NCBI GenBank assembly: GCA_949287655.1
Contig: CASEHD010000011.1
Span: 1-64,000, forward strand
Direction: 5' to 3'
Source of the DNA: an uncultured Christensenella sp.
Lineage (GTDB): Bacteria; Bacillota; Clostridia; Christensenellales; UBA3700
DNA: 64,000 nt
The notes under the pieces are model-generated. The model searched no databases and had not been told where the DNA came from. It saw nothing but the letters and a program-made list of their open reading frames with translations. Every line of letters starts with the position of its first letter. The stretch's first letter is position 1. The position numbers and the translations under genes are program-made. Shown piece after piece: positions 1 to 64,000 of this stretch.

Positions 1-87
1 CAAACGCAGAATATTCAAAAAGAATATATAAAAATTCTTTACAACCTTAAAAAGTCGAAACATATCGGCAATTTTCAATCTGAAAAC

Positions 88-117
88 AAAAAAATCCGCA
101 GAAAGACCGCGGATTTT
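88..117 (-). terminator. intrinsic terminator of the leuS-serS operon
   Basis: On the minus strand a 9-bp stem (AAAATCCGC pairing with GCGGATTTT) is followed by a run of T. It lies about 40 bases past the serS stop codon, so it is the natural end of the leuS-serS transcript. Confidence 0.85.
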
Positions 118-157
118 CAGACCGTAGACAAAAGCGGCTTCTATCGTGTTTACTCAA

Positions 158-1438
158 TTATTTTTTTATGACTTCTTTGCCGCCCATATACGGTCTGAGC
201 GCAACCGGGATACGCACGCTGCCGTCCTCGTTAAGGTTGTTTTCAAGGAACGCGATAAGCATACGCGGAGGAGCGACGACGGTGTTGTTCAGCGTATGCG
301 CAAAATAGTTGCCGTCCGCGCCCTTTATGCGGATTCCGAGACGGCGCGCCTGAGCGTCGCCGAGGTTGGAACAGCTGCCGACCTCGAAATATTTTTTCTG
401 ACGGGGAGACCACGCTTCTACGTCGAGGCTCTTGACTTTGAGGTCCGCGAGGTCGCCGGAGCAACACTCGAGAGTGCGTACGGGGATGTCGAGGGTACGG
501 AAGAAATCGACGGTATTCGTATACAGTTTTACAAACCATTCGGGGCTTTCCTCCGGCTTGCAGATGACGATCATCTCCTGTTTTTCGAACTGGTGGATGC
601 GGTAAACGCCGCGCTCTTCTATGCCGTGCGCGCCGACCTCTTTGCGGAAGCAGGGAGAGTAACTCGTCAGCGTTTTGGGCAAAGAATTTTCAGGCAGGAT
701 CGTATTCATGAATCTGCCGATCATAGAATGTTCGCTGGTGCCGATAAGATAAAGGTCTTCGCCTTCTATCTTGTACATCATATTTTCCATTTCGGCAAAG
801 CTCATGACGCCGGTGACGACGTCGGAGCGGATCATAAACGGCGGTATGCAGTAAGTGAAGCCGCGGTCGATCATAAAGTCGCGAGCGTAGGAAAGGATCG
901 CGCTGTGCAGGCGCGCGATGTCGCCGGTCAGGTAATAGAAGCCGTTGCCGCTGGTACGGCGCGCGCTGTCGAGGTCTATGCCGTCGAGGCTTTCCATTAT
1001 ATCGACGTGATAGGGGATCTCAAAGGGCGGGACGTACGGGTCGCCGAAGCGTTCGACCTCGACGTTTTCGCTGTCGTCCTTACCGATGGGCACGCTGTCG
1101 TCGATTATATTGGGAATGACGAGCATGCGTTTTCTGATCTCTTCCTGCAGGATCTCTTCGCGTTTTTCGAGGGCGAGCAGTTCTGCGGCGATATCCGCGA
1201 CCTGTTTTTTTGCGGCTTCGGCGGCATCCTTGTCGCCCTTAGCCATAAACCCGCCGATCTGTTTGCTTACGGCGTTGCGCTGACCGCGCAGGTAGTCGCC
1301 GCGGGTCTTTGCCTCTCTGAATTCCTTATCGAGGGCTTCCACCTCGTCGACGAGGACGAGTTTTTCGTCCTGGAACTTTTTCTTTATGTTATCCTTTACC
1401 AGCTGAGGATTGGTCCTTATGAGTTTTATGTCTATCAT
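158..1438 (-). CDS. serS: seryl-tRNA synthetase
   Basis: Cytoplasmic class II aminoacyl-tRNA synthetase that charges tRNA-Ser (and tRNA-Sec where present) with serine. The 426-residue length is normal. The N-terminal ~110 residues form the charged antiparallel coiled-coil arm that grips the long variable arm of tRNA-Ser. Motif 2 is seen in CFRKEVGAHGIEERGVYRIH and motif 3 in the C-terminal region ending APPRMLIAFLENN. The substrate-binding segment reads TSEHSMIG rather than the usual bacterial TAEVP-like sequence, so this is a divergent SerRS subtype. The start (MIDIKLIRTNPQLVKDN) is fixed by an AAGGAG ribosome site at 1445-1450 that overlaps the leuS stop codon; only 10 bases separate the genes, so they are co-transcribed and probably translationally coupled. 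A terminator follows at 88-117. Confidence 0.95.
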   Translation of the reverse strand: MIDIKLIRTNPQLVKDNIKKKFQDEKLVLVDEVEALDKEFREAKTRGDYLRGQRNAVSKQIGGFMAKGDKDAAEAAKKQVADIAAELLALEKREEILQEEIRKRMLVIPNIIDDSVPIGKDDSENVEVERFGDPYVPPFEIPYHVDIMESLDGIDLDSARRTSGNGFYYLTGDIARLHSAILSYARDFMIDRGFTYCIPPFMIRSDVVTGVMSFAEMENMMYKIEGEDLYLIGTSEHSMIGRFMNTILPENSLPKTLTSYSPCFRKEVGAHGIEERGVYRIHQFEKQEMIVICKPEESPEWFVKLYTNTVDFFRTLDIPVRTLECCSGDLADLKVKSLDVEAWSPRQKKYFEVGSCSNLGDAQARRLGIRIKGADGNYFAHTLNNTVVAPPRMLIAFLENNLNEDGSVRIPVALRPYMGGKEVIKK

Positions 1439-1448
1439 GATATACTCC

Positions 1449-3881
1449 TTATTTTACGACGATATTGACAAGGCGTTTGGGAATGACGATGACCTTGACG
1501 ACGTTCATATCGCCGATCGCCTGTTTTACCTGCTCGTTCGCGAGCGCGGTTTCCCTTATGGTATTTTCGTCCGCGTCGACCGGCACGACGATCTTCGCCT
1601 TCATACGGCTGTTGACCTGAACGGCGAGTTCGTATTCGTCGAGGACGAGCGCCTTTTGGTCGCAGACGGGGTAGGGACGTCTGAAAACGCTCTCCTTATG
1701 ACCGAGCATCTCGTTGAGCTCTTCCGCAAAGTGCGGAGTAAACGGCGCCATCATGAGGACGAGATCCTCAACGCAGTCGCGGACAAACTTATTGTTGACC
1801 TTATTGCCGCCGTCGAGGTACTTATATGTTGCGTTGACGAACTCCATTAAACGCGCTATCGCGGTATTGAAAGAGAATTGCTTAGTGTCGTCGGTAACGC
1901 GTCTGATCGTGTTGTGGCGCACGAAATTGAGCGCTTTTTCGGCTTCGCCGTACGCGCCGTCCGCCGCGCCGCCGTCTATGCTGCGTTTGACGAGGCGTTC
2001 GACCCTCTCCATAAACTTGACGATGGATTCGAGCCCGTTGCTGTTCCACGGACCGCCCTCGACGTAAGAGAAGCCGAACATCAGGTAAAGCCTGAACGCG
2101 TCTGAGCCGTATTTGCCGACGTAATCGTCGGGCGAAACGACGTTGCCGCGCGACTTACTCATCTTGAAGCCGTCTGAGCCGAGGATCGTGCCCTGGTGGA
2201 CGAGCGAAGTAAACGGCTCGTCGAATTTAAGGTAGCCGAGGTCGCGGAGCGCCTTGGTAAAGAAACGCGCGTACAGCAGGTGCATGCAGGCGTGTTCCGC
2301 GCCGCCGATGTACTTGTCGACGGGCAGCATTTTGTTGATTATCTCCGGGTCGAAAGCCATCTTGTCGTTTTTCGCGTCCGGGTAGCGCAGGAAATACCAG
2401 CTGGAGCACACGAAGGTGTCCAGGGTATCGGGGTCGCGCCGTGCGGGTCTGCCGCATATCGGGCAGACGGTATTCATATATTCCTCGCATTTAAGGAGCG
2501 GGGATTTGCCGTCCGGCTTAAAGTCGACGTTGTACGGCAGTTTGACCGGCAGGTCGCTTTCGGGGACGGGGACTTCGCCGCAATGTTCGCAATGTATGAT
2601 AGGAATCGGGCAGCCCCAGTAACGCTGGCGGGATATCAGCCAGTCGCGCAGGCGGTAATTGGTTTTGAGTTCTCCGTGGCCTTTTTCCGAGAGCCATTCG
2701 ATGACCCTGGTCTTGCCCTCTTCGGTAGTCAAGCCGTCGAACCGGCCGCTGTTGACCATAACGCCGTAGTCGCAGAACGGGAGCGAGTCGTCGGAGCCGT
2801 CCTTTGAGCGGATAACGCGGCGTATGAGCAGGTCGTATTTTTTCGCGAAATCGTAGTCTCGTTCATCGTGAGCGGCGACGCCCATGACCGCGCCGGTGCC
2901 GTAGGAGTACAGCACGTAATCGCCGATCCAGATCGGGACTCTTTCGCCGTTGGCGGGGTTGATGCAGTACGCGCCGGTAAACGCGCCCGTCTTTTCGCGG
3001 GAAGTGGAAAGTCTTTCGATCTCAGAGCTTTTCGCGCAGGCTTCTTTATAAGCTTCGACCTCTGCTTTATGTTCGGGCGTGGTCAGTTTGTCGACGAGCG
3101 GGTGTTCGGGCGCGAGTATGACGTAAGACACGCCGAAAATTGTATCCGCGCGGGTAGTGAATACTTTGAAAGAATCGCCGCTTTCGCAGTCGAAAGTTAT
3201 CTCTCCGCCGGTGGATTTGCCGATCCAGTTTTTCTGCATAAGTTTGGTCTTTTCCGGCCAGTCGAGTTGGTCGAGTCCTTGCAGCAGCTCTTCCGCGTAA
3301 TCGGTTATCTTGAAAAACCATTGAGTGAGGTTTTTGCGGACGACGGTCGTGCCGCAGCGTTCGCATGCGCCGTCGACTACCTGTTCGTTGGCGAGCACGG
3401 TATTGCAATGCGGGCACCAGTTGACGGGCGCCTCTTTGCGGTACGCGAGCCCTTTTTTGTAGAATTGAAGGAATATCCACTGGGTCCACTTGTAATATTC
3501 GGGCATGCAGGTCTTTACCTCATAATCCCAGTCGAAGGAAGCGCCCATCGCTTTAAGCTGTTTTTCCATCGTATCGATGTTTTTGAGGGTGCTGTCCTGC
3601 GGGTGGATACCCGTCTTTATCGCGTAGTTTTCGGCAGGCAGACCAAAGGCGTCGAAGCCCATCGGCTGGAACACCTCATAGCCGTTCATACGCATAAAGC
3701 GCGCATAGCTGTCGGACGGACCGAAATTGTACCAGTGACCGACGTGCAGTTTCGCGCCGGACGGGTAGGAGAACATCTCGAGTACGTAATACTTTTTGTC
3801 CATCCTGGACTTGTCGAAGCTGTACAGTTTTTCGTCAGCCCAACGTTTTTGCCACTTTTTTTCAATTTGAAGAAAATCCAT
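1449..3881 (-). CDS. leuS: leucyl-tRNA synthetase
   Basis: Class I synthetase that charges tRNA-Leu in the cytoplasm and edits mischarged norvaline and isoleucine through its CP1 domain. The 810-residue protein has the HIGH-type motif HVGH at about residues 46-49 and KMSKS near residue 573, plus two Cys4-type zinc elements (CPHC...CERC and CEHC...CPIC). I chose the start [14 protein letters not shown] because it matches the family N-terminus and has a GGAG ribosome site at 3887-3890; the reading frame stays open further upstream, but that part is low-complexity Ser/Leu/Pro sequence. It is the first gene of the leuS-serS operon. No T-box leader (the AGGGTGGNACCGCG sequence) was seen between the promoter and the gene. 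Confidence 0.96.
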
Positions 3882-3945
3882 ATAAACTCCGTTGTCGGCA
3901 GATTTTGCTTTGCTCGCAAATATTCTGTTGCAAATATATAGATAT

Positions 3946-3974
3946 ATTATAAAACAACAGTGTTTTTTTGTAAA
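3946..3974 (-). promoter_or_regulatory. sigma-A promoter of leuS-serS
   Basis: On the minus strand TTTACA (3969-3974), exactly 17 bases, then TATAAT (3946-3951). The -10 box ends about 65 bases before the leuS ATG. Confidence 0.85.
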
Positions 3975-4037
3975 GTAATTGATAATAAAAGCATATACGC
4001 GTATACGCGCGAGGGGGTCGGGTTGCCGTCCGACTAA

Positions 4038-4180
4038 GGGCGGGAATAAAGAAAGAAGGGGAAGGCACGGGAAGCGAGAACGGCGGGGTAAAGAAAGAAG
4101 GGGAAGGCGCGGAAAGAGTGAAAGGCGGGAATAAAGAAAGAGGGGAGGGAGTAAAGAAAGAGAGAAGAGGAGAAAAGCGC
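4038..4180. repeat. polypurine imperfect tandem repeat between leuS and the lipoprotein gene
   Basis: The plus strand is almost pure A/G here. A core like AATAAAGAAAGAAGGGGAAG recurs at about 4048, 4088, 4131 and, shortened, at 4151, with a period near 42 bases in the first copies. No gene is apparent. It lies downstream of the terminator of the minus-strand lipoprotein gene and upstream of the leuS promoter, so it is probably untranscribed or read only weakly. Confidence 0.6.
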
Positions 4181-4182
4181 AC

Positions 4183-4212
4183 AAAAAAAGAGGAGCCCGT
4201 TATGAGCTCCTC
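4183..4212 (-). terminator. intrinsic terminator of the lipoprotein gene
   Basis: On the minus strand GAGGAGC and GCTCCTC form a stem around a loop of about nine bases, followed by seven T. It begins about 35 bases after the stop codon at 4247. Confidence 0.9.
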
Positions 4213-4246
4213 CTTATTATGTCAATCGTTAAGATTGAGTGCGCAA

Positions 4247-6514
4247 TTACTTGCTTGCGACCCAGCCGATGTTGGTGAAGATATTGCCGGTCGGGTTGTT
4301 GCTGCTATCGAGAACTACGGGAGTTCTGGTAGCGCAGCCGTAACCGATCTTCTCAAGGTCGATACCGACGTAAACTTCCAGTTTGGAAGATTCGTTCTGA
4401 TGCTCATCGTCGGGGGTGGTGTAGGTCTTAGCCTTATCCTGCGTTACGGAAACGGTAGCGCTGAACAGGTTGTTGTCGCCGCCGATCTTGAGAGACGGAA
4501 CGTTGATGGTCGTCTTAACCGTATCGGTGCCGATCGTTGCAGCGTCTTCGCCTTCGCCGTCTTTGATGTCAGCCTTGTAATCGAGAACCAGCGGCTTGTT
4601 GAATTTGAGTTCTACGCCGTTGACCTTGCTGTCTTTGTCCTTGAGCAGGCTTGCAGCCATATCGAAGGTGATCGCAGCTCCGCCGATAGAATATTTGTCG
4701 TCTGCGTCTGCTGCGGCGCTGATCTTACCGTTGTCTGCGTCGATTTTAACGCAAGCCATTACCTTCTGGATGACTTCGATGATGACGGTCATCACATCGT
4801 CGCCGCTGTCTTCGGTACCTTCTTCGCTGCCGGCAGCTTCAGCCATGTTGAGGGCGTCAGCCTTGGGAGCGGTCGTGGTAGCGTCTTCGGGAACGCTGGT
4901 GTAGATGAAGCTTGCAAGAACAGGCTTGATCGCGTTGAGAATGGTGTCGATCTGAAGCTTTTCACCTTCGATACCGGAAATCATGCCGCTAACGTTTGAA
5001 GGCAGTTCAACGCCGAACGTTTCAAGAATACCGGTAAGAGCGGACAGCTTGATGGTCATCTTGCCGCCGGTAAAGTCGCCGCCTGCGTTGGTCGTGATCT
5101 TCTCGTCGAGGTTGATAAGAAGGATGTCGTCTGCGTCTTCAGTGTTTACCATCTTGACGTACAGGCTGTTGATGGCGGGGAGCAGAACGTCGATGACGTC
5201 CTTATCCTTATCGTTTTCGAAGGGACCAGCACCGCTGAGGTAGAACCAGTCTTTAGAGGTAGCTACGCCGTTTTCGGTGTAGTACAGCTTCTTAACGAAA
5301 GTAGCGTTCGCAACAGCCGCGAGGTTGATATCGGCAGAGATCTCAACGTCGTAAGTCTTTGCGGTTTCCGCGGTCTTGCCGAGGGTCACCTGACCCGCTA
5401 CCGCGAAGTTGAGCGCGCCGATATTGTTCCAGCTGTCTGCGTCGGCGGGGATAGTTTCGGCAACGTTGTTGTAAGCGGCGTCGCCGGAAAGAACCTTAAA
5501 TCCGAGCGTAGCGGAGAGGTTGGTATCGGGGAAGGAACCTTCTACGATAGCGAGACCCTTTTTGTCGGTGGTCGGGATCGTGATGCCGTCTTCCTTGCCC
5601 GCTACCGCGAGGCCGAGACCGATGCTTTCGAACGCGCCGTTTGCGTCGTAGTTGCCGATGATCTCAAGATCGATGTCGGGGATAATGTTGTAGATATCGC
5701 CGACGGAGGTAACCGCAAGACCGAGAGCGCTGAGAACTTTGGCAACTTCCGGAGTGCCGAATATCATACCGTCGAGGGTTTGACCGAGCATGCTTTCGGG
5801 GTTGAGCAGTTCTTTAATGTTCAGGCTGAACACTTCCTGGTTGCCGACTTTTTCATAGCCGATGTTGATGCCCAGATCAGGGAGCAAAGACAGGTAGCCC
5901 GCTATATCGGGATTTTCGGCAAGGCTGCCTAAAGCTTCGAGTTTGCTTCCCACTTCAACGTTGGCGTTGACCGCATACTTTTCAAGTACGCTCGCAAGGG
6001 TAAGACCGTCGATCTTGAAGTTCTGACCGCCTGCGCTGAGGTAGATATAGCTGGTTCCTTCGACAGCGGTATCAACGTACCATACGCCGAATACTCTGTC
6101 GAGTTTGCCGTCGCCTTCGTCAGCGGATATGGTGAAACCGAAGCCGTTGTTGACATAGCCTTGACCGCCGGAAGCAGAATTGAGCAGGTCGAGAGAGAGA
6201 TCGAGGTCGATTCTGATCTTCTGAGTCTTGCCGTTCTGCTCCATAGCGAGATCGATATAAGCGTCGGTACCGAGGTTGCCGACGTTGTCAATGTCGCTGA
6301 GAGCAGCGATCGCGTCGTCGATAACGCCGAGGAGAGCGTTGACCGCTTCCGTGGAGTCGTTTTCGGTCTCGCCCCCGTTGTTTTCACCGCCGTTGTTTTC
6401 ACCGCCATTGCTCTCCTCTTCATTCTCGTCGTCGCAAGCGATGAAGAACGCGCCTACCATAGCGATGATCAAAGCAACAATGAGCAACTTGACCCAAATG
6501 TTTTTCTTTGTCAT
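4247..6514 (-). CDS. large lipoprotein of unknown function
   Basis: A 755-residue exported lipoprotein. The start MTKKNIWVKLL follows an AGGAGGT ribosome site (6524-6530) at 9-base spacing; a start nine codons earlier lies upstream of that site and is unlikely. The signal peptide is a ~20-residue hydrophobic segment ending FFIAC, so Cys27 would be lipidated and anchored in the membrane. An acidic Asn/Gly/Glu linker (three NGGE-like repeats) follows, then a long soluble region rich in Asp, Ala, Gly and Leu with several beta-strand-like stretches such as LSATLGFKV and ISADINLAA. I recognise no Pfam family. It is a single-gene unit with a consensus promoter and its own terminator. A surface-bound binding protein is possible, but nothing in the sequence names a ligand. 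Confidence 0.85.
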   Translation of the reverse strand: MTKKNIWVKLLIVALIIAMVGAFFIACDDENEEESNGGENNGGENNGGETENDSTEAVNALLGVIDDAIAALSDIDNVGNLGTDAYIDLAMEQNGKTQKIRIDLDLSLDLLNSASGGQGYVNNGFGFTISADEGDGKLDRVFGVWYVDTAVEGTSYIYLSAGGQNFKIDGLTLASVLEKYAVNANVEVGSKLEALGSLAENPDIAGYLSLLPDLGINIGYEKVGNQEVFSLNIKELLNPESMLGQTLDGMIFGTPEVAKVLSALGLAVTSVGDIYNIIPDIDLEIIGNYDANGAFESIGLGLAVAGKEDGITIPTTDKKGLAIVEGSFPDTNLSATLGFKVLSGDAAYNNVAETIPADADSWNNIGALNFAVAGQVTLGKTAETAKTYDVEISADINLAAVANATFVKKLYYTENGVATSKDWFYLSGAGPFENDKDKDVIDVLLPAINSLYVKMVNTEDADDILLINLDEKITTNAGGDFTGGKMTIKLSALTGILETFGVELPSNVSGMISGIEGEKLQIDTILNAIKPVLASFIYTSVPEDATTTAPKADALNMAEAAGSEEGTEDSGDDVMTVIIEVIQKVMACVKIDADNGKISAAADADDKYSIGGAAITFDMAASLLKDKDSKVNGVELKFNKPLVLDYKADIKDGEGEDAATIGTDTVKTTINVPSLKIGGDNNLFSATVSVTQDKAKTYTTPDDEHQNESSKLEVYVGIDLEKIGYGCATRTPVVLDSSNNPTGNIFTNIGWVASK

Positions 6515-6555
6515 AATTTGATAACCTCCTAAGTTATACATTTTTTTGTATTTTA

Positions 6556-6584
6556 ATTATACAAAATGCCGTTTTCAAAGTCAA
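6556..6584 (-). promoter_or_regulatory. sigma-A promoter of the lipoprotein gene
   Basis: Minus strand TTGACT (6579-6584), 17-base spacer, TATAAT (6556-6561), about 40 bases upstream of the start codon. A near-consensus promoter suggests strong expression. Confidence 0.88.
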
Positions 6585-7231
6585 GACAAAAAATAAGCCC
6601 AAAATCTGCCAATATTAACATAAAATCGCACGTTAAACGGCTGATTTTGTTAAAAAACGGCTTTTTCGTGAAAATTTGTTCGGATTCACGGATTATTAGG
6701 ATATAAAACAAATTTTACATACGCACGCACGCAAAAAGGAGATAATACACATACGTGTAGCGAAAACGCGGTAAATATCGGCTGTCCGCCGCGGAAGCCT
6801 TTTTAAGAAAAAGCCTGTTTGCGGCTGAAAGCGCGGCGCATAATATTTCGCCGCGCGGGGCAAAGCGGACGGGAAAGAACGGGGGGCAAAAGGCGGCAAA
6901 CGCAAACAGCCGCGGGAACAGGGCGCTGCCGCAGCCGGCAGGCGCAAAAACGGACTCTTGCGGCGCTGTCCGGACAAAAAGACTGCTGAAAGCGCGGCAA
7001 AAAAGAGGGCGGAAACGCAAAAAATCAAAAAAATTTTTCGCATCCCTTCTCATTTTGCGAAAATACGCGGTACATCGCCTCATATTCCGTTTAAAAACTT
7101 TAAAAACTCAATACAGGTCGCTAAAAACATCTTAAACCAAACATAAAAATTTTCAGCCGAAAACCGTCGTAAAAAGACGTCTTTTTGAGTAAAAACGCGT
7201 TTTCGTGAAGATCAAAATTTAAAAAAAAGTA
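6585..7231. other. gene-free divergent intergenic region
   Basis: About 650 bases between the divergent promoters of the lipoprotein gene and the EAL-like gene. The ends are AT-rich; the middle (about 6780-7020) is GC-rich with open frames on both strands, but these have no ribosome site and shadow-type composition (Arg/Pro/Ala-rich). A short hairpin around AGACGTCT sits near 7175. I see no convincing gene or RNA. Confidence 0.6.
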
Positions 7232-7260
7232 TTGACAGCCGCATTTTTTGCGTTTATCAT
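7232..7260 (+). promoter_or_regulatory. promoter of the surface locus, first unit
   Basis: TTGACA (7232-7237), 17-base spacer, TATCAT (7255-7260). The 13 bases GTATTGACAGCCG around the -35 box are repeated exactly at the promoter near 17980, which drives the giant-protein unit. Confidence 0.75.
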
Positions 7261-7314
7261 AACAGTATAAGGCGAAAGATTTCGCGTTGTGTGGTAAGGA
7301 GGCAGAATCGCCGT

Positions 7315-8001
7315 ATGGGGAAAGCGGCTACCGTCAAAAAACCCGTTTCGTATTGTTACACGCCCTATTTCGGCGCGGACGGTAAGACGGAATTTATCGA
7401 AGTATGGCAGGTGCTCGAAGACGAAGTGCTCGGCGTTTTGTATCCGTGGCAGTACGTACCGGCGGCACAGACCAGTTCCCGTATCGAAACTCTCAACTTC
7501 TTAGCTCTCGCACAATTCGAAGAGGACGCCGCGAAATATCCGGACGTCGGTTTTATATACAAGGTAAGCAGCAGGTTGCTCGCTGAAGGTAACGTGCACC
7601 GCCTGGCAGGATGTTTAAAGGATAACCTTATTCTTTGTTTCGACATCTTTCAGCTGGAAGCGTTCGGCGACAGAAACAGCCGCCTGGGGCTCAACTTTCT
7701 GAAAAAGAGGGGAGCCCGCATAATGGTAGAGGGCATTGAACGCGCCCCGATGGACGTAATAGCGAAATATCAGCCGGAATATTTTCTGCTGGATTACCGC
7801 TATTACAATCAAAGCAATTTTTCCCTTCTTTCGATATTCGCGAATCTCGCGGGTCAGAAGGGCATAAAACTCGTCCTGGGCAACGCGGTCAATAAAAACA
7901 ATATTGAGCTTTTTGAAAAAGAAGGGGTAAAGATCATCGGCGGCAGCGCTTATGCGAAACCCAAAAAGAGGCTTGAAACCCTGCTGGGCAAGGCTGATTA
8001 A
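7315..8001 (+). CDS. degenerate EAL-domain protein
   Basis: A 228-residue cytoplasmic protein that follows the EAL (c-di-GMP phosphodiesterase) fold along its whole length. EFIEVWQVLEDE and YPWQYVPAAQTSSRIETLNF match the N-terminal EAL region, IYKVSSRLL matches the 'NVSARQL' strand, and the end GGSAYAKP matches the usual QGY-x-x-KP. The catalytic positions appear lost: the DDFG loop, the lysine of KID (here LLDY) and the glutamate of AEGVE (here LGNAVN) are all replaced. It is therefore probably not a hydrolase; a c-di-GMP receptor or scaffold role is inference. The ATG at 7315 follows AAGGAGG (7296-7302); an upstream GTG at 7291 overlaps that region and is less likely. It begins the first transcription unit of the surface locus, 78 bases before a CalY-like gene. 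Confidence 0.7.
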   Translation: MGKAATVKKPVSYCYTPYFGADGKTEFIEVWQVLEDEVLGVLYPWQYVPAAQTSSRIETLNFLALAQFEEDAAKYPDVGFIYKVSSRLLAEGNVHRLAGCLKDNLILCFDIFQLEAFGDRNSRLGLNFLKKRGARIMVEGIERAPMDVIAKYQPEYFLLDYRYYNQSNFSLLSIFANLAGQKGIKLVLGNAVNKNNIELFEKEGVKIIGGSAYAKPKKRLETLLGKAD

Positions 8002-8079
8002 TAAGTACTAAGCGCCGCAAGGCGTGACATATGGGCAAATAAAAAATATTAAATCCAAAAAGATAAGGAGAGAGAAATT

Positions 8080-9054
8080 ATGAAAAAGAGTTTGGTAATC
8101 ACAACAATAGCTACCGTGCTCGTGATCGTCGTTGCTCTGACCACCGCGACTTTCGCATGGTTCTCTACGAGTGACAGCACGACTGCTTCAGGTAACTTTA
8201 CAGTAAGTACCGGCGGTGGTGACTTCCGTATTTATACATACAGCACCACCAGCGGACAGTACACGGTAGATCCTGTTTACATGCTGGATATTACTTCCTA
8301 CGGCGGCGAGTACAACTTTGCACAAGGGGCAATGGGCGGAACTTTGACGGATACCAAGATCAATCCGACTATGCCTATCGGTCAGCTTGACGGAATTTTG
8401 GCAAACACTCAGGGAGGCGGTCTCAGCGCGGTAAACTTCATGGCAGGAAACCAGTTGCCCTCCTCGGTCAACGTCACAAGCATTACGTCAAAGCCCGTAT
8501 ATGCTAAATTCCTGCTCGATACCAGCCTTGCTGACACACAGCTGGATATCACCGTAAAACTCAGCAACTCTTCCCCGACAAGAAATATGATCAACGCGAT
8601 CAACAACCTCAATTTCATGTTGGTAGGTAAGAGCGCTGAAGATACTGCCGATACTAAGAGTTTCGTTTTCGGTACGACTTATTCTTATTACGATGACGGC
8701 GCGTACGATACCGCCGATACGACATTGGCAGTAGGTCAGATTAATCAGACAGAATACGACGCAGAAGTAGCTTCAGAGTCTGTTGCCAATTATGCTACGA
8801 GAGTATTGAGCGGCGTTACCAACGTTGTTACTAAAGATATCAAAACCGATCTTGAAGGCATAAGTCTTGCGACCTTCCAGACAGGAAACGCAGGCACTCA
8901 AAACAGCATTTCCTTTAAGTCGGGAGCTATCGATATGGAACTCGGTACGGAAATCGAATGCGTACTGTTTGTCTGGTTCGACGGCAATGTGATGACAGAA
9001 AGTGCAAGTGACGGCAACTTTACGTTTGAAATTTCCTTCGCAGAAGTAGTCTGA
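8080..9054 (+). CDS. SipW-type (camelysin/TasA-like) exported protein
   Basis: A 324-residue exported protein. The N-terminus has a short basic head, a 20-residue hydrophobic core and TFAWFS at the predicted cleavage region, the hallmark of SipW-dependent substrates such as TasA and CalY. The mature part is Thr/Ser/Asp/Gly-rich with predicted beta strands and lacks cysteine pairs, LPXTG or a C-terminal anchor. It ends with a strand containing ECVLFVWFDG and FTFEISF, like the 9308 product, as expected for a beta-sandwich fibre subunit. It has a GGAGAG ribosome site and a strong terminator at 9083-9112. Role as fibre or matrix subunit is inferred from the signal type and from the two SipW genes nearby; I could not assign it firmly to Peptidase_M73. 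Confidence 0.75.
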   Translation: MKKSLVITTIATVLVIVVALTTATFAWFSTSDSTTASGNFTVSTGGGDFRIYTYSTTSGQYTVDPVYMLDITSYGGEYNFAQGAMGGTLTDTKINPTMPIGQLDGILANTQGGGLSAVNFMAGNQLPSSVNVTSITSKPVYAKFLLDTSLADTQLDITVKLSNSSPTRNMINAINNLNFMLVGKSAEDTADTKSFVFGTTYSYYDDGAYDTADTTLAVGQINQTEYDAEVASESVANYATRVLSGVTNVVTKDIKTDLEGISLATFQTGNAGTQNSISFKSGAIDMELGTEIECVLFVWFDGNVMTESASDGNFTFEISFAEVV

Positions 9055-9082
9055 TCGATTTTTCGGAAAATTCGGATTTAAG

Positions 9083-9112
9083 ACCTCACCCCGAAAACGG
9101 GGTGGGGTTTTT
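9083..9112 (+). terminator. intrinsic terminator after the first CalY-like gene
   Basis: A 10-bp stem (CCTCACCCCG with CGGGGTGGGG) around a short A-rich loop, then five T. Two weaker stem-plus-T elements follow at about 9116-9135 and 9155-9179, so read-through into the next unit should be low. Confidence 0.92.
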
Positions 9113-9190
9113 GCGCGCCTGAAAAGGCGTTTTTTGAAAAAAACTACCGTTTTCAGCGCAATTTTTGCGCTTAATTTTTTGTTTTTGCTA

Positions 9191-9219
9191 TTGACACGGC
9201 TAAATTATTATAATATAAT
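9191..9219 (+). promoter_or_regulatory. sigma-A promoter of the ATPase/SipW unit
   Basis: TTGACA (9191-9196), 17-base spacer, TATAAT (9214-9219): full consensus. The 5' leader of about 80 bases has complementary ends (TATGCGAC at 9227-9234 with GTCGCATA at 9290-9297), which could close a long hairpin just upstream of the start codon. It contains GGGCAAAC, but I could not fit it to the c-di-GMP-I riboswitch consensus. Confidence 0.85.
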
Positions 9220-9307
9220 ATTTATATATGCGACTGTGCGCGTACGGGCAAACGCTTATACACGCGCAGGGGCGAGGCATATATCGTACGTCGCATAAGG
9301 TAAGGGA

Positions 9308-10138
9308 ATGGGAAGAGAGTTTACTAAGTCCAAGCAGGACGAGATCATTAAAAATCAGAAGATCAGGGCGGCAAGCAAACGGCGTACCGCCACGACCGTC
9401 ATAACCATTTTCCTTTTGTGCGCTCTTTTGCTTACCGGCGCGGTCTGGGGCACCATTGCCTTTATCGACGCCAACAGCATGAGGATTGTCGTCGACAAAA
9501 GCAACGTCGGCGATATCTCGATAAGCAAGACGGCAGACTTTTCTTCTCCCGCGACCGTGCTTAAAATGAACGGACCCGAAGAGATGTCGAACATTACTTA
9601 CGACTGGATATTGAAGGACGAACTTTTCGGCAAAGAGGGGGACCACCACGGCGACAACTATATCGCATACAGCTTTTTTATCAAAAACGTCAGCGACAGC
9701 GACATTTTGTATAAAGGCTCCATCGTGCTCAACTACGTTTCCAAGGATATCGAAAGGGCGGTCAGGATAGTAATTATCGAGGACGAGGAAAAAGCGACCT
9801 GTTACGCGGTCACGAGGTCGGACGGCTCGCCCGAATATATCGCTTACGACAGCGACGACAAGGCGACTCAACAGCCGCTACCTCTCGGCGACAGCCGGCT
9901 GGACGAACTTCTCGGCTCCAACGTTACTACGCCCTTTTTGTCCGACGAGCCCAAGGACAGCAACGTAGAGGTATTTGAGTCTGAAGATATCTTCCTCGCT
10001 GTGGGAGAGGTGAAAAAATATACCGTGCTGATATGGCTGGAAGGGTCTGACAGCGACTGCATGGACGCCATAATCGGCGCAAAGGTCAATTTTGAATACA
10101 ACTTCCGCGTCACTCAGGTGGACGCGATAAAACCGTAA
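9308..10138 (+). CDS. membrane-anchored exported protein, CalY-like in part
   Basis: A 276-residue protein: about 27 cytoplasmic residues rich in Lys/Arg, one hydrophobic segment (about residues 28-52, ending GTIAFIDANS), then about 220 extracellular residues rich in Asp and Ser. The segment FFIKNVSDSDILYKGSIVLNY resembles the immunoglobulin-like strands of TasA/CalY-type proteins. LIWLEGSDSD near the C-terminus parallels the LFVWFDG strand of the 8080 product. The long basic head and lack of a TFAWF-type cleavage site suggest it stays anchored, perhaps as a base or accessory subunit. It is the first gene of the unit and is followed after 15 bases by the AAA+ ATPase gene. Function unknown. 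Confidence 0.65.
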   Translation: MGREFTKSKQDEIIKNQKIRAASKRRTATTVITIFLLCALLLTGAVWGTIAFIDANSMRIVVDKSNVGDISISKTADFSSPATVLKMNGPEEMSNITYDWILKDELFGKEGDHHGDNYIAYSFFIKNVSDSDILYKGSIVLNYVSKDIERAVRIVIIEDEEKATCYAVTRSDGSPEYIAYDSDDKATQQPLPLGDSRLDELLGSNVTTPFLSDEPKDSNVEVFESEDIFLAVGEVKKYTVLIWLEGSDSDCMDAIIGAKVNFEYNFRVTQVDAIKP

Positions 10139-10153
10139 GATGAGGGGAAATCT

Positions 10154-11689
10154 ATGGACAACATGTTAAATTTCATCAAGGCTTTTTTGGGGGTGCTCTG
10201 GGGAGGAGTGTCACAGATATTCGTCGGCATTTTCGGCGGTATCTTTCAGATGTTCAATTTCCCGGCGTACTATGACGCTTTCTGGGTCAACGCCAACGGC
10301 TGGGGCGCGGGCGAATGGATACTCGCGATACTTATCGCGATCCTTGTCGTCGCGATCCTCGCCGCGCTGGTCTGGGTCGTCGTATGGTTTACGATAAGGC
10401 TGGTCAAGAGGTTTAAAAAACCCGTTATCAACCAGGACCTTCTCGACGAGATCCACAACCTCAAAAAGCAGATCTTAAAGCTTACGCAGGAAAAAGACAG
10501 AATACTCAGAATGAAGGTCACCGGCGCGGAAGGCGACGCGTTCCTCGAAGGGCTCGAAACGGAAGAGGGCGAGGAAGAAGGCAAAGAGGAAAGCAAGCTC
10601 AAAGAGGGCGAAAGCCGTTTCTTTAAACTTACCGAAGTCGACCAGATATATGAAAACTACACGCCGCCCGTATACGACAACGAGATCACTCTTTCGGAGA
10701 TATGCGACCGCTTCCGCAATTTCGCGGCGAGCAGGCTGCGCTTATACTACGAACCGCGCATTATCCGCCTGTTCTGGGCGGGCATGTCGACGACCAGACT
10801 CCTTATCCTGCAAGGTATCTCCGGTACAGGTAAGACCTCTCTTGCGTACGCTACGGGTCAGTTCCTCGACAACCCTGCGACGATCGCTTCAGTCCAGCCG
10901 TCCTGGCGTGACCGTACAGAACTTTTCGGTTACTTCAACGAATTTACAAAGCGTTTCAACGAGACCGAAGTTTTGAAAAAAATGTACGAGGCGACCTGGA
11001 ACGAAAATATTTACATAACCGTCCTCGACGAAATGAATATCGCGCGTGTCGAGTACTACTTTGCGGAAATGCTTTCGATCCTCGAAATGCCGTCCCGCGA
11101 CAACTGGATCGTCGACCTCGTCCCCAGCGGCTGGCCCAGCGACCCCAAACACGTGGTGAAAGGCAGATTTACCCTGCCGCAGAATATGTGGTTTATCGGC
11201 ACCGCGAACAACGACGACTCTACCTTCGCGATATCGGATAAGGTCTATGACCGCGCTATCCCGATCAATATCAATACCAAAGGCGTACCGTTCGACGCGC
11301 CGGATACGGATAAGCTCTACGTTTCGTTTAAGCACGTTGAGGAGATGTTCAAGGTCGCGCAGGAAGAACACAAGGTCTCGCAGGAGATCATCGATAAGAT
11401 AAACACCCTCGACGATTACGTCATTGAACATTTCAGGCTCGCGTTCGGTAACCGTATCGTCAAACAGCTCAAAGAGTTCGTCCCCGCGTACGTCGCCTGC
11501 GGCGGCACTGAGATCGACGGTATCGACTATGTGCTGTGCAATAAGATACTCAGAAAGTTTGAATCGCTCAACCTCGGCTTTATCCGCGACGAGATAGACG
11601 GTCTGTGCGATTACCTTTCTGAACTCTTCGGCGAGGAAAATATGGGAGAGAGCAAAGAGTACCTGCAAAGGCTCAAAAAGCTGTTCTAA
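10154..11689 (+). CDS. membrane-anchored McrB-like AAA+ ATPase
   Basis: A 511-residue ATPase. N-terminal hydrophobic segments (about residues 4-34, and a clear transmembrane helix at 53-82) are followed by a basic stop, a short coiled coil (LKKQILKLTQEKD), an acidic Glu-rich linker (about 130-155) and a C-terminal AAA+ domain. Walker A is GISGTGKTS (near 221), Walker B is VLDEMN (near 291), sensor 1 is GTANND (near 349) and an arginine-finger candidate is VYDRA. The block WRDRTELFGYFNEF and the order of motifs are typical of the McrB/MoxR AAA clade, although the McrB MNxxDR signature is replaced by ANNDDS. The cytoplasmic location of the ATPase domain is inferred from the positive-inside rule. 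McrB-clade ATPases usually work with a DUF2357/McrC partner, and one is encoded 1.6 kb downstream (13314). Confidence 0.8.
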   Translation: MDNMLNFIKAFLGVLWGGVSQIFVGIFGGIFQMFNFPAYYDAFWVNANGWGAGEWILAILIAILVVAILAALVWVVVWFTIRLVKRFKKPVINQDLLDEIHNLKKQILKLTQEKDRILRMKVTGAEGDAFLEGLETEEGEEEGKEESKLKEGESRFFKLTEVDQIYENYTPPVYDNEITLSEICDRFRNFAASRLRLYYEPRIIRLFWAGMSTTRLLILQGISGTGKTSLAYATGQFLDNPATIASVQPSWRDRTELFGYFNEFTKRFNETEVLKKMYEATWNENIYITVLDEMNIARVEYYFAEMLSILEMPSRDNWIVDLVPSGWPSDPKHVVKGRFTLPQNMWFIGTANNDDSTFAISDKVYDRAIPININTKGVPFDAPDTDKLYVSFKHVEEMFKVAQEEHKVSQEIIDKINTLDDYVIEHFRLAFGNRIVKQLKEFVPAYVACGGTEIDGIDYVLCNKILRKFESLNLGFIRDEIDGLCDYLSELFGEENMGESKEYLQRLKKLF

Positions 11690-11962
11690 GCCACGGGGCG
11701 GTCGTGGGACGGTCGCGGGGCGACTGCCGGGTCGGCTGACGCGACCACGGGGTGGTCTGCCAAGTCGGCTGACGCGAAGCGGTACAGGTAACAATAAGCG
11801 ACAGCGACTAATGTTGCGGTCACACCCGGTCGCGGGGCGACTGCCGGGTCGGCTGACGCTAAGCAAAGAAGATACGCAAAGCGTAAAAAAGTTACAATAC
11901 GCGACAGCGATCAATGATGCGGTCACACCGCTGCTCCCCGTCACACGGGGAAAGGAGAAAAT
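11690..11962. repeat. duplicated spacer with 32-bp direct repeat
   Basis: A 32-base sequence (beginning GGTCGCGGGGCGACTGCC) occurs exactly at 11711-11742 and 11828-11859, 117 bases apart; its 3' core GTCGGCTGACGC occurs a third time near 11764. The sequences after each copy are also related (GCGACAGCGACTAATG at about 11799 versus GCGACAGCGATCAATG at about 11905), so the whole unit of about 117 bases is a tandem duplication. It separates the ATPase gene from the SipW gene and has no T-rich terminator. Confidence 0.8.
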
Positions 11963-13279
11963 ATGTCAAAGAAAAACACCGACGAAAAACCGATGAGTAA
12001 GGGCAAGAAAGCGCTTAACATTGCGCTTATCGTCTTCGAGATCGCGATAGTTATTGTCGCGATAGCGTTTTCGATATCCATATTGTTATCGACCGGGTAT
12101 GAAAGCAACAGCGATTTTGGCGAATCGTCGATAAGGCTTATGCCGGTATTGACTGACAGTATGGCGGGCGACAAGGAAGACAGCTTTGAGGCGGGAGACC
12201 TTATAATCGTCAAAAGCGCCGAAAAAGTCGACCTTTCCACGCTCGAAGTCGGCGATATAGTCACTTATCTGGATTATGTAGGCGGCGACCTTCAATTCGT
12301 CACCCACCGTATAATCGACATTGAGGAAAGCGAGATGTCCGACGGCGGCGTGATCAGAGAATACACGACGATGGGCGACGCAGAAGACCCTGAGACCGCG
12401 ATCACGAAAAAGCTTTACGCGGGCGACATTAAAGGCGTTTACGTCGGCAAGCTGGCGGGCGTGGGCAACGCGGTGTTCTGGCTTCAGGATCCGACGCATT
12501 TCTTCCTGGTGATAATGCTGCCGCTGATACTTCTTTTGCTGTACAACGCGTACCTCGTCGTGCGTATAATCATAGAAGCCAAACTCAAAAAACAGCGCGA
12601 GCAGCTTATCGGCGCGACCGCGGACGGCGCGGCGAAACCGCTTGACGAAGAAGAGATAAAACGCCTCGCCATAGAAGAATATATTAAGAAAAAAGCGGTA
12701 GAGGATTATATAAAAGAGCAGGAACTCAACGCGGCAAAGACCGGGGAGACCCCGGAAGCAGCAGCGGTAACCGCGCCCGTCGCTTCCGAAGCAGAAAAGG
12801 CAGAAACCGCGGAAGAGAAGACCGAACAGGTCGAACAAACGTCGGATAATGTCGAACAAGCGTCGGATAATGTCGAACAAACGACGGAAAATGCCGAAAA
12901 AGAGACTGTGAATGTCGAACAAGAGGTGGAAAAGGTCGAAAAAGCGTCGGATAATGTCGAACAAACGTCGGAAAATGTCGAAAAAGAGACTGAAAAAGTC
13001 GAACAAGAGGCGGAAAAGGTCGAAAAAGCAGAGAAAAAGCCCGCGGCTAAGCCGGCGGCGAAGAAGAGCGCAAAGACCGCGACCGAGACCGGCGCGAAAA
13101 CCGCGGCTAAACCGGCGGCTAAGTCAACGTCCGGGGCTGCGGCGGCGAAGAAGAGCGCAAAGACCGCAAAGTCAGAAGGCGGCGCGGCAAAAAAGACTGC
13201 CGCTAAGTCGGCGGCGACCAAAACCGGCGCGGCAAAGACGACCAAAACCGCCGCGAAAAAGACTGATAAAAAGAGCTGA
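11963..13279 (+). CDS. SipW-like signal peptidase with charged heptad and histone-like tail
   Basis: A 438-residue type I signal peptidase of the ER/SipW class. A transmembrane helix (about 18-43) leads to an extracellular catalytic domain with Ser66 (LTDSM), His115 (VTHR) and Asp139 (TMGD), the Ser-His-Asp arrangement of this class. A second helix (about 180-203) returns to the cytoplasm. Family members usually end near here, at about 190-220 residues. This one has about 235 more cytoplasmic residues: a helix EEEIKRLAIEEYIKKK (228-243), about ten heptads of the type EQTSDNV (286-358), then a Lys/Ala/Pro-rich stretch to the end (PAAKKSAKTA-like) resembling histone H1 tails. It probably cleaves the CalY-like proteins of this locus. 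The tail may bind a partner or nucleic acid; this is inference. The start follows AAAGGAG. Confidence 0.82.
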   Translation: MSKKNTDEKPMSKGKKALNIALIVFEIAIVIVAIAFSISILLSTGYESNSDFGESSIRLMPVLTDSMAGDKEDSFEAGDLIIVKSAEKVDLSTLEVGDIVTYLDYVGGDLQFVTHRIIDIEESEMSDGGVIREYTTMGDAEDPETAITKKLYAGDIKGVYVGKLAGVGNAVFWLQDPTHFFLVIMLPLILLLLYNAYLVVRIIIEAKLKKQREQLIGATADGAAKPLDEEEIKRLAIEEYIKKKAVEDYIKEQELNAAKTGETPEAAAVTAPVASEAEKAETAEEKTEQVEQTSDNVEQASDNVEQTTENAEKETVNVEQEVEKVEKASDNVEQTSENVEKETEKVEQEAEKVEKAEKKPAAKPAAKKSAKTATETGAKTAAKPAAKSTSGAAAAKKSAKTAKSEGGAAKKTAAKSAATKTGAAKTTKTAAKKTDKKS

Positions 13280-13313
13280 ATGTTTCCGCTTTTTGCGGTA
13301 AAGGCAGGGGAAT

Positions 13314-15152
13314 ATGGACGACAGACAGAAATTTGACTCATACGTCGAAAAAATAAACGCGATGCTGCGCTCGGACGAATTTTACCAGACGTTCAAGCGC
13401 AGACTGCGCGCGTCTAAACCGCAGCTTAAACTCGCAAAAAAAAGCAGAACGAAACAGTTTGAAACAGATTGGATAGATATGATAGAGTCGTGCATAACCA
13501 ACCTCGACAATATCGTAAGAAACCCCAGAAAATTCATCGTTATAGAAGAAGACATCGTCGATATCTCGCTGGCGCGCGCGATCTCTACAGAATCGGTCAA
13601 GCACCTCGCGCAGCATACCAATATGATCGCCAGCGTCGACAAAGAGGGCAACGTCACCCCCAACAAAATACTGAATACGACTAAGGAAGAGAGTTTCGAG
13701 ATATACGAAAACAGGTTTATTTACACCCTTTTAAAAAACCTGTCCAACTTTATTTCCCGCCGTATGGACGCGATAAAAAAGGCGTACGTCAACGATAATA
13801 TATTAGAGCTGGACGTCGACGCCAATTTCTATATGGGCAAGACCCGCGTGTTCTACAACTTAGAGCTGATCGGCTCAGTGCCGTCCGACGTTGAAGAGGA
13901 GTTGCAGGGCTCCGACCTCAAGATAGTAGAACGCGTCACAAAGCTGCAACGCATCATCTCCGACTTTTTGTCCTCGCCGTTCGCGAAGCAGATGATAAAC
14001 AGCGCGCCCGTACGTCCGCCAATCACGCGTACAAACGTAATACTCAAAAACCCCGACTTCAAAAAGGCGCTTGTGCTGTGGCAGTTTATCGAAAGCTACT
14101 CAAAGATGGGCTTTTCCGTCGAAAACGTAAGCGAAAAGATGGACGTGGACGAGGGCGTTGAGACTGCCGTCGGCGATATGATGTTCATATGCAATTCGCT
14201 GATGGAAGGGTTGGTCAAAGCAAAGGTCGACGACGCGCTCTTCTTCGACGAATCCAATATGACAGAAGAGGAGACGAAAGAAGAGGAAAAAGAGGCAGAG
14301 AAAGAGAGCGAAAAAGAGGAACAGGAAGAAACGCCGGCGCCCGAAGCGGTCGAAACTCCTTCTCCGGAAGAAACGGAAGAGCGGGAAACTCAGCCCGAAG
14401 AAGAGAAAAAGGAAGAGGAAGAAGAGGAAGAACTTCCCGACGAATTCGGCGTTGCGGAACTCAGAAACCTGTTCCAGCAGACGGAAGGAAAGGTCGACAG
14501 GAAGCAGATCGCGCGTATCAACAAGGCGATCGACCGCGTACTCTTGAACGAGAGCACGGCGCGCGCAAAGAAGAAATCGGACGTCGCGCAGATACAGTTC
14601 CGTCAGAACGAGATAGAAAAAGAAAAGATGCTAAAAGAGATGGAAAAGGAAAAACTCGCGTTGGAGCGTTCTCTCGCAAAGAAAGAGAAGATCGCGGCAA
14701 AAGAGCGCGAGTCGCTTGAAAAACAGCGTGAACGCGATAAGCGCCGCCTTGAAAAACTCGAAGAGCAGATGAGAGAGAAGAGGGAAGAGGCGAGCGAAGC
14801 CGCGGCGGAAGAAGAACCGCGAGAGGACCTCGGCGAGGTCGAGGACCTTTCGGTAATGCCGATGCTTACCGCGCTTAAAGAAGAGAATGAGGAAGGCGCA
14901 CCGGCAACCGACAGCGCTGATAAAGTCGAAGAGCCCGCCGCAAAAGAGCCTGCAAAAGACGCCGCCGAAGGTGAAGGAGAAACGCCGGAGGAAGCTGTGA
15001 CGGATATCGCGGCAAGCGCGGGAGAAACGCCCGCAACGGATGTCGCGGATAAGGCAGAAGAACCCGCCGCCAATCCTGCGGCGGACGGAGAGGGAGAAGC
15101 CGCGCCCGGTACAGACAAGCCGGAAGGCGCGGGCGACGGACCGACCGACTGA
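13314..15152 (+). CDS. DUF2357-like (McrC-associated) protein with acidic and coiled-coil tail
   Basis: A 612-residue cytoplasmic protein without signal peptide. The first ~310 residues resemble the DUF2357 domain found with McrB-type ATPases; the diagnostic segment is FEIYENRFIYTLLKNL. In known members a PD-(D/E)XK nuclease follows. Here the sequence passes instead into a Glu-rich acidic stretch (about 318-370), a short helical segment, a long coiled coil of Glu/Lys/Arg (about 416-496) and an Ala/Glu/Pro tail with two copies of PATDxADKxEEPAA. I see no nuclease motif outside low-complexity sequence. It begins 34 bases after the first SipW gene and ends one base before the ATG of the second, so it is embedded in the export operon. 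A structural or adaptor role with the AAA+ ATPase is inferred. Confidence 0.65.
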   Translation: MDDRQKFDSYVEKINAMLRSDEFYQTFKRRLRASKPQLKLAKKSRTKQFETDWIDMIESCITNLDNIVRNPRKFIVIEEDIVDISLARAISTESVKHLAQHTNMIASVDKEGNVTPNKILNTTKEESFEIYENRFIYTLLKNLSNFISRRMDAIKKAYVNDNILELDVDANFYMGKTRVFYNLELIGSVPSDVEEELQGSDLKIVERVTKLQRIISDFLSSPFAKQMINSAPVRPPITRTNVILKNPDFKKALVLWQFIESYSKMGFSVENVSEKMDVDEGVETAVGDMMFICNSLMEGLVKAKVDDALFFDESNMTEEETKEEEKEAEKESEKEEQEETPAPEAVETPSPEETEERETQPEEEKKEEEEEEELPDEFGVAELRNLFQQTEGKVDRKQIARINKAIDRVLLNESTARAKKKSDVAQIQFRQNEIEKEKMLKEMEKEKLALERSLAKKEKIAAKERESLEKQRERDKRRLEKLEEQMREKREEASEAAAEEEPREDLGEVEDLSVMPMLTALKEENEEGAPATDSADKVEEPAAKEPAKDAAEGEGETPEEAVTDIAASAGETPATDVADKAEEPAANPAADGEGEAAPGTDKPEGAGDGPTD

Positions 15153-15153
15153 A

Positions 15154-15909
15154 ATGGAAAAGGCTGAAAAGAAAAAGAAAATCTCCGTGCCCGTGTTGAT
15201 TACAAACATATTTGTAACGGCGCTGTTCCTGTTTGTTTTCGCATGTCTGCTCACGGTGACGATACAATATTTTACGGGTAAAGAGCCTACGCTTTTCGGG
15301 TACCGTTCTTTCGTCGTCGTGACTGAGAGTATGACCGGGACTTACGATAAGGGCGACGTTATCCTCGTCAAAGCGACGGACGGCGAAAAGCTCGCGGGCG
15401 ATCCGTCCGCGCTGAAAGAAGGCGACGTAGTGACCTTTACCGCTCCCGAAGGTTTCGGCGCGGTGGAAGGGTACACCGTAACGCACAGAATAGTAAAAGC
15501 TCCGTACAAGGGCGAAGACGGAAGATATTATATCCGTACGAAGGGCGACGCGGCAGAGATTGCCGACGAGACTCCCGTGCCCGTCGAAAACGTGACCGGC
15601 ATAGTCGTCGGAAAGAGCGAAGCCCTCGCGGGATTGCAAAGCGTGCTGAGAAGCAAGACGGGATTTCTGCTTATAATCGTCGTGCCCCTTGTCGCGATAG
15701 CGCTGTGGCAGATCGCGGTATTTGCGGTCGCCGGAGCAAAGAGCAGAAAAAAGGCTGCCGAAGGCGATACCGGCGGGAAAGAGCCGCCCGGAAAGCCGGA
15801 AGAGAGCGGCGAAAACGCTTTCAGCGAATCCGAGATAGAAGAAATAAAGAAAAAAGCGATAGAAGAATACGTTAAAAACAAAGACGGCGGACAGGACGGC
15901 AAGGACTGA
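15154..15909 (+). CDS. second SipW-like signal peptidase
   Basis: A 251-residue membrane protease of the SipW/ER class. The helix at about 11-38 is followed by the catalytic domain with Ser59 (VTESM), His111 (VTHR) and Asp132 (TKGD), then a second helix (170-193) and a short cytoplasmic tail. The tail contains EIEEIKKKAIEEYVKNK, closely related to the EEIKRLAIEEYIKKK helix in the tail of the first SipW, which points to a shared docking partner. I chose MEKAEKKKK as start; it lies one base after the upstream stop codon, so translation is probably coupled. A start further upstream in the same frame would lie inside the previous gene. Two peptidases in one operon may divide the substrates between them. 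Confidence 0.85.
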   Translation: MEKAEKKKKISVPVLITNIFVTALFLFVFACLLTVTIQYFTGKEPTLFGYRSFVVVTESMTGTYDKGDVILVKATDGEKLAGDPSALKEGDVVTFTAPEGFGAVEGYTVTHRIVKAPYKGEDGRYYIRTKGDAAEIADETPVPVENVTGIVVGKSEALAGLQSVLRSKTGFLLIIVVPLVAIALWQIAVFAVAGAKSRKKAAEGDTGGKEPPGKPEESGENAFSESEIEEIKKKAIEEYVKNKDGGQDGKD

Positions 15910-15943
15910 TCCGTTAAAAGGGGAAAGCGAAAGTCCGGGAATT

Positions 15944-16795
15944 ATGAAAAGCGCAAAAGTTTTAACGCCTATACTCGTTCTCGTGCTGGTGTTCTGTATG
16001 CTGGCGCTGACTTTCGCATGGTTTTCCGCCGACACTCAAACGCAGACGACCGCCGTGTTACAGGCGGGCAGTTACATCAAAGTCGTCTTCGGCGAAGACG
16101 GCGACCTTCTGGTCAGCGAACCTTACAACGGGCAGAAGGGATACGACGACGGCGGGGTCGCTTATACAGACGCGGACAAGGCGTATCAGGCGTTTTACCA
16201 TACGACTTTGCGTTTGCAGGGCGACAACGACCTGAGACTGAGAATGGAATTCACGTCGCTGCGTATAAAAGTCTCCGACACCTTCTATATGATGAACGCG
16301 GAAAGGACTCTCGGCGAGATAATCGCGAAATTCGACGGCTACGACCCCGGAAAGTCGCACGTCGGAAAGGTCGAGACGGTGACTACCGAAAACGGAGAAG
16401 AAGAGAAATTCACCGCGCCGGCGGACGGCAGCGCCGCGTTTTTATATACCGACGACGGCACGCTTGACGGCAAGGTGAAATATATCAGCCTCGACAAGGC
16501 GAATACCGACAAATTCTTCGCGCTCGCTTACGCTAAGATAACGAATACTACTTCGCCGTACGCTTACGGCACTTTCGTAGCGGAGGGAGGCGCGCTGGAA
16601 TTCGTCCACGGTCCCAATCTGCCGGCAGGAGGCAGCGAGGTCGTGTCCGACTACACTTACGGCAAAGCCAATCCGATATGCGTAAGGATAACTTATTCGG
16701 ACGAAGCATACGCAAAGACTTTCCCGTTCAGCGGCGACAGTTTCAAGGCTTCGCAGTTCAGGTTTGAGATAGTCGCGGCGGCGGATTACGCGTGA
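15944..16795 (+). CDS. SipW-type (camelysin-like) exported protein
   Basis: A 283-residue exported protein with a short basic head, a hydrophobic core and ALTFAWFS at the cleavage region, the same signal type as the 8080 product. The mature part is acidic and Gly/Asp/Thr-rich with alternating strand-like segments (LRMEFTSLRIKVS, FALAYAKITNTTS, FRFEIVAAADYA). No LPXTG motif or C-terminal helix is present. It lies 35 bases after the second SipW gene, so it is probably its substrate and may be a fibre or matrix subunit. I could not identify a specific family. Confidence 0.72.
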   Translation: MKSAKVLTPILVLVLVFCMLALTFAWFSADTQTQTTAVLQAGSYIKVVFGEDGDLLVSEPYNGQKGYDDGGVAYTDADKAYQAFYHTTLRLQGDNDLRLRMEFTSLRIKVSDTFYMMNAERTLGEIIAKFDGYDPGKSHVGKVETVTTENGEEEKFTAPADGSAAFLYTDDGTLDGKVKYISLDKANTDKFFALAYAKITNTTSPYAYGTFVAEGGALEFVHGPNLPAGGSEVVSDYTYGKANPICVRITYSDEAYAKTFPFSGDSFKASQFRFEIVAAADYA

Positions 16796-16924
16796 CAAGC
16801 CGCGGGCTCAGCCGTATGTTGCGGCGAAAAATATAAGCGAGACGCGGCGGCGAGCGCGGCGCGGAACATGCTTAAACATTATTGAGAATACGCCCGTATA
16901 CGGGTAAAAACAAGGAAGCGGATA

Positions 16925-17575
16925 ATGAAAGGTCAGTTCACAAGGCTTATTATATTCATGACGGTATGCGTGCTGCTCGTCGCGGGCGTCACGGCGGCGA
17001 CCTATGCCGTCTGGACGACCTCGGACGGCGGCTCTACCCCCGCGACCACGCAGACGGGCGAATGGGAAGACCCGTCTTACAGATACCTCGTGCTCGAAGT
17101 TTTGTTTGCGGACGGCTCTTCCTCGCTTGCGGAATATGCGGTCACGGACGGCGAAGGCGCGGATTTTTCCGCTTTCGACGTCGGACAGGCGGGCGCGGAT
17201 AACGCGGTAAGCGCGACCGTTGTCGGGTACACGGGAATATTGACGACGCTTAAAATCCCGCCCTCGGTCACGGTCAGAGACGACGGCGGAAATACGAAAG
17301 AGATATCCGTCACCGCGATAGCTACCGGCACGGTAGAGCAGTACGACGGATTAAGACTTATAGAAGAACTGGAAATTCCGGCGACCGTCGCGACTATCGG
17401 GGACTTTTCGTTTATGTTCTGCGACAGCTTGAAAAAGGTGACTTTCGTTTCGGGCGGCGGCGCGCTTACAATGGGAAATATGTGTTTTTACCGCTGCGTA
17501 AAGCTCGATTATCCTTCCGCAGTCGACTTCGGCGGCAGAAGCGTTACGCAGGGGGACGACTGCTTCGCAAAATAG
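16925..17575 (+). CDS. SipW-type exported protein with partial BspA-like leucine-rich repeats
   Basis: A 216-residue exported protein. The N-terminus has a hydrophobic segment ending in ATYAVWTTSDGG, a variant of the SipW-type signal. The region from about residue 130 matches BspA-type (LRR_5) repeats: LEIPATVATIGDFSFMFCDS, then a second turn NMCFYRCVKL. The protein stops abruptly during a third turn (QGDDCFAK). BspA-like repeats usually run for many turns and end with a cap, so this is either a naturally short protein or the remnant of a longer one; the 475 bases downstream hold no matching repeats in any frame I checked. It ends the ATPase/SipW unit. A role in binding host or matrix ligands is possible but unproven. 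Confidence 0.65.
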   Translation: MKGQFTRLIIFMTVCVLLVAGVTAATYAVWTTSDGGSTPATTQTGEWEDPSYRYLVLEVLFADGSSSLAEYAVTDGEGADFSAFDVGQAGADNAVSATVVGYTGILTTLKIPPSVTVRDDGGNTKEISVTAIATGTVEQYDGLRLIEELEIPATVATIGDFSFMFCDSLKKVTFVSGGGALTMGNMCFYRCVKLDYPSAVDFGGRSVTQGDDCFAK

Positions 17576-17979
17576 AGAAAGGGCGCGGACGCGGGATTAT
17601 GCGCAAATCCGCCTCTTAAGACCGGATAAACGCGGCGCGGAAAACCAAAAACCCGATACTTATCCGCAATTTTACGTTGAGAATATTTTTTTCGGCTGCC
17701 GGGCGCGCCGCGCGCAAAATGCCGGCTGCCGCTTTTTTATCCGCTTGAAACGCAAAAATATCGCATTTTATACCGCGGCGGTCGGCGCTTTCGGTTTGAC
17801 CTCGCCGCCGGTCGGGGGCGCCGTTTCCGCGCGGAGGTATTTTCACGCGCCCCCGGTTTAAGCGAGATTCAAATGCTCCGAAAGAGACTGTTTTTCTTTT
17901 TGCATAAGCGTTTTAAGCCGAAAACCGACTGCCGTATTGTAAATTTTTTATTAAAAATGTAAAATATCATTATCGGGTA
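17576..17979. other. gene-free spacer before the giant-protein unit
   Basis: About 400 bases with no credible gene. It is GC-rich with a 9-bp hairpin at 17813-17821/17847-17855 (CGGGGGCGC with GCGCCCCCG) that lacks a T-run, then AT-rich before the promoter. The 12-mer AGCCGAAAACCG at 17916-17927 is also present at 7155-7166, upstream of the other promoter that shares GTATTGACAGCCG. Confidence 0.6.
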
Positions 17980-18008
17980 TTGACAGCCGGGTTTCTTAGT
18001 TATATTAT
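17980..18008 (+). promoter_or_regulatory. promoter of the giant-protein unit
   Basis: TTGACA (17980-17985), 17-base spacer, TATTAT (18003-18008), about 43 bases before the first gene. It shares GTATTGACAGCCG with the promoter at 7232, which suggests co-regulation of the two units. Confidence 0.78.
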
Positions 18009-18050
18009 TATATATATAAATAAAGTCAAGACAAGGTCGGATAAGGGGAT

Positions 18051-18656
18051 ATGAAAAAAAAGACTGTCGTCACAGCTGTTATTTTCGTCATTCTTATCGC
18101 GCTGGTGGGCATCGGCGCGGCGTTTGCGTTTTTTTCCAACGAAAGCGATTCCTCTTATCTTACCGTAGACTCCAACGATCAATTCAGTATAAGCATAGGT
18201 ATCGGCGAGACCCAGGGTCAACTGGTGCCTGTAAAGGCGGTCAACGACAATACCGCGGCAGGTAATATCTCCGATTCGGACGGCGTAAGGATAGACGTGC
18301 CTTACGTTATCGGCGAGGCGGAAGAAGGCGTCACCGCGATGAAGGTCGTCGTCTATGCGTCCGGCGCGGTATGGCGCGGCGCGGACGGAGAGGAGCTTCC
18401 GGAAGAGATACAGGCTTATATGCAGGGAAAGCTGGACCTTTGTCTGTACGACGCGGACGCTCTCGGCGAGGGGGAGCAGCCTTCTTACAACTGGAGCAAC
18501 GCTTCCGCGGTCTTTAATTTTACGGACCCTACGGCGGGCGCAACGGGTACTCTTCAACTGGCGATAAGGTTCAACGTTACAGACGAGCTTCTGCCGGAAG
18601 AAATAATGAATTCCACCGTCACCGTAAGCGTGACTTCGGAGTTCGTCAGAACATAA
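18051..18656 (+). CDS. SipW-type (camelysin-like) exported protein
   Basis: A 201-residue exported protein: basic head MKKK, hydrophobic core and GAAFAFFSNES, the SipW-type cleavage region. The mature domain of about 170 residues is acidic, with NDQFSISIGIGETQG and the C-terminal strands LQLAIRFNVTDELLP and VTVSVTSEFVRT, which fit a TasA/CalY-like beta sandwich. It directly precedes the giant gene (120 bases, with a hairpin ACGGGTC/GACCCGT at 18682-18699 between them) and shares its promoter. It could be the subunit that assembles with, or exports alongside, the giant protein; this is inferred from position only. Confidence 0.72.
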   Translation: MKKKTVVTAVIFVILIALVGIGAAFAFFSNESDSSYLTVDSNDQFSISIGIGETQGQLVPVKAVNDNTAAGNISDSDGVRIDVPYVIGEAEEGVTAMKVVVYASGAVWRGADGEELPEEIQAYMQGKLDLCLYDADALGEGEQPSYNWSNASAVFNFTDPTAGATGTLQLAIRFNVTDELLPEEIMNSTVTVSVTSEFVRT

Positions 18657-18776
18657 AAACCGCGTCGGCGACGGCGCGATAACGGGTCGGGGGACCCGTC
18701 GGCAAAAGGCAAGGCTTACTCGTCGGACAACGGGCAAACATCATCGGCTTGACAACGGATAAGGAACAGGGAAATT

Positions 18777-21700
18777 ATGACAAACAATGCCGCAAAACGC
18801 AGAATATGGCTTACGGCGACGGCTGTTATTATAACGGTCGCGCTGTTGCTGTCGTGCGCTTTGGCGGCGTTTTTCTATACGCGCACGGGCGGTACGGGCG
18901 CGGGTACCGTCGCGGAAGGAGAGGGGGCGGATGAGATAAGCGCGACCCCGGTGTATTCTTACGGCAAACCTGCCGAAGAATATATAGGAGAGTATTATCC
19001 GATCACCAATTACAACGAACTTATAGGCTTCATCGGCGGTACGACAACGACTTTATCATACGGCAAGCTGATGAATAATATCACGATAGGAAGCGGAAGA
19101 GACTATACTCCTTCTACGGGACTTGTGCTTGCCGCAGGCAGAACTCTGGACGGCAACGGATTCACGATAGAAGCAAATCACGATCCTCATTCAAACCCGA
19201 TAAATGCAAGTTACAGCGGCAACGGAGCGACGGTCGGCTCTGACAAATCCACGATAAGCGACTGGTTTTCTTACGCCAAGAGGGGAAACGATTCTACCGC
19301 CACGGTTGCAGGCAATACCACCGTGGGCGTCAGCGATATAGTTGCGGTCAACTACGGCACTATCAAAAATCTGACCGTTACGGTTGGAGGCTCGGTTGAG
19401 AGAGTTTATATCGCTCCTGCAGACAACAACAACAACGTAAGCATGGGCGTCATCGCCGGAATAAACGCGGCGACGGGCGTGATAAGCAACTGCAAAGTCG
19501 AGGTCAATCAATACTACGGCTTTGTCGGCAGTTACTACTACGTACAGAGAATATACACCTGGATTCCTGCCGGATACAGGTTCGACAAAGGTGCTATTTC
19601 CACACAGGGTCTCGTCAGCGTGGGCGGCGTATCGGGATCAAACCTCGGCGTCATAGCGGACACGCAGGTCTCGATCAACAATAAGCTGGGCGCATTTAGA
19701 GAGTACATGAATTTCAGAGGAGAGGAAGTTCCCAACGATAGCATAGGCACGGGCGCGGTTGGCGGCGTGACGGGTATAAACGACGGAGGCACGATAAGCG
19801 GAATTGATCTCAATATTTCTGCTAACGGTAGGGTGAACAACGACTCGTGGCATACTTCGACAAGCTATACCGGAGGGATAGTCGGACTTGCAAATCTGAC
19901 GTCTTCCACTCAGACTTTCGACGTGAACGGCAGCGGTAAGTCGGTCAAGGCAGGCAAGGTACAGAACATATCTCTCAATATCGACAGTTCTGCGGCTGCG
20001 GTATCGGAAGCGCATTATTATAGCGGCGGCAGGAACGACTCGGGTTCTATCAATTCTGATTCTTACGCCGCTACCGGGAATTGGACGGGAGTTATAACGG
20101 GCATGGCGGCGACCGAAGGTTCCGAGCTCGCGCAAGGCATAAACGTATACGATTCCACATACGCTAGCCGCGGTTATTTCAGAAATTATGCTGCGTCCGA
20201 ACTCAACACGACGCTTGCTTTTTCCAGCTCGGATATGCCGCTCCTCGGCAAAGGCAGCAGTATCAAAGCGTCTGTAAACCACTTTACGTTCAATGCGTAT
20301 CTCGCCGGCGCGACGGCATACGGGAACACTGCGACGGCAGCGGAACTTCTCGGCAGTAATTACAGTTGGGTGTGGAATACGAAAATAAGCGGTAATACCG
20401 TGCAATCGGGTCTTCTCGTAAACATGGACGTAAATACCGCATATTCCTCAACGCTCGAAGGCAACGTCCCGATTTTTTACAGGACTTACGCTCTCAACAA
20501 CGGCGTGCAGATTTATGAAGAAACAGCCGATTCGTCCGCGACCGACGGTCTTAATTACGCCGCTTGGCTTTTGGTTGATCCTGAATATTCTTCCTATAAC
20601 ATATACAGCGAATACAAATTGGTGAATTTCGTAAGCGCAACGTCGCTGAACAGATTCACCGCTGAAAATCCTTCCGGGAACGAAGGATATGCTTACGCGC
20701 ATAAAGTTTACCTGACCCAGGCGTTCACTCTCGACAACTCCGTAAATGCCGCGCGCGTTCTGCAAAATTGGAAAACCATAGACGGCGGACTCAATCAGAT
20801 CACCGTAACGGGTCTTAACAATACCGCGGTCAGCGTCGACGGAATAAACGCTTTAAGCGATTTTATAGCGGTAAACAGAGGTACGATAGTAAATCTCAGC
20901 ATAGCTTATTCGGTCGCGCGCGGCGCGATCTCCGCGAGCGGCGATACCGCGTACGGTTTCGTCGCCGGCGTGAACTACGGCACGATAGCTCCCGCGACTA
21001 TATCGACAAGCGCGGTTGAGCTTTCCGGCAACAGTCCGACGTCTCTGCTTTATCTGGGCGGCGCGGTCGGTTACAACTGCGGAAGCATGTCGGGCATAAC
21101 TCAGACCGTGGCGGGGAATATGACGATATCCGGCAGCGCGAAACAGGCGTTCCTCGGCGGCGTTATCGGCGTGAATACCGGCGCGGGCGCTTTGCAGACG
21201 GCGGTGCTGAACGGCAGTTACGACGCGACGGTGCAGGCGACGGCGGGGTCGACTTACGGCAACTACGTCGGCGGCTTTATCGGCGCGGGCGTAAACAGCG
21301 GATCGGTTTCCACGCAGGGCAACGTTCTGACCCTTACCCAGACGCAGGAGGATCCTTTCGGCGACTGGCTGTATGCGGGTAAGCAGAGAATTCAGCCTGA
21401 TGAAAATTCGTATACGGGTCTGTTTGCGGGACTTATCACATCAAGTCCGTCTTATAACGCTGTCTCCAATCCTTACATAAACGGTCTCGTCGCGGCTGCG
21501 CCCGATCTTGACGAAGCGGTCGGTTGGTTCAGTCCTGTAAAGGGAGTTATGACCCTTGCGGGTTACGCGGCAGGTACTACGGGCGCAAGCGGAAAGTATG
21601 TGGCTTCCGATCTCATAAGAGGTCAGGTCTATACGGTTCAGGACGCGTCCGACGCTTTCGTTTCAAAGATCCTTACTGACGTCTACTGGGCGCCGACGAC

Positions 21701-24700
21701 AAATATTTACAGATTTACAGTCACAAGCCGTGCGTACAACACCAACTGGGCGCTTACGCCTTACGACTCCGGTTATCGGAATTTCGTGAATTACGGCTCG
21801 CCGTTGAATTCCGGCGAAACATTTGATACGGCGTGGACTTACGAAAACAACAACAACGGCAGTTACGCTTATACTTTCGACGCGGGACTTTACGTGCAGA
21901 ACAACGACGCGTCGTCCAACCCCGACTATCTCGCGCCCGTAGTGGGCGTTGAACTGATATACAGAATGAACCTGCAAAGCGGTGTGTCCGCAGGCGATAC
22001 GACCAACGCGGACGACGCGCTGACCCTTTTCCTGAGCGGAGAGTCCGCGGGATTCGAACATATGAATCCGAACAACGGATATAAGGCTTTGTGCGCGGGC
22101 GCGAGCGGCGCGTACGGCGACAACAGCGGCGACCCGTGGATGGTGAACGGAGGCAGGAACATCGTGTTCGACAAGCCTTACGGACTCGACGGCAGTCACA
22201 ACGGAGGAATGTCGGTAAGCATTACCGGCGACGCGACCTCTTACGCGCAGGTATGGGACGAAGAAAGTCAGAGTTACGTTGCCGCGGAATTCATCGCGGT
22301 CAACAACTCGTCGATAAACGCTCTCAAAGTCACCGTAAACGGAAACAAGACTTATTCGTCGGCGGACGGACTTGTATATTCGCATCTCGTCGGCGTAAAC
22401 AACGGCACGATCTCGACGTGTACGGTTACGGTAAACGGCAACGTTTCGCTTTCGACTGCCGGGGCGGCGGTCTACGGCTCGCTGGTCGGCATAAACAACG
22501 GCACGGTATCTACGTCGTCCGCGACTTTGAGCGGCAGCGTCGGCATATCGGGCGGCGGAATAAGCTATGCGGGCGGCGCGGTCGGTATCAACAGGGGAGT
22601 TGCGGACGGTACGGTCGTCAATTTCGACGGCGGCGCGATTTCTCTTACCAATTCGGGCGGCGTTTTTGCGGCGCTGGGCGGCGTTATCGGTTTGCAGGAT
22701 TCCGCAAGCCTTTCCGACGTGCAGGCGGCGGGCTACGGCGCGACGCTTACGGTCGGGAACCTCGGCGCGGCGGGCGGCGTTATCGGCGCGGCCAACGCCG
22801 GAAGCAACGGTACGGCGGTCGTTGCCGGCATGGTCAGCGCGGCGCAGACGACGCTTGCAAATATTTCCAACGCCGTTTACGGAATGGAACTCAACGCGGA
22901 CAGCGGATACAAAGGACTGATCGCGGGATCGCTGGGCGAAAGTTCCGTAAGAGACGGCGCGCTTTCCGGCGTTGCGGCGTTCTATCCGGACGAGGTAGCG
23001 GCTTACGCGGTGCCGTGGACGACGACCGCGACCGGTGCGATCTCAATGTACGGTTACGGCAGCGAGGATCCTCTCGAAGGCATACTCTTCAAGATAAGCG
23101 ATTACAGCGACGACGGAGGCGCGGAGTATCTGACCGACCGCACTATAAGCGTAAACGGCGCGGCTAAGTCGTTCACGTTCGACATATCTCAGATAGCGGG
23201 GCTTACGGCTTCGTCGCTGACCTTTGCCGCGAAATATTATTATTATGATTCCGAAGGCGCGCTGACTAACGACGCGACTTATACGGGCGTTCCTTCTCTC
23301 GGCGGCGCCGTCTGCACGACGGCGATAAACGGGACTTACGCAAACAGCGCTTCTTACGTTCCGACTCTCGACGTGCTGATAGATTATGCGGTCACGCTGA
23401 ATAACGGCGAAAATCAGCAGCTCGTCGACTTTATGAGGGGGGCGAGCGACGCAGGATTTGATTCTTACGCGGGTGCGAGAAAGGCGAATATAGTCGCTTC
23501 CGCGGCGTTTACTCTTGACTCAAACACCGCCGCGCTGCGCGGCACGACGTCGGGTAAGGGTAAAGAGCTGTCGGGACAGGGTAACACGATCAATATTTCG
23601 GGCACGCTTCCGACCGCGACTTACGACGGCGAGACCGTCGCCGGCGGCTTCTTCGCGGTGAATAAGGTGAAGATATCGGGCGTAAGCGTCGCGACGACCT
23701 CAGATCTGCGCCCGAGCGGTTATGCGTTCGGTCTGCTTGCCGGAGTAAACGAAGGAGAGCTGACCGACGTAGAGGCAAGCTTTACGCAGAGCTTAAACGC
23801 GAGCGTAAACGTCCTTGGCGGACTTATCGGTCTGAACAAAGGAATTATCGACGGCGCGACCGTCACTATGAACGGCGTAAGCGCGTCGTACGGCGACAAG
23901 ATCGCGTTCGGATCTGTCGCGGGCGTAAATACCGCGGCGGTATCTTCATCGACGGCGACGCTCGCCGGCACTTATACGCTGACTTCCGCAAGCATTTATT
24001 CGGGCGCGGCGATAGGCGAAAACAGCGCGTCGCTCAGCGACGTGACGGTCACGTTCGCAGACGCGGCTCTCACCGCCAACCCGACCTCTGCGGCTTATGC
24101 GGGCGGCGTGGTCGGCATGCAGAGCGGAGGGTCTCTTACCGACGTCGGTACGGCGGGCGGCTCGCTGAAAATGTCTGTCACTTCCGGCAGCGGTTACGTC
24201 GGCGGCATAGTCGGTATAATCAACACGGGCGCAGGCGAACAGACGGTGGCGGGGCAGAGCCTTTCCGCCTCGTCGATGAGCGGAGTTTACGCGGGCGTTT
24301 ACACTTCCGCGATATACGGAACGGTATTTAAAGGACTTATCGCCGGCGCGGTCGGCAGTATCGCGAGCGGCAGCATACAGGGCGCGACGGCGCACTATTA
24401 CGAAAACGGTTACACGCCGGGAGACTTCACGATCCCGTGGTTCGCTGCAGAAGAGGGAGTCGTCTCCATGTACGGCTTCAACGCTGCGAACGCGGATACG
24501 ACTTATGCGGTCGGCATGCTTTTCAAAATGAGCGATTACAGCGACGACGGCGCGGCGGATTTCGTGAAGGGCAGGACCCTTTCGGGCAGCGCGGGAGCGG
24601 CGCAGATCTATTTCCCGATCTCTGATTTCGGCGGAGCGAACGATCTGTCGATAGCGGTGAATTACGTCAGCTGGCAGGGCGGAGAAAAGAATGTAGCCGA

Positions 24701-27700
24701 AGTCGCGACGCTTACACCGACTGCGGACGTCTCTTACAGCGAAAGCAGAGTCAACGGCGGCGGCGACTTTGTGCCGACGATAGACTTTTTCGCCTCGTAT
24801 TCGGTCGACATAACCGCGGGCACAGAAGGAGACTGGCAGAACGCCGAGGGCATAGCGAACAGCTTGTTGTTCTGCTTTATAGACGGCGTGGGCGAAAATC
24901 AGCTTTACGCGGGCGCGCAGGTCGGCAACGTCACGGAAGACATACTTGTCGACAAGCCGATGAACGGCTACGTGACGATGTGCGAGGGCAAGACCTTGCA
25001 AGGCAACGGACACACTTTGAATATGAGCTGGGTCGGAGATACGACAAACGGCAATTTCGTGTTGCAGCAAAACGACAGGGAAAAGGACGACGCGGAGGCG
25101 ATCACCAGCTCCGGAGGCGGCTACGTTCAGGTAGATGCGGGCGGCGGAACGACAGGCGCGATCGGCGGACTTATCGCGGTCAACTACGGCAACGTAAACG
25201 GTTTCAACGTCGTCCACGAGAACAACTCTGCGACGACGGCGGGATATGCGTTCATCGCGGCGGCTGACGCTGCGGCGGGCGTGCTCGTCGGCGTGAACTT
25301 CGGCACGGTCGAAAACGTGACTTACGACGATTCCACTTCGGGCAGCATGGTCAAGTTGTTCGGGCAGGGCGGCTCCGACGTGATATTCGGCGGCATAGTC
25401 GGCGTAAACGCGGGCAACGTTTCCAACCTGAAGCTCAACGGGCGCAGCGCGGTCACCGTCGACGGAGACGGGGACGCGGTTTACGGCGGCGTGCTGGGCG
25501 CGAACTACGGCGCCGCGGAAAATATCGTGCTGAGCGATTCCGGCAGGAACTCGATCGGACAGGTAGGAACGGGCGTTTACGGCGGCGCGGTCGGCGCGAA
25601 CTACGGCGCGCTCAACGACGTATCCGTAACGGTGGGGACAGCGATCGCTGAGAGCGATTATCTGTCTATACTTAAAGCTACCCCCGATAACAGGAGAATA
25701 TATCTGTCGGCAGACGATTTGAGCATATGGGGCGGCGTGCTGGGATACAACTCCGGCACGGTAAACGGCGCTACTTTAATCGCCAACGTCAATTACGGTA
25801 TGGCGGCGGGCGCGGGTCATCTGTCCGCCGGCGGCGTGGTCGGTATGAACGACGGCGGGTCGCTTTCCGGTTTGAACGCGACGGGCTGGGGCGGTTTCTT
25901 CGTGGCGTCGACCGGCATTATGATGACTGAGACAAAGAGCGTGTTTGTCGGCGGTCTCGTCGGCTCGATGAACGCGGACGGCGCTTCGCAGATAGGATTT
26001 ATAAGTTTTGAAAACAATACGGCGAGAAAGGCGACCCTGACAGACGGCGTGTTCGCGCTGAGCGGCGGCATGGTCACGATGAACAGCTATTCGGTCGGCA
26101 TGACCAGGTACGGTTACGTGACGGGCGCGCTGGCGGCGACGTATGCGGATATTCCCGAAGGCGCGGTGGCGAATACGTTCTGGTTTATCCCCGATAAGCT
26201 CAAGAGCGTGGAAGGAGACGACGCGGAAGTTCTGCCGGCGTTCCACGGCGGCAACGCTGCTTATCCGACCTACATAAGCGTGTTCGGTATGGCTCCGTCC
26301 GACTGGCTGTCGAACGGCATTACGGACAATAAAGCGGAATTTGCGGTGAACAGCTACGGCTTCAACCTCGTCGACTCCGACGACAACCCGATAAACTACC
26401 TGACGATGGACGCGACGATAACCTCGGGAGTGCTTACCCTCACCGTACACAAGCCGTCCGGAGAGATGTTTATCTCTACGCCCGATTTCAACAGTACGGT
26501 TACCGGCAGCGGAGGCACCGGCACGGGCAGCGTCGGTACGGGCGGCGGGTCGGCTCAGACTCTGACGTTGTCCAACGCCGGCAATAAAGGCATAGGTTAC
26601 GTCACCTTCTCGTTTGAATCCGGCGTTTACGCGTTGACGGACAGCGATTATTCGGAATTCACGCAATATATGATAATAAGCTTCCTCAGCACAAAGCCTT
26701 TCGGTACGGTAACGGGAAGCGGCGTCGGCAATTATTACACGTACTCTACGGTCGACGGCGAGGTCTCGCGTTCGATAGGCGATTCTGTCTATCGCGCATA
26801 CCAGGTCTGGTCGGGCGCGACGGAAATGAGGATACAGGGCAGCAACAAGACGGTTGAGATCACCGCCGTGCCGTCGGAGCCGCTTGTACTCGGCGCGGGC
26901 AAGACATTCAACGGCGGGCAGGACAACGGCAACAGGATATCGGTCGTCTCTCCGTTTGAGAACAATATAGTGGAATACACGTTCGGCGGCGACCTCGAAG
27001 GGGTAAAACAGAAATACCTCGTCGTCAGCGAATTCATCGCGGTCAACTACGGTACGTTCACCAACGCGAACGTTTCGATCCCGGGCACGGACGGCAACAA
27101 CAATATCACAAAGAACGCCAGCGCAGTCCTCGCATATTCGGGCGCGAGCACGACAGATCTGACCGGCTTTATATTCGGTCTGCTCGTCGGCGTGAACGAA
27201 GGAGAGGTCTCGCAACTGGGCGGTTACAGCTTCGACAGGACGATAGAGCTCAACTGCGACGTCGGAACGAATAAGTATAATTCGATATTCGGCGGCATGG
27301 TCGGCGCGCAGTCGGGCGCGAACGCGGTCATCGACGAGATCGGCGATATCACGTTCGGTACGGATACGGCGGGGGGCGGCATCACGATGAGCGGCTCCGC
27401 GAACCTTATCGCGGCGGGCGGCGTGGTCGGTATAGCCATCGAAGGAAAGATAAGCAACTTCAAGGTAAATCTTAAATCGGAAAGCTCGATCACGATCGAC
27501 GCTTCGCACAATACGGCTGCGGTCGGCGGTGTGGTCGGAGATCTGCGCGGGCAGCTTTCGGACGTTATTTTCGAATCGGAATACAGATCTGAGATGAAGA
27601 TATCCGGCACCAACGCGAACGGCGTCGCGGCTCTCGCGAACATGGTCGGCGTGATCAACTCTTTCAGCCCGACTTCGCTCGCTTCGATAGAGCGCGTTAA

Positions 27701-30700
27701 AGTCATCGGCGTAGGCTATCTGTACAACGGCATAAACGAAGACGGCACCGTCACGACGTCGTCGATAAATCTTTATACTGCCGGCGTCGTGGCTTTGGGC
27801 GCCAACTACGGCAACGTGGACGCGGACAGCGTAGCAGCCATGCCGGAAGGAGAACTGAAGAACAAGGCGCAGCAGGTCGTCAACGCGTACGGCGCGATAC
27901 TGCCGGCTAAGCTGGACAGCGTGTACGTCGACTTCCAGGGCTACGTCAGGGCTAAGGCGAACACCAACGTCGGTCTTATCGCGGCGCGCCTTCTGAACGG
28001 AGTGACCGCGAGTGTAGACGCAGACGGCAACGCAAGCAACGCTGCCTCCAACGTAAATACCGATTATATCAAGAATCTCGTCTGGCAGGTGGATTATGAG
28101 GGCGACAGCAATTGGACGAACAGCGCGAATTACGCTGATTATACTGAGACTTTGGGTTCCAACACGGCGGTTGCGATACTCGGTTACGCGCCCGTGACGA
28201 TAGATTCGACCAATCCCGACCTGCGCGGCGCGGGTATGAGACTGTGGCTGACCAACAACCTGTACGACGCAAGGAGTTCGGTCGCCGATATGGTCGTCAC
28301 CTGGACGTCCAACGGCAATCTGAACGCGGCGGTGACCACCAACATGGCATGGCAGAGCCTTGCCGTTTCGTCGGTGTATTACGACGAAAGCGGCGCGGAT
28401 CTCGCTTCCAGATTCCGGACGATACAGACATATTCGACGTACGGGGCGGCGGCGCAGCTTACCGTCGCTGTCAACGTTGCCGAAGCGCTGTCGAAGATAA
28501 AGAGCTCCTCGGCTGTCTTCCCCAACGGCATTTATATGCTGAGGCTGACTTTCAACGAGGTTTATATTTACAATCAGAAAGAACTCATCGCGTTCTTCTC
28601 TCTGCCGACGTCTTACGACAATCTTGAAGGCAGCGGCGGCAACCAGTATTATGCCGAAGTGGACGGCATAATCGGTTCGTGGACGGGAGAGCACGGCACG
28701 AAAGAGAGCTACAGAAACGCGGAAATAGGCATTCTCGCCAACGATATCGAAATAAATTACGGACTCGTCCGCGTTACGATGAGCCCGAATAAGATACTCG
28801 ACGGCAACGGCTATACGGTTACGTTCAACGAAAGCGGCACGCTTGCGACAAAACGCCTGACGCCGGATACGGACGATAAGAACTACAGCATCCTTATGCC
28901 TGCGGGCGTGACGGGAACGGCTTCGGAATACGATCCCAATTATAAGTACGGCAATGTTAACGCAAGCTTTGCGCGGTATGTCGGCGGAACAAACGTGCTG
29001 AACGCCACGGATATAAGCGCGCTCAATACGCTGAACAAAGTGGGTATAAGAACAGGCGGCATGTTCGTGGGCAGAAACCTCGGTACTATACAGAACGTGA
29101 ATTTTGTCGTTCCGAACAGCGTGAATATGTCCAACGAAAACTACGGTACGCTCACGCTTACGGGTATCGTATGCGCGGTAAACGCAGGAACTATCGACAA
29201 CTGCACTCTGACGGTGAACGAAGACGTAAAAGTAGGCACTTACAGATATACCAACAGCAATACCGATATCGCAAACGAGGTGGAAGACAAGTTGTCCGGA
29301 GGATCGAGACCGTGGATAAATACCGCGGCGATTTCCGGCGGATTCGCGGGTATACAGTGCGGTACGGACTCAAAACCGTCATATATCTCCAATTGTACGG
29401 TAACGCTCAGCGATGGCAGCGAGTTCAGGGCGGAATCGCAGGTTTCTTCGTTCTATTGGCTCAGCAGACAGGATAACGTTTACGCTTATGCGGGCGGCGT
29501 CGTAGGCTGGCTGACGAGTGACAGCACGATCTACAACGTTACTATAAACGGCAGCGGTACGATGACCGCGTGGGGCGAGCTCAATATGGGTGGCAGCGGA
29601 AGCGGCTTCAGCAGCGGCAGAAAGGTCACCAGCGCGGGCGCGATAGTAGGGCTCAACTCAGATCACCTGAATTATTCAATAAGCCAGAACGACGGCGAGT
29701 ACGGCTTGATAGACGGCGTTATCTGCAACTGGAACGGCGCGACATATTATCTCACGACTTCCGGCGACAACATCTACCAGTCGGGCAGAATGAATTACTA
29801 TATGGGCGCGCAGCTCGTCGGTATCGCGGAACAGGGCACTCTCAACAACATCTATTTCATGTACGGTATCGACAATTACAAGACCTTCCATCAGGATAAC
29901 TGGTATTACGGCGACAACGTCGCGGCGAGAAAGGCGAGCGCGGATTTTGCCGACAAATACGAGTATATAGTTTCAAGATCCGTAGAGTTGCTGTCGCGCA
30001 GCAAGGAAGAATTCGCATACGATCAGATATATGCGGTCGCAAACGACGGCGCTTCGTCGAGTATAACGCTCGTAGCTTACAGGAACAACGGCAACGCAGA
30101 CGACGTCATCGTCAACAGAGGCGATACCGCGTACGGCAACGGACTGATAGAATTCACTTTCGACAACTACGCGAATTATCAGGATCAGATCGACAGCAGC
30201 GATTTCGGCGGTACGGGCTTCTCGATATACGTTTCGCCGGCGGCGAACACGTTTAACGCGGCAAACTCCTATTTTACGAGGATAACCGCGACTCTCGACA
30301 GCGGCGGCGACAAGAATAAAGACTATGTCGGCGCGCGCGCGGCAGCGATGATCACCGGCAACAATACCACGGACTGGAACCGGACGTTCAAACCCAACAA
30401 CGTATATATCTACGAGGTCGGATTCGGCAGCGACGACGGCGTTGAGCTGGATATGAACGACCCGGACGCAAGCGCGTATCTGTCTTTCCAGACAAAGAGC
30501 ATTACGTCTGACGTTGCCGTCAACATATCGCTCAAGACAGACAACATGGGCGCGCAGTTCGTATGGTCGATAACGGAGACGTGGATGTTGAGCGACGACC
30601 CGTTGCCGCAGGTAAATCAGCTTACTTATTACGACAACGTGACTTCGCTTGAACAGGCGAAGCAGAACAATACTTTCAACAGAATTTTCGATCGCGAAAA

Positions 30701-33700
30701 CGATGGCGCGGACTACATATTCACATATTATCTGGGTCTTGCGGTCAAGATAGCGATGGACGAAAACCGTTATTATTACAATGAGGACGAGGGCGTATTC
30801 TACGACAGCGTCGCGAAGATATACGACGGCACGACGATCGACGACCCGATGCTGTATTACGCGGACGAAGAAGGCAACCCGATCAATATGCCGGATATAG
30901 GACTCGGCGAAGTATCGGCAAGCATCATGTCGCCGTCTTATTACATAGACAACGATGAAGGAGTCGCCGTCGGCGTAAGCAAGGCGAATACAGACAATGC
31001 CGGCGCGTACCGCATAAGGATAAGCTTCAGTTCCGAAGGCGGCGAAAATTCAAAGGTGAACACGACCAACCGTACTATCATGTTCTCCGATTTCGATCAT
31101 ATCGATATATATACGGTCGTACTGCCGAAGGGCGTTCAGCAGACAGGCGTTTCCGTGTCCAAGACTTACGACGGAACGGTTTTATACAACGATTCGACGA
31201 CCGTGTTCAACGGTATGATCAGCGGCGACGCCGTCTCCCTCGACGCCGGCGAATATACCGTCTCCAACGCGGGCAGCGGCTATATATTCAAGGCAGGTTT
31301 TACTGAATTCACGTTCAGTTACGCCGTGATGAACGGCGGCACTCTTGAGATTAAGACCGCGACGATCCCGCTGTTCGCGGGAAGCGGAGACACGGGGAAT
31401 TACGCCCCGGCGACTTCTGTACAGACGGGAGCGTTGACCCTTGTCGACGGCGCGACGGCTTTCTATGTTCAGCCGACCGTGAATTACAAGGGCACGATAA
31501 ACAGAAAGCAGATAGCGCTTTCGGACGTCGACCTCGATATGTACGGCGAAGAGTTTATCGAAGGCGGCGTCACCCCGCCGATAGAATACGACGCGCTTAC
31601 GACGTACGACACCGCGGCGTTCCGCGAAGGGTCGACGATACTTTTAAAGAGCCTGACGTTGAGTTCTGATAATTCAGAGCTGATAATGCAGGGTTACCGC
31701 GCAAACGAAAACATAAGATTTACGATAACCTTCATAAAGGACGGCAGCGGGTCTTCTCTGCACAGCGTAAAGGACTACGGCACGTACAGCGTATATCTGA
31801 ATATTCTTGACAGCGGCAACTTCACTCTGTACGAAAACAATACCGAACAGGAAAGCATGTACCTCGGTCAGCTTTCGATAACTCCGTACGCGATACAGAC
31901 CGCGGACGTCACTTACGTTATAGAAGACGGCTTCCTCAGCAAGATATTCGACAACACAGGCGAGATACCGTTCACGATCAATGAGGAAAATCTGAGGATT
32001 GTCGCAAAGAACGGTTATGAGGTGCAGCCCGACGAATACGATCTGACCGTCGGCGCGATGTACACGACGAACAAAAATTCTTCTTCAAGCGTCACCGCAA
32101 AGGACGCGGGCGAATACGATATCTATTTCAGGATATCCAACTTCACCTGTCCGCTGGGTAACTATACGCTTGAAAACATGACCGTGTCGTTCGTCGATTC
32201 GACAGGCAACAAGATAAGTTATTTCGTGCTTCCCAAGGAAATAACGCTGAGTGCGGCTACAAAGGAATTCGACGGCTCCTACAATGCGGATCCGTCCGTC
32301 ACGACCTTTACTTACGAGGAAGGCGAAGGACCGGTCGACGGCGCTAACGACGTGTTCGGCCTCGAATACGAGAAGGTCGACGCGGGCGCGAACATAAACG
32401 TCACGTTTACGAACACTTCGTATCTGACGCTGAACGGAACGCGCTATACGGTGATAGACGTCGTCAGCGGCTCCAACAAGGACACGGACAACTACTGCGT
32501 CTCTTCAGAGACGGTTGCAAAAGGAAATATCACGCCGGTAAAAGTCACGCTGATAAGCGCGAAGATGATTTATAACAACAGAAATTATATCGATTACCGC
32601 GCAGAAGGCACAGAAGTCGTGATACATGACGATAAGGGCAATACGGTGAATATTTATCCGGCGGCGACGTTCGACAATAAGAACGCGGGGCAGAATAAGA
32701 CCGTCGCGTTTACGACGACGACTGAAACGATCGCGGGCACGAGGTACTCCGTGCTGCAGAATTCGACTTACGTCAGCCCGGCTCCGGCTACTACGGGCGT
32801 CGGCTTTGCGGGCAACTATTACGTTGAGAAAACGTCGTGGGCAGGCGTCGGAGAGATCGTCAAAAACACCATTTCGGCAGAAAATATCGAAGGCAATATC
32901 ACGATAGTCCAGATAGAGGACGGCGGCTCGGCAGTCGTGTCGGGCACTCAATATCTGTTTGAGGACCTGTCCGGAAAGTCGTATACGTACCGCTACGGCT
33001 ATATAGTCGGTTTTGAGATAAATTCCAACGCGGTCATTATCGAAGACGATAAGCTTGAAGATCATCTTACCGTGCGCGTGACCAATACGACAAATTCGGT
33101 CAACGGCTACGCGGGCACTTATACGCTCGAACTCGTCATCACCAGCAGCGACTACGACTGGGATGACAACGTCCAAGATTCGGACATCGAGGTGGACAAT
33201 TTCAGAGTTAACAAGCAGACGCTCACTTCGGCGAACATAAACGCGTCGCTTTCCAACAGCGTGTTTACGTATCGCACCTCCGCGACCACGATAACTCCCG
33301 AATTTTCCGTGACGGACAGATACGGCAGGAGGATCACATCGTCGGACGGGCTGACTTACAGTATGAGTACGCTTACGAACAGGAACGAGAATTTCCAGAG
33401 GTCGTATGCGAACGGTTCGACGCTCGACGTCGGCGACTACTATTTCGCTCTCACGCCGAGATTTTCGACTGAGGATAATAAGAATTACGCGTATTCCGGC
33501 AGCGGTAAACAGCTGGAATTCTCCGTGACCCCGTACAGACTTGCGACGATCTCCGCGCGCAAGGAGTTCGACAACACGACGTCGTTCACGACTGCCGGCA
33601 ACGAGGCTGTGTTCACCGGCATATCGGGCGGCGAACCGTTTACCCCGTCGGGCAGATTCAATTCAAAGAACGCGGTCTCGCAACAACTGACGCTCGAATT

Positions 33701-36700
33701 TGTGGAAACCACGATAAACGGCTCTTCTTACAAGTTGCTCAAAGACGCGGACGGCAGCGTTACCAACAACACGTGGGACGCCGCTACGGGTACTATAATG
33801 AGATACACGATCTCCGCAAACGAGCTCAACACTTATCTGTCCGGCTGGGTCAAGGATATGACTGAAAGGCAGACGCTGCCGATAAAGAACGGCGCCGCCT
33901 TTGAATACCGTTCCGACAGCGCTTCCGGATATACCCAGGATCATTTCCTGTTCGACGCGAGCGGAATGAGCTACGGCTTTACCGCGTCGTCGAGAACGGC
34001 GGTCTCTCTCGGCATAACCCAGAACGGCAGCATCGTCGAGACTTTGCGTTTCATCGTTACGGTCAAGAGTGGTACGGCGACTTATACGTTCGGATCGGGT
34101 GATCCGACTCCGGTCGTACTGCCTGCGGGCGTTTACAGCGTAAGCGTTACCGTAAATTCAAACAACTTCACGCTCGATTCCGGCGCGGGCAACGGCTCGT
34201 TCACGATAGGAAAGCAGGAGATCAGCGGCGGCGGCGCGTCGGGCAGCGCGAACGTATTTATCGTGCTGAACAACGAATTTTCTTATATCTACGGCGAAAG
34301 CGGATTCAATCTGCCGACGGTCGAAGATATAAAGTTCGATTATACGATGAGCATTATCGACAAATACACCGGCAAGGTCGCGGCGACTTACACCGCCGCC
34401 GATGCGGTGATAGGTCTTATCGAATTTACGACGGCGGCAGATTCGGCAGAATTTCTGACTGCGCTTTCCGGTCCGCTGTACGTCGGCGGTTACTATGTCT
34501 GGGCGAGCGAATTTGCAGACGAAGTGCTTGCCAACTACGCGATCCCTGAGGGCGCTAAGATAGCGGTCTACGTCGCGGGTACGGCGGTGCCCGAAGTTCC
34601 CGACCCCGAAGAGGGTGAGGAAGGCGAGGAAGGAGAAGAGGGCGAAACGGGCGGTACCGTCGTTGTAATTCCTTCCGTAGAGGCTGCTCCCGCATATTTC
34701 ATACTGCCGCGCGCGCTCAATATAACGAGCGTCGAAAAGACTTACGACGGCACTGATTCGTTTGAAGGAGCGATTCTGACGAGCGACGCGATAACTGCCG
34801 ACGGACTTACCGCGACTTCGCTCAACGGCGTTTACGCTTCGGTTAACGCGAATTACGACAGCTCCGGCACAACGTATATCGACGGCAACAAGGGCAGCGA
34901 TTTCCTCAAGATAAACGTTGTCGCAATCACCGTGAACGGCAGGATATATTACGCGCTTGCGGCTGACGGCGCGGCGGGCAATTACTGCCTTGCCGGAGAG
35001 CCCGAAAACGGAGTGATGACGGTCGCCGGCGCAAAGATAAAGAGAGTGGCGGTAGAAGGCTCGGCGATGAGCCTGACTTCGGACACCTTTGAAACGGTTT
35101 ACGGCTCGGGCGAAAGTCCCGTGCTTCCCGACGTTACCGCGCATTTCGGCACAGCGACGGAGATCGTCTCTTATACCGCGGACAACGTGATCTACAAACA
35201 GGGCGGCGAGGTCGTGACTCCGGCGAATGTCGGCGGCTATGAGATGTATCTGACCGACATTGCGTTCGACAACTACGAGGTAACCGGCGGTCTTACCGGA
35301 GGCGTGCTCGTGAACGCCGGCCGCGCCGTTGACGGCGGTGAAGAGGAAGGCGGCGAGACAGGCGGAGAGAGCGGCGGAGAAACGGGCGGTGAGACCGGAG
35401 AAGAAGGAGGGGAAGACGGAGAGCCCGAAGAGCCCGCGGAGGTTTACACTTATTATATAGCGCCGCAGGAGATAGTTATTTCAAGCGTTGTCAAGTTCTA
35501 CGATAAAGGCGTTGAATTTGCATACTACGGCGAGGACGAGGACGGAATTTCCGCAGACGTCACCGTGACCGACGCGGAAGGCAACGATATCGTAGACGAA
35601 GAAGGCAATCCGATCGTCCTGCGCGTGCAGGGCAGATTTGCGGCGGCGGGCGCGGGACTTCTCAAAGACGTCTACGTCGACTTTACGCCGTTCGGATATT
35701 ACGTGAATTTTGAAACGGCTACGGTCAATATGTATTACAGACTGCTCGTCGTCGGCGAGGACGGAGCCGCGAACGTCGCGAGCAATTACTGTATAAAGGA
35801 CGCGGAAGGCGCCGTCGTGCTGCCGGCGCAATTTGACGAGAATTACGTTCCCGACCCGGAACTGGGATACGACGACACCCCGGTGGTGAACAACGGGCTC
35901 GTCTATAATATGACCCTTGTCGGCGCGGGAACCGAAATACCCGCTCCGCTGACGGTCGAAGGAGTGACAAAGACTTACGACGGCACATTCGAGGTAACTA
36001 ACGGTACGGTTAGCGGTATGTTCGAAGAGGACGCCGGACTGACCGTAGCGAAATGGAGATACGGCGATAAGAATGCGGACACGGGCAAGATCGTCGGCAT
36101 TGAAGCGGATACGACCGCTTACGTCTACGGCGACGTAACTTATTATGCGATCTATATGACGACGGAGGAAGGCGAAAAGGTTTTGTCGGATTACGGCGTC
36201 GCGGCGACAGGCATTGCCCCCGTAGAAGAGACGACAGTCGGGGAAGAGGGAGAGGAAACGACGGTTACCGTCAACTACGCGATAGTTGAAAGCGCGGGCG
36301 AGATAACTCCGCTTACGCTGACATCGGCGAACTTTGCAGGAGCGAACGTGGCGGGAATACAGAGCAACAGCGTAGAGTTCAGCTCTTCAAAGACTTATAC
36401 GGCGTCCGACGTGAGGGCGACGATAAGCGCGCTGGGATATACCGCGGCGGCGGTCAACGGAGGCGGCATTCTTACGGTCACCTTCCCCAACGAAGACGTG
36501 CTTGTCTTCACGGCGACGCTGGGCAGCGAAAATCTCGCGCACAACGCGGACGTGTACACCGTTACGATAACTTTGGATTCAAATACTTTAAACTATAATA
36601 TGACCTCGCCTTATACGTTCCGCTTCACGATCACCAGACAGTCGATAACGGCGGTCTATGTGACGACCGGCAATATGTATAAGACTTACGACGGCGCCGG

Positions 36701-39700
36701 CGGTCTGCCCGCTTATTCGACTGACGGCTGGGCAGTGTACGCGATCGACAAGCAGGGCGCGGCGATAGATATGTCCGCGTTCGGAGAGATCGACATGTCG
36801 TCGGCGACGTTGGCGTTCAAGAGGTATAACGAAGAAGAGCAGACGATAGAGTACTTCACTCCCGTCAACGTGACGGAAGGCGGCTACGTCATTTACGTAA
36901 AAGGCTTTGCCCTCGATTCGACCAACTATATATTCACGGCGACAGAGGACGCGAACGGCTGCGTTTCATTCGACGTGGAAAACAAGACGGCGGAAACGGC
37001 TTATTACACGATCGAGCCGCGCCCGGTCAATGTGTCCGCGGACGCGTTTGAGAGCAAGACTTTCGACGGCGCGTACTCGCTGTGGATAGACGGCGGCGTA
37101 CCGGGCGAGACGGTGGTCGTCGGCGACAGCGGCGGCGTCAACGCTTCGCTCGCCGGAACTTACGGTACGCTTAACGTAAATCCTTACGTCAGCGGCGTGG
37201 CGATCGCGGAAGACGCGCTCAACCAAGGAAGCGTGGCGGCAAACTACGCGCTGTATTACGAGGGCTCGCCCGTGACCGATACTACCGTGATAACGGTGAC
37301 GGACTACACGGTGACGAAAGCGGATATACTCGTCGCAGAGAGAGAAAACGGCGGTTATGCGGTCGGTATAAGCGGCTTGCAGGGGCTCGACTTCCTGTTT
37401 GCGAAGTCCGCCGACATAACCGAAGAGGCGGAACAGCGCATAATAAGCAAGCTTATGACCGGCGAGACGTGGACGGAAAACAGCTTTGATTCTTCTTCCG
37501 ACTTCGCGATGCTCAACAAGGCGGCGATGAGCGCGTTCTCGCTGTATGTCAACAACGGCGAAAGCGCGGTCGTACCGTCGACGGAGGACGCATACGTCGT
37601 CAACGACTTTACTTATGCAAAACAGGGCGATTCGTACGTGCTGACCTTCACGTTCGCGGGAATGAGCGGTTACGACGATTCGACCGCGACTGACAGATAC
37701 GCCTTTGTCGTTAACGGCGTTTCGGACGACGTGAAGTCGACCAACTATTCGACGACTTCTTCTGAACTCGAAAGCGGACAGCTCACCGGCGCGACCGCGG
37801 GCGAGGGAGTAGCGGTTTCCACAGCGGAAGAATTTGTCGACGCGATAAAGAACAATAAGACCTTCTATCTTGCCGGAAGCGTTTACGGCGTGGATGCGCA
37901 GGATGTCTCAGACACGACCTTTACCGGTACGTTCGACGGCAGAGGATATACCGTATCGCTTACCGGCAGCGGCGCAAAGGCGGCTGCAAGCGGCGCGGCG
38001 GGCTTGCTCGTCGCGGTCAACGGCGGCACGATAAAGAACGTCAACTTCAAGCTTATGCCGACGGGCGCGCTCGCCGCGGCAACGGTCGGCGGACTTGTCG
38101 GCGTGAATAACGGCGCTCTCGAAAACGTATCCGTTGAGCTTGTAAGCGATCTTGCGGCTACGGGCGCAACAAAGGTCGGCGGCGTTGCGGGCGAAAACGC
38201 TGCGGGCGGCGTTATGACAAACGTCAGCTTCGTATATTCGGCAAACGTTTCGGCAAGCGGCGCGGCGTACGGCGCGATAGCCGGAAGCAACGCGGGCGCG
38301 CTTGAAAAAGTCGCGGTAAGAGTGAACGAAAGCGCGGGCGCGGGCAATTATACGGTAAGCGCGGCGGGCGCGGGCTGCGTTGCGGGAAACAATACGGGCA
38401 CGGCGGACGGAGTTATCGTCGCGGTACCTGTCGGCAGCCTTACGGGCGCGGGCGCGCTGTTTGCGAGCGGTACGGCGAACGCGACCAACGTGTATTCTTA
38501 CATAAGCGTAGACGGCGCGGCGGGAGAAAACCTCTCGCTTCTCGAACCGTACACCAACGGCTATATCGGCTACTATTTCGCGACCGCAGACGACTATACT
38601 ACGGGCGGGATCAGACACAATGAGCTGACGGGCGCGGACGAATACAACAAGTCTTATTACGTCGATTACACGGACGGCGGAGACGGATATATCGCGATCG
38701 AGGCGATCGCGCCTTACAACAGATTTATCTGGGACGGCTACGGCATAAGTTACCGCACCGCGTTCGGAGGAGGCAACGTCGGCTCCGCTCTCAACCGTGT
38801 CGTCGCGCTGTTTGCGTCGGGCGATATTACGGCGCAGTTTGCCGGCACGACGGTGATTACTTCCGGCGTCGACGCGTTCACGGTCGCCATCGGCGTACGC
38901 GGCGGCACCGTCGAGGTGGAAGAGGGCGTTGAGACCAGCGTCAAAGAGGTCGTATATACCGGTTACGCGCAGGTCTACAAGGTCAACATAACGGTGACTT
39001 CGGGCGGCGTTTCCGAAACCAAGGAGCTGTCCGTCGGCGGCACCGACGCAGGCTATTACAGCAAGGCGAGCTTAGAGGGCATAATCGGCGGCGCGGGTGA
39101 AGGCGAGACGATAGGCGACGTCACTTACGACAGCGGGTCGAGGACGGAATACACGTTCTCCGGCGGCGGAACGACGGTCGCGAGCGGCATAGCGCTCGTT
39201 ATCTATCCCAGGCAGACGGAGGCAAGCTCCGTGACCGCGACAAAGTATTACGACACGACCGCGGCGGGCACGCTGACCGTAAAGGACGGCGAGACCACAG
39301 CGGGCACTCTCGGCGGCAACTATTACGACGCGGCGGGCGCAATGACTTCGCAGGTCGCGGCGGCGGAAAAGTTCGGCTTCGCTTCGTTCGGCGCTCTGAC
39401 CAGAAGCGTGCTTTCAAAGGACGGCGTGCTGTACGGCATCGTCGAAAAGGTGACCGGCGAGGGCGAAAGCGCGGTCGTGACTTACGAAACGCAGCCGATA
39501 ACCGTAGGAAACGGCGAGGACGCCGCGACGTTCTCGGTCACCGATACGGTCGGCAAGTACGACGCGCACGATCTGATGATAGCGGTGAGCAGACTTGCGG
39601 ACGAAGATTATGCGACAAGCGTGTTGACAGCCGAACAACTTACGGGATTCGAATTCGTAAGGGTCTACAACCTGACCGCAAGCGTGACGGCGGGCGAAGG

Positions 39701-41114
39701 CAACGTAGCGACGGTGGGCGCAAGCATATCGCTGAGACCCGTACTTACCGGAGAGAACGGCGGCAACTATTCGCTGTATTCGGCTGAGTGGTCCGCTCCT
39801 TCGGATATGACGATCGGCGCAAACGAGGCAACGTTCACGCTTTCCGAAAAGGATATGACGGTTGAGGGCGCGATCCTGCCGGTCGACCTCGGAATATTCG
39901 CGGATTACACGGCGGGCGGCGACCAGTCTTACAACGCGGCTATGCTCGACCCGCAGGCTGTATCCGACGGCGTCGTTACGTTTACCGCGGAACAGGCGGC
40001 GGCGCTCGGCATTTCGGCTGATAATTACGCAAAACTCGTCGCTGAGGCGGCAAGCGGCGTTACGGTAACCTTCGACGATAGCTTCTTCGATACGCTCGTA
40101 TCAAGCGGCGTACTCGAAAAACGCGCGGACGGTAAGTATTATACGACCGCGGCGTATTCGCAGTACTGCACGGCGGAGCTTCCGACGACTGCGGACGGCG
40201 GCAATTTCGTCGTCACGATGAGAGACAACACGGTGACGTTCAGATATTTCGGCACGATGGTCAAAGACGGCGCGGGTTATTATACGCTGACGTCCGTTGA
40301 CGACTACAATAAGTGGATTGACAACGAGGGCGGAACCGCGGATTATTACGCGATAGATATGTTGCTGATCGCAGATATCGACTTCGGCGGAGCGGTCACG
40401 GATATGCTTTCTTGGCGCGACGCCGACGGCAACGTGGTCGGCTATAAGGGCAGGTTCGACGGCGACGGTTACGCGCTTACGAATATGCTGATAATAAGAG
40501 CCGGCAGCGCGGCGCTGTTCGAGAGAGTAGACGAAGGCGCGGTCGTCAAGGGTCTGACCGTTGCCGATACCGTAGTCGTCGCTACCGGCGCGGGCTCCGC
40601 GGCGGGCGGCATAGCGGTCGACAACTACGGCACGATAGAAAACTGCGCGTTTGAAGGCGTACTCAGCGCAGAGGCCAAGACGGGCGGCATCGCGGCGACC
40701 AACTACGGCGCGGTAACCGGCGGCGCAAGCGTGAGCAGGGCGTACGTAAGCGACGGAGGCGCGGCGGAAGGCATAGCGACCAACGCGGACGACGGAAGCG
40801 GAGAAACAGGTACGGCAGACGGCGTAAGCATAACCGAAAGCGCGGTGATAGCCGCGGACGGAACGGCAACCGAAAGCACGACGATAAAGGCCGCTGACGG
40901 CGGCGCGGCAAGCTGGGACGATACGGCTCTCGTACCCGTGATAACCGCATACGTGTTTGACGAAACGTACGTTAAGGTTGACGGCAACGGCAAGTTCGTG
41001 ACCGACAACTTCTTTAAGCTGAACGCGGTCGACAAGCTGTTCGGCTGGGTAGGCGCGGCGGCGGTCACCTCGGCGACTCAGACGGGCTTTTACGGCACGC
41101 TTACACTCAACTGA
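18777..41114 (+). CDS. giant secreted GLUG/MBG multidomain protein (7,445 residues)
   Basis: A single uninterrupted reading frame of 22.3 kb. The N-terminal signal (ALLLSCALAAFFYTRTGG) resembles the SipW-type signals of its neighbours. About residues 60-3,900 form seven large modules of about 450-700 residues, each opening with a 'DGNG-x-T' or equivalent strand and continuing with repeated GLUG-type turns (GGVVGxNxG, FIAVNYGTIxNL), consistent with right-handed beta-helices. About residues 4,120-6,150 hold a series of MBG/YDG-type domains, each starting near K-[TEF]-[YF]-D-[GN]. Two acidic Gly/Glu linkers lie near 5,280 and 5,520-5,560. Two more GLUG segments (about 6,345-6,560 and 7,165-7,320) flank a last YDG-like domain near 6,818. 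There is no LPXTG, C-terminal helix, SLH or LysM domain, so surface attachment must be indirect. Adhesin or extracellular-matrix function is inferred. A terminator follows. Confidence 0.88.
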   Translation: MTNNAAKRRIWLTATAVIITVALLLSCALAAFFYTRTGGTGAGTVAEGEGADEISATPVYSYGKPAEEYIGEYYPITNYNELIGFIGGTTTTLSYGKLMNNITIGSGRDYTPSTGLVLAAGRTLDGNGFTIEANHDPHSNPINASYSGNGATVGSDKSTISDWFSYAKRGNDSTATVAGNTTVGVSDIVAVNYGTIKNLTVTVGGSVERVYIAPADNNNNVSMGVIAGINAATGVISNCKVEVNQYYGFVGSYYYVQRIYTWIPAGYRFDKGAISTQGLVSVGGVSGSNLGVIADTQVSINNKLGAFREYMNFRGEEVPNDSIGTGAVGGVTGINDGGTISGIDLNISANGRVNNDSWHTSTSYTGGIVGLANLTSSTQTFDVNGSGKSVKAGKVQNISLNIDSSAAAVSEAHYYSGGRNDSGSINSDSYAATGNWTGVITGMAATEGSELAQGINVYDSTYASRGYFRNYAASELNTTLAFSSSDMPLLGKGSSIKASVNHFTFNAYLAGATAYGNTATAAELLGSNYSWVWNTKISGNTVQSGLLVNMDVNTAYSSTLEGNVPIFYRTYALNNGVQIYEETADSSATDGLNYAAWLLVDPEYSSYNIYSEYKLVNFVSATSLNRFTAENPSGNEGYAYAHKVYLTQAFTLDNSVNAARVLQNWKTIDGGLNQITVTGLNNTAVSVDGINALSDFIAVNRGTIVNLSIAYSVARGAISASGDTAYGFVAGVNYGTIAPATISTSAVELSGNSPTSLLYLGGAVGYNCGSMSGITQTVAGNMTISGSAKQAFLGGVIGVNTGAGALQTAVLNGSYDATVQATAGSTYGNYVGGFIGAGVNSGSVSTQGNVLTLTQTQEDPFGDWLYAGKQRIQPDENSYTGLFAGLITSSPSYNAVSNPYINGLVAAAPDLDEAVGWFSPVKGVMTLAGYAAGTTGASGKYVASDLIRGQVYTVQDASDAFVSKILTDVYWAPTTNIYRFTVTSRAYNTNWALTPYDSGYRNFVNYGSPLNSGETFDTAWTYENNNNGSYAYTFDAGLYVQNNDASSNPDYLAPVVGVELIYRMNLQSGVSAGDTTNADDALTLFLSGESAGFEHMNPNNGYKALCAGASGAYGDNSGDPWMVNGGRNIVFDKPYGLDGSHNGGMSVSITGDATSYAQVWDEESQSYVAAEFIAVNNSSINALKVTVNGNKTYSSADGLVYSHLVGVNNGTISTCTVTVNGNVSLSTAGAAVYGSLVGINNGTVSTSSATLSGSVGISGGGISYAGGAVGINRGVADGTVVNFDGGAISLTNSGGVFAALGGVIGLQDSASLSDVQAAGYGATLTVGNLGAAGGVIGAANAGSNGTAVVAGMVSAAQTTLANISNAVYGMELNADSGYKGLIAGSLGESSVRDGALSGVAAFYPDEVAAYAVPWTTTATGAISMYGYGSEDPLEGILFKISDYSDDGGAEYLTDRTISVNGAAKSFTFDISQIAGLTASSLTFAAKYYYYDSEGALTNDATYTGVPSLGGAVCTTAINGTYANSASYVPTLDVLIDYAVTLNNGENQQLVDFMRGASDAGFDSYAGARKANIVASAAFTLDSNTAALRGTTSGKGKELSGQGNTINISGTLPTATYDGETVAGGFFAVNKVKISGVSVATTSDLRPSGYAFGLLAGVNEGELTDVEASFTQSLNASVNVLGGLIGLNKGIIDGATVTMNGVSASYGDKIAFGSVAGVNTAAVSSSTATLAGTYTLTSASIYSGAAIGENSASLSDVTVTFADAALTANPTSAAYAGGVVGMQSGGSLTDVGTAGGSLKMSVTSGSGYVGGIVGIINTGAGEQTVAGQSLSASSMSGVYAGVYTSAIYGTVFKGLIAGAVGSIASGSIQGATAHYYENGYTPGDFTIPWFAAEEGVVSMYGFNAANADTTYAVGMLFKMSDYSDDGAADFVKGRTLSGSAGAAQIYFPISDFGGANDLSIAVNYVSWQGGEKNVAEVATLTPTADVSYSESRVNGGGDFVPTIDFFASYSVDITAGTEGDWQNAEGIANSLLFCFIDGVGENQLYAGAQVGNVTEDILVDKPMNGYVTMCEGKTLQGNGHTLNMSWVGDTTNGNFVLQQNDREKDDAEAITSSGGGYVQVDAGGGTTGAIGGLIAVNYGNVNGFNVVHENNSATTAGYAFIAAADAAAGVLVGVNFGTVENVTYDDSTSGSMVKLFGQGGSDVIFGGIVGVNAGNVSNLKLNGRSAVTVDGDGDAVYGGVLGANYGAAENIVLSDSGRNSIGQVGTGVYGGAVGANYGALNDVSVTVGTAIAESDYLSILKATPDNRRIYLSADDLSIWGGVLGYNSGTVNGATLIANVNYGMAAGAGHLSAGGVVGMNDGGSLSGLNATGWGGFFVASTGIMMTETKSVFVGGLVGSMNADGASQIGFISFENNTARKATLTDGVFALSGGMVTMNSYSVGMTRYGYVTGALAATYADIPEGAVANTFWFIPDKLKSVEGDDAEVLPAFHGGNAAYPTYISVFGMAPSDWLSNGITDNKAEFAVNSYGFNLVDSDDNPINYLTMDATITSGVLTLTVHKPSGEMFISTPDFNSTVTGSGGTGTGSVGTGGGSAQTLTLSNAGNKGIGYVTFSFESGVYALTDSDYSEFTQYMIISFLSTKPFGTVTGSGVGNYYTYSTVDGEVSRSIGDSVYRAYQVWSGATEMRIQGSNKTVEITAVPSEPLVLGAGKTFNGGQDNGNRISVVSPFENNIVEYTFGGDLEGVKQKYLVVSEFIAVNYGTFTNANVSIPGTDGNNNITKNASAVLAYSGASTTDLTGFIFGLLVGVNEGEVSQLGGYSFDRTIELNCDVGTNKYNSIFGGMVGAQSGANAVIDEIGDITFGTDTAGGGITMSGSANLIAAGGVVGIAIEGKISNFKVNLKSESSITIDASHNTAAVGGVVGDLRGQLSDVIFESEYRSEMKISGTNANGVAALANMVGVINSFSPTSLASIERVKVIGVGYLYNGINEDGTVTTSSINLYTAGVVALGANYGNVDADSVAAMPEGELKNKAQQVVNAYGAILPAKLDSVYVDFQGYVRAKANTNVGLIAARLLNGVTASVDADGNASNAASNVNTDYIKNLVWQVDYEGDSNWTNSANYADYTETLGSNTAVAILGYAPVTIDSTNPDLRGAGMRLWLTNNLYDARSSVADMVVTWTSNGNLNAAVTTNMAWQSLAVSSVYYDESGADLASRFRTIQTYSTYGAAAQLTVAVNVAEALSKIKSSSAVFPNGIYMLRLTFNEVYIYNQKELIAFFSLPTSYDNLEGSGGNQYYAEVDGIIGSWTGEHGTKESYRNAEIGILANDIEINYGLVRVTMSPNKILDGNGYTVTFNESGTLATKRLTPDTDDKNYSILMPAGVTGTASEYDPNYKYGNVNASFARYVGGTNVLNATDISALNTLNKVGIRTGGMFVGRNLGTIQNVNFVVPNSVNMSNENYGTLTLTGIVCAVNAGTIDNCTLTVNEDVKVGTYRYTNSNTDIANEVEDKLSGGSRPWINTAAISGGFAGIQCGTDSKPSYISNCTVTLSDGSEFRAESQVSSFYWLSRQDNVYAYAGGVVGWLTSDSTIYNVTINGSGTMTAWGELNMGGSGSGFSSGRKVTSAGAIVGLNSDHLNYSISQNDGEYGLIDGVICNWNGATYYLTTSGDNIYQSGRMNYYMGAQLVGIAEQGTLNNIYFMYGIDNYKTFHQDNWYYGDNVAARKASADFADKYEYIVSRSVELLSRSKEEFAYDQIYAVANDGASSSITLVAYRNNGNADDVIVNRGDTAYGNGLIEFTFDNYANYQDQIDSSDFGGTGFSIYVSPAANTFNAANSYFTRITATLDSGGDKNKDYVGARAAAMITGNNTTDWNRTFKPNNVYIYEVGFGSDDGVELDMNDPDASAYLSFQTKSITSDVAVNISLKTDNMGAQFVWSITETWMLSDDPLPQVNQLTYYDNVTSLEQAKQNNTFNRIFDRENDGADYIFTYYLGLAVKIAMDENRYYYNEDEGVFYDSVAKIYDGTTIDDPMLYYADEEGNPINMPDIGLGEVSASIMSPSYYIDNDEGVAVGVSKANTDNAGAYRIRISFSSEGGENSKVNTTNRTIMFSDFDHIDIYTVVLPKGVQQTGVSVSKTYDGTVLYNDSTTVFNGMISGDAVSLDAGEYTVSNAGSGYIFKAGFTEFTFSYAVMNGGTLEIKTATIPLFAGSGDTGNYAPATSVQTGALTLVDGATAFYVQPTVNYKGTINRKQIALSDVDLDMYGEEFIEGGVTPPIEYDALTTYDTAAFREGSTILLKSLTLSSDNSELIMQGYRANENIRFTITFIKDGSGSSLHSVKDYGTYSVYLNILDSGNFTLYENNTEQESMYLGQLSITPYAIQTADVTYVIEDGFLSKIFDNTGEIPFTINEENLRIVAKNGYEVQPDEYDLTVGAMYTTNKNSSSSVTAKDAGEYDIYFRISNFTCPLGNYTLENMTVSFVDSTGNKISYFVLPKEITLSAATKEFDGSYNADPSVTTFTYEEGEGPVDGANDVFGLEYEKVDAGANINVTFTNTSYLTLNGTRYTVIDVVSGSNKDTDNYCVSSETVAKGNITPVKVTLISAKMIYNNRNYIDYRAEGTEVVIHDDKGNTVNIYPAATFDNKNAGQNKTVAFTTTTETIAGTRYSVLQNSTYVSPAPATTGVGFAGNYYVEKTSWAGVGEIVKNTISAENIEGNITIVQIEDGGSAVVSGTQYLFEDLSGKSYTYRYGYIVGFEINSNAVIIEDDKLEDHLTVRVTNTTNSVNGYAGTYTLELVITSSDYDWDDNVQDSDIEVDNFRVNKQTLTSANINASLSNSVFTYRTSATTITPEFSVTDRYGRRITSSDGLTYSMSTLTNRNENFQRSYANGSTLDVGDYYFALTPRFSTEDNKNYAYSGSGKQLEFSVTPYRLATISARKEFDNTTSFTTAGNEAVFTGISGGEPFTPSGRFNSKNAVSQQLTLEFVETTINGSSYKLLKDADGSVTNNTWDAATGTIMRYTISANELNTYLSGWVKDMTERQTLPIKNGAAFEYRSDSASGYTQDHFLFDASGMSYGFTASSRTAVSLGITQNGSIVETLRFIVTVKSGTATYTFGSGDPTPVVLPAGVYSVSVTVNSNNFTLDSGAGNGSFTIGKQEISGGGASGSANVFIVLNNEFSYIYGESGFNLPTVEDIKFDYTMSIIDKYTGKVAATYTAADAVIGLIEFTTAADSAEFLTALSGPLYVGGYYVWASEFADEVLANYAIPEGAKIAVYVAGTAVPEVPDPEEGEEGEEGEEGETGGTVVVIPSVEAAPAYFILPRALNITSVEKTYDGTDSFEGAILTSDAITADGLTATSLNGVYASVNANYDSSGTTYIDGNKGSDFLKINVVAITVNGRIYYALAADGAAGNYCLAGEPENGVMTVAGAKIKRVAVEGSAMSLTSDTFETVYGSGESPVLPDVTAHFGTATEIVSYTADNVIYKQGGEVVTPANVGGYEMYLTDIAFDNYEVTGGLTGGVLVNAGRAVDGGEEEGGETGGESGGETGGETGEEGGEDGEPEEPAEVYTYYIAPQEIVISSVVKFYDKGVEFAYYGEDEDGISADVTVTDAEGNDIVDEEGNPIVLRVQGRFAAAGAGLLKDVYVDFTPFGYYVNFETATVNMYYRLLVVGEDGAANVASNYCIKDAEGAVVLPAQFDENYVPDPELGYDDTPVVNNGLVYNMTLVGAGTEIPAPLTVEGVTKTYDGTFEVTNGTVSGMFEEDAGLTVAKWRYGDKNADTGKIVGIEADTTAYVYGDVTYYAIYMTTEEGEKVLSDYGVAATGIAPVEETTVGEEGEETTVTVNYAIVESAGEITPLTLTSANFAGANVAGIQSNSVEFSSSKTYTASDVRATISALGYTAAAVNGGGILTVTFPNEDVLVFTATLGSENLAHNADVYTVTITLDSNTLNYNMTSPYTFRFTITRQSITAVYVTTGNMYKTYDGAGGLPAYSTDGWAVYAIDKQGAAIDMSAFGEIDMSSATLAFKRYNEEEQTIEYFTPVNVTEGGYVIYVKGFALDSTNYIFTATEDANGCVSFDVENKTAETAYYTIEPRPVNVSADAFESKTFDGAYSLWIDGGVPGETVVVGDSGGVNASLAGTYGTLNVNPYVSGVAIAEDALNQGSVAANYALYYEGSPVTDTTVITVTDYTVTKADILVAERENGGYAVGISGLQGLDFLFAKSADITEEAEQRIISKLMTGETWTENSFDSSSDFAMLNKAAMSAFSLYVNNGESAVVPSTEDAYVVNDFTYAKQGDSYVLTFTFAGMSGYDDSTATDRYAFVVNGVSDDVKSTNYSTTSSELESGQLTGATAGEGVAVSTAEEFVDAIKNNKTFYLAGSVYGVDAQDVSDTTFTGTFDGRGYTVSLTGSGAKAAASGAAGLLVAVNGGTIKNVNFKLMPTGALAAATVGGLVGVNNGALENVSVELVSDLAATGATKVGGVAGENAAGGVMTNVSFVYSANVSASGAAYGAIAGSNAGALEKVAVRVNESAGAGNYTVSAAGAGCVAGNNTGTADGVIVAVPVGSLTGAGALFASGTANATNVYSYISVDGAAGENLSLLEPYTNGYIGYYFATADDYTTGGIRHNELTGADEYNKSYYVDYTDGGDGYIAIEAIAPYNRFIWDGYGISYRTAFGGGNVGSALNRVVALFASGDITAQFAGTTVITSGVDAFTVAIGVRGGTVEVEEGVETSVKEVVYTGYAQVYKVNITVTSGGVSETKELSVGGTDAGYYSKASLEGIIGGAGEGETIGDVTYDSGSRTEYTFSGGGTTVASGIALVIYPRQTEASSVTATKYYDTTAAGTLTVKDGETTAGTLGGNYYDAAGAMTSQVAAAEKFGFASFGALTRSVLSKDGVLYGIVEKVTGEGESAVVTYETQPITVGNGEDAATFSVTDTVGKYDAHDLMIAVSRLADEDYATSVLTAEQLTGFEFVRVYNLTASVTAGEGNVATVGASISLRPVLTGENGGNYSLYSAEWSAPSDMTIGANEATFTLSEKDMTVEGAILPVDLGIFADYTAGGDQSYNAAMLDPQAVSDGVVTFTAEQAAALGISADNYAKLVAEAASGVTVTFDDSFFDTLVSSGVLEKRADGKYYTTAAYSQYCTAELPTTADGGNFVVTMRDNTVTFRYFGTMVKDGAGYYTLTSVDDYNKWIDNEGGTADYYAIDMLLIADIDFGGAVTDMLSWRDADGNVVGYKGRFDGDGYALTNMLIIRAGSAALFERVDEGAVVKGLTVADTVVVATGAGSAAGGIAVDNYGTIENCAFEGVLSAEAKTGGIAATNYGAVTGGASVSRAYVSDGGAAEGIATNADDGSGETGTADGVSITESAVIAADGTATESTTIKAADGGAASWDDTALVPVITAYVFDETYVKVDGNGKFVTDNFFKLNAVDKLFGWVGAAAVTSATQTGFYGTLTLN
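21935..26180 (+). repeat. three successive ~1.42-kb coding modules in the giant gene
   Basis: Related sequences begin near 21935, 23361 and 24775 (translated landmarks VVGVELIYRMNLQSG, LDVLIDYAVTLNNG and IDFFASYSVDITAG). The segment SDYSDDG near the end of the first two units lies at 23097 and 24531, exactly 1,434 bases or 478 codons apart. Between landmarks each unit has the same order: an opening strand with a 'DGNG-like' turn, then GLUG turns, then an aromatic SMYG[YF] segment. The protein therefore grew by in-frame duplication, with later divergence. Confidence 0.7.
31140..37120 (+). repeat. array of MBG/YDG-type domains in the giant gene
   Basis: YDG-type openings are visible at translated VSKTYDGT (near 31160), ATKEFDGS (32260), ARKEFDNT (33555), EKTYDGTD (34735), VVKFYDKG (35490), TKTYDGTF (35970), YKTYDGAG (36680) and SKTFDGAY (37050), with another outside the array at TKYYDTTA (39230). 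Spacing shrinks from about 1.1-1.3 kb to 0.4-0.7 kb, because the later domains lack some of the intervening MBG-like domains. Such domains are common in large bacterial surface proteins and form elongated stalks. Confidence 0.7.
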
Positions 41115-41145
41115 AAAAGCGAGGCAATAAGCGGATAAGACAATA

Positions 41146-41173
41146 AAAAGGCGGAGCGACGGCTCCGCTTTTT
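41146..41173 (+). terminator. intrinsic terminator of the giant-protein unit
   Basis: GCGGAGC (41151-41157) pairs with GCTCCGC (41162-41168) around a short loop, with A-run before and T-run after, so it may work in both directions. It lies 32 bases past the stop codon. Confidence 0.9.
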
Positions 41174-41295
41174 CGCTTTCAGAATAAACACTTTTTATTT
41201 AATATCGTTATTTGCCGATAACGTTATATTCTGTTGAGCTGTTTAGCATCGCATACCGATCGGACAAGCGGTATCTACGTTCCCGGATATGCATA

Positions 41296-41324
41296 TTGAC
41301 AACTATTTTCCTTCATGATATAAT
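41296..41324 (+). promoter_or_regulatory. sigma-A promoter upstream of the small membrane protein
   Basis: TTGACA (41296-41301), 17-base spacer, TATAAT (41319-41324). A full consensus promoter about 200 bases ahead of the 41526 gene and 35 bases ahead of the 21-codon frame at 41359. Confidence 0.85.
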
Positions 41325-41358
41325 AAAATTACAATAGTTTTTATAAGGGGTGGATTTA

Positions 41359-41424
41359 ATGAAAAAAATAGTTTTTATTGGATTTTTATCTGTTTTTCAG
41401 CCACCGTATTTTTGTGATGTTTGA
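41359..41424 (+). pseudogene. 21-codon reading frame, possible broken signal-peptide gene
   Basis: It has a good ribosome site (AAGGGGTGG) and opens with MKKIVFIGFLSVF, like a signal peptide, but stops after 21 codons. Shifting the frame at the T-run in the middle would extend the hydrophobic segment (SATVFL), although a stop follows there too. It is either a leader peptide for the downstream small membrane gene or the 5' relic of a secreted-protein gene. Confidence 0.3.
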
Positions 41425-41525
41425 ATTGTTATGCAAGGCTTTTCCATTACGTTCGAAAGCTTGACGTACAATTACAGCGCAGCAATGCTGTCTTCTATAA
41501 ACAGAGATTGAGGAGGGGAATAAAT

Positions 41526-41729
41526 ATGCAAAATTTAAAAAACGACAAATTGCATGAAAATGATGAGAAGCCGATTCAGAACTGTTCGGATAACGGAAAT
41601 AATATCGATTGGAGAAAATTGGAACAGGAGAAAATAAGACTTCTGCGCTCTGTCAGAAGATGGCTTATCGCGATTTTTGCAGTATTATCGGTATTTGTCG
41701 TGGTATGGTTTTTTCTTGCGGTGAGTTGA
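41526..41729 (+). CDS. small single-pass membrane protein
   Basis: A 67-residue protein starting MQNLKNDKLHEN after an AGGAGGGG ribosome site (41511-41518). The N-terminal ~40 residues are hydrophilic and end in a basic patch (RLLRSVRRW); the C-terminal ~20 residues (LIAIFAVLSVFVVVWFFLAV) form one transmembrane helix. The topology is predicted N-in with almost nothing outside, as in small regulatory or toxin-like membrane peptides. I recognise no family. It stands alone between the giant-protein terminator and a strong hairpin at 41805. An in-frame start further upstream (41421) has no ribosome site. Confidence 0.6.
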   Translation: MQNLKNDKLHENDEKPIQNCSDNGNNIDWRKLEQEKIRLLRSVRRWLIAIFAVLSVFVVVWFFLAVS

Positions 41730-41804
41730 ATTTTACATTGAAATATGTTAAAAATATCGAGCACAGATTAAAACAGCGATTTTTTAAACAAAACGCCGCT
41801 TGTA

Positions 41805-41848
41805 GATGAGCACTCCAAAAGTGTCTGACTTTTGGGGTGCTCATCTTT
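41805..41848 (+). terminator. long hairpin terminator between convergent genes
   Basis: An 18-bp nearly perfect stem (41805-41822 with 41828-41845, starting GATGAGCACTCC) around a 5-base loop, followed by only three T on the plus strand. It lies between convergent genes (small membrane protein and zinc-ribbon protein) and may stop transcription from both sides. Confidence 0.7.
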
Positions 41849-41878
41849 CAAACGGTTCTGTTTTTAATTTTGTTAAGA

Positions 41879-42403
41879 TCACAGATCCTCGTCGTCGCCG
41901 GGGTTTTCGTCGTCCTCGTCGTCTTCGTCATCGTCGTCTGCAACGTCGTTGATGTCGTAGTTGAAATCGTCGTCGAGGTCGTCTTTGTATTCCTCTTCTT
42001 CCTCTTCCTCTTCGCCTTCTTCTTCGTCGAAACCTTCGCCGTAGTCGTCGCTGTCGAAATCCTCGTTGTCGTCGAAAGGCTCGTCGTAATCGTTCCACGC
42101 CTCTTCTTCGGCAAGCTCGTCGAAAGAGACTTCGGTCTCGTCTTTCTCGTCGGGTTGATCGTCCTTTTCGTATTCTTCGCCGATGCCCGGTTTACCCGCC
42201 TTGCGCGCGCATTCCGAACACATCTTTTCGCCGGGCTCAATATAGTTGGTGCGGCATACGGGGCAGAGGAGTTCGTCTTCGTCCTCGTCCTCGAGAAGGG
42301 TCGCGCCGCCGATCTTCAGCTCGGCTTTGCAAACGTCGCAGTAGTCTTCGTCTTCCGGTATCCAGTTGAGTTCGCATCTGGGACATTTTTTATATTTTGC
42401 CAT
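41879..42403 (-). CDS. double zinc-ribbon protein with hyperacidic tail
   Basis: A 174-residue soluble protein. The N-terminal third has two Cys4 units: CPRC with CDVC (about residues 8-26) and CPVC with CSEC (about 47-65), each able to hold one zinc. From about residue 75 the sequence is almost entirely Asp and Glu with scattered Tyr and Phe, ending in near-continuous D/E. The tail has no fold I recognise; such acidic tails often mimic DNA or bind basic proteins. It has its own consensus promoter and a start preceded by GTGAGG. The zinc units suggest a role near the transcription or translation machinery, but the sequence does not settle it. Confidence 0.75.
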   Translation of the reverse strand: MAKYKKCPRCELNWIPEDEDYCDVCKAELKIGGATLLEDEDEDELLCPVCRTNYIEPGEKMCSECARKAGKPGIGEEYEKDDQPDEKDETEVSFDELAEEEAWNDYDEPFDDNEDFDSDDYGEGFDEEEGEEEEEEEEYKDDLDDDFNYDINDVADDDDEDDEDDENPGDDEDL

Positions 42404-42464
42404 AGTCGTTACCTCACAATTCTTCCTGTTTTTAAGGTAATTTTCCCTTACCTATGCGTGTAGT

Positions 42465-42493
42465 ATTATATTCACTATTTGTCTGTTTGTAAA
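42465..42493 (-). promoter_or_regulatory. sigma-A promoter of the zinc-ribbon gene
   Basis: Minus strand TTTACA (42488-42493), 17-base spacer, TATAAT (42465-42470), about 60 bases before the start. The leader contains a small hairpin (AGGTAA with TTACCT). Confidence 0.85.
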
Positions 42494-42592
42494 CACTTTT
42501 TAATATTTTTTTGAATATATTTTACAAATCTTTTTAAATAACGCGTGCGCGCGTTAAAAAAGAAGAAAAAAAGAGGGAAAATCAATAAAATC

Positions 42593-42622
42593 GCCGCGCC
42601 GAAAGGGAGAAAGCGGCGCGGC
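42593..42622 (-). terminator. probable end of the spo0A transcript
   Basis: A 9-bp GC-rich stem (GCCGCGCCG at 42593-42601 with CGGCGCGGC at 42614-42622). Read on the minus strand it is followed by GATTTTATTG, a weak U-rich tail. It would end the spo0A mRNA after the inverted-repeat element. Confidence 0.5.
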
Positions 42623-42637
42623 AGGGAGTTGGATGAT

Positions 42638-42841
42638 GCCGCTTATACCAGCCCAGAATAATACGAACCAGCCCTGAGGCGCGCCTTTTATGCGTTTTTT
42701 AGCGATTCTCACTTGAAAACATTATAATATTATCTGCGTTCGCAGGTAATATTAGACATATTACCAAGGCATTTAACGCAGTAGCTACGGAAATTTGCCG
42801 CTTTAAACCAGGTTCGTATTATTCTGGTCTGGTATCGCGGC
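42638..42841. mobile_element. 204-bp element with 32-bp terminal inverted repeats (MITE-like)
   Basis: The left end (42638-42669, starting GCCGCTTATACCAG) and right end (42811-42841) are inverted copies matching at about 29 of 32 positions, with the inner 18 bases identical. The interior has no gene but contains a 14-bp hairpin (42725-42754, TAATATTA arms with a CTGCG/CGCAG top). It lies in the 3' region of spo0A. Non-coding terminal inverted repeats of this size fit a miniature inverted-repeat element; a structured RNA is the alternative. I could not identify clear target-site duplications. Confidence 0.55.
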
Positions 42842-42871
42842 ACAAGGGGTCAAAAGCGTTTTGAGAGAGGG

Positions 42872-43663
42872 TCAGACCGCGCCTTCGGTTATCATCTTGT
42901 CCGCAAGCAGAGCGATGAATTCGCCGTTGGTAGGTTTGTCGTTGGCGGAATATATCTTTATCCCGAACAGCTGGTTTATGTTTTCGATCTTGCCGCGGTT
43001 CCATGCGACCTCTATCGCGTGGCGTATCGCGCGCTCGACCTTAGACGGCGAGGTGTTGAAATTTTCCGCGATGCCGGGGTACAGCTTTTTTGTGATGCTG
43101 TTTATCACCTCGGGGCGGTCTATCGTCATCTTTATCGCTTCGCGCAAAAACTGATAGCCTTTTATATGCGCGGGGATACCCACTGAAATGAATATGTTGG
43201 CGAGCTTTTCGTCCAGAGTGTGGCGGGAGCGGCGTATCGCCTGTCTCACCTGAGAGTCGTCGTCTCTGACCGCGACGGGGGAGTATTTGACTCTCGTGCA
43301 TTCGATAAGACGTTCTTTGAGAGCTTTGGGCGATACCGGTTTGAGCATATAGTAGTCGGCGCCCGAATTTATCGCCTTTCTTATGAAAGCGTCGCCGGCA
43401 AGTCCCGATGTCATTATGAACACCGGACGCTTGTTCAGCTTTGAAAGGTCGACGTTGGCGAGCACGCCGTAGCCGTCCAGATTGGGCATTACGATGTCGA
43501 GGGCGACTGCGTCGGGGGAGAGGGTCTCTATCTTCGCGATTGCGTCCAGTCCGTCCTTTGCGGTCGCAATAACTTCGACGTCGGGGTCGTCCTTCAGACC
43601 GCTGACGAGAGCCGCCGAACAAGCGCTTTCGTCGTCTGCTATCAAAAGTCTTATTTTCTGCAT
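42872..43663 (-). CDS. spo0A: stage 0 sporulation response regulator Spo0A
   Basis: Master regulator of sporulation and stationary-phase development, 263 residues. The receiver domain (1-120) has the acidic pocket ADDE, the phospho-acceptor Asp in ALDIVMPNLDG and the conserved Lys in LKPVS. The C-terminal DNA-binding domain contains the family signature GIPAHIKGYQFLREAI and the recognition helix PSKVERAIRHAIEVAWNRG. I chose MQKIRLLIADDE as start because GGAGG lies 7 bases upstream. The gene stands alone with a promoter and a divergent XRE regulator. Its presence implies at least the regulatory basis of sporulation; no other sporulation genes are in view. The 3' flank holds the inverted-repeat element. 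Confidence 0.95.
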   Translation of the reverse strand: MQKIRLLIADDESACSAALVSGLKDDPDVEVIATAKDGLDAIAKIETLSPDAVALDIVMPNLDGYGVLANVDLSKLNKRPVFIMTSGLAGDAFIRKAINSGADYYMLKPVSPKALKERLIECTRVKYSPVAVRDDDSQVRQAIRRSRHTLDEKLANIFISVGIPAHIKGYQFLREAIKMTIDRPEVINSITKKLYPGIAENFNTSPSKVERAIRHAIEVAWNRGKIENINQLFGIKIYSANDKPTNGEFIALLADKMITEGAV

Positions 43664-43692
43664 ATTGTTACCTCCGTTTTCTGACAAAATTC

Positions 43693-43720
43693 ATTTTATT
43701 GCAAAAGTTTTCGCTATCAA
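43693..43720 (-). promoter_or_regulatory. probable spo0A promoter
   Basis: Minus strand TTGATA (43715-43720), 16-base spacer, TAAAAT (43693-43698), 30 bases from the start codon. A sequence GGTCGAA about 30 bases further upstream differs by one base from the TGTCGAA Spo0A box, so autoregulation is possible. Confidence 0.5.
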
Positions 43721-43770
43721 AGAAAAAAGTGCCTTAAAAAACGTGTTTTCGACCGATAATTCGCAAAATT

Positions 43771-43784
43771 ATTACATATGTAAT
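43771..43784. promoter_or_regulatory. 14-bp palindrome between spo0A and the XRE gene
   Basis: ATTACATATGTAAT is a perfect palindrome set in AT-rich DNA upstream of both divergent genes. It is a good candidate operator for the XRE regulator encoded next to it. Confidence 0.5.
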
Positions 43785-43809
43785 TATTTTAATCAATACT
43801 AAATTTTAT

Positions 43810-43838
43810 TTGTAATATCTGCGGCGGCGTGATAAAAT
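43810..43838 (+). promoter_or_regulatory. promoter of a leaderless XRE mRNA
   Basis: TTGTAA (43810-43815), 17-base spacer, TAAAAT (43833-43838). The -10 box ends six bases before the ATG, so transcription should begin at or next to the start codon. Confidence 0.6.
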
Positions 43839-43844
43839 AAAGTC

Positions 43845-44177
43845 ATGGAATTTTGCGAAAAATTAAAATTACTCAGAGAAGAAGAGGGGCTGACGCAAGC
43901 CGGGCTGGCGAAAGCGCTAAAAGTGTCGCAGTCCACGGTCGCGCAATGGGAAGCGGGTACGCGAAAACCTACCGCGCAGGCTGTCGTCGCGATAGCGCGC
44001 AGATTCGACACGTCGGCGGATTTTATACTCGGGCTCGTCGACGAAAAACTCAGGCTGGTGCCGTACTATAAGGATCTAAGCGAAAGAGAGCAGACCTTTA
44101 TGCAGGCGTACTCTCAGCTTTCGGGCGAAAGGAAGAACGCGGTAGAGGAAATAGTCAGGCTTTTTCTCACGGAATAG
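43845..44177 (+). CDS. XRE-family helix-turn-helix regulator
   Basis: A 110-residue DNA-binding protein. Residues 1-60 form a Cro/CI-type helix-turn-helix (LTQAGLAKALKVSQSTVAQW with the following EAGTRKPT), and the C-terminal 45 residues (SEREQTFMQAYSQLSGERKN) form a helical dimerisation segment. The sequence upstream of the ATG has no Shine-Dalgarno site and the -10 box lies six bases away, so the mRNA is probably leaderless. It is divergent from spo0A, with the palindrome at 43771 between them, and probably represses its own gene and perhaps spo0A. The family is also common in phage and toxin-antitoxin settings, but no partner gene is seen here. Confidence 0.85.
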   Translation: MEFCEKLKLLREEEGLTQAGLAKALKVSQSTVAQWEAGTRKPTAQAVVAIARRFDTSADFILGLVDEKLRLVPYYKDLSEREQTFMQAYSQLSGERKNAVEEIVRLFLTE

Positions 44178-44268
44178 CCGGCGGCTTTCTTGCGCTTTGC
44201 GCCGCGGGCGTGAGACAAGGCAAAGGCGCGCACGATCCCGCTTTTAAGGTGCGAAAAGGCGTATACGA

Positions 44269-44297
44269 TTGACTAAGCCGCGTTGCGATGGTATAAT
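44269..44297 (+). promoter_or_regulatory. promoter of a leaderless mRNA for the HGSNAT-like gene
   Basis: TTGACT (44269-44274), 17-base spacer, TATAAT (44292-44297). The start codon at 44304 lies six bases after the -10 box, which leaves no room for a ribosome site. Confidence 0.75.
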
Positions 44298-44303
44298 TTT
44301 TTT

Positions 44304-45155
44304 ATGCGAAAAAATAACGCCGCGGCGTTGAAGCCGGTCAGAAGCAGAATATGGGAACTGGATTTTTTAAGGGGCGTATGCGTGCTTCTTATGATCTTCG
44401 ACCACTTTATGTTCGATATCGGCAACATCTTCGGCGAGGCGTGGGCGGCGGCGCATGGCACGGAATTTTTCAACGGTCTTTATGAGCGCGCGTTGATATA
44501 TGCGGACAGTCCGCTGAGACTGGTCACCCGCGATATAGTCGTATGGATATTCGCCCTTCTTTGCGGGATATCCTGTTCCTTTTCAAGAAGCAACCTTAAA
44601 CGCGGGATAGAGGTCGCATTGTTCGCGCTTATAATAACCGCGGTCACGACTTATCTCGATATGCCGATAAAGTTCGGCATACTGCATATGTTCGCGGTCG
44701 CGATACTGCTGTGGGTGCTGATCAATTTTATCGCGCGCAAGGACGCGCGGCGCACCGCGGTGATATGCCTTGCAGTCGGTATAATGGTAATAATAATCAA
44801 CGAATTCTGTTCCGCGCGCTACGCGATAGACGAGAACGCGTTTGCCGATAACAACGACTGGTATTTTATAGCGGACTGGATGCTGGGAGATTCGCGGGAC
44901 TTTTATTCCGCGGACTATTACCCGATATTCCCGTCGGTCGGCTATATGCTTGTCGGCGCGGGAGCGGCTCCGCTGCTGTACCCGAAAAAGCGTTCGCTGC
45001 TGCCATGGCTGGGGGAATACAACTGGCACGCGCCGTTTGATCTCTGGGGCAGGATCGCGATATGGGTATACGTACTGCACCAGGTCGTGATAGCGGTGAT
45101 ACTCGCCGCCGTAAGCTGGCTTTTCATTACGCCGGGCGACTTTGTGATAATATAG
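44304..45155 (+). CDS. HGSNAT-like membrane acyltransferase (DUF1624 type)
   Basis: A 283-residue multi-pass membrane protein with the start of the heparan-alpha-glucosaminide N-acetyltransferase catalytic domain: RIWELDFLRGVCVLLMIFDH, with the conserved Asp of ELDFLRG and the His of FDHF. About seven hydrophobic segments follow. Bacterial members probably move acyl groups across the membrane onto sugars or other envelope substrates; the substrate here is unknown. I chose MRKNNAAALK (44304) as start: the -10 box ends six bases upstream, so the mRNA is probably leaderless, and an alternative TTG at 44283 would lie inside the promoter. A terminator follows at 45198. Confidence 0.8.
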   Translation: MRKNNAAALKPVRSRIWELDFLRGVCVLLMIFDHFMFDIGNIFGEAWAAAHGTEFFNGLYERALIYADSPLRLVTRDIVVWIFALLCGISCSFSRSNLKRGIEVALFALIITAVTTYLDMPIKFGILHMFAVAILLWVLINFIARKDARRTAVICLAVGIMVIIINEFCSARYAIDENAFADNNDWYFIADWMLGDSRDFYSADYYPIFPSVGYMLVGAGAAPLLYPKKRSLLPWLGEYNWHAPFDLWGRIAIWVYVLHQVVIAVILAAVSWLFITPGDFVII

Positions 45156-45197
45156 TTTATAAACACGGGCACGAAAAAACCGTGGAAATACGAATAT

Positions 45198-45224
45198 AAA
45201 AAAGGGCGCTGAGCGCTCTTTTTT
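45198..45224 (+). terminator. intrinsic terminator of the HGSNAT-like gene
   Basis: A 9-12-bp stem built of AAAGGGCGC and GCGCTCTTT around a 3-base loop, ending in six T. The next gene's ribosome site AAGGAGG begins directly after the T-run, so read-through might feed mrp. Confidence 0.8.
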
Positions 45225-45236
45225 AAGGAGGTTAAT

Positions 45237-46067
45237 ATGGAGTGCAATCACGACTGTTCTTCGTGTTCTTCCGCAAATTGCGGAGAGCGCAAAGAGGAAA
45301 AAAAGAAAGAGGGCGCTAAGCGGGTAAAAAAGGTCATCGCGGTTGTCAGCGGCAAGGGCGGCGTGGGCAAATCGCTCGTCAGCGCGCTGACCGCGTCTGC
45401 GCTCGCGAAAGACGGCGCGAAAGTAGCCGTACTCGACGCGGACGTGACCGGTCCTTCGATGGGAAAGGTGTTCGGCGTTACGACTAAGGCGTACGGCAAC
45501 GGCGATATGATAGTCCCTGCGATGACGAAATGCGGGATAAAGTTGATCTCAGTCAATATGATGCTTGAACACGAGGACGACCCGGTTATATGGAGAGGTC
45601 CTCTTATCGGCGGCATGGTGCAGCAGTTCTGGACGGACGTCGACTGGGGCGACGCGGACTATATGGTCGTCGATATGCCTCCGGGCACGGGCGACGTGCC
45701 GCTGACCGTGTTCCAGAGTCTCAACGTGGACGGCATAATAATCGTGACTTCGCCGCAGGAACTGGTCTCCATGATAGTCGCAAAGGCGATGAAAATGGCG
45801 AAGATGATGGATATCCCCGTGCTCGGCGTAGTCGAGAATATGAGTTATTTCGTCTGCGACGGCTGCGGAAAGAAGCATTATATTTACGGCGAATCAAAGG
45901 CGGAAGAGGTCTGCGAAAAGTACGGCGTAAAGCTTCTTGCAAGGCTGCCGATACAGCCCGGGCTCGCTAAGCTGTGCGACGCGGGCAGGATTGAGGACGC
46001 AGAGTGCGCAGAACTTGCGCCCGCAGTCGAAGAGGTAAAGAGCGCGAAAGTGCGTAAGCACGAATAA
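45237..46067 (+). CDS. mrp: Mrp/NBP35-family iron-sulfur carrier ATPase
   Basis: A 276-residue cytoplasmic P-loop protein that binds and transfers Fe-S clusters. Residues 3-15 hold a cysteine cluster (CNHDCSSCSSANC), as in NBP35-type members. The deviant Walker A motif is GKGGVGKS, with VAVLDADVTGPS following, switch II is VDMPPGTGD, and a CxxC (CDGC) near residue 207 would bridge the cluster between subunits. The start follows AAGGAGG and a terminator lies at 46105. The neighbours give no target protein. The annotation as a cluster carrier follows the family; a purely regulatory role cannot be excluded. Confidence 0.92.
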   Translation: MECNHDCSSCSSANCGERKEEKKKEGAKRVKKVIAVVSGKGGVGKSLVSALTASALAKDGAKVAVLDADVTGPSMGKVFGVTTKAYGNGDMIVPAMTKCGIKLISVNMMLEHEDDPVIWRGPLIGGMVQQFWTDVDWGDADYMVVDMPPGTGDVPLTVFQSLNVDGIIIVTSPQELVSMIVAKAMKMAKMMDIPVLGVVENMSYFVCDGCGKKHYIYGESKAEEVCEKYGVKLLARLPIQPGLAKLCDAGRIEDAECAELAPAVEEVKSAKVRKHE

Positions 46068-46104
46068 TTATTCAAAAAATTAATCTTTATTCATCAAAAA
46101 ACCG

Positions 46105-46136
46105 TCCGTCCGCGCGTTCCGCGGGCGGATATTTTT
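46105..46136 (+). terminator. intrinsic terminator of mrp
   Basis: A 10-bp GC-rich stem (TCCGTCCGCG with CGCGGGCGGA, one T-G pair) followed by TATTTTT. Confidence 0.85.
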
Positions 46137-46217
46137 AATAAAAAGCTTTTTTTCAGCGTGATTTAATGCGATTTTTGTAAAATATTCAAATATACGCCAA
46201 AAAAATAAAAAAACTCT

Positions 46218-46246
46218 TTTATTTTATTCTTTATATATGCTATAAT
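46218..46246 (+). promoter_or_regulatory. probable promoter of the ABC transporter-luxS operon
   Basis: TATAAT at 46241-46246 with a weak -35 (TTTATT, 46218-46223) at 17 bases. The start codon is 43 bases downstream. No SAM, T-box or other known riboswitch was seen in the leader. Confidence 0.5.
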
Positions 46247-46289
46247 ATTTTCAATATTCAAAAATCCGTATAAACGGAAGGAGAGAATT

Positions 46290-47279
46290 ATGAAAAAAAT
46301 TCTGATTTTAACACTTGCGCTCGTTATGCTTGTGACCGGATGCTTCGCGCTTGTTGCATGCAATTCAAACGCGGACTACAAAGTGGGCGTAATACAGCTT
46401 GCTCCTCACGTCGCGCTCGACCAGGCGAACGAAGCGTTCTGCCAAAAACTTACAGATCTTATGAAAGCCGACGGCAAGACGGTTGATTTCATACAGGGTA
46501 ACGCGCAGGGCGACGATTCGCAGAACGGCGCCATCGTGGACGGCTTTATCGGAAAGCAGGTCGACCTGGTGTATTCGATAGCTACAGCTTCCTCGCAGAC
46601 TGCGGTCACAAAGTGCAAAGACTATGAGATTCCCGTCATTTTCAACGCGGTCACCGATCCCGTCGACGCAGGTCTTGTGGACAAGCTTGAAGGTCAGAGC
46701 GGCAACGTTACCGGCGTATCGGATATCAATCCGATAGCCGATCAGGTCGCTTTGATGCAGGAGCTTCTCGGCGGCGGCACGGAGATGACCATCGGCGTAC
46801 TTTACGTTACAAAGGAGACCAACTCCGTCGTTCAGATGGAAGCGGTCAGGACGGCTTGCGAAGGTAAGGGCATCGCTTTTGTCAGCGAAGGCATATCCGA
46901 AGTCGACAACATCGGCAACGGTCTCCAGTCTCTTAAGAGCAAGGGCGCGGACATCGTATATCTTCCCACCGACAACGTACTGGCTGAAAGCGCGACCACC
47001 GTTCATGCGCAGAACGTAAGCCTCGGCGTGAATCTCCCCATAGTCTGCGGCGAGAGCGGCATGGCGAATTCTTGCGGCGTTGCGACTCTCAGCGTCAGCT
47101 ATACTTATCTCGGCGAACTCGCCGCTCAGATGGCGTACGATATTCTGACCGGCAAGAAGGCCGCAAAGGATATCCCCGTAGGCAGCCAGACGCAGGATTA
47201 CGATTATGTCGTAAATCAGAAAGTTGCGAAAGAAATCGGATTCACTATTCCTCAGAGCGTGGTCGACAAAGTAAAATAA
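46290..47279 (+). CDS. ABC transporter substrate-binding lipoprotein (PF04392/TrpX-like)
   Basis: A 329-residue extracellular lipoprotein that delivers a ligand to the permease. The signal peptide contains two possible lipoboxes, LVTGC (Cys18) and ALVAC (Cys24); the second is nearer to the mature start. The mature part has the ABC_sub_bind fold, with VGVIQLAPHVALDQANEAF at the start and PVIFNAVTDPVDAGLV, typical of this family. Related proteins (TrpX) bind tryptophan or other aromatic compounds, but the ligand cannot be read from the sequence. It is the first gene of an operon with permease, ATPase and luxS; the hairpin after it (47287) may raise its level relative to the permease, as is common for binding proteins. 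Confidence 0.88.
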   Translation: MKKILILTLALVMLVTGCFALVACNSNADYKVGVIQLAPHVALDQANEAFCQKLTDLMKADGKTVDFIQGNAQGDDSQNGAIVDGFIGKQVDLVYSIATASSQTAVTKCKDYEIPVIFNAVTDPVDAGLVDKLEGQSGNVTGVSDINPIADQVALMQELLGGGTEMTIGVLYVTKETNSVVQMEAVRTACEGKGIAFVSEGISEVDNIGNGLQSLKSKGADIVYLPTDNVLAESATTVHAQNVSLGVNLPIVCGESGMANSCGVATLSVSYTYLGELAAQMAYDILTGKKAAKDIPVGSQTQDYDYVVNQKVAKEIGFTIPQSVVDKVK

Positions 47280-47286
47280 ATTTATA

Positions 47287-47317
47287 GACCTTTCCGCCCT
47301 GACCGGGCGGAGAGGTC
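47287..47317 (+). promoter_or_regulatory. intercistronic hairpin in the ABC transporter operon
   Basis: GACCTTTCCGCCC and GGGCGGAGAGGTC pair into a stem of about 13 bp without a T-run. It lies in the 49 bases between the binding-protein gene and the permease gene and could protect the upstream mRNA or reduce read-through. Confidence 0.7.
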
Positions 47318-47328
47318 GGGAATACGAA

Positions 47329-48501
47329 ATGGGCATAACATTATTAGGCGGACTCAATCAGGGCTTGCTGTGGGCGGTCATGGCGATCGGCGTGTTCATC
47401 ACGTTTAAACTTCTCGATTTTGCAGATCTGACTTGCGAGGGAAGTTTCGCGCTCGGCGGCGCGGTTGCGGCGGTCATGATTCAGAACAACGGCTGGAACG
47501 GCATCACCGCATGTTTCATTGCGTTGCTGGCGGGCGCAGCGGCAGGACTGGTCACCGCGCTTTTGCATACCAAACTCAAAATAGCTCCGATCCTTTCGGG
47601 CATCATAACGCTGACGGCGCTTTATTCCGTCACATTCATCACGATGGGTAACAAGTCTTCTGTCGGACTGATCAACGTGCCCGTCTTTTACACGTTCATC
47701 ACCGGCTTGAAGTCAATGTACGGCATTCTGATCATGGGCGTGATATGTATCGTCGCAATAGTCGGGGCGTGCTACTGGTTTTTCGGTACGGAGATCGGCA
47801 GCGCGATCCGCGCGACCGGCGCCAACGAAAAGATGTGCCGCGCGCAGGGTATAAATACCGATAATACAAAGATAATCGGTCTGATGCTTTCCAACGCGCT
47901 TATCGCTCTTTCGGGCGCTCTCGTCGCTCAGTCTCAGGGCACGACAAGCTGGTCTTTGGGACAAGGCGCGATCGTTGCCGGACTCGCGTCGGTGATAATA
48001 GGCGAAGTGATCGTCCCGTCCAACAGCAATTTTGCGGTGACTCTTACCGGCGTAGTGGTCGGCAGCATAATTTACCGTATCATTTACGCGCTCGTATATT
48101 ACGTCGGTCTGCCGACGGAGTATATCAAACTCTGCACGGCGATACTCGTCGTCATCGCGCTGTGTCTTCCGACGATAAAGACCTTCTGCATAAAGACGGC
48201 GAAGAAGGCGGACGCATATCTGTGTGCAAAATATCCCGGATACGCCGCTTACGCCGAAAAGAGAGACGAAAAGAAGGCGGAAAGGAAAGAAGCGGAGAGG
48301 GTCGGAATGCTCGCGGCGATTGATTCTCTGACCGCGCAGCTGAAAGACTGTACGGACGAAAAGACGGTCAGGAAGCTGCACGCAAAGCTTGTAAGGACAA
48401 AGGAAAAATACGTTGAAAAATACGGCTCCAAGGCGCTTGAAGAAGGCGAAGAAAACGCCGAAGAGACAGCCGTCGCCGCAACCGGAGGTGAGGACAAATG
48501 A
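47329..48501 (+). CDS. ABC transporter permease with cytoplasmic extension
   Basis: A 390-residue permease of the BPD_transp_2 (TrpY-like) family. The first ~295 residues carry about nine transmembrane segments, with the coupling segment EIGSAIRATGANEKMCRAQG contacting the ATPase. Family members usually end near residue 300. Here a further ~90 charged residues follow (KRDEKKAERKEAERVGML, then Lys/Glu-rich helices), predicted cytoplasmic and coiled-coil-like. The ribosome site is weak, so translation may depend on the upstream gene. The stop codon overlaps the start of the ATPase gene by four bases (ATGA). Confidence 0.88.
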   Translation: MGITLLGGLNQGLLWAVMAIGVFITFKLLDFADLTCEGSFALGGAVAAVMIQNNGWNGITACFIALLAGAAAGLVTALLHTKLKIAPILSGIITLTALYSVTFITMGNKSSVGLINVPVFYTFITGLKSMYGILIMGVICIVAIVGACYWFFGTEIGSAIRATGANEKMCRAQGINTDNTKIIGLMLSNALIALSGALVAQSQGTTSWSLGQGAIVAGLASVIIGEVIVPSNSNFAVTLTGVVVGSIIYRIIYALVYYVGLPTEYIKLCTAILVVIALCLPTIKTFCIKTAKKADAYLCAKYPGYAAYAEKRDEKKAERKEAERVGMLAAIDSLTAQLKDCTDEKTVRKLHAKLVRTKEKYVEKYGSKALEEGEENAEETAVAATGGEDK

Positions 48502-49280
48502 GTATGCTGAGCATTAAAAACGTGTCCAAGACCTTTAATATCGGCACGGTTAACGAAAAGAAGGCGATAATCAACCTTTCGCTCGAGGTCGAAGAAGGTG
48601 ATTTCATCACCGTTATCGGCGGCAACGGCGCGGGTAAATCCACGCTTTTGAACCTTATCGCGGGCGTATATCTTCCAGAAGAAGGCACGATTGAGCTCGA
48701 CGGCAAGAACGTCACCCGCCTGAAAGAACATAAGCGCGCGAAGTACCTGGGCAGAGTGTTTCAGGACCCGATGACCGGTACCGCGGCTAATATGGAGATA
48801 CAGGAAAACCTCGCGCTCGCGTACCGCAGAGGCAAGATAAGAGGACTTTCGTGGGGCGTAACGCACCGGGAAAAGGTCGAATACAAGAGCCAGTTGAAGA
48901 TCCTGGGTCTGGGTCTCGAAGACAGAATGACCGCAAAGGTCGGACTTCTTTCCGGCGGACAAAGGCAGGCTCTGACCCTTCTTATGGCAACGATGAAAAA
49001 GCCCAAAGTGCTGCTTCTTGACGAACATACCGCGGCGCTCGACCCCAAGACGGCGGAAAAAGTGCTTTCGGTAACCGAAGAACTGACGAGTATGAACAAC
49101 CTTACGACGATAATGATAACCCACAACATGAAGGACGCGATACGCTACGGCAACCGCCTTATCATGATGAACGAGGGCAACATCATCTATGACGTTAAGG
49201 GTGAGGAGAAGAAAAACCTTACGGTCGCACAGCTTCTCGAAAAGTTTAAGATAGAAAGCGACAAGATGCTTATGATATGA
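48498..49280 (+). CDS. ABC transporter ATP-binding protein (TrpZ-like)
   Basis: A 260-residue ATPase that powers import. Walker A is GGNGAGKST, the Q-loop is RVFQDP, the signature is LSGGQRQ, Walker B is VLLLDEHTAALD with the catalytic Glu, and the switch His lies in MITHN. The DEHTAALD variant is typical of the TrpZ-like subfamily. The start overlaps the permease stop (ATGA) behind GGAGGTGAGG, and the stop codon overlaps the luxS start by four bases, so all three genes are translated as a coupled set. Confidence 0.92.
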   Translation: MSMLSIKNVSKTFNIGTVNEKKAIINLSLEVEEGDFITVIGGNGAGKSTLLNLIAGVYLPEEGTIELDGKNVTRLKEHKRAKYLGRVFQDPMTGTAANMEIQENLALAYRRGKIRGLSWGVTHREKVEYKSQLKILGLGLEDRMTAKVGLLSGGQRQALTLLMATMKKPKVLLLDEHTAALDPKTAEKVLSVTEELTSMNNLTTIMITHNMKDAIRYGNRLIMMNEGNIIYDVKGEEKKNLTVAQLLEKFKIESDKMLMI

Positions 49281-49747
49281 AAAAAATAGCCAGTTTTTGT
49301 ATCGACCACACAAAGTTGATGCCCGGAGTGTATCTGTCCAGAAAGGACAAAAAAGACGGCGTTACGGTGTCCACCTTCGACATAAGGATCACCGCGCCCA
49401 ACCGCGAGCCGGTCATAGATCAGCCCGCGCTGCATACGATAGAGCACCTCGCGGCAACCTGGCTCAGGAATTCCGAAATAAAAGACGACGTCGTGTATTT
49501 CGGACCCATGGGGTGCAGGACGGGCTGCTATCTTCTCGTGTTCGGAGAGCCTTCGCCCGAAGAGATCTCAAAGTACGTAAAGGGAGCTTTTGAATTTATT
49601 GCAGGATATGAAGGGGAGATCCCGGGCGCGAAAGCGGACGAGTGCGGCAATTACCTTGAACAGAATCTTGAAACGGCGAAGTATTACGCAAAAAAGTATC
49701 TGAAAGATTTGCGGGAAAATCCGCGTTTTGAATACCCGCGCCGTTGA
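49277..49747 (+). CDS. luxS: S-ribosylhomocysteine lyase (autoinducer-2 synthase)
   Basis: A 156-residue Fe/Zn enzyme that splits S-ribosylhomocysteine into homocysteine and DPD, the precursor of autoinducer-2; it is part of the activated methyl cycle. The metal site HTIEH, the catalytic cysteine in GPMGCRTGCY and the third metal ligand in DECGNY are all present, and the length is normal. The ATG overlaps the stop codon of the ABC ATPase gene by four bases, so luxS is translationally coupled to the transporter. Neither pfs nor a methionine-cycle gene is in view. The operon suggests that the transporter handles a compound linked to this pathway, but the ligand is not known. Confidence 0.95.
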   Translation: MKKIASFCIDHTKLMPGVYLSRKDKKDGVTVSTFDIRITAPNREPVIDQPALHTIEHLAATWLRNSEIKDDVVYFGPMGCRTGCYLLVFGEPSPEEISKYVKGAFEFIAGYEGEIPGAKADECGNYLEQNLETAKYYAKKYLKDLRENPRFEYPRR

Positions 49748-49764
49748 GAATCCGCGCGGCAATT

Positions 49765-49794
49765 ACGGCGGAGGGATCGCCGTCTTTCGGTTTT
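49765..49794 (+). terminator. weak terminator after luxS
   Basis: A 6-bp stem (ACGGCG with CGCCGT) and a loop of seven bases, followed by CTTTCGGTTTT. It ends about 45 bases after luxS. Confidence 0.45.
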
Positions 49795-49911
49795 AACGCT
49801 TAAATGCGGATAAATAATAAAAAACGCGGTTATTTATTCGCGGTTTTTCCAGAGCGGGGGCGTTTTTAACCGGGGGATAAAGACTTCCGTTATTATCTTA
49901 TATTTACCACG

Positions 49912-50097
49912 TATAATAAACACGGGCGGGAAAATTATCCGTAAAAGCCCGGCTCTTTCCGACGCAGGCTTTTTGCCGCGAAGAAAGGAAGAAAGCGACG
50001 GCGATAACGTCGCAGATAGTTAATAAATATGCGCGTATGCCTGCTTTTAGCGGCGCGCGATATGGACAAAACGGGTGCGCGTGTGCCCGTTTTTTTA
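49912..50097 (+). ncRNA. candidate small RNA with strong terminator
   Basis: TATAAT at 49912-49917 (no clear -35 box) lies 5' of about 175 bases without a gene that end in a strong terminator (ACGGG/CCCGT stem at 50071-50090, then T7). The 5' end ACGGGC can pair with GCCCGT at the 3' end, GCAGGC (49964-49969) with GCCTGC (50039-50044), and GCGACG with CGTCGC in the apical part. The terminator has no gene directly upstream other than luxS, 320 bases away. A 6S-like closed rod is possible; an unusually long luxS 3' UTR is the alternative. Apart from this, the 500 bases between luxS and the next gene hold no gene. Confidence 0.35.
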
Positions 50098-50108
50098 CAC
50101 GCGTTGCG

Positions 50109-50137
50109 TTGATTTTTTAAAAAACTTATAATATAAT
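50109..50137 (+). promoter_or_regulatory. sigma-A promoter of the repeat lipoprotein
   Basis: TTGATT (50109-50114), 17-base spacer, TATAAT (50132-50137), about 100 bases before the start codon. Confidence 0.8.
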
Positions 50138-50171
50138 GTAATACTGAAGATATAAGATAACTTTAAGGTAA

Positions 50172-50229
50172 GACGGTGAAAAACCGTCAAAAGTAAAAAG
50201 ACGGAAAGTTCCGTTGCCCCTGCGGGGGC
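50172..50229 (+). promoter_or_regulatory. structured leader with alternative pairings
   Basis: CCGTC (50184-50188) can pair with GACGG upstream (50172-50176) or with GACGG downstream (50200-50204). A second hairpin (ACGGAA/TTCCGT) and a third (GCCCC/GGGGGC, 50216-50229) follow, and the ribosome site AAGGAG comes just after. I could not match this to a known riboswitch. Confidence 0.4.
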
Positions 50230-50246
50230 GGCTAAGGAGTTTAGGT

Positions 50247-53200
50247 ATGAAAAAAGTATTTGCCGTATTTATGACTGTCGTTGCGCTGATTGCGTTTTCG
50301 TTCGCGCTCGCCGCTTGCGATACAAAAGAGGCGACAAATAACGACGGCGGGGGAAACGGCGTCGATCCGGCGTCGGGCATAAGCGCCGTATATTGGGAGG
50401 GCAACAAGGTCAACCTGTCGTCGGACGATGAGATAACCGCGCTGTTTTCTTCCGTGCCCGAAAGAGAGGGGTACGTATTCGGCGGCTGGTATTTCGACAA
50501 CGGGCTGTGGCAGCTGCCGGCGGATTACAACGCGGTTCTCGAAGCGGAAGACGGCACCGTCCTTTATGCGAGATGGCTGGATATGGACGAGGTCGTCAAG
50601 GTCACTTTTTACGACTGGTCCGACTCGTTGATAATTTACAGCGCGTATTTCCCGATCGGTTCAGATCTCAACGGTTACGTCAGCGCTTCGGATAAGCCGT
50701 CGGACGAGATGTACGACTACTATTTTTCGGGCTGGGATAAGCCCCTTTCCAACGTTACGGAAGATATCGAGGTCCGCCCCGTCTACGACAGAGCGGTCAG
50801 GACTTTTACCGTCACGTTTAACGTGGACGGAGTAACCGTAAAGACTGAAGAGGTCGAATACGGCAAAGCGGCGACCGCGCCTTCTCAACAGGCGATAGAC
50901 GCGGCGCTTCCCACGCTCAAAGGCAGCATATTCAGCTTTACGGGCTGGGATAAGGATTTTTCTTGTATAAAGTCGGATTTAAAGGTCAACGCGGACATCA
51001 CGCGCGACTACGCGACTTACACCGTCACGTTCAACTACGGCGACGGAAAGAGCGAAACGCAGACCGTAAGATACGGCGAGGACGCCGTCGCCCCGACCAA
51101 CGCGGACGGAAAGCTGAACAAGACCCCGACCGAGGATATAGATTATCTGTTCGTCGGCTGGGATAACAACTACTGCTACGTCACCGAAAACAGAGTTATA
51201 AACGCGGTCTACAACAACAACGTCAGATATTACACCGTCGATTTCTACGACGGCGATGTGCTGTACTGCCGCAGATACGTGCCGCTGGGCGGCAGCGCGG
51301 AGTTGCCTGAATCCGACCCTGTCAGACAATCGGACGACACTTACGACTATACTTTCAGATGTTGGAGCGAAGAGCCGACGAACGTGACTTCGGATATGAA
51401 GATATATGCGGAGTACGCAAAAAGCGACAGACTTTATACCGTGTCTTTCTATCTTGACGGCAAATTCATCGGCAGCAAGACTGCCGTCTACGGCGGGGAG
51501 GTCGACGCTCCGACGGCGTTCGAACTGGACGACAAATACGTGCTGAAAGGTTGGGATCAGTCTCTCAAAGATATCAAAAGCGACCTCAAAGTCAACGCGA
51601 TCTACGAACTCAAAAAATACGACGTCGTCTTCCAGTACGGCATCGACGACAATTTCACGATCTACACCGTGCACGTTTCTTACGGCAAGGGCGCGAACGC
51701 TCCGGCAGGAATGAACGATGAGTTTGCTTCATACGATACAGATCAGTATCATTATGTGTTCACAGGCTGGGATAAGGATTTTTCCTGCGTGACCGGCGAT
51801 CTTTACGTGACGGCGACTTACGATAAGATATTGAGAGTCTACGCGGTCGATTTCGTGAACGAGGACGGCGACAGACTCTGCGAAACGCAGTATATCGAAT
51901 ACGGCAAATCGGCGACGGAGCCCGCCGCCGAGCAGGTAGCCAAGGCGAGCGACGCGCAGTACGATTATACTTTCACGGGTTGGGATACGGACGCGTGGAA
52001 GAACGTGACCGGCGCGGTCACCGCTGTCGCGCAGTACGACAAAGCGGTCAGATATTACGATATAGTGTTTATCTCTAAGAACGAAAAAGGCGCGGACGTA
52101 GAGTATAAATACACGCTCGCTTACGGAAGCGAAATAACGCTGCCCGAAAGCGTGGAAAGATACAGCGACGAAAAATACGACTATACGTTCGACGGCTGGA
52201 AGACCGCGGAGGGCGCGACCGTAACCGGTGCGCTTATCGAGGCGGCAAGCTATACTAAAACGCTGAGGAAATTCACCGTCACTTTCAATTACGGCGATGA
52301 CAAGAGCGACGTGCAGACGGTGGAATACGGCGCTTCGGCGACAGAGCCGACGACCGGTCTCGAAAAGAGCGAGGACGCCGAATACGAATACATATTCAAA
52401 GGATGGGACAGCTCCAACTGGCTCAACGTTACCGGCGACGTCACCGTCAACGCGGTATATATCGCGGTCGACAATTACCATGAGGTGAGATTTGTCGCGG
52501 AGGACGGCGCGACCCTGCTGTCCGAGGTGCAGTACGTAAGGTATCGGAAGGACAGCGCGGCTTTGCCTTCCGCAGACGGACTTAAAAAGGCTTCGACGGC
52601 TCAGTACGACTACGCTTACGACGGCTGGACGTATGAGAACGCGGCGGGGGAGACGGTAAAAGTCGATATCGACGACGCGCTTTTCTCAAATATAGACAAA
52701 GATTACGTTTTTACCGTACATTTTGCGGCGACGACGAGAAGCTATAACGTGACGTTCGTCAGCGACGGGGCGGCTGTTCTTGCGACTACGGCGGCATACG
52801 GCACCTGTCTTTCGGATATAGCTCCCGAAGATCCGACAAAGGCGCAGACCGCTAAATATACTTATACGTTCGCTCGCTGGGCGGACGAAAGCGGCAATGA
52901 TGTCGACCTTGCAAATACCGTTGTCACGGGAGAGACCGTGCTCAGCGCGGTATTTAACGAGACGATAAGAAAATATACCGTAACGTTCGTTTACGGCGAC
53001 AATAAGACGAGCGAACAGGTCGTGGAATACGGCGGCGCGGCAACCGCTCCGACGGCTGAAGAAGCGGCAAAGCCGACTACCGCGACGACCAAATACATTT
53101 TCCAGGGCTGGGAGAACGCCAACTGGCTCAACGTTACCGAAGACGTCACCGTCAACGCGGTATATCTGGAGATAGAGGTCTATCACACCGTCAGCTTCTA

Positions 53201-55835
53201 TGCGGAGGACGGCACGACCCTTCTCAGCGCGCCGCAGTACGTAAGATATGAAAAAGATACGCTGAAGCTGCCAGACACGACGCAGATCGTCAAGCAGCAG
53301 ACCGTGCAGTATACCTACGCGTTCGACGGCTGGGATTACACGACCGAAAGGGGAGAGAGCGGATTTATTTCTCACGTCGATCTCACGGCGAAGGTCAACG
53401 CGATAGACGACAGCTATACGTTCAAGGCGCACTTTAAAGAGACGGTACGTCAGTATACCGTTACCTTCCTCGACGACGACGGCACGACGATAGGTTCGGC
53501 GACGGTCGATTACGGCACGGTCATAAGCACGATCGAGCCCGAGACCCCGACCAAGGAGAGTACCGAACAGTACGTGTTCACGTTCGCGGGCTGGACGGAT
53601 GCCGACGGAGAGGCGTTCGATACCTCTTCGACCGTAGAAGGCGACGTATATCTGAAAGCGACGTATTCGAGAGCGCTCAGACCTTATACTGTCACCTTCA
53701 AATTCGGCAACGGTATTGAGGATACGCAGACCGTGCTTTACGGACAGAGCGCGGATCCGAGCGTTTACGGCGAAGCCGAACTCGCAAAAGATTCGACGGT
53801 GAAATACGACTTTGCGTTCAGCGGCTGGGATAAGCCGATGACGATATATGCCGACACCGTTATCAACGCGCTTTACAATAAGACGGTGCGCAATTACACT
53901 ATCACTTATTATGACCTCAACAGCGGCGCTTACGAAGGTACCAACACGCTGCCGTACGGCAGCCTTATCGACCGCACGATGGCTGAAGCGGGTTACGTAT
54001 GGGACAGCTGGTATCTGTCGGACGGCAACGGCGGTTATTACGCGCTCGCTCTGCCGGAGGAGATAACAGAGGTCGATGAGGACGGCTTATCCGTCGGTCA
54101 CGTACAGGGCGATATGGTGCTTTACGGCAACCTCGTTATGGAAGGCTTCGAGTTTGACGACAATAACAATCTCAAACGTTACAACGGCACGGCAAGTTTT
54201 GTTATCCTGCCTACCTATGCTAACCGTCAGAAGGTTACCGAGGTTACCGGCAAACTGTTCAAAGGAAGAAGCGAAGAAGAAATAAGCGCAGTTTACGTTC
54301 CGAAGGGACTGGTTTTGAACATAGAAGCTTTCAGATCAAACGACGAAGTATTGACAAGCAAAGACAAATTGGCTAAGAATCTCAGCGTTTATCTCGAGGC
54401 AAGCAATAACAATGCCGTGTATTACCCGGTAACGGATTTCTATATGTTCTGGGACAGAGGACTCGACAGCAAGAATATTTTCTGGGAAGTCAGCTCGATC
54501 ACCGCTATCGGAGATTACGAAGTGATAATGTACGGCGGCAGCAACGCGATCCTTCACAAGTTCGTTAACGCGACGACTCCGTACGTGAATATACCGACTA
54601 CGATAAGCTACAAGAGCACTACGGACGCCGAAGCAAAGGAATATACGGTAACTACCATTTCGGACTACTGTTATGCGGACAGAACGAATATTCAGACGGT
54701 ATTCCTGCCTGCGGAAGTGAAGGATATGAAGCTGGGAGCATATCTGTTCAAGAACGTGACCGCGACTGTCTACATTGCGATGGAAAAGCCCACTTTGGGA
54801 TATGTGTTCGGCAAGTGGAGCATGTTCTGGAACTACAACACCTGGACGTCTGTCAACGACAATCTGACCGTTGAATGGAACTGCGACGGACTCGTCGAAA
54901 TAGACAAAGTTACATATCTGCTGAGGGGTACGGGCGAAGCGGTCGCGATCGCGCAGAATCTGACTTTCGTCGGATCGCTTACAAACTATACTATACCGTC
55001 CACCGTGACTTACAAAGAAAAGACGTACACCGTCACCGAACTGGGCGCGCAGCTGTTTAAGGACGAACTCCTGCTGTCCGTCGTGACTATACCGGATACG
55101 ATAAACGTTATCGGCGATCAGGCGTTCTACGGCACCAACCTCGAGAGCCTGACCCTTCCCGAAGGGCTTGAGACGATAGGCGACCTCGCGTTCGCGATGA
55201 ACACAAATCTCAAATACGTCTACGTGCCCGCTTCGTGCAGTGAAATAGGTTACTTTGCGTTTACCGGCGCGAACAACGCGGAGCTGTTCATGGGTCGCGA
55301 TTCCGCTCCGACGGGTTCGGGTCTTATAGGTTACAAGATGGGCTGGAACTACACGACCTCGCTTACCGGCATCGACCTCGGAAACATAGCCGGAGCTGTC
55401 GAAACGCTGTTCAAGAACGGCACGGAGCTGCCGACCTATTGGAGTGCGAGAGGAAAGGTTCAGCAGAAAGTGACCGGTTGGGGAGGCTTACTTAACGGCA
55501 CGTATAAAGAAATGAATCTGAATATCGTTGTAAAAACGGATAATACCGCGTATATTTACGGCAACGAACAGACCAGCGCATTCATGCCGCTTCTCGAAAG
55601 AGTGACCTTGCCGTCTGCCGTTACGTTCAACGGAGAAAGCATTACCGTCACCGTGATAAAGGCAAATGCGTTCGGCAGCGCGGTCAGCGAGATATTCATT
55701 CCGTCCACCGTCACGACGATCGAGCCAAACGCGTTCGACAGCGCAGTGACCGTCAAGACAGACGCTACCGAAACGCCCGCAGGCTGGAATCTGCCGGAAG
55801 GCTCGACCGTTACCACGGGCGTAAGCGGTCTGTGA
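50247..55835 (+). CDS. giant lipoprotein with InlB-B/Flg_new-type repeats and BspA-like LRRs
   Basis: A 1,862-residue surface lipoprotein. The start MKKVFAVFMTVV follows AAGGAG; the signal peptide ends FALAAC, so Cys24 would be lipidated. About residues 65-1,260 contain some 17 repeats of 60-80 residues of the InlB-B (Flg_new) type, each with a Y-x-F-x-G-W-[DE] turn, a NVT-x-D-x-x-V-x-A-x-Y strand and YTVTF-x-x-x-DG. Two larger blocks (starting near 52269 and 52971, 234 codons apart) repeat three such units in the same order. The C-terminal part (about 1,300-1,862) holds BspA-type LRR_5 units such as VTIPDTINVIGDQAF and FIPSTVTTIEPNAF. Such proteins bind host or neighbour-cell surfaces; a specific ligand cannot be read. 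It is a single-gene unit with a strong terminator. Confidence 0.88.
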   Translation: MKKVFAVFMTVVALIAFSFALAACDTKEATNNDGGGNGVDPASGISAVYWEGNKVNLSSDDEITALFSSVPEREGYVFGGWYFDNGLWQLPADYNAVLEAEDGTVLYARWLDMDEVVKVTFYDWSDSLIIYSAYFPIGSDLNGYVSASDKPSDEMYDYYFSGWDKPLSNVTEDIEVRPVYDRAVRTFTVTFNVDGVTVKTEEVEYGKAATAPSQQAIDAALPTLKGSIFSFTGWDKDFSCIKSDLKVNADITRDYATYTVTFNYGDGKSETQTVRYGEDAVAPTNADGKLNKTPTEDIDYLFVGWDNNYCYVTENRVINAVYNNNVRYYTVDFYDGDVLYCRRYVPLGGSAELPESDPVRQSDDTYDYTFRCWSEEPTNVTSDMKIYAEYAKSDRLYTVSFYLDGKFIGSKTAVYGGEVDAPTAFELDDKYVLKGWDQSLKDIKSDLKVNAIYELKKYDVVFQYGIDDNFTIYTVHVSYGKGANAPAGMNDEFASYDTDQYHYVFTGWDKDFSCVTGDLYVTATYDKILRVYAVDFVNEDGDRLCETQYIEYGKSATEPAAEQVAKASDAQYDYTFTGWDTDAWKNVTGAVTAVAQYDKAVRYYDIVFISKNEKGADVEYKYTLAYGSEITLPESVERYSDEKYDYTFDGWKTAEGATVTGALIEAASYTKTLRKFTVTFNYGDDKSDVQTVEYGASATEPTTGLEKSEDAEYEYIFKGWDSSNWLNVTGDVTVNAVYIAVDNYHEVRFVAEDGATLLSEVQYVRYRKDSAALPSADGLKKASTAQYDYAYDGWTYENAAGETVKVDIDDALFSNIDKDYVFTVHFAATTRSYNVTFVSDGAAVLATTAAYGTCLSDIAPEDPTKAQTAKYTYTFARWADESGNDVDLANTVVTGETVLSAVFNETIRKYTVTFVYGDNKTSEQVVEYGGAATAPTAEEAAKPTTATTKYIFQGWENANWLNVTEDVTVNAVYLEIEVYHTVSFYAEDGTTLLSAPQYVRYEKDTLKLPDTTQIVKQQTVQYTYAFDGWDYTTERGESGFISHVDLTAKVNAIDDSYTFKAHFKETVRQYTVTFLDDDGTTIGSATVDYGTVISTIEPETPTKESTEQYVFTFAGWTDADGEAFDTSSTVEGDVYLKATYSRALRPYTVTFKFGNGIEDTQTVLYGQSADPSVYGEAELAKDSTVKYDFAFSGWDKPMTIYADTVINALYNKTVRNYTITYYDLNSGAYEGTNTLPYGSLIDRTMAEAGYVWDSWYLSDGNGGYYALALPEEITEVDEDGLSVGHVQGDMVLYGNLVMEGFEFDDNNNLKRYNGTASFVILPTYANRQKVTEVTGKLFKGRSEEEISAVYVPKGLVLNIEAFRSNDEVLTSKDKLAKNLSVYLEASNNNAVYYPVTDFYMFWDRGLDSKNIFWEVSSITAIGDYEVIMYGGSNAILHKFVNATTPYVNIPTTISYKSTTDAEAKEYTVTTISDYCYADRTNIQTVFLPAEVKDMKLGAYLFKNVTATVYIAMEKPTLGYVFGKWSMFWNYNTWTSVNDNLTVEWNCDGLVEIDKVTYLLRGTGEAVAIAQNLTFVGSLTNYTIPSTVTYKEKTYTVTELGAQLFKDELLLSVVTIPDTINVIGDQAFYGTNLESLTLPEGLETIGDLAFAMNTNLKYVYVPASCSEIGYFAFTGANNAELFMGRDSAPTGSGLIGYKMGWNYTTSLTGIDLGNIAGAVETLFKNGTELPTYWSARGKVQQKVTGWGGLLNGTYKEMNLNIVVKTDNTAYIYGNEQTSAFMPLLERVTLPSAVTFNGESITVTVIKANAFGSAVSEIFIPSTVTTIEPNAFDSAVTVKTDATETPAGWNLPEGSTVTTGVSGL

Positions 55836-55856
55836 TACGGCTTAAAACAAAATGAG

Positions 55857-55886
55857 AAAGAGTCGCCTTCGGGCGGCTCTTTTTTA
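55857..55886 (+). terminator. intrinsic terminator of the repeat lipoprotein
   Basis: AAGAGTCGCC, loop TTCG and GGCGGCTCTT, then a T-run; it lies 22 bases after the stop codon. Confidence 0.93.
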
Positions 55887-56116
55887 ATGCGCGAAAGAGC
55901 GCGGCGGATCGCGTTTAAATAACAGCGCTTTGATAATAAAAGTCGTTTAAATGCCGACTTATATCCGCCGCGAGGGCTGAAAGGCGAAAATCGGCGGTAA
56001 ACGCGCGGCATAAAAGATATGAGATTAAAAATATACGCGTGGGTATATACGCGCGTAAAAATTTATGATATCATTATTATATTGATACGCGGCGCACGCC
56101 GCGGGAGGATAATGCG

Positions 56117-56728
56117 ATGACTGAAAAAGAAAAGGGAAAGGCGGGGCTTTTTTACAACCCCAATTACGACCCCGAACTTACCAAAGAAAGAGAGCGGGTA
56201 AAGGACAGGTGTTTTGAATACAACAATATCCCGCCGTCGCACCGCGAAGAGAGAAAGACGAAGATGAAGGAGATCCTGGGCGGTACGAAGGGCGATTTTC
56301 TTATCGAATCGCCGTTCAACTGCGACTACGGCTATAATATCTTTATCGGAGAGAATTTTTACGCCAACCACAATCTGGTGATACTGGACACCGCGCGCGT
56401 GACGATAGGCGACAACGTGTTTTTCGCGCCGGGCTGCGGAATATATTGCGCGGGTCACCCGATAGACAAGGACGAGAGAAACGAGGGGATAGAATACGCG
56501 CTTCCCGTCACGATAGGCGACGACGTCTGGGTGGGCGGCAACGTCGCGATACTCCCGGGCGTTACCATCGGCAGCAACGTCGTTATAGGCGCGGGCAGCG
56601 TTGTCGTGAAGGATATCCCGTCCGGGGTCATCGCGGCGGGCAATCCGTGCAGGGTGATACGCCCGATAACCCAAAGCGACAAAGGCCGTTTCCCGTCGAT
56701 AGCGAAAAAATTTAAAAAGCAGATATAA
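56117..56728 (+). CDS. hexapeptide-repeat O-acetyltransferase (maltose/galactoside type)
   Basis: A 203-residue left-handed beta-helix acetyltransferase that moves acetyl from acetyl-CoA to a sugar or similar hydroxyl. The N-terminal Mac-like segment (YNPNYDPELTKERERVKD) is followed by hexapeptide turns (VTIGDNVFFAPGCGIYCAGH with the catalytic His; VTIGDDVWVGGNVAILPG; VTIGSNVVIGAGSVV) and the family ending GNPCRVIR. It resembles Maa/LacA; the acceptor sugar is unknown. The ribosome site GGGAGG follows a GC-rich hairpin (GCGGCG/CGCCGC near 56090). Single gene; no clear promoter was assigned. Confidence 0.9.
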   Translation: MTEKEKGKAGLFYNPNYDPELTKERERVKDRCFEYNNIPPSHREERKTKMKEILGGTKGDFLIESPFNCDYGYNIFIGENFYANHNLVILDTARVTIGDNVFFAPGCGIYCAGHPIDKDERNEGIEYALPVTIGDDVWVGGNVAILPGVTIGSNVVIGAGSVVVKDIPSGVIAAGNPCRVIRPITQSDKGRFPSIAKKFKKQI

Positions 56729-56795
56729 AATAAGCGGATCGGGGAGAATCGTAATGCGCCGCGTGCCGGGGCGTAAGTTTTTAAGCATTGCGCGC

Positions 56796-56824
56796 TTGAC
56801 AGATTTTTTCAAATACATTACAAT
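56796..56824 (+). promoter_or_regulatory. promoter of the riboswitch-oadBG unit
   Basis: TTGACA (56796-56801), 17-base spacer, TACAAT (56819-56824), 20 bases before the aptamer. Confidence 0.85.
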
Positions 56825-56844
56825 GTAACTGTAAGGTCCCAAAC

Positions 56845-56932
56845 GCGGGGAGTAGTCGGCGCTGCAACGCGCAATTAAATCGCTAACACGGAAGGATATC
56901 CTTCCCGGTTTAATTTGAAATGACGAGACCGC
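56845..56932 (+). promoter_or_regulatory. yybP-ykoY (Mn2+) riboswitch aptamer
   Basis: The conserved GGGGAGTAG (56847-56855) follows the P1 strand GCGG. A second conserved part, CGCTAACA (about 56881-56888), and the closing GAAATGACGAGACC lead to the 3' P1 strand CCGC (56929-56932). This matches the cross-docked two-loop yybP-ykoY fold, which binds Mn2+. The 3' P1 strand is also the first part of the terminator stem at 56929, so Mn2+ binding should block the terminator and turn expression on. Confidence 0.85.
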
Positions 56933-56969
56933 ATCGCTCCGCTTTACGGCGGCGCGATGCGGCTTTTTT
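56929..56969 (+). terminator. riboswitch-controlled terminator
   Basis: CCGCATCGC pairs with GCGATGCGG, with an inner stem TCCGC/CGGCG-like and a TTTA loop, then T6. Its 5' strand overlaps the 3' strand of aptamer helix P1, a typical mutually exclusive arrangement. Confidence 0.9.
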
Positions 56970-56992
56970 AATAAATAGAGGAGAGCTTAGTT

Positions 56993-58129
56993 ATGGATCT
57001 GAATTTTCTGATCGAATCCGTATCGCAGGTCACGTGGCAGAACGTTGTGATGTGGATAATCGGCGGCGTACTCATCTTTCTTGCGATAAAGAAGGACATG
57101 GAGCCCGCGCTGCTGCTGCCGATAGGCTTCGGCGCGATACTCGTCAACATACCTCTTTCCAACGTAGTCAATGAGATCGCGGCGGACGGTACGGTCACGG
57201 CGGGTATTATAGACTGGATGTTCGAGATAGGCGTTGAAGCCAGCGAGGCGATGCCGATACTTCTGTTTATCGGTATAGGCGCGATGATAGACTTCGGACC
57301 GCTGCTTTCAAACCCCAAGCTGTTTTTGCTGGGCGGCGCGGCGCAGTTCGGAATTTTCCTGACGATACTTCTCGCGACGATGATAGGCTTTAACATCAAC
57401 GACGCGGCGTCGATCGGTATAATAGGCGCGGCAGACGGTCCGACTTCGATACTCGTTGCGATGAAACTGGGCAGCCAGTTCCTGGGGCCGATAACCGTCG
57501 TAGCGTACTCGTATATGGCTCTGGTGCCGATAATACAGCCTGCGGTCGTAAAGCTTTGCACGACCAAAAAGGAAAGACTTATAAGAATGGATTACAACCC
57601 GGTATCCGTTTCGCGCACGACCAAGGTGCTTTTCCCGATAGTCGTCACGCTGATAGCCGGACTTATCGCTCCCAAATCGCTCGCGCTCGTCGGCTTCCTT
57701 ATGTTCGGCAACCTCCTCAGAGAATGCGGCGTGTTGCGACTTCTGAGCGAGACGGCGCAGAACATTCTTGCAAATCTGATAACTCTTCTTCTCGGTATCA
57801 CGATCGCGGCACAGATGAAAGCGGAAAGCTTTGTGACCTGGGAGACCGCGATAATAATGTGCCTGGGACTTCTGGCGTTCGTATTCGATACGGTCGCGGG
57901 CGTTATGTTCGCAAAATTTATGAACCTGTTCTCAAAGAAGAAGATAAACCCGATGATAGGCGCGGCGGGTATTTCGGCGTTCCCGATGTCTGCGAGAGTC
58001 ATACAGAAGATGGGTCTTAAAGAGGACCCGAGCAACCATTTGCTTATGCACGCGATAGGCGCGAACGTGTCGGGGCAGATAGCTTCGGCGATTGTGGGCG
58101 GACTGATAATCGGTCTGGTCCTGGCTTAA
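56993..58129 (+). CDS. oadB: sodium-translocating decarboxylase beta subunit (OadB/GcdB/MmdB family)
   Basis: A 378-residue membrane protein, the Na+-channel subunit that couples decarboxylation of a carboxybiotin intermediate to Na+ export. About ten hydrophobic segments are visible, with the conserved IGIIGAADGPTSI and GLIAPKSLALVGFLMFGNLL blocks and GNLLRECGV. The beta subunit normally acts with a biotinylated alpha subunit, which is not in this window, and a gamma subunit, encoded next. A Mn2+ riboswitch and terminator control the unit. The specific substrate (oxaloacetate, glutaconyl-CoA or methylmalonyl-CoA) cannot be told from the beta subunit, so the symbol is the family default. Confidence 0.9.
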   Translation: MDLNFLIESVSQVTWQNVVMWIIGGVLIFLAIKKDMEPALLLPIGFGAILVNIPLSNVVNEIAADGTVTAGIIDWMFEIGVEASEAMPILLFIGIGAMIDFGPLLSNPKLFLLGGAAQFGIFLTILLATMIGFNINDAASIGIIGAADGPTSILVAMKLGSQFLGPITVVAYSYMALVPIIQPAVVKLCTTKKERLIRMDYNPVSVSRTTKVLFPIVVTLIAGLIAPKSLALVGFLMFGNLLRECGVLRLLSETAQNILANLITLLLGITIAAQMKAESFVTWETAIIMCLGLLAFVFDTVAGVMFAKFMNLFSKKKINPMIGAAGISAFPMSARVIQKMGLKEDPSNHLLMHAIGANVSGQIASAIVGGLIIGLVLA

Positions 58130-58142
58130 CGGAGGTGGAATT

Positions 58143-58385
58143 ATGAATATGTTTCCGATAATTGCGGCGGTCGTGGATCTCGACCCGATGAATAAGGACA
58201 ACGTGCTCAAATCGCTTGAACTAATGTGGAAAGGCGTGCTCGCGATATTCCTGACGATCGCGATAATAATTTTCGCGTCGTGGGCGATAAACGCGATATG
58301 CAACAAGGCGCGCGCGGCGGTAGACAAGAAGAAAGCGGAGCTGGAAAAGAATAAACCCGTTGACGGACAGGGAGAGACAAAGTAA
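58143..58385 (+). CDS. oadG: small membrane subunit, OadG (gamma) type
   Basis: An 80-residue protein with one transmembrane helix (about residues 31-50) and a charged C-terminal tail (KARAAVDKKKAELEKNK). This is the size and layout of the gamma subunit of Na+-pumping decarboxylases. It follows oadB after 13 bases with a GGAGG ribosome site, and a terminator ends the unit. The N-terminus MNMFPIIAAVVDLDPMNKDN is not diagnostic, so the call rests mainly on position and size. Confidence 0.7.
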   Translation: MNMFPIIAAVVDLDPMNKDNVLKSLELMWKGVLAIFLTIAIIIFASWAINAICNKARAAVDKKKAELEKNKPVDGQGETK

Positions 58386-58415
58386 ACGGCTTTCGGCGAG
58401 ATGCCGGACCGGGAT

Positions 58416-58448
58416 AAAAAGCGGGGCGTAAACGCGCTCCGCTTTTTT
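58416..58448 (+). terminator. intrinsic terminator of oadBG
   Basis: AAAAAGCGG and CCGCTTTTTT form the stem with inner GCG/CGC pairs and a short loop. It lies about 30 bases after oadG. Confidence 0.85.
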
Positions 58449-58528
58449 GCGGTTTTTCGCGGCGGACGGCGCGTTTTTTGCTTTGCGGAAAAAAGTAAAA
58501 AAGGCCGTCTTTTTTTGCTTTAAATGTG

Positions 58529-58557
58529 TTGACAATATTTTTTATTCCATATATAAT
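58529..58557 (+). promoter_or_regulatory. sigma-A promoter of the MarR-ABC operon
   Basis: TTGACA (58529-58534), 17-base spacer, TATAAT (58552-58557). The palindromic operator starts inside the -10 box. Confidence 0.92.
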
Positions 58558-58595
58558 GTTAGCAAACCTAACAAAAATGTTAGGTTTGCTAACAT
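58556..58595. promoter_or_regulatory. double palindromic operator for the MarR regulator
   Basis: Two 18-base arms (58556-58573, ATGTTAGCAAACCTAACA, and its exact inverse at 58578-58595) flank AAAA. Each arm is itself an imperfect palindrome (GTTAG, five bases, CTAAC), so two MarR dimers could bind side by side over the transcription start. Confidence 0.88.
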
Positions 58596-58609
58596 TATCC
58601 GAGGATAAA

Positions 58610-59059
58610 ATGAGAAGACATCTGGGTTATGAGGTAAAGACGCTTGCCAGAATGATGAAACAGCGCATCGACGATACCGAATTTATGCGAACGAACGAGC
58701 AGATGACCGGCATGCAGGGTTGGGTGCTCGGTTATTTTACGCGCCACGACGGAGAGGATATCTTTCAGAGAGACCTTGAAGCCGAATTCCGTGTGCGCCG
58801 TTCTACGATGACGCAGCTTCTGAACACGATGGAGAGCGGCGGGCTTATCGAGAGGGTGGAATGTGAAAAAGACCGCAGGCTGAAAAAGATTGTTCCGACG
58901 CCGCTTGCGCGCGGATATATGCAGAGAAACGTCGAGGCGATTAACGAAGCCGAGGCGCAGCTCACGCGCGGTTTTTCTCAGGAAGAACTCGACACTTTTT
59001 ATTCTTTCATAGAAAGATGCAAATACAATCTGGGCGGGGAATCCGCTCAAAAGGAGTGA
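58610..59059 (+). CDS. MarR-family transcriptional regulator
   Basis: A 149-residue dimeric winged-helix repressor. The recognition helix region is RRSTMTQLLNTMESGGLIER and the wing is CEKDRRLKKIVPT. The start MRRHLGYEVKTL follows GAGG at 58601-58604; longer in-frame starts would lie in the promoter or operator. It stands in front of a two-gene ABC exporter with which it overlaps by ribosome site (the AAAGGAG for the next gene includes the end of this one), and binds the operator at 58556, so it is expected to repress its own operon and release on binding a drug or lipid ligand. Confidence 0.93.
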   Translation: MRRHLGYEVKTLARMMKQRIDDTEFMRTNEQMTGMQGWVLGYFTRHDGEDIFQRDLEAEFRVRRSTMTQLLNTMESGGLIERVECEKDRRLKKIVPTPLARGYMQRNVEAINEAEAQLTRGFSQEELDTFYSFIERCKYNLGGESAQKE

Positions 59060-59069
59060 AAAGACAGAT

Positions 59070-60833
59070 ATGTTAAAGACTTTGGCAAAGAGCATCAGGC
59101 AGTACAAAAAGACGTCTGTTTTGTCACCGGTATGCGTCACGTTCGAAGTCGCGCTGGAATGTGTGCTTCCTCTTTACATGACGACGATGCTTGAAAAGAT
59201 CCAGGTGGACAACTCGCTCAAAAATATACTTCTCTGGGGCGGGCTTCTGCTGGTATTCGCGGCGTTCTCGCTTCTTTTCGGCATGCTCGCGGGCAAGTTT
59301 GCGGCGACGGCTTCCGCCGGCTTTGCGCGCAATTTAAGAGAGGATATGTATTACAATATACAGGCGTTCTCTTTCGCGAATATAGACAAGTTTTCCACAT
59401 CGAGTCTGGTTACCAGAATGACTACCGACGTCACCAACGTGCAGAACGCGTATATGATGCTTATAAGAGTTGCGGTCAGAAGCCCGATAATGCTTATATT
59501 CTCGCTTATAATGGCTTTCTTTATCGATCCCGTGGTATCTCTCGTATTCCTCGTTCTGGTACCGGTACTGGGAATCGGTCTGTTCGTTATTTTTAAATTG
59601 AGCTGGCCGATATTCGACAAGGTGTTTAAGAAATACGACGCGATGAACGAGTCGATACAGGAAAACATAAAGGGCATAAGGGTCGTAAAATCTTACGTCA
59701 GAGAGGATTACGAGAAGAAAAAGTTTGCGGCGACCGCAGAGAACGTCAAAAAAGACTTCGTACGCGGCGAAAAGCTTATCGCGCTTTCCAACCCGCTTAT
59801 GCAGTTCTGTTTCTGGGCGGCGACTCTGTTCATCTGCTTTATGGGACCGATGGTTGGTCTTACCAACGGCGACCAGACGATAAGCACGAAGATGAGTTCG
59901 CTTATCGTATATTCGGCGCAGATACTTTCCAGCCTTATGATGCTGTCGATGATACTCGTCATGTTCTCGATAGCGAGAACGTCGGCGGAGCGTATCGTCG
60001 AGGTCATCACAGAAGAAAGCACCCTGCATAATCCCGAAAACCCCGTGACGGAGGTCAAGGACGGCTCAGTCAGGTTTGAAAACGTGTCCTTTAAGTATAA
60101 CGAAAACGCCGAGCGCCGCGCGCTCAAAGAGGTCAACCTCGACATAAAGAGCGGGCAGACGATAGGTATCTTAGGCGGAACGGGCAGCAGTAAGACGTCG
60201 CTCGTCAACCTTATCCCCAGACTTTACGACGTCAGCGAAGGCGCTGTTTACGTAGGCGGCGTCAACGTAAAGGATTATGATCTCGAAACGCTGAGAAACC
60301 AGGTTGCGGTCGTATTGCAGAAAAACCTTCTTTTCTCCGGCACGATCAAGGAAAATCTGCGTTGGGGCAATCCGGACGCGACGGACGAAGAACTCGTCAG
60401 AGCCTGCAAACTCGCTCAGGCGGACGACTTTATCAGGTCTTTCCCCGACGGATACGACACTTATATCGAACAGGGCGGCACCAATGTTTCCGGCGGTCAG
60501 AAGCAAAGACTCTGTATTGCCCGCGCGCTTCTCAAAAAGCCCAAGATACTCATACTCGACGACTCGACCAGCGCGGTCGACACTAAGACGGACGCGCTCA
60601 TAAGAAAAGCGTTCAGAGAAGAGATCCCGGATACTACGAAATTTATTATTGCGCAGAGAGTTTCTTCTGTAATGGAATCCGATCAGATAATCCTTATGAA
60701 GAACGGAACGGTCAGCGATGTCGGTACGCACGAAGAATTGCTTGCGCGCAATCCGATATACCAGGAGGTCTACTATTCGCAGAACAAGATCGGCAACGCG
60801 GACGCGGTAAAAGGAGGTGAGGATCATGAATAA
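59070..60833 (+). CDS. ABC exporter half-transporter, degenerate ATP site
   Basis: A 587-residue exporter subunit: six transmembrane helices (about residues 15-320) and a nucleotide-binding domain. Walker A is GGTGSSKTS, where the usual second Gly is Ser, the signature is VSGGQKQ, and Walker B is ILILDDSTSAVD with Asp in place of the catalytic Glu. The Asp marks the degenerate site of heterodimeric exporters such as TM287/288, and the partner with the canonical Glu is the next gene, whose start overlaps this stop by 8 bases. Multidrug efflux, controlled by the MarR regulator, is the likely role. Confidence 0.92.
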   Translation: MLKTLAKSIRQYKKTSVLSPVCVTFEVALECVLPLYMTTMLEKIQVDNSLKNILLWGGLLLVFAAFSLLFGMLAGKFAATASAGFARNLREDMYYNIQAFSFANIDKFSTSSLVTRMTTDVTNVQNAYMMLIRVAVRSPIMLIFSLIMAFFIDPVVSLVFLVLVPVLGIGLFVIFKLSWPIFDKVFKKYDAMNESIQENIKGIRVVKSYVREDYEKKKFAATAENVKKDFVRGEKLIALSNPLMQFCFWAATLFICFMGPMVGLTNGDQTISTKMSSLIVYSAQILSSLMMLSMILVMFSIARTSAERIVEVITEESTLHNPENPVTEVKDGSVRFENVSFKYNENAERRALKEVNLDIKSGQTIGILGGTGSSKTSLVNLIPRLYDVSEGAVYVGGVNVKDYDLETLRNQVAVVLQKNLLFSGTIKENLRWGNPDATDEELVRACKLAQADDFIRSFPDGYDTYIEQGGTNVSGGQKQRLCIARALLKKPKILILDDSTSAVDTKTDALIRKAFREEIPDTTKFIIAQRVSSVMESDQIILMKNGTVSDVGTHEELLARNPIYQEVYYSQNKIGNADAVKGGEDHE

Positions 60834-62748
60834 TACGGCAGGCAAAGGCAAGAAAGGCGGTACGATGGCGATCCTCGGCAGACTCCTGAAATATATGTTC
60901 AGGTTCTATAAGTGGGAGCTTCTCGCGGTAATTATCTGTATCACGATAAACGCGATTGCGGCGATAAGCTCGTCAATCTTCCTTGAGATCATCGTCGATG
61001 AGGTCGTCGAGCCGGGTCTCGTCAGCGGCTGGGACGCGGTCAAAGGCACGATGCTGAATATCGGTCTCATAATGGCGGGAATATTCGCTTTGGGCGTTAT
61101 CTGCTCGTTCACCTACAACCGCATTATGGCGTACGTTACGCAGGGCTTCCTGAAGCATATGAGACTGGAAATGTTCAATAAGATGCAGTCTCTGCCGATA
61201 CGCTATTTTGACACGAACACGCACGGCGACATAATGAGTACTTACACCAACGATATCGACGCGTTGAGACAGCTGGTTTCGCAGTCGATGCCGCAGATGT
61301 ACTACTCGGCAGTCGCACTGATAACGCTTATCGTAAGCATGTTGCAGTCGAGTATATGGCTTTTCCTCGTCGTGCTTCTGGGATGCGTATCCATGCTTTT
61401 CGTTACGAAAGCGGTCGGCGGCAAGAGCGCGAAATTCTTTATCCGTCAGCAGAGATCTATGGGTAAGACGGAAGGTTTCGTCGAAGAGATGATGAACGGA
61501 CAGAAAGTCATCAAGGTCTTCTGTCACGAGGAACAGTCAAAGCGCGATTTCGATAAGATCAACGAGCAGCTCTTCAAGGACAGCGAAAACGCAAACAAGT
61601 ACGCCAACGTGCTGATGCCCACGATAAACAACATCGGTCACGTGCTGTACGTTCTCGTCGCGATAGTAGGCGGACTGCTCGTGCTTGCAGGCGTACACAA
61701 TTTAAGCATTACGGGACTCGAAGGCGAAGCCATAAAGATGGGCGCGATAGTCGCGTTCCTGAATATGAGCCGACAGTTCACGATAAATATCGGGCAGCTT
61801 TCGATGCAGGTCAACTCCGTCGTCATGGGTACCGCGGGCGCCGAGCGTATCTTTGAGCTTCTCGACCAGGAGTCCGAAACGGACGACGGCTATGTCACTC
61901 TCGTAAACGCAGAGACAGACGAAAAGGGCAATATCCGCGAAAGCGCGACCCGTACCGGAATGTGGGCATGGAGACATCCTCACAAGGCGGACGGCTCAGT
62001 CACATATCAGGAACTTAAAGGCGATATCCGGCTGTTCGACGTCGACTTCGGTTACGTGCCGGACAAAATAGTGCTGCACGACGTGTCGCTGTATGCTAAG
62101 CCGGGGCAGAAGATAGCGTTCGTCGGCGCGACCGGCGCGGGCAAGACGACGATAACCAACCTTATCAACCGTTTCTACGACATCGCGGACGGCAAGATAA
62201 GATATGACGGCATAAATATCAACAAGATAAAGAAAGCCGATCTTCGCCGCTCCCTCGGCATGGTATTGCAGGATACCAACCTGTTTACCGGCACGATAAT
62301 GGACAATATCCGTTACGGCAAACTCGACGCTTCGGACGACGAATGCGTCGCGGCGGCTAAGCTCGCGAACGCGCACGACTTTATAACCCGTCTTCCGGAA
62401 GGGTACAACACGATGCTGACCGGCGACGGCGCGAACCTGTCGCAGGGACAGAAACAGCTTCTTTCGATAGCGCGCGCGGCGGTAGCCAACGCTCCCGTGC
62501 TGATACTCGACGAGGCGACTTCGTCCATCGATACGCGCACCGAAGCTCTCGTTCAGCAGGGTATGGACCACCTTATGGAAGGCAGAACGGTCTTTGTCAT
62601 CGCGCACAGGCTGTCGACGATACAGAACTCGGACGCGATAATGGTTCTCGACCACGGCAGGATAATAGAACGCGGCTCCCACGATCAGCTGATCGCGCAG
62701 AAGGGCGTGTACTATCAGCTGTATACAGGAGCGTTCGAACTCGAATAA
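60826..62748 (+). CDS. ABC exporter half-transporter, canonical ATP site
   Basis: A 640-residue exporter subunit: six transmembrane helices (about residues 25-340), an ~80-residue linker (including GMWAWRHPHKADGS) and an ATPase domain. Walker A is GATGAGKTT, the signature is LSQGQKQ and Walker B is VLILDEATSSID with the catalytic Glu. It forms the partner of the previous protein, so one ATP site of the heterodimer would be active. The start ATG at 60826 follows AAGGAGG (60811-60817); a GTG nine bases earlier lies within that site. A terminator follows at 62816. Confidence 0.92.
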   Translation: MNNTAGKGKKGGTMAILGRLLKYMFRFYKWELLAVIICITINAIAAISSSIFLEIIVDEVVEPGLVSGWDAVKGTMLNIGLIMAGIFALGVICSFTYNRIMAYVTQGFLKHMRLEMFNKMQSLPIRYFDTNTHGDIMSTYTNDIDALRQLVSQSMPQMYYSAVALITLIVSMLQSSIWLFLVVLLGCVSMLFVTKAVGGKSAKFFIRQQRSMGKTEGFVEEMMNGQKVIKVFCHEEQSKRDFDKINEQLFKDSENANKYANVLMPTINNIGHVLYVLVAIVGGLLVLAGVHNLSITGLEGEAIKMGAIVAFLNMSRQFTINIGQLSMQVNSVVMGTAGAERIFELLDQESETDDGYVTLVNAETDEKGNIRESATRTGMWAWRHPHKADGSVTYQELKGDIRLFDVDFGYVPDKIVLHDVSLYAKPGQKIAFVGATGAGKTTITNLINRFYDIADGKIRYDGININKIKKADLRRSLGMVLQDTNLFTGTIMDNIRYGKLDASDDECVAAAKLANAHDFITRLPEGYNTMLTGDGANLSQGQKQLLSIARAAVANAPVLILDEATSSIDTRTEALVQQGMDHLMEGRTVFVIAHRLSTIQNSDAIMVLDHGRIIERGSHDQLIAQKGVYYQLYTGAFELE

Positions 62749-62815
62749 ACGGGGCGCTTGTCCCGGCGGCGGCATTATGCCGCGCGCGTAGACGGTAAGT
62801 TTTACCGATAATTTT

Positions 62816-62841
62816 ACGGCGGCGTTTGCCGCCGTTTTTTT
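62816..62841 (+). terminator. intrinsic terminator of the ABC exporter operon
   Basis: ACGGCGGC, loop GTTT and GCCGCCGT, then T6. Confidence 0.92.
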
Positions 62842-62941
62842 GTAAAGGATGAACGTGAGAAGCGCGCCGCCTGTTAACGATCGCGGGGGTTGTTGGCTTT
62901 GAGAAGAAACGCGGCGGGGTAAAGTCCGGCGAAAATCCGTA

Positions 62942-62970
62942 TTGACAAAGTGCGCGCGCGCTATTATAAT
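62942..62970 (+). promoter_or_regulatory. sigma-A promoter of the nitroreductase operon
   Basis: TTGACA (62942-62947), 17-base spacer with alternating GC, TATAAT (62965-62970), about 32 bases before the start codon. Confidence 0.9.
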
Positions 62971-63002
62971 CAAAATTAGAATATATTAAAGGGGAGCGGC
63001 GT

Positions 63003-63527
63003 ATGGGCGTAAGCGAAGCCAGCGAAAGCAGATTCAGTTGCAGAAAATATCAGGAAAGGGACGTCGGCAACGGACTTATCGAACAGTGCCTGGAATGCGC
63101 GAGGCTGTCGCCGTCAGCTCTTAACAAACAGCCGTGGAAATTCTATGTGACCAGAGGGGATCTGAAAGCGGCGATAGCGAAGGAAACTCAGCTTTTCGGC
63201 GCGAACGCGTTTACCGACGAAGCCCCCGTGCTGGTCGCGGTCACGGTAAAGCCGAGGGTCGCGGATAAACTCGCGGACAAGATAAAGCATCAGGATTTTT
63301 CCTCGATAGACCTGGGGATAGCGGTGCAGAGTTTTTGTCTTAAAGCCGCAGAGCTCGGGCTGGGCACCTGTATTATCGGCTGGGTAAAGACCGGGGCGGT
63401 CGACAAGCTTCTGAACACGGCGGTCGGGGAAAAGACAAAACTTATAATCGCCCTCGGATATCCCGCATGCGAACAGCCGCCCCGCCGCAGAAAATCTATG
63501 GAGGAGATAGCGGTCTATCTGTCATGA
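63003..63527 (+). CDS. nitroreductase-family flavoprotein
   Basis: A 174-residue FMN-dependent oxidoreductase. The N-terminal FMN contact SRFSCRKYQERDV, the central segment ARLSPSALNKQPWKFYV and the C-terminal LGLGTCIIGWVK with GYPACEQPPRRRKSMEEIAV are all typical of the family. Its substrate cannot be told from sequence; members reduce nitro compounds, quinones, flavins or other NAD(P)H-linked acceptors. The start follows AAAGGGGAG. It overlaps the next gene by four bases (ATGA), so the two are translated together. Confidence 0.92.
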   Translation: MGVSEASESRFSCRKYQERDVGNGLIEQCLECARLSPSALNKQPWKFYVTRGDLKAAIAKETQLFGANAFTDEAPVLVAVTVKPRVADKLADKIKHQDFSSIDLGIAVQSFCLKAAELGLGTCIIGWVKTGAVDKLLNTAVGEKTKLIIALGYPACEQPPRRRKSMEEIAVYLS

Positions 63528-64000
63528 CCGCATTGCATATGGAAGAAAAGAATATCAGAAACGCCGGTAAAGACGTGAAGAAAAATTTTTGGATATCAAT
63601 CGTACTTTCGGTCATGCTGGTCGGCGGCGTGCCGATGATTGTGCTCGGCGCGACCAATAAGATATGGGCGGTCATGGCAATAGGCATCGCGTTTACCGCG
63701 CTCGGTTTTTACGGCTGTCCGCTGGGCTGGGTGATGTACGGCGAGGCGAAGTTCCGCGCCGCGCTCGTAAGCGCGATAGAGTACGAGGGCAGGGTCACCG
63801 TGGACGGTCTCGTCGCGCAGTTCGGAAAGCACAGGAACAAGATAATCGCGGATATCCGCAAGCTTATCGAAAAGAGGTATCTCGCGGGGTACGCGTTCGA
63901 CGGAGAGACGCTGGTGTACGCCGAAAAGAAGGAGAGGCCCAAAGAGAGGATATACGTCGGCAAGTGCCCGTCCTGCAACGCGATAATGGAATATGCGGAC
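63524..64000 (+). CDS. membrane protein with winged-helix-like and zinc-ribbon start (partial)
   Basis: The gene starts ATG at 63524, overlapping the nitroreductase stop codon, and runs off the window end; 159 codons are visible. After a hydrophilic head (EEKNIRNAGKDVKKN) there are two hydrophobic segments (about residues 22-42 and 46-70). Then comes a helical region (VTVDGLVAQFGKHRNKIIAD with RKLIEKRYLAGYA) that looks like a PCI/winged-helix fold, and a first CxxC (CPSC) at the end, probably half of a zinc ribbon. Proteins of this layout are known in Firmicutes but of unknown function. I cannot give the C-terminal part. Confidence 0.7.
   Translation, partial: MTALHMEEKNIRNAGKDVKKNFWISIVLSVMLVGGVPMIVLGATNKIWAVMAIGIAFTALGFYGCPLGWVMYGEAKFRAALVSAIEYEGRVTVDGLVAQFGKHRNKIIADIRKLIEKRYLAGYAFDGETLVYAEKKERPKERIYVGKCPSCNAIMEYAD

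Follow-up and report, generated by a model that had tools for sequence, protein, structure and literature searches.

A CoCoPALM-type operon in an uncultured Christensenella ties an McrB-clade ATPase and a nuclease-less McrC finger-like protein to SipW signal peptidases and probably serves surface-fibre formation

Introduction

Several described systems stand close to the operon analysed here. The type IV restriction machinery McrBC, known from E. coli and T. gammatolerans, shares with it an AAA+ core and the finger domain of McrC; unlike McrBC, the operon has no detected DNA-reading domain, McrC scaffold or PD-(D/E)xK nuclease, and its ATPase is membrane-anchored and lies within an export operon. 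CoCoNuT systems likewise combine an NxD-type McrB, coiled coils and DUF2357. However, they carry a nuclease (HEPN, PD-(D/E)xK or other), none of which was found here, and the present operon is linked to export. Another likeness is with PcdA of S. aureus, an McrB-family protein recruited for a cell-envelope task, which is set apart by its EVE domains, degraded NTPase motifs and lack of an McrC partner (PMC10602043). On the export side, the SipW peptidases adjoin aromatic-site substrates as in tapA-sipW-tasA of B. subtilis and related SipW fibre operons; beyond that arrangement, the present operon has an AAA+ ATPase, an McrC finger, the family of the TM-anchored 9308 product and a long cytoplasmic SipW tail. 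To our knowledge, the TasA fibres of B. subtilis need no ATPase of such a kind.

The closest relatives are the CoCoPALM systems, named by Bell, Makarova, Wolf and Koonin in 2024 in one paragraph that, in the main-text passages, carries no function (PMC11090510). Common to these and the operon are an McrB-like NTPase with an N-terminal TM segment and coiled coil and an NxD motif followed by D, a DUF2357 partner with a coiled coil, and signal peptidase neighbours (PMC11090510). As given in those passages, the definition further includes hydrolysis of GTP, not ATP, an NxD motif that often has D or E next to it, and an N-terminal domain homologous to FtsB (PMC11090510). Nothing in the operon excludes membership so defined, and by these passages it is a CoCoPALM-type system, a kind already named; the association of ATPase, DUF2357 and export, which an earlier sequence-only reading had taken as new, was on record (PMC11090510). 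The same passages make no mention of the SipW identity of the peptidases, TasA-like substrates, the 9308 family, the EAL protein, a DUF2357-SipW fusion or a SipW tail motif (PMC11090510). The system is widespread in gut and rumen Clostridia, yet a function for its kind was not found in the literature searched.

Organisation of the operon

The window is the whole stretch of 64,000 nucleotides that was analysed. All genes named in the sequence-only reading are present on the + strand, most of them with a plausible ribosome-binding site, and a start of the unit at 9308 fits the perfect promoter-like site that follows a hairpin and T run (Table 1). Since no + strand promoter-like site scoring at least 10/12 lies between 10074 and 17980, the unit probably extends to 17575, making 9308-17575 of the window a single transcription unit. 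The flanks hold surface and export genes, and AWF signals recur on either side. For the second SipW, the start at 15040 in the ORF list is too early; 15154, two bases past the DUF2357 stop, fits.

Table 1. Features of the operon and its flanks, in window coordinates
Feature	Position	Strand	Basis or remark
Promoter-like TTGACA-17-TATCAT, EAL/TasA-like pair	7232..7260	+	11/12 consensus
Degenerate EAL-domain protein	7291..8001	+	Pfam EAL E 5.6e-8; neighbour unit conserved with operon
TasA-like SipW-type substrate, signal ..TTATFAWFS	8080..9054	+	30-row alignment
Terminator-like hairpin, then T run	9087..9112 (approximate)	+	read in sequence; absent from scan's list
Promoter-like TTGACA-17-TATAAT, 5' of operon	9191..9219	+	12/12 consensus
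Single-TM protein anchored in the membrane, with a tail in the cytoplasm and a beta-sandwich domain outside the cell; candidate base of the fibre	9308..10138	+	
McrB-clade AAA+ ATPase with membrane segments at its N-terminus and a coiled coil; motif N352-x-D354-D355	10154..11689	+	
SipW signal peptidase a, long cytoplasmic tail with DEEEIKRLAIEEYIK	11963..13279	+	NF046067 E 2.8e-12
DUF2357 protein: McrC finger-like domain aa ~45-265, then acidic and coiled-coil tail, without nuclease	13314..15152	+	
SipW signal peptidase b, tail with IEEIKKKAIEEYVK	15154..15909	+	NF046067 E 1e-19; TIGR02228 above cut-off
SipW-type substrate, ..LALTFAWFS	15944..16795	+	sequence
Surface protein, SipW-like signal ..AATYAVWTT and BspA-type LRR	16925..17575	+	Pfam LRR_5 E 1.6e-7
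Promoter-like TTGACA-17-TATTAT of next unit	17980..18008	+	11/12
Small SipW-type substrate, ..GAAFAFFS	18051..18656	+	sequence; TIGR04088 E 0.14, below cut-off
7445-aa surface protein, SipW-like signal ..ALAAFFYT	18777..41114	+	ORF; no Pfam family found

The ATPase and its DUF2357 partner

The ATPase is of the McrB clade and membrane-anchored, as first read: it matches NCBIfam McrB (E 1e-7) and solved structures of E. coli McrB (E 4e-7), with Pfam AAA_5 slightly short of the family cut-off (E 2e-4), and its hydrophobic segments at aa ~10 and 47-84 are followed by a heptad-like helix at aa 95-125. Walker A and Walker B (DE[MC]N) are kept in 107/107 ATPase loci, and N352, D354 and D355 are invariant across 17 aligned ATPases; judged from these residues, the AAA+ site is complete. 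This NxD motif followed by D also holds the NxxD spacing, and an ungapped alignment with E. coli McrB pairs D355 with the D of McrB. Pfam finds no DNA-reading domain on the ATPase, whose N-terminus consists of the TM and coiled-coil segments, and among the Pfam matches listed up to E 1 for 17 members there is no FtsB/DivIC model.

The partner matches DUF2357 (PF09823) at E 3.5e-10, above the curated cut-off of Pfam. In a fold search with its AF2 model, four McrC chains took ranks 1-4 (Z 9.0-7.9), and the matched McrC residues span the finger domain, not the nuclease, by the published domain borders (PMC7680126). Foldseek alone gave weak matches (best E 0.024), and neither a profile-profile sequence comparison with E. 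coli McrC nor a PDB sequence search returned a match. Homology to McrC is not a coiled-coil artefact, because DUF2357 matches 57/57 N-terminal domains of relatives. No nuclease family, PDDEXK included, was detected in the partner, nor is one listed among the families of 53 relatives, and a Pfam scan of the ten genes at 7291-18656 found none; in a PF04411 nuclease search of the genome itself, the controls were without a match anywhere as well. A DUF2357-like, McrC-associated protein without a nuclease is thus what the sequence, family and fold comparisons return. The invariant K245 was considered as the counterpart of the activating residue of McrC (Lys157 in E. coli), but an ungapped profile scan did no better than shuffles (p 0.7-0.9), and so nothing is claimed for it.

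Linkage to SipW signal peptidases

By NCBIfam, the products of 11963 and 15154 are SipW/archaeal-type signal peptidases, as anticipated, and they are the only two SipW matches in the genome. Their genes are interleaved with those of the ATPase and DUF2357 protein in an order that is conserved. The system was found in gut and rumen Clostridia in at least 587 matching stretches, and the ATPase in 86/297 genomes of the order; gene neighbours were surveyed in 107 distinct related loci. DUF2357 lies within 3.5 kb downstream of the ATPase in 95/96 loci whose downstream sequence is long enough. In 71/71 distinct loci with enough flank, a SipW gene is found no more than 4 kb away and on the same strand, against about 1% of loci expected by chance at some 2 SipW for each genome of 1.8 Mb. 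Chance does not account for the gene set either, because the ATPase occurs in 86 genomes and the same set in about 100 loci. Across genomes, SipW is present in all 51 counted of the single-ATPase type versus 142/297 of the order (Fisher 1e-19, ignoring kinship). What the sequence-only reading had set down as speaking against itself, namely a missing DUF2357 match, an intact nuclease or a gene set not conserved, was seen in none of the three respects.

Two further results go beyond the sequence-only reading. In Ruminococcus albus KH2T6 and in seven more genomes of its genus, DUF2357 and SipW form one open frame of ~990-1009 aa, which in those seven is free of internal stops; elsewhere in the genus the two are adjacent genes, and the fusion was found in this one clade only. 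The operon SipWs also have a cytoplasmic tail motif (consensus EEIKRKAIEEYL), which in its strict form, A[IV]E[EKQ]Y[LIVK], occurs in 67/154 operon SipWs versus 0/40 SipWs elsewhere, paralogues from genomes having the system included (p 4e-9). Fusion and motif alike connect the peptidase with the McrBC-like machine in the cytoplasm. In a sister class with the layout ATPase-DUF2357-ATPase, no SipW lies close by, and SipW is hence not essential to the ATPase-DUF2357 module itself. GH3-containing proteins of 1100 aa were considered as a third ATPase and rejected, as they are without Walker motifs.

Surface proteins

Several SipW-type substrates were expected and are present: the products of 8080, 15944 and 18051 have AWF/AFF signals, and weaker SipW-like signals occur on 16925 (AVW) and 18777 (AFFY). 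In the 8080 product, A26, W27 and F28 are invariant in the substrate alignment; it matches no Pfam or NCBIfam family, TIGR04088 only weakly. The protein encoded at 9308 has a TM helix, and a SipW-type site is missing in most of its relatives. Its family, without a match in Pfam, counts 86 close relatives and is present in 68/74 loci. The AF2 model (pLDDT 89.5) weakly resembles pilus/TasA subunits; the ectodomain scores Z 6.3 against TasA 8aur, within a best range of Z 6-7 that is tied with unrelated jelly rolls. On this model, a TasA fold of the fibre subunits is only weakly supported.

Proposed role and alternatives

It is probable that this CoCoPALM-type ATPase-finger system, coupled to its dedicated SipWs, works in making TasA-like surface fibres; most likely, the complex beneath the membrane would drive or gate their processing and assembly. 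An McrB-like AAA+ ring would be tethered under the cell membrane through its N-terminal helices, and the nuclease-less McrC finger would insert into the ring and stimulate hydrolysis, as in McrBC. The finger, perhaps with the SipW tail, could keep SipW at the ring, and nucleotide cycles could gate the cleavage of TM-anchored fibre subunits or their hand-over onto a base, for which the constant 9308 protein is a candidate. Were this so, a defence motor would have been turned into secretion machinery, giving SipW/TasA-type fibres a cytoplasmic energy source.

In a narrower form, to which we give somewhat less than an even chance, the system is an NTP-gated signal peptidase: SipW is physically held by ring and finger, with the DUF2357 protein as the link (a covalent one in Ruminococcus) and the AIEEYL tail as a possible second, and hydrolysis times or powers the release of TasA-like subunits from the membrane into the growing fibre. 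If true, donor-strand-type fibres of Gram-positive gut bacteria would have a cytoplasmic motor derived from that of a restriction system. The role is directly testable, as Ruminococcus albus is a carrier in culture and both fusion and tail motif give points of attack.

Of the uses suggested by the sequence-only reading, a part for the ATPase in surface-fibre biogenesis gains weight from fusion and tail motif; the choice among driving assembly, quality control and release does not, and the present evidence favours none of the three. As an alternative to a role in fibre growth itself, the ring might clear or extract from the membrane SipW precursors that have stalled and subunits that were misassembled, in the manner of FtsH-type AAA+ proteins, and be dispensable for growth. 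A membrane anchor, a complete catalytic site and the link to SipW through fusion and tail motif would suit such quality control, but neither the ATPase nor its partner has a protease domain by Pfam, and we know of no McrB-family ring that unfolds proteins; this is unlikely.

Quite improbable, and less likely than a fibre role, is that the pair derived from McrBC has remained an anti-phage system of the CoCoNuT type, placed at the membrane to sense phage at the envelope, with the surface genes as receptors or decoys. Its ancestry in McrB and DUF2357 would fit, as would the match of the ATPase, shared by other ATPase variants, to part of the PADLOC candidate-defence model PDC-M26A (E 2e-36), and CoCoPALMs are called CoCoNuT-like in the main-text passages of Bell et al. 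(PMC11090510). However, no nuclease or other effector was found in the unit or partner, the neighbours in the mapped loci are export and surface genes rather than defence genes, and the partner is fused to a signal peptidase in Ruminococcus and matches no PADLOC model. A literature search found no paper on PDC-M26 as a candidate defence system, and no ATPase relatives were found in viral contigs.

Very improbable is a positioning scaffold in which a weak or inactive ATPase switch merely places the export site, much like PcdA, a relative of McrB, in S. aureus division: such co-option has a precedent (PMC10602043) and coiled coils are present on both proteins, but the Walker motifs, degraded in PcdA (PMC10602043), are kept here together with the N-x-D-D site, and the activator that PcdA lacks, DUF2357, is nearly always present.

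Within the proposed fibre role, cyclic-di-GMP control might be added by the degenerate EAL protein upstream. Its catalytic positions are not conserved among 71 homologues, and a homologue lies within range in 53 of the 74 loci having at least 6 kb of upstream sequence.

Components of the operon

The genes from 9308 to 17575 probably form one unit, in which an AAA+ ATPase and a DUF2357 partner stand among two SipW genes and genes for surface proteins; the genome carrying it is a 1.94-Mb Clostridia assembly. Of its named relatives, uncultured Christensenellaceae and Candidatus Ornithoclostridium are the nearest. The ATPase matches McrB in NCBIfam (E 1e-7) and the solved E. coli McrB (E 4e-7). 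Its motifs are complete: GISGTGKT for Walker A, LDEMN for Walker B, and N352-x-D354-D355, the last being invariant across 17 aligned ATPase sequences and readable as either NxD or NxxD. At the N-terminus, a short hydrophobic stretch is followed by a long one (aa 47-84) and a coiled-coil-like helix, with no FtsB homology seen in the Pfam matches. This layout is the architecture that the main text of Bell et al. (2024; PMC11090510) describes for CoCoPALM, a kind characterised there by an NxD motif, a transmembrane segment with a coiled coil, and signal peptidase neighbours.

The partner belongs to Pfam DUF2357 (E 3.5e-10). An AlphaFold2 model of its residues 1-312 (57 sequences, mean pLDDT 85.7) has McrC chains only as its top four structural matches (Z 9.0, 8.4, 8.3 and 7.9), the best being 6ut5 over 137 residues at 4.1 Å, against Z 7.1 for the best unrelated structure. 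The matched part of T. gammatolerans McrC (140-293) lies nearly entirely inside the finger domain (99-288; PMC7680126), and the nuclease (299-458) falls outside it. The remaining partner sequence is acidic and coiled-coil, and no nuclease family occurs among the 25 of 37 matched families listed for 54 full-length partners.

Features of the operon, its neighbouring units and the fused gene
Feature	Position	Remark
EAL protein	7291-8001	separate upstream unit
TasA-like protein	8080 (start)	same upstream unit
Terminator-like hairpin with T run	about 9087-9112	5' of operon; read in sequence
Promoter-like site	9191-9219	in front of 9308; 12/12 consensus
Membrane protein	9308-10138	first gene of operon
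AAA+ ATPase	10154 (start)	
SipW a	11963-13279	region carrying the tail
DUF2357 protein	13314 (start)	
SipW b	15154-15909	region carrying the tail
Substrates	15944 and 16925 (starts)	last genes of operon
Small substrate	18051 (start)	third unit, downstream
Surface protein	18777-41114	third unit; 7445 aa
Surface protein	50214-55835	1873 aa
Fused DUF2357-SipW gene	L161 (comparison locus) 11634-14609	~1000 aa; loci of relatives, with fused or adjacent separate genes: L172-L182

Linkage of the module to SipW

A first tie is covalent. In R. albus KH2T6, one 991-aa frame leads from a DUF2357 domain (aa 26-294) through a coiled coil to a SipW domain (aa 764-946) that has the S-M and T-H-R sites, and such a frame runs without internal stops in eight genomes of the genus, KH2T6 included (71-100% identity). 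Other members of the genus have DUF2357 followed directly by a separate SipW gene. The fused genomes seem to be one clade and therefore probably reflect a single fusion event; a sample of the class contained one further genome with a fused-type frame, which is 1043 aa long and interrupted by a single stop within the part that matched.

A second tie is a cytoplasmic C-terminal tail on the operon SipWs, with the consensus E-E-I-K-[RK]-[KR]-A-I-E-E-Y-L. In raw counts that include kin, the strict motif is found in 67/154 operon SipWs versus 0/40 outside such operons, and the loose motif in 100/154 versus 3/40, the 40 controls (L198-L237) including paralogues from genomes that also carry the operon. 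It occurs in SipWs both upstream and downstream of the ATPase.

Of 297 genomes of the order, 86 carry the ATPase, which also matched at least 587 stretches of a species-level genome collection; it was found in no viral contig. Among 107 distinct single-ATPase loci, DUF2357 lies downstream of the ATPase in 95 of the 96 with enough sequence, and a same-strand SipW lies within 4 kb in all 71 for which both flanks are available: 61 have one upstream, 39 have one downstream and 29 have one on each side. Elsewhere SipW-ATPase-DUF2357 is the usual order, from which the window genus departs in that SipW a separates the ATPase from DUF2357. Where at least 6 kb is available upstream (74 loci), the 9308 family is near the ATPase in 68, TasA-like proteins in 64 and the EAL family in 53, counts that are approximate because of sequence overlap between the profiles for the 9308 family and the TasA-like proteins.

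Surface proteins and variant classes

TasA-like proteins, whose AWF signal is invariant in 30 sequences, flank the module on both sides in many genomes. The widely conserved 9308 family, for which there is no Pfam model, has a cytoplasmic tail, one transmembrane helix and a beta ectodomain with the motif W-L-E-G-x-D-x-x-C; tail and helix are kept in the relatives examined, nearly all of which lack the AWF site. The ectodomain model is a beta sandwich (pLDDT 89.5) resembling archaeal bundling pili (Foldseek probability 0.93), TasA (Z 6.3), FimA and PapG pilin, with unrelated jelly rolls reaching similar Z, and the protein is a candidate fibre base. In most relatives the EAL protein accompanies the operon; catalytic positions are not conserved in its homologues, so that it may, as a guess, bind cyclic-di-GMP as a receptor rather than cleave it.

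Three further classes of locus were seen. A tandem class (L062, L063, L065, L066, L084, L089, L090) has ATPase-DUF2357-ATPase without SipW and adjoins YDG/MBG, transglutaminase and BspA-LRR proteins. Also beside it are GH3-Fn3-TM proteins of 1064-1274 aa, with GH3 detected at L062 and L065; at their C-terminus they are related to the ATPase but have no Walker motifs. In a third, DUF2357 accompanies an ATPase of 550-640 aa (560-642 aa at L069-L077) with four to five transmembrane segments; SipW is often present, and some of the loci L069-L077 continue into ABC transporter genes. The fourth (L078-L081) pairs DUF2357 with an ATPase of 800-990 aa bearing a GTANRDES motif; among the ATPases tested, that of L078 is the best match to the PADLOC candidate-defence model PDC-M26A. 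The module is thus tied to surface proteins more broadly, beyond its link to SipW.

Proposed mechanism and relation to earlier work

In McrBC, it is the McrC finger domain that inserts into the McrB pore and stimulates hydrolysis. It follows from this known structure that a finger of McrC fold would occupy the pore of the ring, stimulating hydrolysis at one site after another. What is observed is the set of parts, how they are linked and, in one clade, the covalent link between finger protein and SipW; beyond this, the ring would be held at the membrane and SipW at the ring, and hydrolysis may time or power the processing and hand-over of subunits. Alternatives to this fibre-processing role are quality control, defence and positioning.

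CoCoPALM was named in one paragraph of the main text of Bell et al. (2024; PMC11090510), whose supplementary tables may already hold some details of the module. The literature searched yielded no later work on it and no paper on an McrB-SipW connection in this sense; the kind itself is known, and what is new is the evidence, from fusion and tail motif, on how an McrBC-like module is tied to SipW.

Further along the window, the 7445-aa surface protein has a SipW-like signal and no Pfam domain, and that of 1873 aa carries Listeria-Bacteroides repeats and BspA-type LRR.
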